Of a stretch of 28,108 bases of DNA, positions 1 through 28,108 are shown one piece after another; within the stretch, counting starts at the first letter, position 1, and each line of letters starts with the position of its first letter. The DNA comes from a virus: IMG/VR virus record IMGVR_UViG_3300017746_004124, positions 1 to 28,108 of that record. One strand, given 5' to 3'. The position numbers and the translations under genes were made by a program. Under the pieces are notes generated by a model that was given only the letters and a program-made list of their open reading frames with translations, made no database searches and was not told the origin of the DNA.

Positions 1-44
1 TCTTTAACTATTTTGCTATCTTTATTATCTAATTTTATTCTCAT
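1..44 (-). CDS. Start of a gene running off the left edge
   Basis: An ATG at 42-44 lies 2 nt after the stop codon of the cupin gene. The fourteen codons available read MRIKLDNKDSKIVK without a stop. The close spacing matches the operon style of the window. Too little is present to assign a function, and the call rests only on the open frame and its position. Confidence 0.4.
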   Translation of the reverse strand, partial: MRIKLDNKDSKIVK

Positions 45-46
45 AA

Positions 47-385
47 CTATTTTCTATTATAATCATCTTCAATTCTAACTATATCGTCTTCACCAAAGTA
101 TGATCCATGTTGAACTTCTATAAATACTAAGTCATCTTGTCCTCTATTTGCAACTCGATGCTTTGTTCCTTGTGGTATTCTAATTGAATGACCATATGTA
201 TGTACACCCACTTCATCATCTAATGTAACTGTTGCTGCACCTTTTACCACCGTCCACATCTCACTTCTTTTATTATGATACTGATAGCTAAGCCTACCAC
301 CTGGCTTAACCGTAATTTTTTTTACTTTACAATTTTTTTCTTCATGTAGGATTTCATAACAACCCCATGGTCTATGTTCTTTCAT
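47..385 (-). CDS. Cupin of the mannose-6-phosphate isomerase type II family
   Basis: A 112-residue single-domain cupin resembling the C-terminal isomerase domain of bifunctional GMP/PMI proteins, which interconvert mannose-6-phosphate and fructose-6-phosphate. The family pattern is clear: RPWGCYEIL at residues 5-13, VKKITVKPGGRLSYQYH at 21-37, a metal-binding region around H37 and E42, PQGTKHR at 71-77, and the closing pattern EVQHGSYFGEDDIVR. Stand-alone domains of this size exist in bacteria and phages, often in nucleotide-sugar or surface-glycan pathways. The ATG at 385 is chosen over an in-frame TTG at 391 because it overlaps the cysteine synthase stop as ATGA. The product could supply sugar precursors for host surface glycan remodelling, which is inference. 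Confidence 0.82.
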   Translation of the reverse strand: MKEHRPWGCYEILHEEKNCKVKKITVKPGGRLSYQYHNKRSEMWTVVKGAATVTLDDEVGVHTYGHSIRIPQGTKHRVANRGQDDLVFIEVQHGSYFGEDDIVRIEDDYNRK

Positions 386-1272
386 AAACAACTAAAATAT
401 CTTTCACCTCTATCACAAAGGATTGTTATTACATTATTTATATTATTATCTCGCATATACTGAAATGATGCCATTACATTAGCTCCTGCACTTATTCCTA
501 CAAACAAGCCTTCTCTCAATGCTAAATGTCTTGCTACTTTCTTTGCACATTCTGTATGTACCGTCCTTACACTATGAATCTTTCTCATGTCAACTAAGAA
601 CTTACTACCATCACCAATTCCTTGTATGCCATGAAGCCCTGGCTCAAATCCTGACATGACTGCACTCTCTTCTGGTTCAACTGCTACTAAATTCATACCT
701 GGAAATTGTTCTTGTAAATATTTTCCGGCACCCATTATAGTCCCTCCTGTACCTGTTCCGGCTACAAATGCCTGAGGCCAAAAATCATTATTAGCATATT
801 GCCTAAATTGTCTATCAATCTCTGGTCCTGTATTCTTATAATGTGCTTCAATGTTCAAAGGATTATGGAATTGGTTACAGTTAAAATATCCTCTTGCATC
901 TGATAAGTCATCTCTGACTGCAATTGCTTCATCAAAATTTCCGGCTTCAACTTCAATCAATTCTGCTCCATAGAACTTCAACATTTGTTTACGTTCTTCT
1001 GACATATTTGATGGCATAACAATTTTCATCTTATAACCTCTCTCTGCTGCTAACATAGCAAAAGCAATTCCAGTATTACCTGATGTTGCTTCTATTAAAG
1101 TATCACCTCTTTTTATTAGTCCTCTGTTCTCTGCATCATTTATTATATAGGTCGCCATCCTATCTTTAACACTACCACCAGGATTCATAAATTCACATTT
1201 GCCCCATACAGTATAGCCTCCCATTGTAATTGGAACCATTGGAGTATTGCCTACATAATTTGATAATCTCAT
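382..1272 (-). CDS. cysM: PLP-dependent cysteine synthase (CysM/CysK family)
   Basis: A full-length 296-residue fold-type II PLP enzyme. Family members make cysteine from O-acetylserine and sulfide or thiosulfate. The signatures are intact: NPGGSVKDR at 30-38 with the Schiff-base lysine K36, the substrate loop TSGNTG at 64-69, the phosphate-binding glycine loop GTGTGGT at 173-179, and SAGAN at 262-266 for the pyridine ring. The length is at the short end for the family and closer to CysM than CysK. The gene overlaps its neighbours by 4 nt on both sides, so it is co-transcribed with the lipoprotein and cupin genes. In a phage this would be an auxiliary metabolic gene. CysM-like paralogues making other beta-substituted alanines cannot be excluded. 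Confidence 0.9.
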   Translation of the reverse strand: MRLSNYVGNTPMVPITMGGYTVWGKCEFMNPGGSVKDRMATYIINDAENRGLIKRGDTLIEATSGNTGIAFAMLAAERGYKMKIVMPSNMSEERKQMLKFYGAELIEVEAGNFDEAIAVRDDLSDARGYFNCNQFHNPLNIEAHYKNTGPEIDRQFRQYANNDFWPQAFVAGTGTGGTIMGAGKYLQEQFPGMNLVAVEPEESAVMSGFEPGLHGIQGIGDGSKFLVDMRKIHSVRTVHTECAKKVARHLALREGLFVGISAGANVMASFQYMRDNNINNVITILCDRGERYFSCL

Positions 1273-1814
1273 TCTATTATAACTTCTATTTTTTTAGGTT
1301 CACTTACATGCCCATCTGCAAAAGTTGCTTGGCCTACAATTGTTATTGTATCTCCTTCCATGGTCTGGACTGGAGCAAACATTATATTGATCTCTCCTGA
1401 CATTGTACCATAACTTGCACCATTCAATGTTGGTACTTCAGCTCCACTAAACCATGTAACATAACTAGTATCATTATTCGTATACAAATAACCATTATCA
1501 TTTAATGTCCAATTCTGATGTACTATATATCCTAATGTATCTCCTATCAACCAATAATGACTACTAGACCATCTTACTTTAGTTAGTTCATATTCATTAT
1601 CAACCTTTGATACTCGTCCTGATATCCTATGTAATGTCTGCCAATCTTGTCCTAATTCTAAATGATGATATCCATTATCATCGACATATAATCTAGAATC
1701 AATTTCAAAGTCATGTCCTAATATATATGATTCTTCCTTACTACAACTTGATAAGAGTGAAAGGACAATCAACCAAAATACTATAACAATAAGGTATCCT
1801 AATCTCTTACTCAT
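1269..1814 (-). CDS. Lipoprotein with a surface-export-type signal
   Basis: A 181-residue protein starting with a charged N-region (MSKR), a hydrophobic stretch to residue 20 and a lipobox LLSSC with the lipidated cysteine at C24. The residues after the cysteine are SKEE. An acidic K-(D/E)2-type sequence just after the cysteine is the known lipoprotein export signal that sends Bacteroidota lipoproteins to the outer face of the outer membrane. The mature part is rich in Tyr, Trp, Asn and Gly with alternating beta-type stretches, and I do not recognise it. A phage surface lipoprotein could act in superinfection exclusion, but nothing beyond location and signal supports that. The start has an AAAGG-type ribosome binding site. 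Confidence 0.75.
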   Translation of the reverse strand: MSKRLGYLIVIVFWLIVLSLLSSCSKEESYILGHDFEIDSRLYVDDNGYHHLELGQDWQTLHRISGRVSKVDNEYELTKVRWSSSHYWLIGDTLGYIVHQNWTLNDNGYLYTNNDTSYVTWFSGAEVPTLNGASYGTMSGEINIMFAPVQTMEGDTITIVGQATFADGHVSEPKKIEVIIE

Positions 1815-2221
1815 CTTTTACCTTTTTCTATATAAGATTGCCACCAACTCGCTAACAAGAACAAAGCGGTAAATGTTATAAACATGTACAATATGAACCA
1901 TGGTGTATATGCTAAATCATCATGTATCATAACTGGCAATGCCATTGTTAATGCCCATGCAACAAAGAATAAGAAAGGGTTTTTCTCTAATTTCTTTTCT
2001 ATCTTTACAGTTCTTTCTGTATTGATTAATCTAGATAATGCATCTTGCATATCCGTACCATAGGCTGGCTGTTTATGTACTGTCCCATCCCTTTCACCGA
2101 TGGTCACCATATACTTACAATATCCTTTATGAGTATCAGACTTCTTCAATAACACACATTTCATTGCACGCCTTCTGTCATACTTATTTTGACGTACCTT
2201 TTTCTTAAACAACTTCTTCAT
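1811..2221 (-). CDS. Two-span membrane protein with basic soluble N-terminus
   Basis: A 136-residue protein with a strongly basic N-terminus (residues 1-27, many K/R), a soluble segment to about residue 75, and two hydrophobic segments at about 83-97 and 106-125 separated by a short loop. It ends with a basic tail. This predicts two inner-membrane spans with both termini in the cytoplasm. No family is recognised. It overlaps the lipoprotein start by 4 nt and shares one base with the upstream gene, so it belongs to the same transcription unit. Confidence 0.7.
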   Translation of the reverse strand: MKKLFKKKVRQNKYDRRRAMKCVLLKKSDTHKGYCKYMVTIGERDGTVHKQPAYGTDMQDALSRLINTERTVKIEKKLEKNPFLFFVAWALTMALPVMIHDDLAYTPWFILYMFITFTALFLLASWWQSYIEKGKR

Positions 2222-2544
2222 TACTTTACAAAACTTATATTATACAATTCTTTGCCATACTTCTCTGGCTTGTTATGATCATTACCCAATTGGATATCAT
2301 ACTTGGTCTTTACATCTGCTAACTTCTTATGACAATCCTCTATAGATTTACAATAGAATGATAATGTATTGTATAGTTTATATCTACCTTTAGAACTAAC
2401 TTCAGTTCCTCCATTATTCTTATTAGTTTCTCTTGCTAAATCTACTGCAGTCTTTTGAGGCCCCTTCTTCGAAACTGTTCTTGGTGCTCTCGTATCAACT
2501 TTAGTTTGGTTTGCTACATGTACTGTTAATCTAAAATTTTTCAT
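2221..2544 (-). CDS. Small basic protein of unknown function
   Basis: A 107-residue, lysine-rich protein. Residues 15-50 look disordered (K, T, S, N, G rich), and the C-terminal half (about 55-107) alternates charged and hydrophobic residues as a small alpha/beta domain would. No motif is recognised. Its ends touch both neighbours in the TAATG/ATGA manner. Coding status is supported by this fit and by the absence of a competing frame. Confidence 0.65.
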   Translation of the reverse strand: MKNFRLTVHVANQTKVDTRAPRTVSKKGPQKTAVDLARETNKNNGGTEVSSKGRYKLYNTLSFYCKSIEDCHKKLADVKTKYDIQLGNDHNKPEKYGKELYNISFVK

Positions 2545-2714
2545 TTGTTATTTGGTTTTGTTTTTAACGCTTTATTTATTTTGTCCTTGCCATCTTGAAG
2601 CGTCTTTAAATCTGGCAGAGGTTCTTTGTCTAATTCTTTCATCTTATCATATGCCCATTCATAGGCCTTGCCCATGTCCATGAACATTTCTTTCAATGTA
2701 TCTTTACTTTTCAT
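2541..2714 (-). CDS. Short helical protein of unknown function
   Basis: From ATG 2714 the product is 57 residues, starting MKSKDTLKEMFMDMGK, rich in Lys, Glu, Asp and Met, and probably helical. An earlier in-frame ATG at 2738 would lengthen the overlap with the upstream small membrane protein to 35 nt. The 2714 start gives an 11-nt overlap and has an AAAAAG sequence just upstream, so it is preferred. No family is recognised. Confidence 0.55.
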   Translation of the reverse strand: MKSKDTLKEMFMDMGKAYEWAYDKMKELDKEPLPDLKTLQDGKDKINKALKTKPNNK

Positions 2715-2862
2715 CTTTTTGTTTTTTATCATACTCATAAAGATTCTTCATGAATCTTTTATGTCTAATTCTAGAATCTATCCAATTACTAATCTGAGTT
2801 GTTACATACATTCCCAAGGCGAAACATCCACCTCCAAATAATATTATTGCTATTGTTTCCAT
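2704..2862 (-). CDS. 52-residue single-span membrane protein
   Basis: A short open frame filling the gap between the VWA protein and the next gene. The product starts METIAIILFGGGCFALGMYV, one hydrophobic span at the N-terminus, followed by a basic, polar tail (about residues 30-52). The ATG at 2862 lies 3 nt after the VWA stop codon (2866-2868), and the stop overlaps the downstream start region. Topology suggests a short membrane anchor with a cytoplasmic tail. No family is recognised. Confidence 0.6.
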   Translation of the reverse strand: METIAIILFGGGCFALGMYVTTQISNWIDSRIRHKRFMKNLYEYDKKQKDEK

Positions 2863-2865
2863 AAT

Positions 2866-4953
2866 TTATGCTATTTCTAAAAATTTCTTATTCATTGACT
2901 TTGCTACTTCATTAATTTTACTAGTATCAATATATTGAGCCTCTTTACCATACATTGAATCAAAGGCTGATCTCTCACTATCACTAATACCATTTGACCC
3001 TGTAATGAAGTAACTAATAACTTTGATACCTTCTCTGGTCATTTTCTTAACTTGCTCTCTGGTATGCTTTCTTGCCGAATCACCACAATAATTACCATAA
3101 TAAGGCATTCCATCACTCATATTAACAAAATAAGCATCTTTGCCTCTTGATGATGAAACTATCTCTTTCATTATTGCATCAAAACATAAACCTTCTGGCG
3201 TCACTCCTGATATTTGTACATATGGTAACAATGTCTTAATTTGATTCATACCATGCTTTCTTGAATCATATGCAATCAACATTACCGGACAATCATTACC
3301 GGAAAAGTTACTACCTGCTCTAAAACTAATAACACAATCCATATTATCAATCATGCTACTTGCCTTTGCAATTGCTACTGCGGTCTTAACTGCATTATTG
3401 AATCTCATACCACTCATTGAACCACTATTGTCAATTGATATATGAATGATACCTGGATTATAAGCAAATGATTCTATCTTTTCAAATATTGCCTCTGCAC
3501 CAAATCCTGCATTTGCTATCATCCTCTTATCAATCTTACCTGATCTCAATCTACTAAATTTAGTATCTCTTTGTTCTGATCTAACTTTTAACTTCTTACC
3601 TAATACAATACCTCTTCTGATACCTTCTGAAACATTTTCTTTATTTCTTTCAATGCCCCAATAACTATCCCACATACCACATTCAACATTGTTAACTAAA
3701 TCTTTGGTAAAATTATGAATAACGGCTACATTTTCTTTTCTAACATGGCCTTTGTTCTCCCAATAATTTTGTGACTCATATTCAACCTCTTTCATTTCAG
3801 TACCACTATTCTCCAATGCCGTCATTTGTTTTTGCATCTTTTTACTAATACCGGTTTTCTTTACTTCTTCATTCTGAAACTTCTCTTGCTTCTCAATTGC
3901 CTTTTTCAATTGATACTTTTGACGATCATTTAATTCATCTAATCCTTTTGGAGCCTCATTACCTCCTCCTAAATTTCTACCATCACCTTTCTTAGCTTCT
4001 TCACCCTCTGCTTTTGATCCATCATCACTCTCAGCATCTCCTTCTGGTGTCTTTGGTTCTCCATTACCACCACTACATTCATTTTCTTCATCCTCACCTT
4101 GGCCACCTTCTCCTGGACCATTACCTTTTTCTTCTTCTTTATCTAATTCTAAAGATGGAATCTGATCTTCAATAAATTGAAATACCTTAAATGCTAAATC
4201 TCTAACCTCATTGGTATTTTTTAATCTTGCAATATTCTTAAGGTCGATCATATTCCATATTGTTCTCAATTCTAATACATCTAATCTACGATTTGGATTA
4301 GTTAAATTACAAATACGGAATATAAATGAATCCCAATCATAATTGGTATACTCATCACTCTTAAGACCTTTATCAATAATCTTTGCATTAAAATACTTCT
4401 CATACAATGCTTGGTAATAACCTTTATAACCTGGAGCATTTTTATATACCCAAGCATCAATTCTTCTATCCTCTATAATATTGATAAGGGTCTTCATCTT
4501 TGGCAATATATATTCTGATGACCACCATCTATCAAAATTGTCTAATGAACTATCTTTTGCACCATGCTTCTCAGCCAATGATATCATATAACTATCATGA
4601 TTCTTAATCCAATCTTGCAATCCTCTCAATGTATCAAAATCCGTTAACTTAATATGAGATCCTTCATGCAATGCTAATCCAACGGCTGGATCAAAATCCT
4701 TATCTTTCAATGAGGCTGAAATGGTAACTGTCTTACCATCGGTATAACTATCACCACTTGTATTGAACTTAACCGGAATGGCCTCACCAGTAACAATTCT
4801 AACAAAGTTACCAATGGCTCTTCTATAACCTGCTAACTTCATTGGGTCTTTACCCTTTGGCTTAGCAACAATATCTTCTCCTAACATATCATATTGATCG
4901 TCATTGAAGAAATCATTATCTAACCAAAAACTACTATTTGAACTTTTTAACAT
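2866..4953 (-). CDS. VWA-domain protein with HExxH motif (CobT-like partner of a MoxR ATPase)
   Basis: A 695-residue protein. The N-terminal part carries HEGSH at residues 96-100, an HExxH zinc-metalloprotease-type motif, and IIEDRRIDAW near 159-168 as in CobT-like proteins. Residues about 270-335 are a low-complexity acidic Gly/Glu linker. The C-terminal part is a von Willebrand A domain with a MIDAS motif DNSGSMSG at 508-515. VWA proteins of this layout act with MoxR/CobS-type AAA+ ATPases; large marine phages such as T4-like cyanophages carry similar pairs of unresolved function. The partner ATPase lies about 700 bp upstream here. Both genes follow nearly identical 74-nt upstream elements, suggesting joint regulation. 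A true cobaltochelatase role is unlikely, since no cobalamin pathway gene is visible; a chaperone or protease-like role is more plausible. Confidence 0.85.
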   Translation of the reverse strand: MLKSSNSSFWLDNDFFNDDQYDMLGEDIVAKPKGKDPMKLAGYRRAIGNFVRIVTGEAIPVKFNTSGDSYTDGKTVTISASLKDKDFDPAVGLALHEGSHIKLTDFDTLRGLQDWIKNHDSYMISLAEKHGAKDSSLDNFDRWWSSEYILPKMKTLINIIEDRRIDAWVYKNAPGYKGYYQALYEKYFNAKIIDKGLKSDEYTNYDWDSFIFRICNLTNPNRRLDVLELRTIWNMIDLKNIARLKNTNEVRDLAFKVFQFIEDQIPSLELDKEEEKGNGPGEGGQGEDEENECSGGNGEPKTPEGDAESDDGSKAEGEEAKKGDGRNLGGGNEAPKGLDELNDRQKYQLKKAIEKQEKFQNEEVKKTGISKKMQKQMTALENSGTEMKEVEYESQNYWENKGHVRKENVAVIHNFTKDLVNNVECGMWDSYWGIERNKENVSEGIRRGIVLGKKLKVRSEQRDTKFSRLRSGKIDKRMIANAGFGAEAIFEKIESFAYNPGIIHISIDNSGSMSGMRFNNAVKTAVAIAKASSMIDNMDCVISFRAGSNFSGNDCPVMLIAYDSRKHGMNQIKTLLPYVQISGVTPEGLCFDAIMKEIVSSSRGKDAYFVNMSDGMPYYGNYCGDSARKHTREQVKKMTREGIKVISYFITGSNGISDSERSAFDSMYGKEAQYIDTSKINEVAKSMNKKFLEIA

Positions 4954-4961
4954 ATCTTTCC

Positions 4962-5036
4962 TTTTTATTTCTTATTTCTTATACTTAAAGATAAGGATAA
5001 TATCTCAATTAACCTAATTTTTTTCATGCTTTTTTC
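4962..5036 (-). promoter_or_regulatory. Conserved upstream element, copy A (before the VWA gene)
   Basis: The intergenic stretch upstream of the VWA gene is almost identical to the one upstream of the MoxR-like gene (6857-6930). On the minus strand the core reads AAAAAAATTAGGTTAATTG, then a short AT-rich spacer, then CTTATCTTTAAGTATAAG. TATCTTTA resembles the Bacteroidota -7 box TAnnTTTG. The ATG follows 35-40 nt later behind AAAGGAAAG. The strict conservation and location point to a promoter, possibly one read with a phage factor. Confidence 0.65.
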
Positions 5037-5045
5037 CAAAAATGT

Positions 5046-5483
5046 TTATGAAATCATTACATTTAATGGTGGCACATTACCATGTTCATTTTTATATTCT
5101 TTCAAAAGATTATGTTCTAATCCCTTAACATATGATGTCTCACATTTGTATCCTAATATCTTATTGGTTACAATTGGCATAGGTAATACATATACCCAAA
5201 TACTTTCTACATCCTTTATATGTTGTCTTATACGGTTATTTGTTATATTAGATATACATCTATATCCTTTATGGAATCTCTGAGTTAAGTTTTGTGTCTC
5301 CCCTATCTTCAACAACTCTCCTTTATCATTTGTCATTACATATACACCAGGTTGATTATCTGACTTGATAGGATTACTAGGATACATTAACTCAATACCT
5401 TGAGTGTACTTAGATGATTTAATCATACATGCATATAATTCAAATCCCATATTTATATAAGTTTCTTTATTCATAATTTTCAT
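5046..5483 (-). CDS. GIY-YIG domain endonuclease
   Basis: A 145-residue protein with a GIY-YIG nuclease core: GVYVMTN at residues 46-52 stands for the GIY strand and LLKIGETQNLTQRF at 57-70 for the YIG strand and the conserved arginine helix. A downstream Glu in LEHNLLKEYKNEHG fits the metal-binding position. The N-terminal 40 residues match nothing I know. It lies directly downstream of tRNA-Arg (9 nt) and between the MoxR-like and VWA genes, which normally pair, so it may be a mobile, homing-type insertion. A repair or restriction role is the alternative. Confidence 0.75.
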   Translation of the reverse strand: MKIMNKETYINMGFELYACMIKSSKYTQGIELMYPSNPIKSDNQPGVYVMTNDKGELLKIGETQNLTQRFHKGYRCISNITNNRIRQHIKDVESIWVYVLPMPIVTNKILGYKCETSYVKGLEHNLLKEYKNEHGNVPPLNVMIS

Positions 5484-5492
5484 TTCTGTTTG

Positions 5493-5566
5493 TGAACCCG
5501 ATAGGATTCGAACCTATGACCGCCTCCTTAGAAGGGAGGTGCTCTATCCAGCTGAGCTACGGGTCC
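5493..5566 (-). tRNA. tRNA-Arg (anticodon UCU)
   Basis: Read on the minus strand, a complete cloverleaf starts at 5566. The acceptor stem GGACCCG pairs with CGGGTTC (one G-U). The D-arm contains AGCTCAGCTGGATAGAGC. The anticodon arm is CCTCC-CTTCTAA-GGAGG with anticodon TCT, and the T-arm contains GGTTCGAATCC. The discriminator is A at 5493; CCA is not encoded in full. It decodes AGA, the favoured arginine codon of this AT-rich genome, so it probably supplements the host tRNA pool. Confidence 0.96.
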
Positions 5567-5579
5567 ATTCTATATAAAA

Positions 5580-5649
5580 GGAAGGAGGGTGTCTCTATAC
5601 GTAATCCTAATAGTCGATGTCGATTTTGTATTTGGACACCTCTCCAACC
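5580..5649 (-). other. Imperfect long hairpin between the ATPase gene and tRNA-Arg
   Basis: Positions 5588-5593 pair with 5635-5640 (GGTGTC/GACACC) and 5584-5587 with 5642-5645, with one bulged base; two more G-C pairs follow after mismatches (5580-5581 with 5648-5649). An inner ATAC/GTAT helix extends the stem. On the minus strand the stem begins 17 nt after the ATPase stop and is followed by TTTTATATAG, so it may act as a terminator or an RNA-processing site ahead of the tRNA. The minus-strand sequence GGAGAGGTGTCC resembles a tRNA-Ser 5' end, but no T-arm is present. Confidence 0.45.
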
Positions 5650-5665
5650 TATACTAATCACCAAA

Positions 5666-6832
5666 TTAGCTATTCATTTCTGCTTCTTCTTCAACGCCTT
5701 CTGCATTAAAGATATCTTCGCCTTCTGTACTACCACAATACTTTTGAACTACTTGCTTCATATAGGTTCTTTCACTATCTACTCCTCCATCTTCATCAAA
5801 GAAAGGATAAATACAAACCTCTGCCGCTTCTGCTAATTCAAATCCATCTTCTAACAATCCTGCTATCTCAACACTTATTCTGGTACTAATTGAATTTGTA
5901 ATCCTTGGAGCATCACTCTTGATCTCCTTTCTTGTCATTGAAGCAATCTCTGCAATATTATCAGCTTGCTCCTGAGTCACACCTGGATGAAGATCTTTCA
6001 ACAATCCTGACTCTTGTTCCTTATTCAAGGTATCCATTTCAACAATAATAAATCTATCTACTAATGCTCTATCCATTGCTCTGGTTGCGGTATATTCATT
6101 ACCAATATTTGCAGTGGCTACAAATGTAACTCCTTCTGCTACTTCAATGGTTGGTGAATCTTGATGTTCATCTAATCTCAAATACCTTTGTCCTTGATCT
6201 AAAACCGTCATCAAAATATTCCATGCTTCTGGATGTGCTCTTGATATCTCATCTAATAATATAATGGCATCTTTGGTCTGAATTGCTTTCACAAACATTG
6301 ACTCGGCAAAGGTTGTACCTTCTTCTTTCTTAAAATGGGTGTTACCAATCAATGTCCCTCTTGGATCTTGAGTGGCACCTAAATTGAAATAGAACTCCGG
6401 TCTTTCTAATGCCTCTACTAATCTCTTAGCGGCCATTGTCTTACCACAACCTGCTGCTCCGGTCATCATAATATTCTTACCTCTCATTGCAGATCGAACT
6501 AAATACTTCCATTTCAAATCAGGCATTACCAATGTCTTAGGACGAAGATCAACTGACTCATTATGGATAAAATTCAATACTGGATCTGCTTCTATTTTAT
6601 TAGATGCTTCCATTTCTACTTCTTTTGGTTTCATGTCATTAAACAATGCCATATCCTTTCTCATTGATCGGCCGGTCTCTATATCATATTGAATACATTG
6701 ACTATTATCAATACAATGTTGACACATTATATCTCTTACATAAATATCCGTACGGACCTTTCCGGTAACATCTTTTAGGATGTACTTACCATTTTTTACT
6801 TCTACTTCTAAATAAACAAATTTCTTTTTCAT
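5666..6832 (-). CDS. MoxR/CobS-like AAA+ ATPase
   Basis: A 388-residue AAA+ ATPase of the MoxR/CobS (AAA_5-like) class. Walker A is GAAGCGKT at 125-132 and Walker B ILLDE at 191-195; the sensor-1 segment VATANIGNEY and the arginine-finger segment DRALVDRF follow. A cysteine cluster CQHCIDNSQC at 37-46 near the N-terminus could bind a metal. The C-terminal 20 residues are very acidic. MoxR-type ATPases remodel or load partners through a VWA protein, and the likely partner is the HExxH/VWA protein at 2866-4953. The tRNA-Arg and GIY-YIG genes separate the two. An intergenic element shared with the VWA gene lies directly upstream, supporting co-expression. Confidence 0.9.
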   Translation of the reverse strand: MKKKFVYLEVEVKNGKYILKDVTGKVRTDIYVRDIMCQHCIDNSQCIQYDIETGRSMRKDMALFNDMKPKEVEMEASNKIEADPVLNFIHNESVDLRPKTLVMPDLKWKYLVRSAMRGKNIMMTGAAGCGKTMAAKRLVEALERPEFYFNLGATQDPRGTLIGNTHFKKEEGTTFAESMFVKAIQTKDAIILLDEISRAHPEAWNILMTVLDQGQRYLRLDEHQDSPTIEVAEGVTFVATANIGNEYTATRAMDRALVDRFIIVEMDTLNKEQESGLLKDLHPGVTQEQADNIAEIASMTRKEIKSDAPRITNSISTRISVEIAGLLEDGFELAEAAEVCIYPFFDEDGGVDSERTYMKQVVQKYCGSTEGEDIFNAEGVEEEAEMNS

Positions 6833-6856
6833 ACTATAATTTTTGGTGATTACTAT

Positions 6857-6930
6857 TTTTTATTTCTTATTTCTTATACTTAAAGATAAGGATAATATTT
6901 CAATTAACCTAATTTTTTTCAAGCTTTTTT
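6857..6930 (-). promoter_or_regulatory. Conserved upstream element, copy B (before the ATPase gene)
   Basis: This copy matches copy A at all but about two of 74 positions, including the region between TATCTTTA and the AT-rich leader. The ATG of the ATPase gene is at 6832. It starts just after the stop of the small gene at 6938-7105. An identical element ahead of two cooperating genes is best read as a shared promoter or regulator site. Confidence 0.65.
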
Positions 6931-6937
6931 TCAACTT

Positions 6938-7105
6938 TTATATATATCTTTCGCCGGCATACTTTTGCTTCATTTTGATTTCTGAAGTAAGTTCTCTAAC
7001 TACTTTACGGTTTTCTGGATTAGGATTACAATCATGCTCTATAATAGCATAATTCAATTTACTAATCAATCTCTTTACATTACTTGGTACTTGGCTCATT
7101 TTCAT
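6938..7105 (-). CDS. 55-residue charged protein of unknown function
   Basis: A short open frame between two copies of the conserved upstream element. The product begins MKMSQVPSNVKRLISKLNY and ends KQKYAGERYI; it is charged and probably helical. An internal ATG at 7099 is an alternative start. Having its own strong upstream element (7115-7180) argues that it is expressed. No family is recognised. Confidence 0.6.
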   Translation of the reverse strand: MKMSQVPSNVKRLISKLNYAIIEHDCNPNPENRKVVRELTSEIKMKQKYAGERYI

Positions 7106-7114
7106 ATTTTTAAC

Positions 7115-7180
7115 TTTTTATTTATATATAAAGATAAGAAATATCTTTCAATTAACCTAATTTTTTTCAAGCTTTTTTTA
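7115..7180 (-). promoter_or_regulatory. Conserved upstream element, copy C
   Basis: The minus strand carries AAAAAAATTAGGTTAATTG followed after 10-12 nt by TTCTTATCTTTATATATAA, matching copies A, B and D. It lies between the T9SS protein stop (7190) and the ATG of the 55-residue gene (7105). The segment TATAAATA just downstream also equals the T4 late-promoter core, which may be chance in such AT-rich sequence. Confidence 0.6.
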
Positions 7181-7189
7181 GAAAAGTTT

Positions 7190-8293
7190 CTAATAAAATA
7201 CTGAAACATATCCATTCATTTCATATACTTCCATGGGGTTATATTTGATAGCTTTGATGGTATAAACATATACACCTGTTGCAACATCTGCATCCCATTC
7301 ATCTAATGAACTTGTACTAATCCAAACAAGTCCACCCCATCTATTGTATATTCTAACCTCCCACATATCCCAACAACTATCTGCTATTACTTGCCAAGTA
7401 TCATTCCAACCATCTGCATTTGGTGTTACTGCATTTGGTGCATATATAGATGTTTCATCACATTCGCTTTGAGAACAAGGCAATCCAGTAATACAATCTA
7501 TGTATTGAGTTAGAGTATGATATTCTGTAATAGTATCTACTTGATAAATATATTCATATACAACGTATTCATTATAAATAGTATCAGTAATGAACTCGGT
7601 TATTATAATAGTATCTACCTCTGTTATAGTAATAGTATCTGTCTCTGTTATGATATCTGTTATAGTAATAGTATCTGTAACATATTCTATAATTTCAACA
7701 TCTACATATACCGTATCACATGCAGGTGGAGCACAAGTAATAACTAAATTATTGTTTAGATTTACATCCGGATAGTTCTGAGTTTGATTTCCGATATTCG
7801 GGTTTACTGCCCATCCTCCCATATCTGTTGTAGCAGTTTGTGATAAGTTAATTTGCCATATAACTAACTCCATACATAGAGTATCATTAGCAAGCATTTC
7901 AGACCAGCAATCATTTGTTAAACTACCGTAATCATAGACATTAGCGCTCCAACTGTCCCCGCCTTCTAATACCTGATTACCAAAAAGAGTAGCTACTTTA
8001 AATGACCAACCTGGATGATTAGTTGTTCCAGTACATCCCCAATTATAATCTAGGCCTGGTGAGTGCAGTCCTAAAACTATATGACTAACAGTTGTGTTAT
8101 TATTTATATGAGGGCTAGCACTATTCTCGCACGTGTTACCTTCATTTGTAAATTCATTGCATCCGCAATTTTCGCTATTAATTGCTTCAATAGTAATATC
8201 TCCAGTTGCTGCATTCCAGCTACTGATCTCTACATCACATTGTGCAGATGTCATTGGCGCCCATAAGGCTAGTAAGTAAATTAATTTTCGCAT
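7190..8293 (-). CDS. Secreted protein with type B T9SS sorting domain
   Basis: A 367-residue protein with an N-terminal signal peptide (MRKLIYLLALWAPMTSAQ, cleavage near residue 18). A cysteine-containing beta-rich domain covers about 19-190, and a low-complexity Thr/Ile/Asp/Glu linker (repeats such as DTITITE) about 195-265. The C-terminal 85 residues match the gliding motility-associated (CHU_C, TIGR04131-type) domain: APNAVTPNADGWNDTW, then WEVRIYNRWGGLVW, then GVYVYTIKA. In Bacteroidota this domain directs proteins through the type IX secretion system to the cell surface or medium. The gene overlaps the upstream dockerin-like gene by 13 nt, so both are probably made together. It may alter the host surface or be released; its exact role is unknown. 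Confidence 0.85.
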   Translation of the reverse strand: MRKLIYLLALWAPMTSAQCDVEISSWNAATGDITIEAINSENCGCNEFTNEGNTCENSASPHINNNTTVSHIVLGLHSPGLDYNWGCTGTTNHPGWSFKVATLFGNQVLEGGDSWSANVYDYGSLTNDCWSEMLANDTLCMELVIWQINLSQTATTDMGGWAVNPNIGNQTQNYPDVNLNNNLVITCAPPACDTVYVDVEIIEYVTDTITITDIITETDTITITEVDTIIITEFITDTIYNEYVVYEYIYQVDTITEYHTLTQYIDCITGLPCSQSECDETSIYAPNAVTPNADGWNDTWQVIADSCWDMWEVRIYNRWGGLVWISTSSLDEWDADVATGVYVYTIKAIKYNPMEVYEMNGYVSVFY

Positions 8294-8652
8294 TGCGTTC
8301 CATAATTTTGTAAGATTAATAATAAATCATTCAAATCAGTTGTACCGTTCTGATCTATATCAGTTGGGCACTCTATTTGAATACAGGAAGCATAGGCAGG
8401 GTGTTCTGTTAGTAATGGATAAACAAATCCATCTCCATTTAGAACAAATGCTGTACCGATGTCGGCACATAATATTATGGTGTAACCACCAATTGGCAAA
8501 TTGAACCAATGTAAAAGACCTTCACAGTCTTGATATTGGTATTGAGTATATTCTGTAGCTCCAACTGAAGTAAATACATGTTGGTTGCATTGTGAGAATA
8601 TGTGTGATTGTATATTAGCTAATAATACTATTAGCATTATTTTTATATTCAT
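8281..8652 (-). CDS. Small secreted protein with dockerin-like calcium loop
   Basis: A 123-residue protein with a signal peptide (hydrophobic residues 4-19, ending IFSQ). The middle is a small beta-rich region with four Cys. The C-terminus, CPTDIDQNGTTDLNDLLLIL, is one EF-hand-like calcium-binding loop (DxDxNGxxDxxDLL), the half-site found in dockerin repeats and in many secreted Bacteroidota and Planctomycetes proteins. Only one loop is present, whereas true dockerins have two. It overlaps the T9SS protein gene by 13 nt, so the two may act together outside the cell. Confidence 0.7.
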   Translation of the reverse strand: MNIKIMLIVLLANIQSHIFSQCNQHVFTSVGATEYTQYQYQDCEGLLHWFNLPIGGYTIILCADIGTAFVLNGDGFVYPLLTEHPAYASCIQIECPTDIDQNGTTDLNDLLLILQNYGTQCEN

Positions 8653-8689
8653 ATTGGTAATATAAAGACGGACTGTCGTAAATCCTAAT

Positions 8690-8905
8690 TTATTTGAAGA
8701 ATTGTTTTAGTTCTTTCTCGCCAGGCCAGCCGAGAACTTTACTACAACTTTCGCAAACATACCTTACGGTAAAACTACTTTCATCTGCTACTTGTTTTAT
8801 AACTTGTTTTTCATGTTTACAATCTTGCTGGAGTTTATTGATTTGATCGTCAATGTTCCGTTTTTCAGAAAGTAATTTTTCAACCTCCTGGCGTTTCGCA
8901 TCCAT
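8690..8905 (-). CDS. Small coiled-coil and zinc-ribbon protein
   Basis: From ATG 8905 the product is 71 residues: a short coiled coil (about 1-30, MDAKRQEVEKLLSEKRN onward), then a cysteine pair pattern with C-K-H near residue 30 and CESC near 55, and the closing segment KVLGWPGEKELKQF. This layout is a small zinc-binding phage protein. An upstream in-frame ATG at 8989 would overlap the previous gene by 59 nt, so the later start is preferred, though no strong ribosome binding site decides it. Function unknown. Confidence 0.6.
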   Translation of the reverse strand: MDAKRQEVEKLLSEKRNIDDQINKLQQDCKHEKQVIKQVADESSFTVRYVCESCSKVLGWPGEKELKQFFK

Positions 8906-8930
8906 ATCAATAAATATGGACCCAGAGATG

Positions 8931-9251
8931 TTAAGATTGGAGTCTATCGATAAGTTCTTTGATCTCTTGACATTTTTCATAGGCTTCAACTTCTATGAAG
9001 TATTCCATTGACATCTGCAAATTATCAATCCATACATCTGGAGGACATCCTAATATAGTATCTTCATCATTTAAAAATGCTATAGTGATCTCCTCATTGA
9101 ATTTGGTATCATGAGCATATTTGATTGCATATAACGTTCTCATATGGATCGCATGTGCATTGTCTGATAATGCTTTATGGAACTCCATATCTGTTTCAAA
9201 TTTTAACATTGGAGGCTGAGCTCCTTTTGGTATTGGTATATAATCCATCAT
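8931..9251 (-). CDS. UVR-motif-like small protein
   Basis: A 106-residue acidic protein. The C-terminus, MEYFIEVEAYEKCQEIKELI, resembles the UVR helical-hairpin motif (EdyExAxxLRDxIxxL) of UvrB/UvrC and protease adaptors. Two other genes in the window end in the same pattern (11896-12138 and the partial gene at 28024), so it belongs to a small paralogous family. The start ATG overlaps the stop of the upstream membrane protein as ATGA. A protein-protein contact role is possible; no enzyme motif is visible. Confidence 0.65.
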   Translation of the reverse strand: MMDYIPIPKGAQPPMLKFETDMEFHKALSDNAHAIHMRTLYAIKYAHDTKFNEEITIAFLNDEDTILGCPPDVWIDNLQMSMEYFIEVEAYEKCQEIKELIDRLQS

Positions 9252-9415
9252 TGTTTTTTAATATCATTTGTTATATGATTAATCCATAATCTTACTAAAG
9301 ACATAAATGCTAAAAATATAGCCATTATATAGTTTCCAGATTCAAAACTGTAACTAGCTATAATTAGTAAATATAAAGGTACTTCTAATATTCTTATCAT
9401 TTGGTTAAATTTCAT
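9248..9415 (-). CDS. 55-residue membrane protein
   Basis: A short open frame filling the gap downstream of the HNH gene. The product starts MKFNQMIRILEVPLYLLIIA and has two hydrophobic stretches (about 9-21 and 28-44) with a short polar turn, suggesting a small two-span membrane protein, then a polar tail ending NDIKKQ. It overlaps the HNH gene by 11 nt and the next gene by 4 nt (ATGA), which supports real coding. A holin-like or accessory membrane role is possible but unproven. Confidence 0.6.
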   Translation of the reverse strand: MKFNQMIRILEVPLYLLIIASYSFESGNYIMAIFLAFMSLVRLWINHITNDIKKQ

Positions 9416-9932
9416 AACTATTTTTCATTCTACCACCTAAAGGATTTCCTACTTCTTGATAGTAACAATTATAACATAATAATCTTAAATTGTCTCTCAT
9501 ATGATTTGTTCTATCTCCATCTAACCAATCTAATAGTAATGGAACTGTATAATCATTAACTCTTCTTTCACAATATCCACATGAATCACATTTTTCTTCA
9601 AGTATAGCATTTTTAAGTAATCTAACTTTCAATCTACTATGCGGATAATTAGGATACTTCCCATCCAATATATCCAACAAACCATAATGACCTCTCAATC
9701 TAGGCTTAGTTGCTCTTGGAATTCCCTTTCCGGCTTTGTTCTTATGTATTTCAAATAAAGTTTTACCTTTCTCTGAATCAGTATATAACTTAGCATATTT
9801 TCTAAATGCTTCGTACGATACTTTTAAGAATCGAGCTGCTCCAGCACAAGATTGAGTATTTGCCATTGCATACCGAATCTCTGATTCAGATATGTTCATT
9901 GGTGGTCTACCTTCTCCTGGTCTGAATGGCAT
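9405..9932 (-). CDS. HNH-like endonuclease with helix-turn-helix N-terminus
   Basis: A 175-residue protein. Residues about 30-50 (AGAARFLKVSYEAFRKYAKL) look like a helix-turn-helix. The C-terminal part is an HNH-type zinc fold: CDSCGYC near 115-121, LDWLDGDRTNHMRDNLRLLC near 134-153, and a second pair ending CYNC. The first catalytic His of the usual LxxHHxDGD pattern is replaced (LLLDWLDGD), so activity is uncertain, though similar variants are common among phage HNH proteins. Such proteins may be homing nucleases or act in packaging or replication. The neighbours give no specific partner. Confidence 0.75.
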   Translation of the reverse strand: MPFRPGEGRPPMNISESEIRYAMANTQSCAGAARFLKVSYEAFRKYAKLYTDSEKGKTLFEIHKNKAGKGIPRATKPRLRGHYGLLDILDGKYPNYPHSRLKVRLLKNAILEEKCDSCGYCERRVNDYTVPLLLDWLDGDRTNHMRDNLRLLCYNCYYQEVGNPLGGRMKNSYEI

Positions 9933-9935
9933 TAC

Positions 9936-10244
9936 TTATCCTTTTAGTAATGTCTTTGAATTATTGTCAACCAATCCTCTTTTTGCATAATACTCATCGC
10001 GAGCTTTTTGCCTCCTTTCTTCACAATATGCCTTTTCACTATTTGATAATGACTCCCAGAATGCTGCAAATTCGCCGGCTTTAGTATTCATATATCTATC
10101 ATATACATCTTCCTTTGTTTCATTCAGATGTTTAGATAAAATGGTTCCTAATATTGTAGATGCCTTTGGTTGAACAGAAATTTTATTCTTTTCCATTTCT
10201 GCATACCATTCATTCATTATTTCTACTACTTGATCTTTACTCAT
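9936..10244 (-). CDS. Helical protein of unknown function
   Basis: A 102-residue, charged protein beginning MSKDQVVEIMNEWYAEMEKN, mostly predicted helical, ending with a Lys-rich tail. The ATG follows AAAAGGAATAAGTT, a good ribosome binding site. It lies directly downstream of the tmRNA coding piece, about 20 nt from its likely 3' end, so a processing event there would also define the 5' end of this mRNA. No family is recognised. Confidence 0.65.
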   Translation of the reverse strand: MSKDQVVEIMNEWYAEMEKNKISVQPKASTILGTILSKHLNETKEDVYDRYMNTKAGEFAAFWESLSNSEKAYCEERRQKARDEYYAKRGLVDNNSKTLLKG

Positions 10245-10265
10245 AACTTATTCCTTTTAATATTA

Positions 10266-10506
10266 ATACCTCCATCCTCCGGGTTATTTAACGACCTTTA
10301 CCCTTTTATGGCCGGTGGTTCTGGGGACTTAATTAAGCCGCCATTGCCATTTCAACATGTTCGCCTGTTAAACGTGATCTTCATTATACCCTTACTTACT
10401 GTCAATTCCATAACATCCCCATATTGTAAGTTGTCACTTGGTGGAGATGCTGGGATTCGAACCCAGGTCCATATAAGCAGCTAATATAACTACTAGCGAT
10501 CATTTA
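10266..10506 (-). ncRNA. ssrA: Circularly permuted (two-piece) tmRNA
   Basis: On the minus strand the 3' half of a tmRNA comes first. A T-arm CTGGG-TTCGAAT-CCCAG (10466-10450) is followed by CATCTCC (10449-10443) and an encoded ACCA (10442-10439). After an 18-nt spacer, the 5' half begins with GGGGATG (10420-10414). GGGGATG pairs with CATCTCC over 7 bp with G3-U70, the alanine identity pair. TTATGGAATTGACAG after it matches the tmRNA D-loop consensus (E. coli TTCTGGATTCGACGG). P2-type helices link the pieces: 10399-10393 with 10479-10473, 10390-10383 with 10490-10483, and 10379-10375 with 10502-10498. A tag frame ends in Ala-Ala-stop. A further helix (10324-10312 with 10282-10272) closes the coding piece. 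The 5' end near 10506 and 3' end near 10266 are estimates. No ordinary tRNA fits, because no 5' acceptor strand lies upstream of the T-arm. Confidence 0.9.
10333..10365 (-). other. tmRNA proteolysis-tag reading frame
   Basis: Within the tmRNA coding piece one frame reads GEHVEMAMAA followed by TAA (GGC at 10365-10363, stop at 10335-10333). Known tmRNA tags of Bacteroidota begin with G, often GE, and end in ALAA or AMAA, so this fits that host group rather than the ANDENYALAA type. The resume codon GGC is inferred from this similarity. The Ala-Ala end is the ClpX-type degron. Confidence 0.8.
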
Positions 10507-10851
10507 TAAATATACTTCTGCACCATTCTCATCATCTTCAAAGACTGATACATATACGCATTTAAACTCTTCCATAATTTCTTTTGCTAACATTTCACAA
10601 CTCTTAGCTCCGAACTCATGTGTTCTAGATTCAAAGTTAAAGTACTCATGTTCTAGATATTCTATAATATCTCTCTTGAACATAATAAACTCTACATCTC
10701 TATCATCATGATTAACTTGCTTCTTAGCTGTAATAAACCATTTATGTCTATGCATATGTGATAGGAACCCTACTTCTGGAAATACCTTATCAGCTGCTGG
10801 CCAATTATGTAATCCTTCTATTTCTAATTTTGCTATAACGTTTGTTTTCAT
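10504..10851 (-). CDS. Conserved phage protein of unknown function
   Basis: A 115-residue protein with the pattern GLHNWPAADKV at 14-24, LSHMHRHKWFITAKKQVNHD at about 30-49, then DVEFIMFKRDI, and a closing segment with CEMLAKEI and VFEDDENGAEVY. Small proteins of this pattern (HRH followed by EFI and a SVSEDGENGA-like end) occur in many phages; I know no established function. Its stop codon TAA (10504-10506) sits at the estimated 5' end of the tmRNA, so transcript and tmRNA precursor probably overlap or are one RNA. Confidence 0.7.
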   Translation of the reverse strand: MKTNVIAKLEIEGLHNWPAADKVFPEVGFLSHMHRHKWFITAKKQVNHDDRDVEFIMFKRDIIEYLEHEYFNFESRTHEFGAKSCEMLAKEIMEEFKCVYVSVFEDDENGAEVYL

Positions 10852-10874
10852 ATTATTAATATATAAAATTTATT

Positions 10875-11420
10875 TCAACTATCCAAATGATCTTGTACCT
10901 TATTCCAATAATACACTGTTGCATCTTTATGCATACCCCTTGGTCCACCATTCCAACATCTTGCAATTTCTTCCGGCTCTGTTAAATTGTAATGATCACA
11001 ATATATTTCAAACATCATGATTGATTTTTGTCTAGACCATCTATCGTTATATGCAAACTCATATTCCTTTCCTTGTCTCTTTAATATTCTATTTACATCA
11101 TCAACCATTGTTTTTCTAATCTGTAAACAGCCTACAGCATCTTCTCCAACTGCATGGGCAGAATCATTATTTCTACTTTCAACCATCATTAATGCTGATA
11201 ATAAAAATGTTGCATCCTTTTCTATTTGATCAAATATTTCATTTTCCCATTGCAATGTATCAATACATTGAATCAAACTATCTATATAATTTTGTTGGTC
11301 TTCTACTTCACATTCTAATATTTCTACTTGTTTCTCATAATGAACTATTGTTGATATGACATAAATTGAACTTAAAAATATTAATGCTATCCATAAAAAT
11401 GTTTGTACTGAATCTTTCAT
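10875..11420 (-). CDS. Membrane-anchored lytic transglycosylase-like protein
   Basis: From ATG 11420 the product is 181 residues. An N-terminal hydrophobic span (about residues 7-26) is followed by a coiled-coil stretch (about 30-65) and a C-terminal SLT/lysozyme-like domain. The domain shows SALMMVESRNN with a catalytic-type Glu near residue 81, GEDAVGCLQI near 92-101, and a later ARCWNGGPRGM segment as in transglycosylases cleaving the peptidoglycan glycan strand. The start is chosen because the ATG sits 1 nt after the ClpS stop (TAA-T-ATG); an in-frame start at 11486 would overlap by 65 nt. It may serve lysis or local wall opening. Confidence 0.78.
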   Translation of the reverse strand: MKDSVQTFLWIALIFLSSIYVISTIVHYEKQVEILECEVEDQQNYIDSLIQCIDTLQWENEIFDQIEKDATFLLSALMMVESRNNDSAHAVGEDAVGCLQIRKTMVDDVNRILKRQGKEYEFAYNDRWSRQKSIMMFEIYCDHYNLTEPEEIARCWNGGPRGMHKDATVYYWNKVQDHLDS

Positions 11421-11421
11421 A

Positions 11422-11712
11422 TTATTTACGTTTTGGTTTATATTCTCTAATTTGTACTTGTAATCCGGCTTTTTGAAATGTTGCAAATATCATGTATATC
11501 TCTGGTGCAAATCCCGAATAGATGCTACATTCGCCGGTATTATGTACTATCATTGCAATTTGTTCTGCACGCAATGAATTACATAACGGAATAAAGGATG
11601 TTAAAGAATCTATTACATACTCAAATGAATGTACATCATCATCAAGTAAATAAAGTTTCATTCTTTTACGTCTACGCCTTCGTATATTCCCAGATAATTT
11701 CGATGTCTCCAT
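11422..11712 (-). CDS. clpS: ClpS-like protease adaptor
   Basis: A 96-residue protein whose residues 19-93 match ClpS, the adaptor that delivers N-degron substrates to ClpA/ClpC-type unfoldases. LLDDDVHSFEYVIDSL (22-37) aligns with the NDDVNTFDxVIxxL segment of Bacteroidota ClpS, and MIVHNTGEC (54-62) with the IIHYKGKC segment, keeping the degron-contact histidine (H57). The usual Asn of the NDD motif is Asp here. The C-terminal FATFQKAGLQVQI fits the last strand. An Arg-rich tail (residues 10-18) precedes the domain; a start at M18 (11661) is possible. A tmRNA gene lies 900 bp downstream on the same strand, which suggests a phage programme acting on host Clp proteolysis. Confidence 0.82.
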   Translation of the reverse strand: METSKLSGNIRRRRRKRMKLYLLDDDVHSFEYVIDSLTSFIPLCNSLRAEQIAMIVHNTGECSIYSGFAPEIYMIFATFQKAGLQVQIREYKPKRK

Positions 11713-11741
11713 ATGTTGTTGATTGTGTCCACATAACTTTA

Positions 11742-11951
11742 TTACTCATGTTCTATTTTATTTATACCTTGAGATTCATATTTTTCTATGAATTCTTTTG
11801 TAACTTCTGTTCTATGGTTTATACCATATGCTTCTTTGGCTTCTATATTGTTACCAGACCCATCTCTAACATATACTAAATATATAGGTTGGTGATCAGT
11901 TTGGCTCAACTCTGCCGTGTCTATCTGTTTGCTTATTATTTTCCAATCCAT
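11742..11951 (-). CDS. Small protein of unknown function
   Basis: From ATG 11951 the product is 69 residues (MDWKIISKQIDTAELSQ onward), with a strand-rich middle (IYLVYVRDGSG) and a helical acidic end. The ATG is preceded by AAGGG at good spacing, which favours it over the in-frame ATG at 11984. It overlaps the upstream UVR-like gene by 56 nt, more than is usual in this window. It lies directly upstream of clpS. No family is recognised. Confidence 0.55.
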   Translation of the reverse strand: MDWKIISKQIDTAELSQTDHQPIYLVYVRDGSGNNIEAKEAYGINHRTEVTKEFIEKYESQGINKIEHE

Positions 11952-12138
11952 TGATGATCCCTTGTAAGATTGCACATTTTTCATATTCCTCTTTATCTAT
12001 AAAATACTTAATCATGGAGTTGATGAATTTTATTTTTTTATCTTGATCAAAGGAAGGAGGCCATACATTGATGTTTGATATAACATCATAGACTTCTTCA
12101 ATCGTTAGATCCAGATAATTTTCCACTGCTATCTCCAT
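11896..12138 (-). CDS. UVR-motif-like small protein (second copy)
   Basis: An 80-residue acidic protein. Its segment MIKYFIDKEEYEKCAILQGI matches the C-terminus of the protein at 8931-9251 and of the partial gene at 28024, all UVR-like helices. The C-terminal 15 residues (NKQTDRHGRVEPN) are polar and differ. A UVR-type motif also occurs in Clp-associated adaptors such as McsA, and this gene lies two genes upstream of the clpS-like gene, but any link is inference. The start follows the motif at 12149-12165. Confidence 0.65.
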   Translation of the reverse strand: MEIAVENYLDLTIEEVYDVISNINVWPPSFDQDKKIKFINSMIKYFIDKEEYEKCAILQGIINGLENNKQTDRHGRVEPN

Positions 12139-12148
12139 TTACTTCTTA

Positions 12149-12165
12149 TTTAATATAAATATAAG
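12149..12165 (-). promoter_or_regulatory. Candidate promoter motif ATATTTATAT, copy 1
   Basis: The minus strand reads ATATTTATATTAAATAAG 14-25 nt before the ATG at 12138. The same core lies before the genes starting at 14499 and 22262 and, with one mismatch, at the tmRNA 5' end. It could be a late promoter; in such AT-rich sequence the evidence is only the repeated position. Confidence 0.35.
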
Positions 12166-12204
12166 AAAAATATTCCGTAATAACAAATAATTTGATGGCT
12201 AATT

Positions 12205-12627
12205 TTAGTCGAGTGACCCCATCTCACCACGGCTCATTCTATCACCAAAATCATCTTTGGCTTTAGTTTTCAAGCTGATATAGAATTTATTTTCTGCTGG
12301 TGTTCTGTTACCTAATGTCCCAAAATATGATCTTAATTCATATTGATATATAGGATCTTTCTTTTTCTTGAATTCTATAGATAAATCTCTTATGATTTTA
12401 ATCACTTTTGCTTTATCTGCAGATGTAAATTTATTTTTGAATTCAACATCATCTGCACTAGTAGTAAAAGATAATGTGCTATTGGTAACTTTGATTGAAC
12501 CTATTTCTTCTGGCAAGTTCTTGATATGTGTAGCAAACTCTTGCATTGAATTTGTTGTTCCTTGAATTTGATATTCATCGCCTTTGGCAAATTCAAATCT
12601 TTCGTATAGGTCTTTTAATTTAATCAT
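12205..12627 (-). CDS. Unknown protein with capsid-targeting-like leader
   Basis: A 140-residue protein beginning MIKLKDLYE-RFEF. The first nine residues match the leader shared with several unrelated proteins in the window and end in L-Y-E, the T4-type prohead protease pattern (L/I-x-E). The body (residues 15-140) is a mixed alpha/beta domain rich in Lys, Asp, Ser and Thr, and I recognise no family. It is followed by 66 nt without a gene. The leader suggests head packaging as internal cargo; that is inference. Confidence 0.7.
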   Translation of the reverse strand: MIKLKDLYERFEFAKGDEYQIQGTTNSMQEFATHIKNLPEEIGSIKVTNSTLSFTTSADDVEFKNKFTSADKAKVIKIIRDLSIEFKKKKDPIYQYELRSYFGTLGNRTPAENKFYISLKTKAKDDFGDRMSRGEMGSLD

Positions 12628-12631
12628 TTTA

Positions 12632-12982
12632 TTACTTTTTTAAGTATTGTTTCCACTGACTATATTGTGGTACTTGAGAAGTATTAGTATACTCATTATC
12701 TTTCAATTTATCTTGAGAACCTAACCAAGTTCTTCTACCACCCGTTAATGCAAATGCAAACTTCTCTTTCATATTGACAGCAAATAATCCTCCTGGCAAA
12801 CCTATTAAGAATGTGCCTTTAGGAACTTTTGTATGTCCTTGACTAGTAGTTTGAAATCCAGACCCCGGCACGCCCATACCACTAGCACGATTATTTGATG
12901 TTACCAATGCATCTTTTGTTAAAACAATTGAAAATTCTACACCTTCTGTAAGGTATTGTCTAAATTTATATAGTTCTTTCAT
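12632..12982 (-). CDS. Unknown protein with longer capsid-targeting-like leader
   Basis: A 116-residue protein beginning MKELYKFRQYLTE-GVEF. The leader is 13 residues and ends L-T-E before Gly, fitting the prohead protease site. The body has a Gly/Ser/Thr-rich stretch (about 33-55) and a beta-rich segment (TFLIGLPGGLFAVNMKEKF). No family is recognised. It sits 4 nt upstream of the leader-bearing gene at 12205-12627. Confidence 0.68.
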   Translation of the reverse strand: MKELYKFRQYLTEGVEFSIVLTKDALVTSNNRASGMGVPGSGFQTTSQGHTKVPKGTFLIGLPGGLFAVNMKEKFAFALTGGRRTWLGSQDKLKDNEYTNTSQVPQYSQWKQYLKK

Positions 12983-12986
12983 TATA

Positions 12987-13415
12987 TCACTTCTTTAACA
13001 TATTTTTAACTGCATCTGGCCCTGACCACATTCTACATGACCAATATCCTGCTGTTGTTCTATCTTTCTTTTGATCACATTTGTGTCTTGCTTTGAAAGA
13101 TTTTCTTTTCACAGGGTCTTTTGTTTTAATACTAAGACCTGTATTATCTCCAAATGAAACCTTTTTAACATTTCCTGTCTTTGGATTGTTAACATATACA
13201 TAGAACTTTCTAGATCCACCTCTCTTAACTTTACCTAACTTCACTTTCTTTCCTTGGTATTCTGCTTCATGGAACATTACTGGTTGACTATGTTCCCATA
13301 TCTCTATACCTAATGCTTCATTTACTTTGACACATTTGTCTTTACCATCTTTGGTTCCTGCATATCTATAACCATCCCAACATGCCTTTCCATCTATACC
13401 TTTCTTCTTAGCCAT
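12987..13415 (-). CDS. Conserved phage protein with basic Cys-containing core
   Basis: A 142-residue basic protein. The N-terminus, MAKKKGIDGKACWDGYRY, and the core with GKVKRGGSRKFYVYV, SFGDNTGLSI and a C-terminal KARHKCDQKKDRTTAGYWSC are a pattern I know from other large phages as an unassigned family. The spaced cysteines could bind a metal, and the charge suggests nucleic-acid contact. The ATG at 13415 overlaps the upstream stop as TAATG and is preceded by GGGAAGAAAT, so an ORF start at 13460 is rejected. Confidence 0.72.
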   Translation of the reverse strand: MAKKKGIDGKACWDGYRYAGTKDGKDKCVKVNEALGIEIWEHSQPVMFHEAEYQGKKVKLGKVKRGGSRKFYVYVNNPKTGNVKKVSFGDNTGLSIKTKDPVKRKSFKARHKCDQKKDRTTAGYWSCRMWSGPDAVKNMLKK

Positions 13416-13639
13416 TATTTCTTCCCAGCAAATTTTTCTAATCCTGCAATACCAAAACAACCTAATACAACAAGTGTGAAGGAGTCATATATAAATTCAT
13501 TGATAACTAAATCTTTCCCTACATAACCTGTAATAAGGTCTAAAGAGGCAAATAGAACCATTACTAGGAATGCAATAAACCCTACTACATTCTTTTCATT
13601 CCATTCATTGTTATTTTTGAATATATTGAACATACTCAT
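13415..13639 (-). CDS. Small membrane protein, holin-like
   Basis: From ATG 13639 the product is 74 residues: MSMFNIFKNNNEW, then a span at about 20-36 (GFIAFLVMVLFASLDLI), a short polar loop, a second span at about 51-66, and a basic end (FAGKK). Two short spans in so small a protein fit a holin or phage accessory membrane protein, but lysis function is not shown. GGGAG six nt before the ATG supports this start over one at 13666. Confidence 0.62.
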   Translation of the reverse strand: MSMFNIFKNNNEWNEKNVVGFIAFLVMVLFASLDLITGYVGKDLVINEFIYDSFTLVVLGCFGIAGLEKFAGKK

Positions 13640-13640
13640 A

Positions 13641-13943
13641 TTATCTCCCAGCTGTTTTAGATTCACCCTCTGCGAAGTTCATCATCAATTTTAATGCATC
13701 TGCTAAATCTTTACCCATTTCTGCTCCACTTGCTTGAACTGATGCTCCTATCCATTGTCTCATATCATCCATCATTGTATCTGTACTATCCCATTTCTGA
13801 TCAATATTAGATTTAAGTTTCATTGTTGAATAATCAACTTCATTGATTGTGTTATGCTTTTTAACTACATCTTTCAATGTCGGTAATGCCTTTCCTGGTT
13901 CTCTTTCCCAAGCATAGCCTTCTAGTAATTTTTTTAATTTCAT
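13641..13943 (-). CDS. Unknown protein with capsid-targeting-like leader
   Basis: From ATG 13943 the product is 100 residues beginning MKLKKLLE-GYAW, an 8-residue leader ending L-L-E before Gly. A TTG start at 13961 would bury this leader behind six residues and is less likely. The body is charged and helical (MKLKSNIDQKWDSTDTMMDD, then DLADALKLMMNFAEGE). No family is recognised. Confidence 0.68.
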   Translation of the reverse strand: MKLKKLLEGYAWEREPGKALPTLKDVVKKHNTINEVDYSTMKLKSNIDQKWDSTDTMMDDMRQWIGASVQASGAEMGKDLADALKLMMNFAEGESKTAGR

Positions 13944-13947
13944 GATA

Positions 13948-14499
13948 TTATCTTCTTTCAATTTCTTTTAATGTTTTTGCACATGCTTCCTTAAACATGT
14001 TTAAAAACTCATCAGCTTTTTCTAAATCTTCAATACTTTTTGCATCCTCTAACCAATCAATTGCATTACCTAGATCTGCTCCTTCTGTATGATAATTAAC
14101 ATCTGTAAATGATGCATGTAAATCGTTTAGCATCTTAATATATTTAGGATCGGTTGTTCCTGACATATATGTAGTTCCACCTTCTGGTATCTCTAAACTA
14201 GCACCATATTTTAACATACCAACATAATCAAAATCATTAGACCACATATCACCTGGCTGAAATGGTTTAACTGGTTTAACCTTATCTTCTCTCAATCCTC
14301 CGGCATATACATCGTTACCATCTTTATCCTTTTCAATTGCCAAATCATTTTCAGCACCTCTCTTGATGTCTACTTTATCTGCTTTCTTATCATCTACCTT
14401 TGTAGTATGTAATAAATCTTTAAGTGCTACCTTTTCATTTTTTTCATGGATCGCCATTTTATATTTCTTGATCCATTGTCCGTGATTAAATTCTGCCAT
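13948..14499 (-). CDS. Acidic protein of unknown function
   Basis: A 183-residue, highly charged protein starting MAEFNHGQWIKKYKMAIHEK. The N-terminal 70 residues are Lys/Asp-rich and probably disordered or helical; the C-terminal 60 residues are acidic and helical (AIDWLEDAKSIEDLEKADEF). An I-H-E sequence near residue 18 loosely fits a prohead protease site, but the leader does not otherwise match. It has a good AAAAGGG ribosome binding site. No family is recognised. Confidence 0.65.
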   Translation of the reverse strand: MAEFNHGQWIKKYKMAIHEKNEKVALKDLLHTTKVDDKKADKVDIKRGAENDLAIEKDKDGNDVYAGGLREDKVKPVKPFQPGDMWSNDFDYVGMLKYGASLEIPEGGTTYMSGTTDPKYIKMLNDLHASFTDVNYHTEGADLGNAIDWLEDAKSIEDLEKADEFLNMFKEACAKTLKEIERR

Positions 14500-14509
14500 T
14501 GTTTTTCCC

Positions 14510-14526
14510 TTTTATATAAATATTAG
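14510..14526 (-). promoter_or_regulatory. Candidate promoter motif ATATTTATAT, copy 2
   Basis: The minus strand reads ATATTTATATAAAAGGG directly before the ATG at 14499, with the AAAAGGG also serving as ribosome binding site. The motif overlaps the stop codon of the thioredoxin-like gene. It is one of three exact copies placed just upstream of genes. Confidence 0.35.
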
Positions 14527-14906
14527 AAGTCCTCCATTAGGATCTCGTCTATTGACCCCTGAACGTCTTTTTTTGTTGCTTCCATTTCCATCATAATATT
14601 TGCTTGAAATCTTGCAACCTCTTCGCCTCCTTTATATATTACAATTGTAGGCACTACTACTATTTTATATGTACCAGCTGCCTTTGTATCTGTTGCTATA
14701 TCAATTTGCTTAATTGAACAGTCAGATAATTTATCTAACCAATCAACACTCTTTGCAGCATTCCATCCAGCATTAAATTGTACTACACATAATTTATCTC
14801 CACAAGGTGACTGTGCATTTGCTGAACTACATGCTACTAATGCTATTAGAAATATTATATATCCTGTTAGCAATTTCATTGATGAGTCCCATAAATAATT
14901 TTTCAT
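14523..14906 (-). CDS. Exported thioredoxin-like protein lacking CxxC
   Basis: A 127-residue protein with an N-terminal hydrophobic export signal (about 11-27) ending VACSSANAQ, which could be a lipobox (cysteine near 26) or a signal-peptidase I site after AQ. The mature part follows the thioredoxin pattern: VVQFNAGWNAAKSVDWLDKL where WCGPC-type residues would stand, IKQIDIATD, then the cis-proline segment VVVPTIVIYKGGEEVARFQA. The CxxC pair is replaced (GWNAAK), so it should not act as a redox enzyme. GGAG at good spacing supports the start at 14906. Confidence 0.72.
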   Translation of the reverse strand: MKNYLWDSSMKLLTGYIIFLIALVACSSANAQSPCGDKLCVVQFNAGWNAAKSVDWLDKLSDCSIKQIDIATDTKAAGTYKIVVVPTIVIYKGGEEVARFQANIMMEMEATKKDVQGSIDEILMEDF

Positions 14907-14908
14907 AA

Positions 14909-15190
14909 CTATCTCCTGTCTAGTTTCTCCTCAATTCGTTGCAGGTCTTCTTTTATCTCTGAAACGTCTTGTTGAGTCGTCATTATTGTCTGACGTATTA
15001 ATTGATCCTTCATATCAAATTCCATTCTAGTAACATCTGGTGGTGGAGCAATTGGCAATTCTTTTGCCTCTTGTATATCTGCTTGAAGTGCAAACCACAT
15101 TCCAACAATTGTTGCTATTAATACTGCTATACCCCCTAGGGTCTTTATACTTACTTGTACATTCGAGTCTTCTGATAATTCTTTAGCCAT
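14909..15190 (-). CDS. Single-span membrane protein with coiled coil
   Basis: A 93-residue protein with one hydrophobic span (about residues 16-34, IKTLGGIAVLIATIVGMWFA), a Pro-rich hinge (PIAPPPD at 46-52) and a C-terminal coiled coil (about 60-93, ending LQRIEEKLDRR). The layout resembles spanin-like or holin-associated phage proteins, but no lysis motif is visible. AGGAGAG precedes the ATG. It lies between the outer-membrane barrel and the thioredoxin-like gene. Confidence 0.65.
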   Translation of the reverse strand: MAKELSEDSNVQVSIKTLGGIAVLIATIVGMWFALQADIQEAKELPIAPPPDVTRMEFDMKDQLIRQTIMTTQQDVSEIKEDLQRIEEKLDRR

Positions 15191-15203
15191 TTGTCTCTCT
15201 CCT

Positions 15204-16292
15204 TTAGAAAATTACATAATTGGCGCCAACGCTAAAATTGTGCCAATTTCTATTCCAATACTTATTATATTTTCCTTCAATAAAACATCCTAGGTGTTTA
15301 TTTAATTTATATCCAAATATCAATCCTCCGGAATAATCTAACCACTGCCCTTCATTGTATGCATGATATGAAAACTCACCTCCATCATCATAATGATATG
15401 GCATAACATTACCCCATGAATGTACCCAAAATGTTTTTGTATAATGATAATAATCAAATCCAATTACTATCGAATGTTGCAATGTATTATCTAATTGATC
15501 TCTTTTTCTTTCTGTATAGTCAGCTAACATTGTTGGTATAACAACTCCTTCCCATATTTGTGTATTTTCTGCTACTAAATTACCAGATGGATTAAAATAT
15601 TCTATACCACCTTGTCCATCAAACTGTATTGAATATCCTTCTTGTATTGCTAACTCCGTATAATGTAAATTTCCATTTGATAATAACCATTCTTCTAAAG
15701 GATCATATCCATATGGTTCAGCTAATCTTTGAACTGCTCCTATATTAAATGAAAGCTTATTTCCTATTTTATATCTATATCTCTCTGATGCTTCAAAATA
15801 TTCTATATCAGCAAACCCATCTTGTAAGTATTCAACTTTAGCAATCCAATCATCTGCTACATATCTTAAAAAATGATTTTGATTTAAGAATTTTGTTCCT
15901 TGTTGTCTTGAAAAATCTCCTTCAAACAAAAACTCAAATCCTTTTACCTTTCCAATTGTTGCTGCATCACTAAATGAATTCTCTGTACCGTTGTAAAATG
16001 TATTTGCTCTATTTTCATATCCTAATCTAGCAATTTTTCTTACACCAAATGTAATAGAATAATCAAATGGTGTTGCAATTGTTTGAGTAGACAATCCATT
16101 GTTTACTGAAAATATATCTACATCTGAAACTGAATTACCTCCATTAATTGCTCCATAAAATGTTGCAAACTTAAATGTCTTCTTAAGACTCTGTTTAAAC
16201 TTATCTACTTTAGTTTCTTGTGCACAACACTCTTTTGGAGCGGCACATGATGCTAATAATATTAATCCTAAAATGTATAATATTCTTTTCAT
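15204..16292 (-). CDS. Outer-membrane beta-barrel-like protein
   Basis: From ATG 16292 the product is 362 residues: an N-terminal export signal (MKRILYILGLILLASC) with a possible lipobox cysteine, then about 320 residues of alternating aromatic/polar strands (YEYRIKNKLSFNIGAV-type), many Tyr/Trp/Asn, and a last strand ending NYVIF. A C-terminal aromatic residue is the usual signal for BAM-dependent outer-membrane barrel insertion. GGGA at suitable spacing favours 16292 over the ATG at 16301. A phage barrel could change host permeability or receptors. It sits just downstream of the giant T9SS protein. Confidence 0.7.
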   Translation of the reverse strand: MKRILYILGLILLASCAAPKECCAQETKVDKFKQSLKKTFKFATFYGAINGGNSVSDVDIFSVNNGLSTQTIATPFDYSITFGVRKIARLGYENRANTFYNGTENSFSDAATIGKVKGFEFLFEGDFSRQQGTKFLNQNHFLRYVADDWIAKVEYLQDGFADIEYFEASERYRYKIGNKLSFNIGAVQRLAEPYGYDPLEEWLLSNGNLHYTELAIQEGYSIQFDGQGGIEYFNPSGNLVAENTQIWEGVVIPTMLADYTERKRDQLDNTLQHSIVIGFDYYHYTKTFWVHSWGNVMPYHYDDGGEFSYHAYNEGQWLDYSGGLIFGYKLNKHLGCFIEGKYNKYWNRNWHNFSVGANYVIF

Positions 16293-16311
16293 TGTATTCA
16301 TTCCCTTTTAC

Positions 16312-19300
16312 TTACTGTTTAATAACCCTTTTAGTTATTCTTAACTCATCATAAAGTATGACCATATTATATATACCATCTGGTACACTTGTAAAATCAA
16401 TTCTATTAGAATTTTGTTCTGTAAACATTAATTTACCCATTATATCATATACCTGTACATCAATATTTAATCTAGTATCTATATTTAATATATTTCTTGT
16501 TGGATTAGGATATACAACTATTCCCTGTCCTCCCAACTCATCTATTGAAGTTGGCCAACCTAATTGGCAATAGTCATACATTGATTGACAACTTGCATCC
16601 CAATCATTTGTACAACAATAGTCATCTACATCAATTACCCAAGCATAGCATCCATCATTTAACCAATAAGGAACTCCTGGACCTCCATAACATCCTGCAT
16701 TATATAAACAAGATGTCGAATCTGATACATTTGCTAATGGATCATAATTCCATGCACTTACATCGGTACATCCTATCACTATATCAATACAACTTCCATC
16801 ATCAAAACAAGCATCCGGATCATAATTTAATGACCAATCTTGGGTACATCCTGCAATATAACAACATGAATTATCTAATGTATTTGCTAATGGATTAAAG
16901 TTTAATGATGTATTATCAGTACAACCATATACATATGCCTCACATGTTCCGTTGTCTGTATTTGCAAGTGGATCATAATTAAATTGAGTTGAATCTGTAC
17001 ATCCATAAATAAATGGTATACAATTACCTGATGATGTATTTGCTAATGAATTATAGTTCCACATTGTAACATCCATACAACCAATTACAACCGGTATACA
17101 AGAATTATCATTTGTATTAGCTAATGGGTCATAATTAAATTGAGTAGGATCTGTACATCCATAAATAAATGGCACACAACTACCATCATCTGTATTTGCA
17201 GTTATACTATAATTGTACATGGTAGAATCTGTACATCCATATACATAAGGATCACAAGTACCATCATCATCTGTAGCTAAAGGATTAAAATTAATTGATA
17301 AAGGGTCTGTACAACCTGCAATCTCTAACTCATCACAAACACCATCTGCATCTACATCATTTATACATGCGCCATAACAATCATAATATTGAATTGGATA
17401 TGTACAACCTCCGTTATCTACATTTGCAATTGCATCATAGTTACATGCGGTAACATCTGTACAACCTAAATAAATACAAGATAAGTCATCAACATTTGCT
17501 AATGGATTATAATTATATCCTGCCGTATCTGTACAACCATTAACAATTGGAATACATGAATTATCATCTACAGTTGCTAATGAATCATAATTAAGAGCAA
17601 ATTCATTTGTACATCCATATATAATAGGAATACATGAATTATCATCTACATTAGCATTTGGATCATAATTAGCTGATGTTGAATCCATACATCCTAACAC
17701 TGTTGGTATACAATATGTTCCACAGAATGGTATTGCTGTATATTTTGTAAAGAACGGAGAATCAAATCCTTGAAGTGCTCCTTGTCCATTATTTGCAAAA
17801 GGATTCTGTCCCTCATACATTAGTTCAACACCATTAGCATTTGTCAACTTAAATGAATTGTGCCAAGTCTGAAATTGTACTTCTTGTGGTGGTTGTTGTG
17901 GTCCACCTACTTCAAAATAGAATACTTCTACTGGCACACCAGGATCTAATATTATATTCCATGTTTGTTGATAATTTCCTGGCCCCATTGTATACGTTCC
18001 TAAGTCTATACCATTTTGATATACACCTATATAAGAATTACCCCAGCCATCACCTCCAGCATCTCCTATCCATAATTCATAGTTACAATCTGGTACTAGG
18101 TCCATTATTGTTGCATTAGGATCATAATTAAATGCATTAGGATTAGTACAACCATATATATGTAAATTGGTACAAGACCCATCATCATTATTTGCTAATG
18201 GATTAAATTCTTGATAATCATCATCTGTACATCCGTCTATTGTTGGAATTGTAGGACATGGTGTTCCAACTTGTGCTCCTGAATATAAAGTATTTCCAAA
18301 TCCTGGATTGTCCATAAACCAAATAGTATCTCCTGCACAATCATAAATAACAATTGAACCATCCATTGTACCACCTGATGTAGAACCTGCCATACCATCA
18401 CCAAAGTCATCATTAACTATTAGTTCAAATCCTGCATTTTGATCTATACAGAAGTTATATGTATATGTTTGTCCTATATCATTAAAATCATATTCACCTA
18501 CAAGTACTGAATCAATAACTCCTAAGCTATTCATTAACCAAGATGTTTCTCCTGGCCAATTATCTAATGTAATTTCCATTGTTATTTGGTATTCGGTTGT
18601 TGTATCACATACAGTTCCTGCACAACTACCATCATCATTAGTTGCCCATGGATTATAAGATACTTGAGTTGGATCTGTACAACCATCAATACATGGAGTA
18701 GGAGTATAAGTAATAGTATCAGACATAGTACCATCTGCAAACTCTACTTGTAAATAATGCTCTACTGACCAATTAGGTGGCATTTGTCCGTTACCTGCAT
18801 TTACTGCAAAATTAGTTGCATTAGGACCAACACCATATTGATATGGACCGACACCTTCTGCATTTGTATACCATACCTTAACTGTTTCGCATGATGGATT
18901 ATATGCTTCTGTTGTCCATTCAAATATAATTAAGGCTTGTCCTCCTGGGTAACAATTTTGATATGCATTAGATGTTAAAATCCCACCACAGGCAGGATAA
19001 GTACAACTACCATCATCAATAGTAGCTAGTGAGTCAAAATTTAATGCATTTGTATCTATACATCCTGGCACATCTGGTGCAGGTGGAGCACAAGGTGCAA
19101 TTATTAATGTATCTGTATATAAAGTTCCAAAGTCTCCTGCTACATACATAATTGTATCTTGACAATCATTTTGTATAAGGAACCATCCTTCCGGTGAACC
19201 ATTAAATCCTCCTAAGCCATCACCATATTGATCATATAAATTAACAATAATAGTTCCACCTAGATCAATTGTTGTATCATATAGAGTTTGGCCAGTCATT

Positions 19301-19461
19301 ATAGAATCAGATTGTGCAATAATTGGATATCCGCCTGGAGGTGTTATTGTCCAAGAAGTTTCTGATGCATAATCATCTGTTAATAATTGTATGTTTATCC
19401 AACTATTCTGTGCTAATAACATTGTTGGCAATAATGCCAATACTAATAATAACTTTCTCAT
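16312..19461 (-). CDS. Giant secreted GCTD-repeat protein with type A T9SS sorting domain
   Basis: A 1049-residue protein, the largest in the window. A signal peptide (MRKLLLVLALLPTMLLAQ) is followed by a beta-rich domain (about 20-125), about sixteen GCTDxxAxNYdPxAnxDDGSC repeats (residues 133 to about 921) broken by three other beta-rich domains, a short Cys-rich region, and a C-terminal type A sorting domain (VVYPNPTRNILNID, then VQVYDIMGKLMF, then IYNMVILYDE) like TIGR04183. Type A domains direct T9SS export and often surface attachment. The acidic Asp/Cys repeats may bind calcium. Such repeat proteins are common in marine Bacteroidota, not in known phages, so the gene was probably acquired from a host. 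An adhesin or surface-coat role is plausible. Confidence 0.88.
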   Translation of the reverse strand: MRKLLLVLALLPTMLLAQNSWINIQLLTDDYASETSWTITPPGGYPIIAQSDSIMTGQTLYDTTIDLGGTIIVNLYDQYGDGLGGFNGSPEGWFLIQNDCQDTIMYVAGDFGTLYTDTLIIAPCAPPAPDVPGCIDTNALNFDSLATIDDGSCTYPACGGILTSNAYQNCYPGGQALIIFEWTTEAYNPSCETVKVWYTNAEGVGPYQYGVGPNATNFAVNAGNGQMPPNWSVEHYLQVEFADGTMSDTITYTPTPCIDGCTDPTQVSYNPWATNDDGSCAGTVCDTTTEYQITMEITLDNWPGETSWLMNSLGVIDSVLVGEYDFNDIGQTYTYNFCIDQNAGFELIVNDDFGDGMAGSTSGGTMDGSIVIYDCAGDTIWFMDNPGFGNTLYSGAQVGTPCPTIPTIDGCTDDDYQEFNPLANNDDGSCTNLHIYGCTNPNAFNYDPNATIMDLVPDCNYELWIGDAGGDGWGNSYIGVYQNGIDLGTYTMGPGNYQQTWNIILDPGVPVEVFYFEVGGPQQPPQEVQFQTWHNSFKLTNANGVELMYEGQNPFANNGQGALQGFDSPFFTKYTAIPFCGTYCIPTVLGCMDSTSANYDPNANVDDNSCIPIIYGCTNEFALNYDSLATVDDNSCIPIVNGCTDTAGYNYNPLANVDDLSCIYLGCTDVTACNYDAIANVDNGGCTYPIQYYDCYGACINDVDADGVCDELEIAGCTDPLSINFNPLATDDDGTCDPYVYGCTDSTMYNYSITANTDDGSCVPFIYGCTDPTQFNYDPLANTNDNSCIPVVIGCMDVTMWNYNSLANTSSGNCIPFIYGCTDSTQFNYDPLANTDNGTCEAYVYGCTDNTSLNFNPLANTLDNSCCYIAGCTQDWSLNYDPDACFDDGSCIDIVIGCTDVSAWNYDPLANVSDSTSCLYNAGCYGGPGVPYWLNDGCYAWVIDVDDYCCTNDWDASCQSMYDYCQLGWPTSIDELGGQGIVVYPNPTRNILNIDTRLNIDVQVYDIMGKLMFTEQNSNRIDFTSVPDGIYNMVILYDELRITKRVIKQ
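16700..19065 (-). repeat. Sixteen GCTD-type repeats within the secreted protein
   Basis: The translated unit is about 22-26 residues: GC(T/M/I)D, then (S/F)NY(D/N)P(L/N)A(N/T) and DDGSC. I count 16 units with varied spacing, including one degenerate unit (YGCTNPNAFNYDPNA followed by TIMDLVPDC). In DNA the units diverge, so this is an old repeat array rather than a recent tandem expansion. Confidence 0.8.
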
Positions 19462-19607
19462 AATTCAAACCCCAAATTAAATAACATGAATCTAAATTTC
19501 TTAGATTCCCATTTTAGTTCTATTATTGTAAAAGTACCTAACCTAAATTGTAAGTAGTACTTTTCTTTTTTATTACCGGCGTCAAAACCGTTTATCCAAT
19601 TTATCAT
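19458..19607 (-). CDS. 49-residue beta-rich protein
   Basis: A short open frame that fills the gap between the thermonuclease homologue and the giant secreted protein. The product starts MINWINGFDAGNKKEKYYLQ and ends MLFNLGFEL, with alternating hydrophobic and polar residues as in a small beta sheet. It starts 3 nt after the thermonuclease stop and its stop overlaps the next ATG as ATGA, strong signs of a real gene. Two perfect short hairpins in this stretch are therefore in coding sequence. Function unknown. Confidence 0.65.
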   Translation of the reverse strand: MINWINGFDAGNKKEKYYLQFRLGTFTIIELKWESKKFRFMLFNLGFEL

Positions 19608-19610
19608 AAC

Positions 19611-20000
19611 TTATCCCTTAAATATTTGTTTTTTACCACCATGGTATTCATATGCATGGCCTTCTAGCTTCAGTTGTTCATTAATACACATCTGCTCACC
19701 ATTTACATCTTGTATAAAGATCTCTCCTAGTACTCTACCATATTTACCTACGCCATGAGACTTAAGTCTAAAATAGCCAGGTTTAGAACTTACCGTTTCA
19801 ATAAGTTCTTTATTTCTTGCCTTTGCTGCTAGGCCTTTTTTCTTTTCATCTAAATCTCTAGTTCTAGATTCCCAAGTATCGATTCCCATATATCTGATTC
19901 TTCTTTTTATCCAGATATCGAAACCTACATCGATCATAGCATCAATAGTATCACCATCAACAACTCGATCTAGTTTTGCTCTGTAAATATACTTATCCAT
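19611..20000 (-). CDS. Thermonuclease (staphylococcal nuclease) homologue
   Basis: From ATG 20000 the product is 129 residues, a complete SNase domain that cuts DNA or RNA with calcium. The key residues are present: VDGDTID at 14-20 (metal Asp), RYMGIDTWE at 36-44 with the catalytic R36, D41 and E44, and GKYGRVLGE near 85-93 with R89. The longer open frame starting at 20078 would overlap the upstream gene heavily; 20000 overlaps by only 8 nt. No export signal is seen, so it would act in the host cytoplasm, for instance in DNA or RNA turnover. Confidence 0.85.
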   Translation of the reverse strand: MDKYIYRAKLDRVVDGDTIDAMIDVGFDIWIKRRIRYMGIDTWESRTRDLDEKKKGLAAKARNKELIETVSSKPGYFRLKSHGVGKYGRVLGEIFIQDVNGEQMCINEQLKLEGHAYEYHGGKKQIFKG

Positions 20001-20310
20001 TACAACAAGTGCCGCTAGTGCTATTAACTTTACAAGCTTTACATTTACATACTTGCCAATAAGCCCATGCCACTGCACCTAATAAGAATGATGTAGCTGC
20101 TATAGTATTAACACCAAACAAACATCCAGCACCTACTGCTAGTACATATCCACCGTAACATTTAATGTAACATAAGATTTTATTATATAGACCTCTGTTC
20201 TCATCTATATTTTCCATTATCTTTTCGTCGATTGTCGTTGAATCTAAAACTTTCTTCACAACTTTCTTTGCAGTTTTCTTGACTGCTTTCTTAACTGTTT
20301 TTTTAGCCAT
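19993..20310 (-). CDS. Membrane protein with histone-like lysine-rich N-terminus
   Basis: A 105-residue protein. Residues 1-21 are a KK-spaced cationic repeat (MAKKTVKKAVKKTAKKVVKK), then an acidic helix, two hydrophobic spans (about 52-66 and 69-85) and a Cys-rich tail (CKCKACK, then CC near the end). The N-terminus could contact nucleic acid or a membrane surface; the six or more Cys in the tail are unusual. It overlaps the thermonuclease start by 8 nt. No family is recognised. Confidence 0.65.
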   Translation of the reverse strand: MAKKTVKKAVKKTAKKVVKKVLDSTTIDEKIMENIDENRGLYNKILCYIKCYGGYVLAVGAGCLFGVNTIAATSFLLGAVAWAYWQVCKCKACKVNSTSGTCCNG

Positions 20311-20324
20311 AATAATTTTCCTTT

Positions 20325-20666
20325 TTATTCTTCTGGTTTATAATGATATTTTAATATTGCTTTCTTAACAGACTTGCCTTTTGAAGTTCCATCTGCTATT
20401 AATTCTGATGGTACAATATTATCAGGAGTTCCATACCAATATTGCATTTCATATCCTTTACCATCTGTCCATTTAACAATCAAACCACGTTTTTCTTCTG
20501 TATCTGCTTGTAATACCATTTCTTGTTTTGCTGGTAATATTAAATCAACTGGCTTCTTGCCACCCTTTTCTGCATCACCTGTTTCTGGACTAAATATCTT
20601 TTTTGGAATTTCTATAAATCCTGACCCTTTAACTAGGTCTGCTAATTTAATTTTTTTGTCTGCCAT
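20325..20666 (-). CDS. Small protein with a degenerate leader
   Basis: A 113-residue basic protein starting MADKKIKLADLVKGSGFIEI. The IKLADLV stretch resembles the shared leader core but lacks the L-x-E cleavage end. The body has a beta-rich middle (KRGLIVKWTDGKGYEMQYW) and a Lys-rich end. AGGG precedes the ATG. No family is recognised. Confidence 0.62.
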   Translation of the reverse strand: MADKKIKLADLVKGSGFIEIPKKIFSPETGDAEKGGKKPVDLILPAKQEMVLQADTEEKRGLIVKWTDGKGYEMQYWYGTPDNIVPSELIADGTSKGKSVKKAILKYHYKPEE

Positions 20667-20670
20667 TATA

Positions 20671-21450
20671 TTACCCTATATTTTGTATTGGTTCTAATTG
20701 ATCAACTGTTTTTGTTAAACTATCTCCTGGCCTATATGTTGTACCTGTATTCATTACTGTATAGATTGCAACCGTACCCATCTCATTAGGTAGTGTCATT
20801 ATCTTTTTAACAACACCTATTGATCCGTGATGTGGACATGAACCATTTTTATTTTTAACTATGTCACCAACACCAAATGTATATTCCTGATCTTCTTTAA
20901 TAACGCCATCATCAATTGGTTGTGACTTTGCAGCTTTAATTTTTTCTTTTGATGTTTTAATAGTATTCTTCATAGATGCCTGAGCTGCTTTCAATTTTGC
21001 TTTTGCAGCATCCATTGCTGCTTCAGCACCTTCTACTTCAGCATCGACTTCTTCTTGACTTATTTCTTTAAGTAGATCGAACATTGCAAACTTTGGCATA
21101 CGATGATCTTTCATTTGAGCTGCTGCATCATCTTTCTTTTCATCATCCTTTGGCTCTTCCTCTTTTGGTTCCTCAGCCTTTTCTTCTCCGCCACCAAATT
21201 TGGCTTCCATACCTTTATTATATGTTTCCAAATCAACTACATTTCCTGATACTGATAATTGCATTACATTCCTATAATCAAATCTTTGCATATCTCCATC
21301 TTCATCCATACCAAAACCAAATGTAGGATCTTCTACATCATCTGCATCAGTTATAGTTAGATATCTACCACCCACATACACTTTAGTTCGTAGGCCTGTT
21401 AATGAAAATTGTCCTATAATAACGTTATTGAAATATTTTGCTGGTCCCAT
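20671..21450 (-). CDS. Coiled-coil protein with SH3-like C-terminus, possibly structural
   Basis: A 259-residue protein: an N-terminal beta-rich domain (about 1-80), an acidic Glu/Lys linker (about 88-110), a long Ala/Lys coiled coil (about 120-172; EVEGAEAAMDAAKAKLKAA) and a C-terminal SH3-like region (YTFGVGDIVKNKNG, then HHGSIGVVKKI). FDLLKE near 123-128 loosely fits an internal prohead protease site. The start overlaps the ParB-like stop by TAATG. Internal or scaffold-related proteins of large phages have such layouts; function is not shown. Confidence 0.65.
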   Translation of the reverse strand: MGPAKYFNNVIIGQFSLTGLRTKVYVGGRYLTITDADDVEDPTFGFGMDEDGDMQRFDYRNVMQLSVSGNVVDLETYNKGMEAKFGGGEEKAEEPKEEEPKDDEKKDDAAAQMKDHRMPKFAMFDLLKEISQEEVDAEVEGAEAAMDAAKAKLKAAQASMKNTIKTSKEKIKAAKSQPIDDGVIKEDQEYTFGVGDIVKNKNGSCPHHGSIGVVKKIMTLPNEMGTVAIYTVMNTGTTYRPGDSLTKTVDQLEPIQNIG

Positions 21451-22262
21451 TATTCTTGTCCCGAATTTCCTAGGGCGTTCCCTATTGTTCTTAATACTGG
21501 TATTGCAATCTTAATATCTAAATCAATAAATGTAACTTCCAATTTAGCTTTTGGATTAGCTAACATTGCAGCTGCCCATCTATGATGACCATCTAAAATA
21601 TAATTACCCTTAACAACAATAATATCATTAGGATTCATTCCTGATACCACACCTTTTCTTGCTTGATCACCCACTTGACCAAAAACACCACCAATTGCTT
21701 TTTCAAGATAAATAGCTGATTGACTCGGTTTTAACAAATTAGCTGCTAACTTTGTATCTTTACTTTTAACTATATCAGCATTACCACCTTCTTCACCATC
21801 CTCAGTTCCTTTTGTCAAAAAGTCTTTATCGTTCATGTATGTAGAATCTGCACCACTTTTTGAAAATTGGTCTTTATTAAATTTACCTTTTCCGTCTTCA
21901 GATCCATCAACATCATCTCCATATGGTCCAAATACATCATACTCACCTTTTATAATTGCTTGTTGAACTATTTCAACTTGGTCTGAAGTAATTACTGGCA
22001 TATCAATACGTTTTGGAGCTCCTGATGGAGGTGATATAGATGCTAATTTATCCACTCTTGCTTGGAATCCTTCTTCACCACCCATATCAGCTAAAAACTC
22101 TGCAGCTCTTTCATCTGTCCAATTTAATTTATATGCCTTTAATCCTTTTCCGGTTTGTAACATATTTAATGCTTCACTCTCTCCTCCGTAAACACTTGTT
22201 AGTTCTGATATTAGTTTACGAAAACTTTTAGTTTCCATCAGTAATGGTTTTAGTTTTAACAT
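21450..22262 (-). CDS. ParB-like protein with capsid-targeting-like leader
   Basis: A 270-residue protein beginning MLKLKPLLME-TKSF, the shared ten-residue leader ending L-M-E. Residues about 85-240 contain ParB N-domain-like features, clearest in ILDGHHRWAAA at 222-232, the phosphate-binding DGHHR motif of ParB/Srx-type proteins, some of which are CTPases or nucleases. Large phages carry such proteins without plasmid partition roles. With the leader it may be packaged in the head and act on DNA after injection. The motif at 22286-22299 lies upstream of its AGGG site. Confidence 0.78.
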   Translation of the reverse strand: MLKLKPLLMETKSFRKLISELTSVYGGESEALNMLQTGKGLKAYKLNWTDERAAEFLADMGGEEGFQARVDKLASISPPSGAPKRIDMPVITSDQVEIVQQAIIKGEYDVFGPYGDDVDGSEDGKGKFNKDQFSKSGADSTYMNDKDFLTKGTEDGEEGGNADIVKSKDTKLAANLLKPSQSAIYLEKAIGGVFGQVGDQARKGVVSGMNPNDIIVVKGNYILDGHHRWAAAMLANPKAKLEVTFIDLDIKIAIPVLRTIGNALGNSGQE

Positions 22263-22285
22263 AATTTTTCCCTAGTTTATTATTT

Positions 22286-22299
22286 TAATATAAATATGC
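22286..22299 (-). promoter_or_regulatory. Candidate promoter motif ATATTTATAT, copy 3
   Basis: The minus strand reads GCATATTTATATTAAAATAA about 25 nt before the ATG at 22262. Copies 1 and 2 lie at 12149 and 14510. The position fits a promoter; the AT-rich context limits confidence. Confidence 0.35.
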
Positions 22300-22308
22300 T
22301 ATTGCTAC

Positions 22309-22653
22309 TTATTTCCATAGTATTTGAATAGCAACTAATGCTGTTGCTAGAATTAATGATATCAATGTTTTAGTATTGATACCTTCATTCATATAAAAGC
22401 TTGTTAATATTGCAAATGATATTATTCCTGTCGCAAATCCTATAAATCTACCTGGCCATAATGAGCCGTCAAAATACTGAACAACATAAGTAGTTGCTAT
22501 AATAAATGCATATGATATTGGTATTGAAAATATACATGCAATTGCGAATGGATGTTCTTCGAACCACTTCCATTTGAACTGTCCATTTGTTTGATACCAA
22601 ATTAATATCTGACCAAATAGATATAATAATATTCCTACTAATAATTTATTCAT
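22309..22653 (-). CDS. Four-span membrane protein
   Basis: From ATG 22653 the product is 114 residues: spans at about 4-20, 38-58, 70-90 and 96-112, with a charged loop (FKWKWFEEH) between the first two. A TTG start 15 nt upstream is less likely. Small multi-span proteins of this type are frequent in large marine phages and have no assigned role. It is separated from the DksA-like gene by only 2 nt. Confidence 0.65.
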   Translation of the reverse strand: MNKLLVGILLYLFGQILIWYQTNGQFKWKWFEEHPFAIACIFSIPISYAFIIATTYVVQYFDGSLWPGRFIGFATGIISFAILTSFYMNEGINTKTLISLILATALVAIQILWK

Positions 22654-22655
22654 AT

Positions 22656-23219
22656 TTAATGTTTCCAATTTTTAAATGCATGCAAAATTTCCTCATCTAC
22701 ATGTACTTGTTCTACTTTCTTTTCTATTACTTTAGGCGTTGGTTTGAATACTTCAAGAATTTCTAAAGCTCTTCTACGTTGAATGCCTGATATTGTTTCT
22801 TCTTTATGAGCCTTTTCGATCTTTTCAATCGCATAATTTTTATCATGATCTAACCAATCCATAGCTTCTCCTAACACTTTCTCAAAATTAGCCTGACTAT
22901 ATTCCGGCTTCTTTCTTGCTACTCTAGTACCTAATGATAATGAAGATGATTTTGGACTAGGCTCATTCTTACTTGCTCTATATAACATAGAACCAAAACC
23001 TTGTCTACCTTTACTATCTAAGTTTCGTAAATATTCTTTTGTATCTTTATTCTTAATAACCTCTACTTCAGAATATGTAGTCTTACCGGAGATAATTGTT
23101 CTAACATAATTACGTTCTACCGAAGAACATCCAACACATTCTCTTGTATTTGGTAAAGCTTTCAATCTAGCTTTTGGTATAGGCTTATGACATTTACGAC
23201 AACCTCTCATATAACTCAT
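22656..23219 (-). CDS. DksA/TraR-type zinc finger protein
   Basis: From ATG 23219 the product is 187 residues. The N-terminal finger has CRKCHKPIPKARLKALPNTR, then CVGC, giving two CxxC pairs and the I-x-x-x-R-L-x-A-x-P pattern of DksA C4 zinc fingers, which bind RNA polymerase. The remaining part is basic with a helical C-terminus (about 110-187). Unlike DksA, no long coiled-coil with an acidic tip precedes the finger, so regulation of transcription is only possible. Starts at 23243 and 23210 are alternatives; it overlaps the esterase gene by 26 nt. Confidence 0.7.
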   Translation of the reverse strand: MSYMRGCRKCHKPIPKARLKALPNTRECVGCSSVERNYVRTIISGKTTYSEVEVIKNKDTKEYLRNLDSKGRQGFGSMLYRASKNEPSPKSSSLSLGTRVARKKPEYSQANFEKVLGEAMDWLDHDKNYAIEKIEKAHKEETISGIQRRRALEILEVFKPTPKVIEKKVEQVHVDEEILHAFKNWKH

Positions 23220-23730
23220 TTGTTTGATTAATACCTGATTCAAAATGATTAAATATATATTTGAATTGTTCTACTGGAGTTCTATGGCCATATGCACCTC
23301 TTCTGATATTATTAGCATTCCAATCTAATTTATCATTTTCGTTCAACCAATCTACCGTCTTTGAAGGGGCAATAACATCATCCATATTTCCTAATGCTAA
23401 AAATACCTTTGAACCTTTCTTTTCTTCTCCTACCCACTCTCCTATGATAGGATTAACTGATCTACTATGTAATGCCGGATTCAATAACAATACAGGAACT
23501 CCTAATTCTTTACCTAAGTTCCATGCAAACCATCCACCCATAGATGAACCTACAATAACATCATAATTGTTATGTCTAATTAATTTATAAATTCTTTCGT
23601 ATGATTTATCATCATGATAATCTATCTGAGGACTCTGGACTGAATGTCCTTGATCTTGTAACCATTTTACCTTTTGGCAATTAGGTTGACTTTCTAACCC
23701 ATGTAAAAACAATATTCGCATCTTTCTCAT
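23194..23730 (-). CDS. YqiA-like alpha/beta-hydrolase esterase
   Basis: A 178-residue alpha/beta hydrolase of the YqiA (UPF0227) type. FLHGLES at 8-14 is the oxyanion strand, GSSMGGW at 61-67 holds the nucleophile S63, LLLNPALH at 81-88 is the family segment, and D117/D118 with H149 (GHRTP) complete the triad. Family members cleave short acyl esters; the substrate here is unknown. A conserved upstream element (23732-23792) lies directly before the start. An internal ATG at 23721 is an alternative start. Confidence 0.82.
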   Translation of the reverse strand: MRKMRILFLHGLESQPNCQKVKWLQDQGHSVQSPQIDYHDDKSYERIYKLIRHNNYDVIVGSSMGGWFAWNLGKELGVPVLLLNPALHSRSVNPIIGEWVGEEKKGSKVFLALGNMDDVIAPSKTVDWLNENDKLDWNANNIRRGAYGHRTPVEQFKYIFNHFESGINQTNELYERLS

Positions 23731-23731
23731 C

Positions 23732-23792
23732 TTTTTTATTATATATAAAGATAAGAAATATATTTCAAATAACCTAATTTTTTAGGAGCTTT
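23732..23792 (-). promoter_or_regulatory. Conserved upstream element, copy D (before the esterase gene)
   Basis: The minus strand shows AAAAAATTAGGTTATTTGAA, a short AT spacer, then TTCTTATCTTTATATATAA, as in copies A-C, ending about 25 nt before the esterase ATG. The element begins at the stop of the preceding leader-bearing gene. It shows that the element is used far from the ATPase/VWA locus. Confidence 0.6.
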
Positions 23793-24239
23793 TTATAAAA
23801 ATGTTTGGATTTTATTTAAGATGTCATTAGGTATTTTCATATCTTGTTTACCTATTTCAGGCTTTGCATTTGGTATATCTTCTGCCATTACTACATCACC
23901 AGACATTTCCCATGGACCCCAATGACCTTTATCTACCATAAACTTTGCTGATTCTTCTGGAGTATAGTATTTACATTCCTTTGGATCAACTCTACCCAAT
24001 GCATAATATACTTGTTTTGGTATTTCCAATTTTCTTCCATTGGAATGATCTAATACTGTATCTCTTGATTCTACCCAACAATGTCCATACCTCATTCCTT
24101 CTAATGCACCTTGACCATTTACCATACCATGTACTAGTTTGTGTTCTTTATCTCCAAAGAATTCCATTATAAGTCTTCCACCAGCTGGGTAGCAATCGCC
24201 TAACTTGCCTTCTAGTAATATTTGTTTTAGTTTAATCAT
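23793..24239 (-). CDS. Papain-like-fold protein with capsid-targeting-like leader
   Basis: A 148-residue protein beginning MIKLKQILLE-GKLGDC, leader end L-L-E. After cleavage the chain would start GKLGDCYPAGG. A cysteine-protease-like triad is suggested by C16, H53 in RYGHCWVE and D64 in TVLDHSNGR. The rest (VYYALGRVD, then GHWGPWE) fits a family I have seen only as unassigned phage proteins. An enzyme on proteins or peptidoglycan is possible. The ATG overlaps the GNAT stop as ATGA. Confidence 0.7.
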   Translation of the reverse strand: MIKLKQILLEGKLGDCYPAGGRLIMEFFGDKEHKLVHGMVNGQGALEGMRYGHCWVESRDTVLDHSNGRKLEIPKQVYYALGRVDPKECKYYTPEESAKFMVDKGHWGPWEMSGDVVMAEDIPNAKPEIGKQDMKIPNDILNKIQTFL

Positions 24240-24652
24240 ATTCTATCTATCTGCATGTAGTATGTTCCATCCTTCTCTCCTAGCACTTTCCCACCCAGCT
24301 TCTTCCAGAAGCCTATTGCTTGATCTGTTGTGTATAGTGCTATGTGTTGTATGTTTGGATTATCTTTGAAGATTGTTTGTATCACTTGTCTTCCTATTCC
24401 TTGACCTGATTGCATTATTGCCATCCCTCCAAACATGAAGATTGTATTGTTTAGTGATGGTCCTTTGCCTTTTTGTTTGATCTTATCCATTGGATCAAAT
24501 TCGATGGTGCCTACCTCTTTTACATGAAACATTCCGATCTTCTGACGTCCTGAGAATACAAAGTGAGCTCCAATACCTAACTCTTTCTTTTTAGTGGTAT
24601 CGTTCTTGTAGCTGATCGTAGCTTCAAATAATATGTCTTTAAGCTTTATCAT
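24236..24652 (-). CDS. GNAT acetyltransferase with capsid-targeting-like leader
   Basis: From ATG 24652 the product is 138 residues beginning MIKLKDILFE-ATIS, ending L-F-E before Ala. The C-terminal part is a GNAT domain: QSGQGIGRQVIQTIF carries the acetyl-CoA pyrophosphate loop (Q-x-x-G-x-G), followed by HIALYTTDQAIGFWKKLGGK. GGAG six nt before this ATG supports it over the ATG at 24664. If packaged, it could acetylate a host target at infection; the substrate is unknown. Confidence 0.82.
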   Translation of the reverse strand: MIKLKDILFEATISYKNDTTKKKELGIGAHFVFSGRQKIGMFHVKEVGTIEFDPMDKIKQKGKGPSLNNTIFMFGGMAIMQSGQGIGRQVIQTIFKDNPNIQHIALYTTDQAIGFWKKLGGKVLGEKDGTYYMQIDRI

Positions 24653-24654
24653 TC

Positions 24655-24891
24655 TTATCTCCATGGTAGCATTGTCATGCCTATTTTATTTAATATATAT
24701 TCCATAATAACTACAAATGTTATACCTCCTACTATTTGCCAAGCCCAATACTTCCAACCTGTCAATCCTTCTTGCCATTTACGAAATCTACTTTTCTTTG
24801 CCCACTCATACAATCCTAATTTAGAATTGATCTTATCTGCCCACCAACTCACATCAAATATGTTTCCTAACATTTTGTAGAATTTTAACAT
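24655..24891 (-). CDS. Single-span membrane protein
   Basis: From ATG 24891 the product is 78 residues: an amphipathic, Trp-rich N-terminal half (FDVSWWADKI, then RKWQEGLTGWKYWAWQ) and one span (about 50-68, VGGITFVVIMEYILNKIG). AGGAG nine nt upstream and a TAATG overlap with the upstream gene fix this start over 24900. Function unknown. Confidence 0.62.
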   Translation of the reverse strand: MLKFYKMLGNIFDVSWWADKINSKLGLYEWAKKSRFRKWQEGLTGWKYWAWQIVGGITFVVIMEYILNKIGMTMLPWR

Positions 24892-25079
24892 TATTCCCAT
24901 CTCCTGTTATATTTCTTTCGTTGATCAATAAGGACATATTCAACACTATCATGTTTACCACAATGTGGGCATCTTAACTTATCTAAATCCTTAGCCTCAT
25001 TAATTTTCCATTCTTCTTTACATTTATTATTACTACATTTGTATATGTAAGTATGTCTAATAAATACTTGGTGTCCCAT
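24891..25079 (-). CDS. Small zinc-ribbon protein
   Basis: A 62-residue protein with two cysteine pairs, CSNNKC near 15-20 and CPHC near 37-40, the spacing of a zinc ribbon, then a basic C-terminus (DQRKKYNRRWE). A preceding GGAAGG and TAATG overlaps at both ends support the start. Such proteins often bind nucleic acids or other proteins. No family is recognised. Confidence 0.65.
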   Translation of the reverse strand: MGHQVFIRHTYIYKCSNNKCKEEWKINEAKDLDKLRCPHCGKHDSVEYVLIDQRKKYNRRWE

Positions 25080-25939
25080 TATACCTTCCCAATCAATGTT
25101 TTAGTTACTTCTTTACCACCAATCTTTCTAGTATACCACCCATTGCCAGGCTTGTTACCTTTTGGGTGTTTTCCATGGAAGGTTGTTTCTGCAGCTCTTC
25201 TAGAACCCAATACTTTTTTGATCGTCTCTTCATCATCTATAGTAGGAACATTACCTTTCTTAACAAATGAATCGAATGCGCCTCCACTTACTTCTACATA
25301 ATTCCCTGGCCTTTTTAATTCTGCCGACTTCTTGATAAGTAAGTTTTTGATATTTGGTTTTTCTCCATCATGTCCTATCCCAGTATGTTTAATTCCAAAT
25401 GGAGTTTTCTTTCCAAAATAAACAACATCTATCTCAGGGTCTGAATCTATATCAGCTATTCTCCAATACTTTAAATCTGGATTTTTTATATCATCAGGCG
25501 ACTTGAATTTAAGATGTCCTCCAATTGGAGCATATGCTGTTTGAATTAGATTAAATAATGTTTGTTTTAAATTATCTAACTCTGTCTGTGATGGATTAAC
25601 ATACTTATTTTTTGGAATTCCTAATTCTTCTGCAGACCTATCTTCTTTAAGTATTGACATTAAAGACATCCTAGACTCATTTGGTAATCCAAACTCATGA
25701 CTTATCTCATTATCTAAGTCTGTTTCATCTCCGCCTCCTACTGCTTCATACCCAGGAGTGATATCATCAGCTGTATCTAGTGTATCTAAATCGACGCCTG
25801 CTGATGGAGATGGCGACCCTGACCCATCTTGTAATCCATGATGGGCTGCAAATGTAACATCTAATTCACTGTTATTAATATCTACTGTACTTAGCAAATC
25901 TTTTAATTTGATAGGCAAATCTTCTTTTATCTTTTTCAT
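25079..25939 (-). CDS. Two-part protein with terminal and internal leader-like segments
   Basis: A 286-residue protein. It begins MKKIKEDLPIKLKDLLSTVD, containing the IKLKDLL core without the L-x-E end. Residues 20-88 are acidic and low-complexity. A second leader-like segment, MSLMSILKE-DRS, lies at 91-103 with an L-K-E end. Residues 110-286 form a conserved globular domain known to me only from other large phages (TAYAPIGGHLKF, then DIDSDPEIDVVYFGK, YVEVSGGAFDSF, GNGWYTRKIGGK). Cleavage at residue 99 would release it. The function of this domain is not known to me; a GNAT-like fold is a guess. Confidence 0.65.
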   Translation of the reverse strand: MKKIKEDLPIKLKDLLSTVDINNSELDVTFAAHHGLQDGSGSPSPSAGVDLDTLDTADDITPGYEAVGGGDETDLDNEISHEFGLPNESRMSLMSILKEDRSAEELGIPKNKYVNPSQTELDNLKQTLFNLIQTAYAPIGGHLKFKSPDDIKNPDLKYWRIADIDSDPEIDVVYFGKKTPFGIKHTGIGHDGEKPNIKNLLIKKSAELKRPGNYVEVSGGAFDSFVKKGNVPTIDDEETIKKVLGSRRAAETTFHGKHPKGNKPGNGWYTRKIGGKEVTKTLIGKV

Positions 25940-26487
25940 GTGGTACTTTCTTTTATCAATTTTACTATTGATTTAACTTTTGGATATCGTCTTAACATTT
26001 TCTGCACAGCCTTTGTATTTTTTGGACTATCATCCATAAAGTAAACTGTATCATATCCATTATTGATTTGTTTCTCTATCCAATCTGCTTTTACTTTTGG
26101 ATCTGAACTTCCTACTGGTACTACATATGCATTTATGCCTAATGATTTTAAAAAGCTGGTTACTGGTAGTCCTAATCGTCTCGCAGTTAATATGGTCACC
26201 TTTCTAGCACCTCTAGAAGATCGTCTTGCTTTATCTAATTGTTTCTTCAACAATTCTATATTTTGTTTGATTACTCTAGGATTCTGTAACTTCTTATCAA
26301 AATCTTTAAAGTCAAATGTCTCGCCAGGATTCTGATCATATACTGCAAATTCAGCCGGATCTAACTTTTTGATAGTTCTGCCACCCTTTTGGACATATAT
26401 CCATGCATCAGCTTTAGCTAATGTATCATCAAAATCAAATACTGATAATACCCTTCGTTCTTTTAGTATATCTGTTAGTTTAATCAT
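25936..26487 (-). CDS. HAD-family phosphatase with capsid-targeting-like leader
   Basis: A 183-residue protein beginning MIKLTDILKE-RRVL, ending L-K-E. The HAD motifs are clear: FDFDDTLA at 17-24 (nucleophile D18, acid D20), the motif II Thr in KVTILTARR, and motif IV in YFMDDSPKN. Related phage proteins resemble the phosphatase part of polynucleotide kinase/phosphatase, which would fit nucleic-acid end repair, but no kinase domain is present. The ATG overlaps the upstream stop as TAATG. Confidence 0.82.
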   Translation of the reverse strand: MIKLTDILKERRVLSVFDFDDTLAKADAWIYVQKGGRTIKKLDPAEFAVYDQNPGETFDFKDFDKKLQNPRVIKQNIELLKKQLDKARRSSRGARKVTILTARRLGLPVTSFLKSLGINAYVVPVGSSDPKVKADWIEKQINNGYDTVYFMDDSPKNTKAVQKMLRRYPKVKSIVKLIKESTT

Positions 26488-27242
26488 TATATTAATCTCC
26501 CGCCGTCTAGATTCACAGCTCTTACAAATTCAGCTCTATCTCTAAATCTACCAACTACTTTAAAGTTTTCTAACAATTCTTCTCCGTGCCTTCTTACAAA
26601 GTTAGCAACTGCCCGGGCACCTTCAATTAGATACTTTTGATCTGCCGGTCTTAAAGCTCTAAACCATGAAGTCTCCTGAGGTCCTTTATATTTCACATTA
26701 GCATCTGCTTCAGCGATACCAGTATCCATTGCAACTCTTTTATAACTCTGCATCTTGATAACGTTACCTTTTCTATCAACTCCCATTCTTGAGCCGGTTG
26801 TATCTGTTAGTTTTGCTAATGCTAAACTTGCACTTAATGTTCTGCCTCCTACTATTTTAGTAGCAAAAGCAGCATCCGGTGTTGCTGCCACTCTATAGCA
26901 AAAAGATTGAGTTACCTCATTAATTAGATCAATTGATTCACTACACATTGCTTCTGGACGTATGCCATACTTAAATGCCTTAGCTGAAAATGCCGCAGTC
27001 GCTTCATCCGTATCTAGTAATCCTCTACGTTTATAAGATTCAGAAACTTCTATTATTTTATCAGTAATTTTTTTAGTTGTAACATTATTATCATCCTTAT
27101 CTTTGATAGTAATTGATCTAGGATCATTATCTGCTTTAACAGTAATCTCAGATATATGAATATCTCGAACCTTTTCTCCACAATGTTCGCAGACTTCTTC
27201 AAAAATCTGTTGACTACCGCTAAATGTTGCCCTCATTACCAT
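26487..27242 (-). CDS. Unknown protein with one zinc-knuckle-like pair
   Basis: A 251-residue protein. CEHCGEK at 18-24 gives one CxxC pair; no second pair is near, so zinc binding is uncertain. The rest is mixed alpha/beta with an Ala-rich middle (EATAAFSAKAFKYGI) and a helical C-terminus (ANFVRRHGEELLENFKVVGR). No family is recognised. The start (ATG 27242, or M3 at 27236) overlaps the upstream stop. Confidence 0.6.
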   Translation of the reverse strand: MVMRATFSGSQQIFEEVCEHCGEKVRDIHISEITVKADNDPRSITIKDKDDNNVTTKKITDKIIEVSESYKRRGLLDTDEATAAFSAKAFKYGIRPEAMCSESIDLINEVTQSFCYRVAATPDAAFATKIVGGRTLSASLALAKLTDTTGSRMGVDRKGNVIKMQSYKRVAMDTGIAEADANVKYKGPQETSWFRALRPADQKYLIEGARAVANFVRRHGEELLENFKVVGRFRDRAEFVRAVNLDGGRLI

Positions 27243-27859
27243 TATGCTATATCTTTACTCTCTAGCAATGTATATGAAAATGAATTTCCATGTATTTCTC
27301 TTGCAGACTGACATATATCTAAAAATTCATGCCAATCGTCATTATGAGCTATGACTTGACATCCTGCTGACCATTTATCGACTCTTGTAGACTTCCTTCC
27401 AGCTCTACCAGTAGCTCTATGGATGTTGATTCCAAATAAACCTGTTTGAGTATTATTATCATCTAAATCATATACACCATCTCTATTATTGTCTCTATAA
27501 ACAGTGACATCCTTTTTCTGTCCTAAAGCTAAATATTTTCCTTGATGTAATCTTAATTTATGAGAACCTCTATACTGTCCTTCTTTAAGTACAGCAACTC
27601 CTTCTTTTCTCATAATATTTTCTACCCAATGTGTTCCTGGGTCTGTTGTGCAAGCAAATTCATGATATTGCCATTCACAATTTTCATCTTTATATGAAAT
27701 TGTTATTAAGTCATCAAATGCATTTGTGACTCTACCTTTTGTTTCTGAATTTCTAATTCCTATGATATTAACATCATAGTTTTTGTTATTGTTATCATGA
27801 AAGTATTTGTATCCCTTACCTTCTACTGTTGTTTGGATTTGTTCTCTTGTATATTTCAT
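27242..27859 (-). CDS. L,D-transpeptidase-like cell-wall protein
   Basis: A 205-residue protein. The C-terminal part has FGINIHRAT near 143-151 and VDKWSAGCQVIA near 160-171, matching the H-x(n)-S-x-G-C catalytic pattern of YkuD L,D-transpeptidases (a His before and a Cys in SxGC). The N-terminal half contains the conserved phage pattern GIRNSETKG, TDPGTHWVENIM, GQYRGSHKLRL. I know this family from Bacteroidota phages and prophages without a proven activity. An enzyme acting on peptidoglycan crosslinks is the best inference. Confidence 0.65.
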   Translation of the reverse strand: MKYTREQIQTTVEGKGYKYFHDNNNKNYDVNIIGIRNSETKGRVTNAFDDLITISYKDENCEWQYHEFACTTDPGTHWVENIMRKEGVAVLKEGQYRGSHKLRLHQGKYLALGQKKDVTVYRDNNRDGVYDLDDNNTQTGLFGINIHRATGRAGRKSTRVDKWSAGCQVIAHNDDWHEFLDICQSAREIHGNSFSYTLLESKDIA

Positions 27860-27863
27860 TTTT

Positions 27864-28022
27864 TTAATTTTTAACTTCTGTTACTATAAATAATTTGTTG
27901 AATTTTTCTTTGGATAATTGTTTTAGTTTTCTAAAATATTCTTTTGCTTCTTCTAATGAACTGGCATTTGTTTTGAAAACTAACCCATTGCCGCCTTTTA
28001 TGGCCATTGCATAAGTTGTCAT
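27864..28022 (-). CDS. 52-residue protein of unknown function
   Basis: A short open frame from ATG 28022 to TAA 27864-27866. The product (MTTYAMAIKGGNGLVFKTNA, then a helix SLEEAKEYFRKLKQLSKEKF and a strand LFIVTEV) looks like a small alpha/beta protein. The start lies 1 nt after the stop of the partial UVR-like gene, supporting coding status. No family is recognised. Confidence 0.6.
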   Translation of the reverse strand: MTTYAMAIKGGNGLVFKTNASSLEEAKEYFRKLKQLSKEKFNKLFIVTEVKN

Positions 28023-28023
28023 A

Positions 28024-28108
28024 TTATAACTTTTCTATTAATTTTTTTATTTTTGAGCATTCTTCGTACTCTTCTCTTTCTATATAATAATTCATAGCAT
28101 TCTCTAAA
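28024..28108 (-). CDS. C-terminal end of a UVR-motif-like protein (partial)
   Basis: The frame from the window edge reads LENAMNYYIEREEYEECSKI, KKLIEKL, then stop at 28024-28026. It matches the ends of the proteins at 8931-9251 and 11896-12138, a third member of the same small family. The start lies beyond the window. Confidence 0.6.
   Translation of the reverse strand, partial: LENAMNYYIEREEYEECSKIKKLIEKL

Follow-up and report, generated by a model that had tools for sequence, protein, structure and literature searches.

A short element that recurs, nearly unchanged, before several gene starts of a phage raises the questions of whether it is a promoter and, if so, which RNA polymerase would read it. 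The element lies in a window that comprises the complete IMG/VR virus record IMGVR_UViG_3300017746_004124 (28,108 bases), nearly all genes of which are on the minus strand. The explanation that we consider probable is that it represents the non-late promoter (class I) of a T4-like phage with a Bacteroidota host, that the host polymerase reads it, and that a second kind of site (class II) serves late genes.

The repeated element in the window

A repeat search of the window returned one family of four 78-nt copies (A to D, starting at 4962, 6857, 7105 and 23722), with B, C and D being 96%, 77% and 73% identical to copy A, respectively. The 19-mer AAAAAATTAGGTTAATTGA occurs four times in the window, once with a single mismatch and always on the minus strand, and is absent from the reversed control. 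All four cores sit in short non-coding gaps preceding ORF starts (4954-5045, 6833-6937, 7106-7189 and 23731-23792), and the -7 box reads TATCTTTA in every copy. Based on repeat family and matrix score, each copy is a putative class I promoter on the minus strand: copy A (4962-5039) of the VWA gene (2866-4953), copy B (6857-6934) of an AAA+ ATPase gene (5666-6832), copy C (7105-7182) of a 55-aa ORF (6938-7105) and copy D (23722-23799) of a gene assigned to UPF0227 by Pfam (23194-23730). The -33 box, TTAGG throughout, lies at 5017-5013, 6912-6908, 7160-7156 and 23777-23773 in copies A to D, and the -7 box at 4993-4986, 6888-6881, 7136-7129 and 23753-23746. With the -7 box placed at -12 to -5, following PMC9723704, the start sites computed from its position would fall near 4981, 6876, 7124 and 23741.

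With the ATPase protein as query, 80 related phage loci were collected, and 11 records were read, several of them fragments and others whole contigs of 120-132 kb; a simple ORF picker supplied the gene calls. A search with the VWA protein led to three distant records, and BLAST of the region against known phages returned tRNA matches only. With the window excluded from training, a position matrix built from six distant phage records alone gave the window copies scores of 63.8, 59.8, 56.5 and 54.9; the best score among 100 dinucleotide-Markov versions of the window was 7.2. The original prediction of four repeated copies before gene starts and outside coding sequence was thus borne out, while its count fell short, as the matrix scan found two further sites on the minus strand. 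The fifth (12140-12208; score 33.9) precedes an 80-aa ORF (11896-12138) and has a -33 box reading ATTTG (12188-12184) and a -7 box reading TATATTTATATTAAA, with its TA at 12163. The borderline sixth (10840-10908; score 10.1), before an ORF at 10504-10851, has ATTTGG at 10888-10883 and a weak -7 box with its TA at 10863. All 11 records contain matrix sites, from 6 to 27 per record and mostly before ORFs (training sites included), and the Markov and reversed controls of these records contain none; these controls are independent in part only, the held-out test being the independent one.

Several other features of the window, all on the minus strand, were observed. A tRNA-Arg(TCT) gene (5492-5566) lies between a GIY-YIG-like gene and the ATPase gene, and a predicted tmRNA gene (10242-10534) encodes an unusual tag ending in MAA (EHVEMAMAA). 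The phage protein encoded at 7190-8293 carries a CHU_C type IX secretion sorting domain (Pfam E 9.6e-15) and, therefore, a host-type secretion signal. A 1049-aa protein (16312-19461) is coded by many 78-nt-spaced repeats, and its end resembles a T9SS-type C-terminal domain.

Layout of class I sites and the base at -5

From 5' to 3', class I sites consist of UP-like A-tracts, ATTWGG at -33, a 20-nt gap in which TTGA is frequent, TAHHTTTA at -7 (-12 to -5), TATA, and a leader up to the ATG that is short and A-rich. Among 99 sites upstream of ORFs that were picked only by CT-TAnnTTTA and, thus, chosen without the -33 box, TT[TA]G was present at one fixed position, exactly 20 nt 5' of the -7 box, in 76, and TTG in 74. 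In relatives this box reads TTTGG, TTTGCC, GGTTGG or TTAGG, and mostly contains TTTG, as does the fifth site of the window. Because relatives read TTTG in the same columns, 20 nt before the -7 box, the upstream box is identified as the -33 element at its usual spacing, and the earlier claim that it is not the usual -33 element is not supported. On this alignment, AAAAAATTAGGTTA is an A-tract followed by a predicted -33 element with A for T. A comparison of the -33 region, made as a test for within-genome homogenisation of the box, gave 0.75 within the window and 0.68 between the window and relative G002; because this effect is only mild, homogenisation is not claimed.

What sets these sites apart is the last base of the -7 box. 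With the -33 box as the only anchor of the alignment, 64 sites had A at -5 and 1 had G. In pooled phage upstream regions TATCTTTA was enriched 15.3-fold (69 sites), TATCTTTG did not occur, and TAnnTTTG stood at 0.8-fold. Upstream regions of a Flavobacteriaceae MAG were enriched 24.8-fold for TATATTTG and 5.6-fold for TAnnTTTG. TAnnTTTA was also mildly enriched upstream of bacterial genes (2.8- and 3.5-fold), and the A form is, therefore, not entirely foreign to the host. Across 60 Bacteroidia genomes, the TTTGG box together with the G form was found 109 times versus 50 in the reversed control, and the A form was not enriched (60 versus 65). A pattern-only host control with three MAGs proved noisy and was set aside in favor of the upstream enrichment and the 60-genome scan. 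In published promoters of Flavobacterium johnsoniae T-12, A-11, T-8, T-7, T-6 and G-5 are nearly invariant and the -33 element is weak (PMC6847099), in F. psychrophilum TAnnTTTG occupies -12 to -5 (PMC9723704), and in Bacteroides fragilis the -33 element is TTTG (PMC7366714).

Compared with the primary-sigma (sigma-ABfr) promoters of Bacteroidota (-33 TTTG, -7 TAnnTTTG), from which transcription begins 4-5 nt past the -7 box, class I sites have the same two boxes at 20-nt spacing (within the range of about 19-21 nt that characterizes sigma-ABfr promoters), short A-rich leaders and the TAHHTTT core, in which most sites lack G at -10/-9. Unlike sigma-ABfr promoters, they have A at -5, where the host base is a nearly invariant G; their -33 element (ATTWGG; TTAG in the window) is much stronger, and A-tracts and downstream TATA are conserved. 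The suggestion that the element represents a phage-specific promoter class is supported, as the CT-TAnnTTTA sites of the relatives share one layout that departs from the host consensus at -5.

A cultured relative bears on whether the A is a trait of phage or host. Flavobacterium phage immuto, the host of which is Flavobacterium sp. LMO8 from the Baltic Sea, has matches to the sigma-like and capsid proteins of these phages and uses the same promoter class: its upstream regions contain 43 TAnnTTTA versus 2 TAnnTTTG (0.5-fold), in addition to A-tracts and a TTG that is again spaced by 20 nt. Because published Flavobacterium promoters use G-5 and immuto has A, A-5 looks like a phage trait rather than a dialect of the host. 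G at -5 is retained, with the same layout, in more distant relatives (L045, L048-L053, L071, L073 and all of G027) and, therefore, the base changed at some point within the group, whichever of the two came first. A single base at -5 thus separates the promoters of A-type phages from those of the host, and may let infected cells distinguish virus from host genes.

Additional observations concern the hosts of this group. Phage Mel-JY01 (PP395634.1; L182-L191), deposited with Microcystis as host, is closely related, with a capsid protein 60% identical to that of G014, and has several TTG-N20-TATATTTG promoters of Bacteroidota type; it may actually infect a Bacteroidota bacterium that was present in the culture. 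DNA of this phage family, with several proteins 57-83% identical to those of the window, makes up a 4.1-kb contig (L129; DIAL01000159.1) in the bin of Flavobacteriaceae MAG UBA5079, which gives a weak host hint. A cysteine-synthase-like gene of the window (382-1272, minus strand) has its closest cellular copies, 59% identical, in Bacteroidetes MAGs.

Genes served and the late-like class

In several lineages class I sites precede genes for DNA ligase, RNA ligase, SSB, exonuclease, endonuclease, QueD, GroEL and phosphoesterase, as well as ATPase, VWA and UPF0227 genes. The ATPase of the window is MoxR/CbbQ-like (Pfam AAA_5 1.2e-18, bpMoxR 1.1e-7, CbbQ_C 5.8e-6); its partner, called VWA, has no Pfam match and weak matches to phrog_1576 and phrog_5298 (cobalamin biosynthesis protein, CobT-like). 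Class I sites precede both genes, in the window as well as in relatives G002, G009, G011, G014 and G016. Copies A and B had been thought to tie these partners together; they are indeed near-identical, but the element also stands before the 55-aa ORF and the UPF0227 gene of the window, and before ligase, SSB, nuclease and GroEL genes of relatives. Because class I is general and not private to the pair, it speaks for co-expression, or a common temporal class, of ATPase and VWA and for no special link.

Class II sites were defined as NATATTTATAWTAAA without a -33 box. The eleven records contain 100 in sense and 0 in antisense orientation, and 88 of the 100 are placed 10-60 nt before a start, versus about 7 expected from Markov copies. 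They precede genes for portal, tail tube, baseplate hub, adaptor and PhoH proteins. By this pattern, the window has late-like sites on the minus strand at 22284-22298 (CATATTTATATTAAA, before ORF 21450-22262) and 14510-14524 (AATATTTATATAAAA, before ORF 13948-14499). In G014, 20 of the 21 class I sites fall within 11.8-49.5 kb, and most class II sites lie outside that span. Judged from the content and functions of the genes served, class I would be early or middle, and class II looks like a late promoter. T4 late promoters consist of a single -10 type element with no -35/-33 element, and the sigma factor gp55 serves the late genes. Class II resembles them in having no -33 element, in preceding virion genes and in the presence of a sigma-like protein in the phages, while class I differs by its conserved -33 element.

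Two variants of these classes were also seen. The fifth site of the window joins a class I -33 box to the class II -7 box TATATTTATATTAAA (12163-12149, minus strand), and might act both early and late. In G002 and G009 a weaker sub-class combines the shared -33 box with a -7 box reading TTATATTAA (e.g., ATTAGGATAnnTGAAA...TTATATTAA) and precedes SSB, QueD and UDP-glucose dehydrogenase genes; this is possibly a separate temporal class.

The gp23 family (PF07068) was found in 8 of 16 records, though not in the 28-kb window itself, and a gp20-type portal (PHROG 213) and gp32-type SSB also occur in relatives. Judging by gp23, the records belong to the T4 superfamily, and in Bacteroidota phages of this T4-like (gp23-type) kind class I appears to be the main promoter of non-late genes. 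The gp23 proteins of Far-T4 and marine Bacteroidetes T4-like phages (RM378; PMC4360716, PMC7198788) and of immuto are 36-57% identical to that of G014. The Far-T4 survey reported detecting none of the T4 core genes that regulate transcription (PMC4360716), and promoters are not mentioned in PMC4360716 or PMC7198788.

Which polymerase reads class I sites

In the mechanism that we favor, host RNA polymerase with its primary sigma factor would read class I sites as soon as infection begins, and the non-consensus base at -5 would be offset by the A-tracts together with a strong -33 box. A-5 would then keep phage early genes on while the G-5 promoters of the host are shut off or outcompeted, and late genes would use class II, probably via a sigma-like protein of the phage. 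Reading by the host sigma factor is suggested by the -33/-7 layout and the lack of TTTG-type promoters in A-type records (those with A at -5); because no host-type promoters able to open the infection were found in these records, an unmodified host polymerase is the simplest initial reader. T4 early promoters offer a parallel, being host-like but extended and stronger, with upstream A/T elements, and repeated before early genes. Class I sites are likewise host-like, with upstream A/T elements and repetition before early-type genes; they differ in being built on the Bacteroidota consensus, with a changed base where host promoters are invariant. A bolder proposal, on which we place somewhat less than an even chance, is that A-5 serves as a self-mark: the phage would alter or restrict the host polymerase so that G-5 promoters, i.e., the whole host genome, are silenced, while A-5 promoters stay active.

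Class I sites may instead be middle promoters, read by a polymerase that the phage has modified, a reading that we regard as possible but rather doubtful. T4 middle promoters combine a MotA box near -30 with a -10 element and depend on MotA and AsiA. By similar logic, a phage activator or sigma-appropriating factor would bind ATTWGG or the sigma factor and shift the preference at -5 from G to A. Like T4 middle promoters, class I sites have a conserved phage box near -30 together with a -10/-7 element; unlike them, the box coincides with the host -33 TTTG. A modified polymerase would account for a -33 box much better conserved than in the host (PMC6847099), for the almost exclusive use of A-5 even in immuto, the host of which is a known Flavobacterium, and for the other relatives that keep G in the same layout. 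However, no other, host-type promoter class from which the factor could first be expressed was found in A-type phages, as seen from the TAnnTTTG values for the pooled regions and immuto given above. Furthermore, a crude profile of genes present in A-type and absent in G-type phages, by single-sequence BLAST, yielded no convincing candidate, because the phages are too diverged for this method.

A sigma factor of the phage itself is an unlikely reader of class I, although a candidate is at hand. Family A1 proteins (230-270 aa; e.g., G002 L088:8937-9752) occur in most of the larger records and have no family name in PHROGs. Pfam Sigma70_r2 matched 1 of 10 members (E 0.003), and the match of the G013 member (6.3e-5) is below the cut-off. 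Structural matches of an AlphaFold model (pLDDT 78.7) were almost exclusively sigma factors, with a predicted region-2-like domain (residues 48-145) superimposing at rmsd 2.7 A over 95 residues; the Foldseek E-values exceed 0.1, and helical matches need caution. Helices at the C-terminus, where region 4 would be, could contact the -33 box. Against this role, A1 did not match sigma families or gp55 significantly by sequence: a PDB sequence search and a profile comparison with gp55 were both negative, and T4 gp55 (phmmer), PHROG 234 and PHROG 12791 found nothing in these records, although no control genome matched either. In T4, the corresponding sigma factor serves late genes. Because A-type and G-type phages alike have A1 (L071, L073 and Mel-JY01 being examples of the latter), it does not track or explain A-5 and is better placed as a late sigma factor. 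In addition, one relative, G022, combines the T4-like layout with a further sigma factor of the ordinary sigma-70 type (L085:1372-2079; Sigma70_r2 and r4).

It is quite improbable that the A reflects only a host difference, i.e., that the primary sigma factor of the hosts of A-type phages prefers A-5 and nothing is phage-specific. Immuto is A-type on Flavobacterium, the promoters of which have G-5 (PMC6847099, PMC9723704), and no A enrichment was seen in the sum over 60 Bacteroidia genomes. Very improbable is a non-promoter element (operator, terminator, RNA element or mobile repeat), since, although the long near-identical copies A and B could suggest a mobile repeat, folding of the four gaps was no better than that of shuffles (z 1.53, -0.15, -1.77 and 0.26), copies vary between genomes while the -33/-7 columns stay constant, and the sites are always in sense orientation and immediately before ORFs.

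Little seems to have been written on gene control in T4-like Bacteroidota phages, abundant as they are. The two classes, early/middle and late, provide a readable code by which operons of uncultured phages could be annotated and Bacteroidota hosts suggested, and class I sites should be usable for building strong Flavobacterium promoters. Family A1 adds a candidate sigma factor, proposed from its modelled structure, that neither Pfam nor PHROGs names. Immuto and Flavobacterium sp. LMO8 form a cultured pair in which the role of the -5 base is directly testable; if the self-mark proposal is true, a single base would switch the transcription of a cell.
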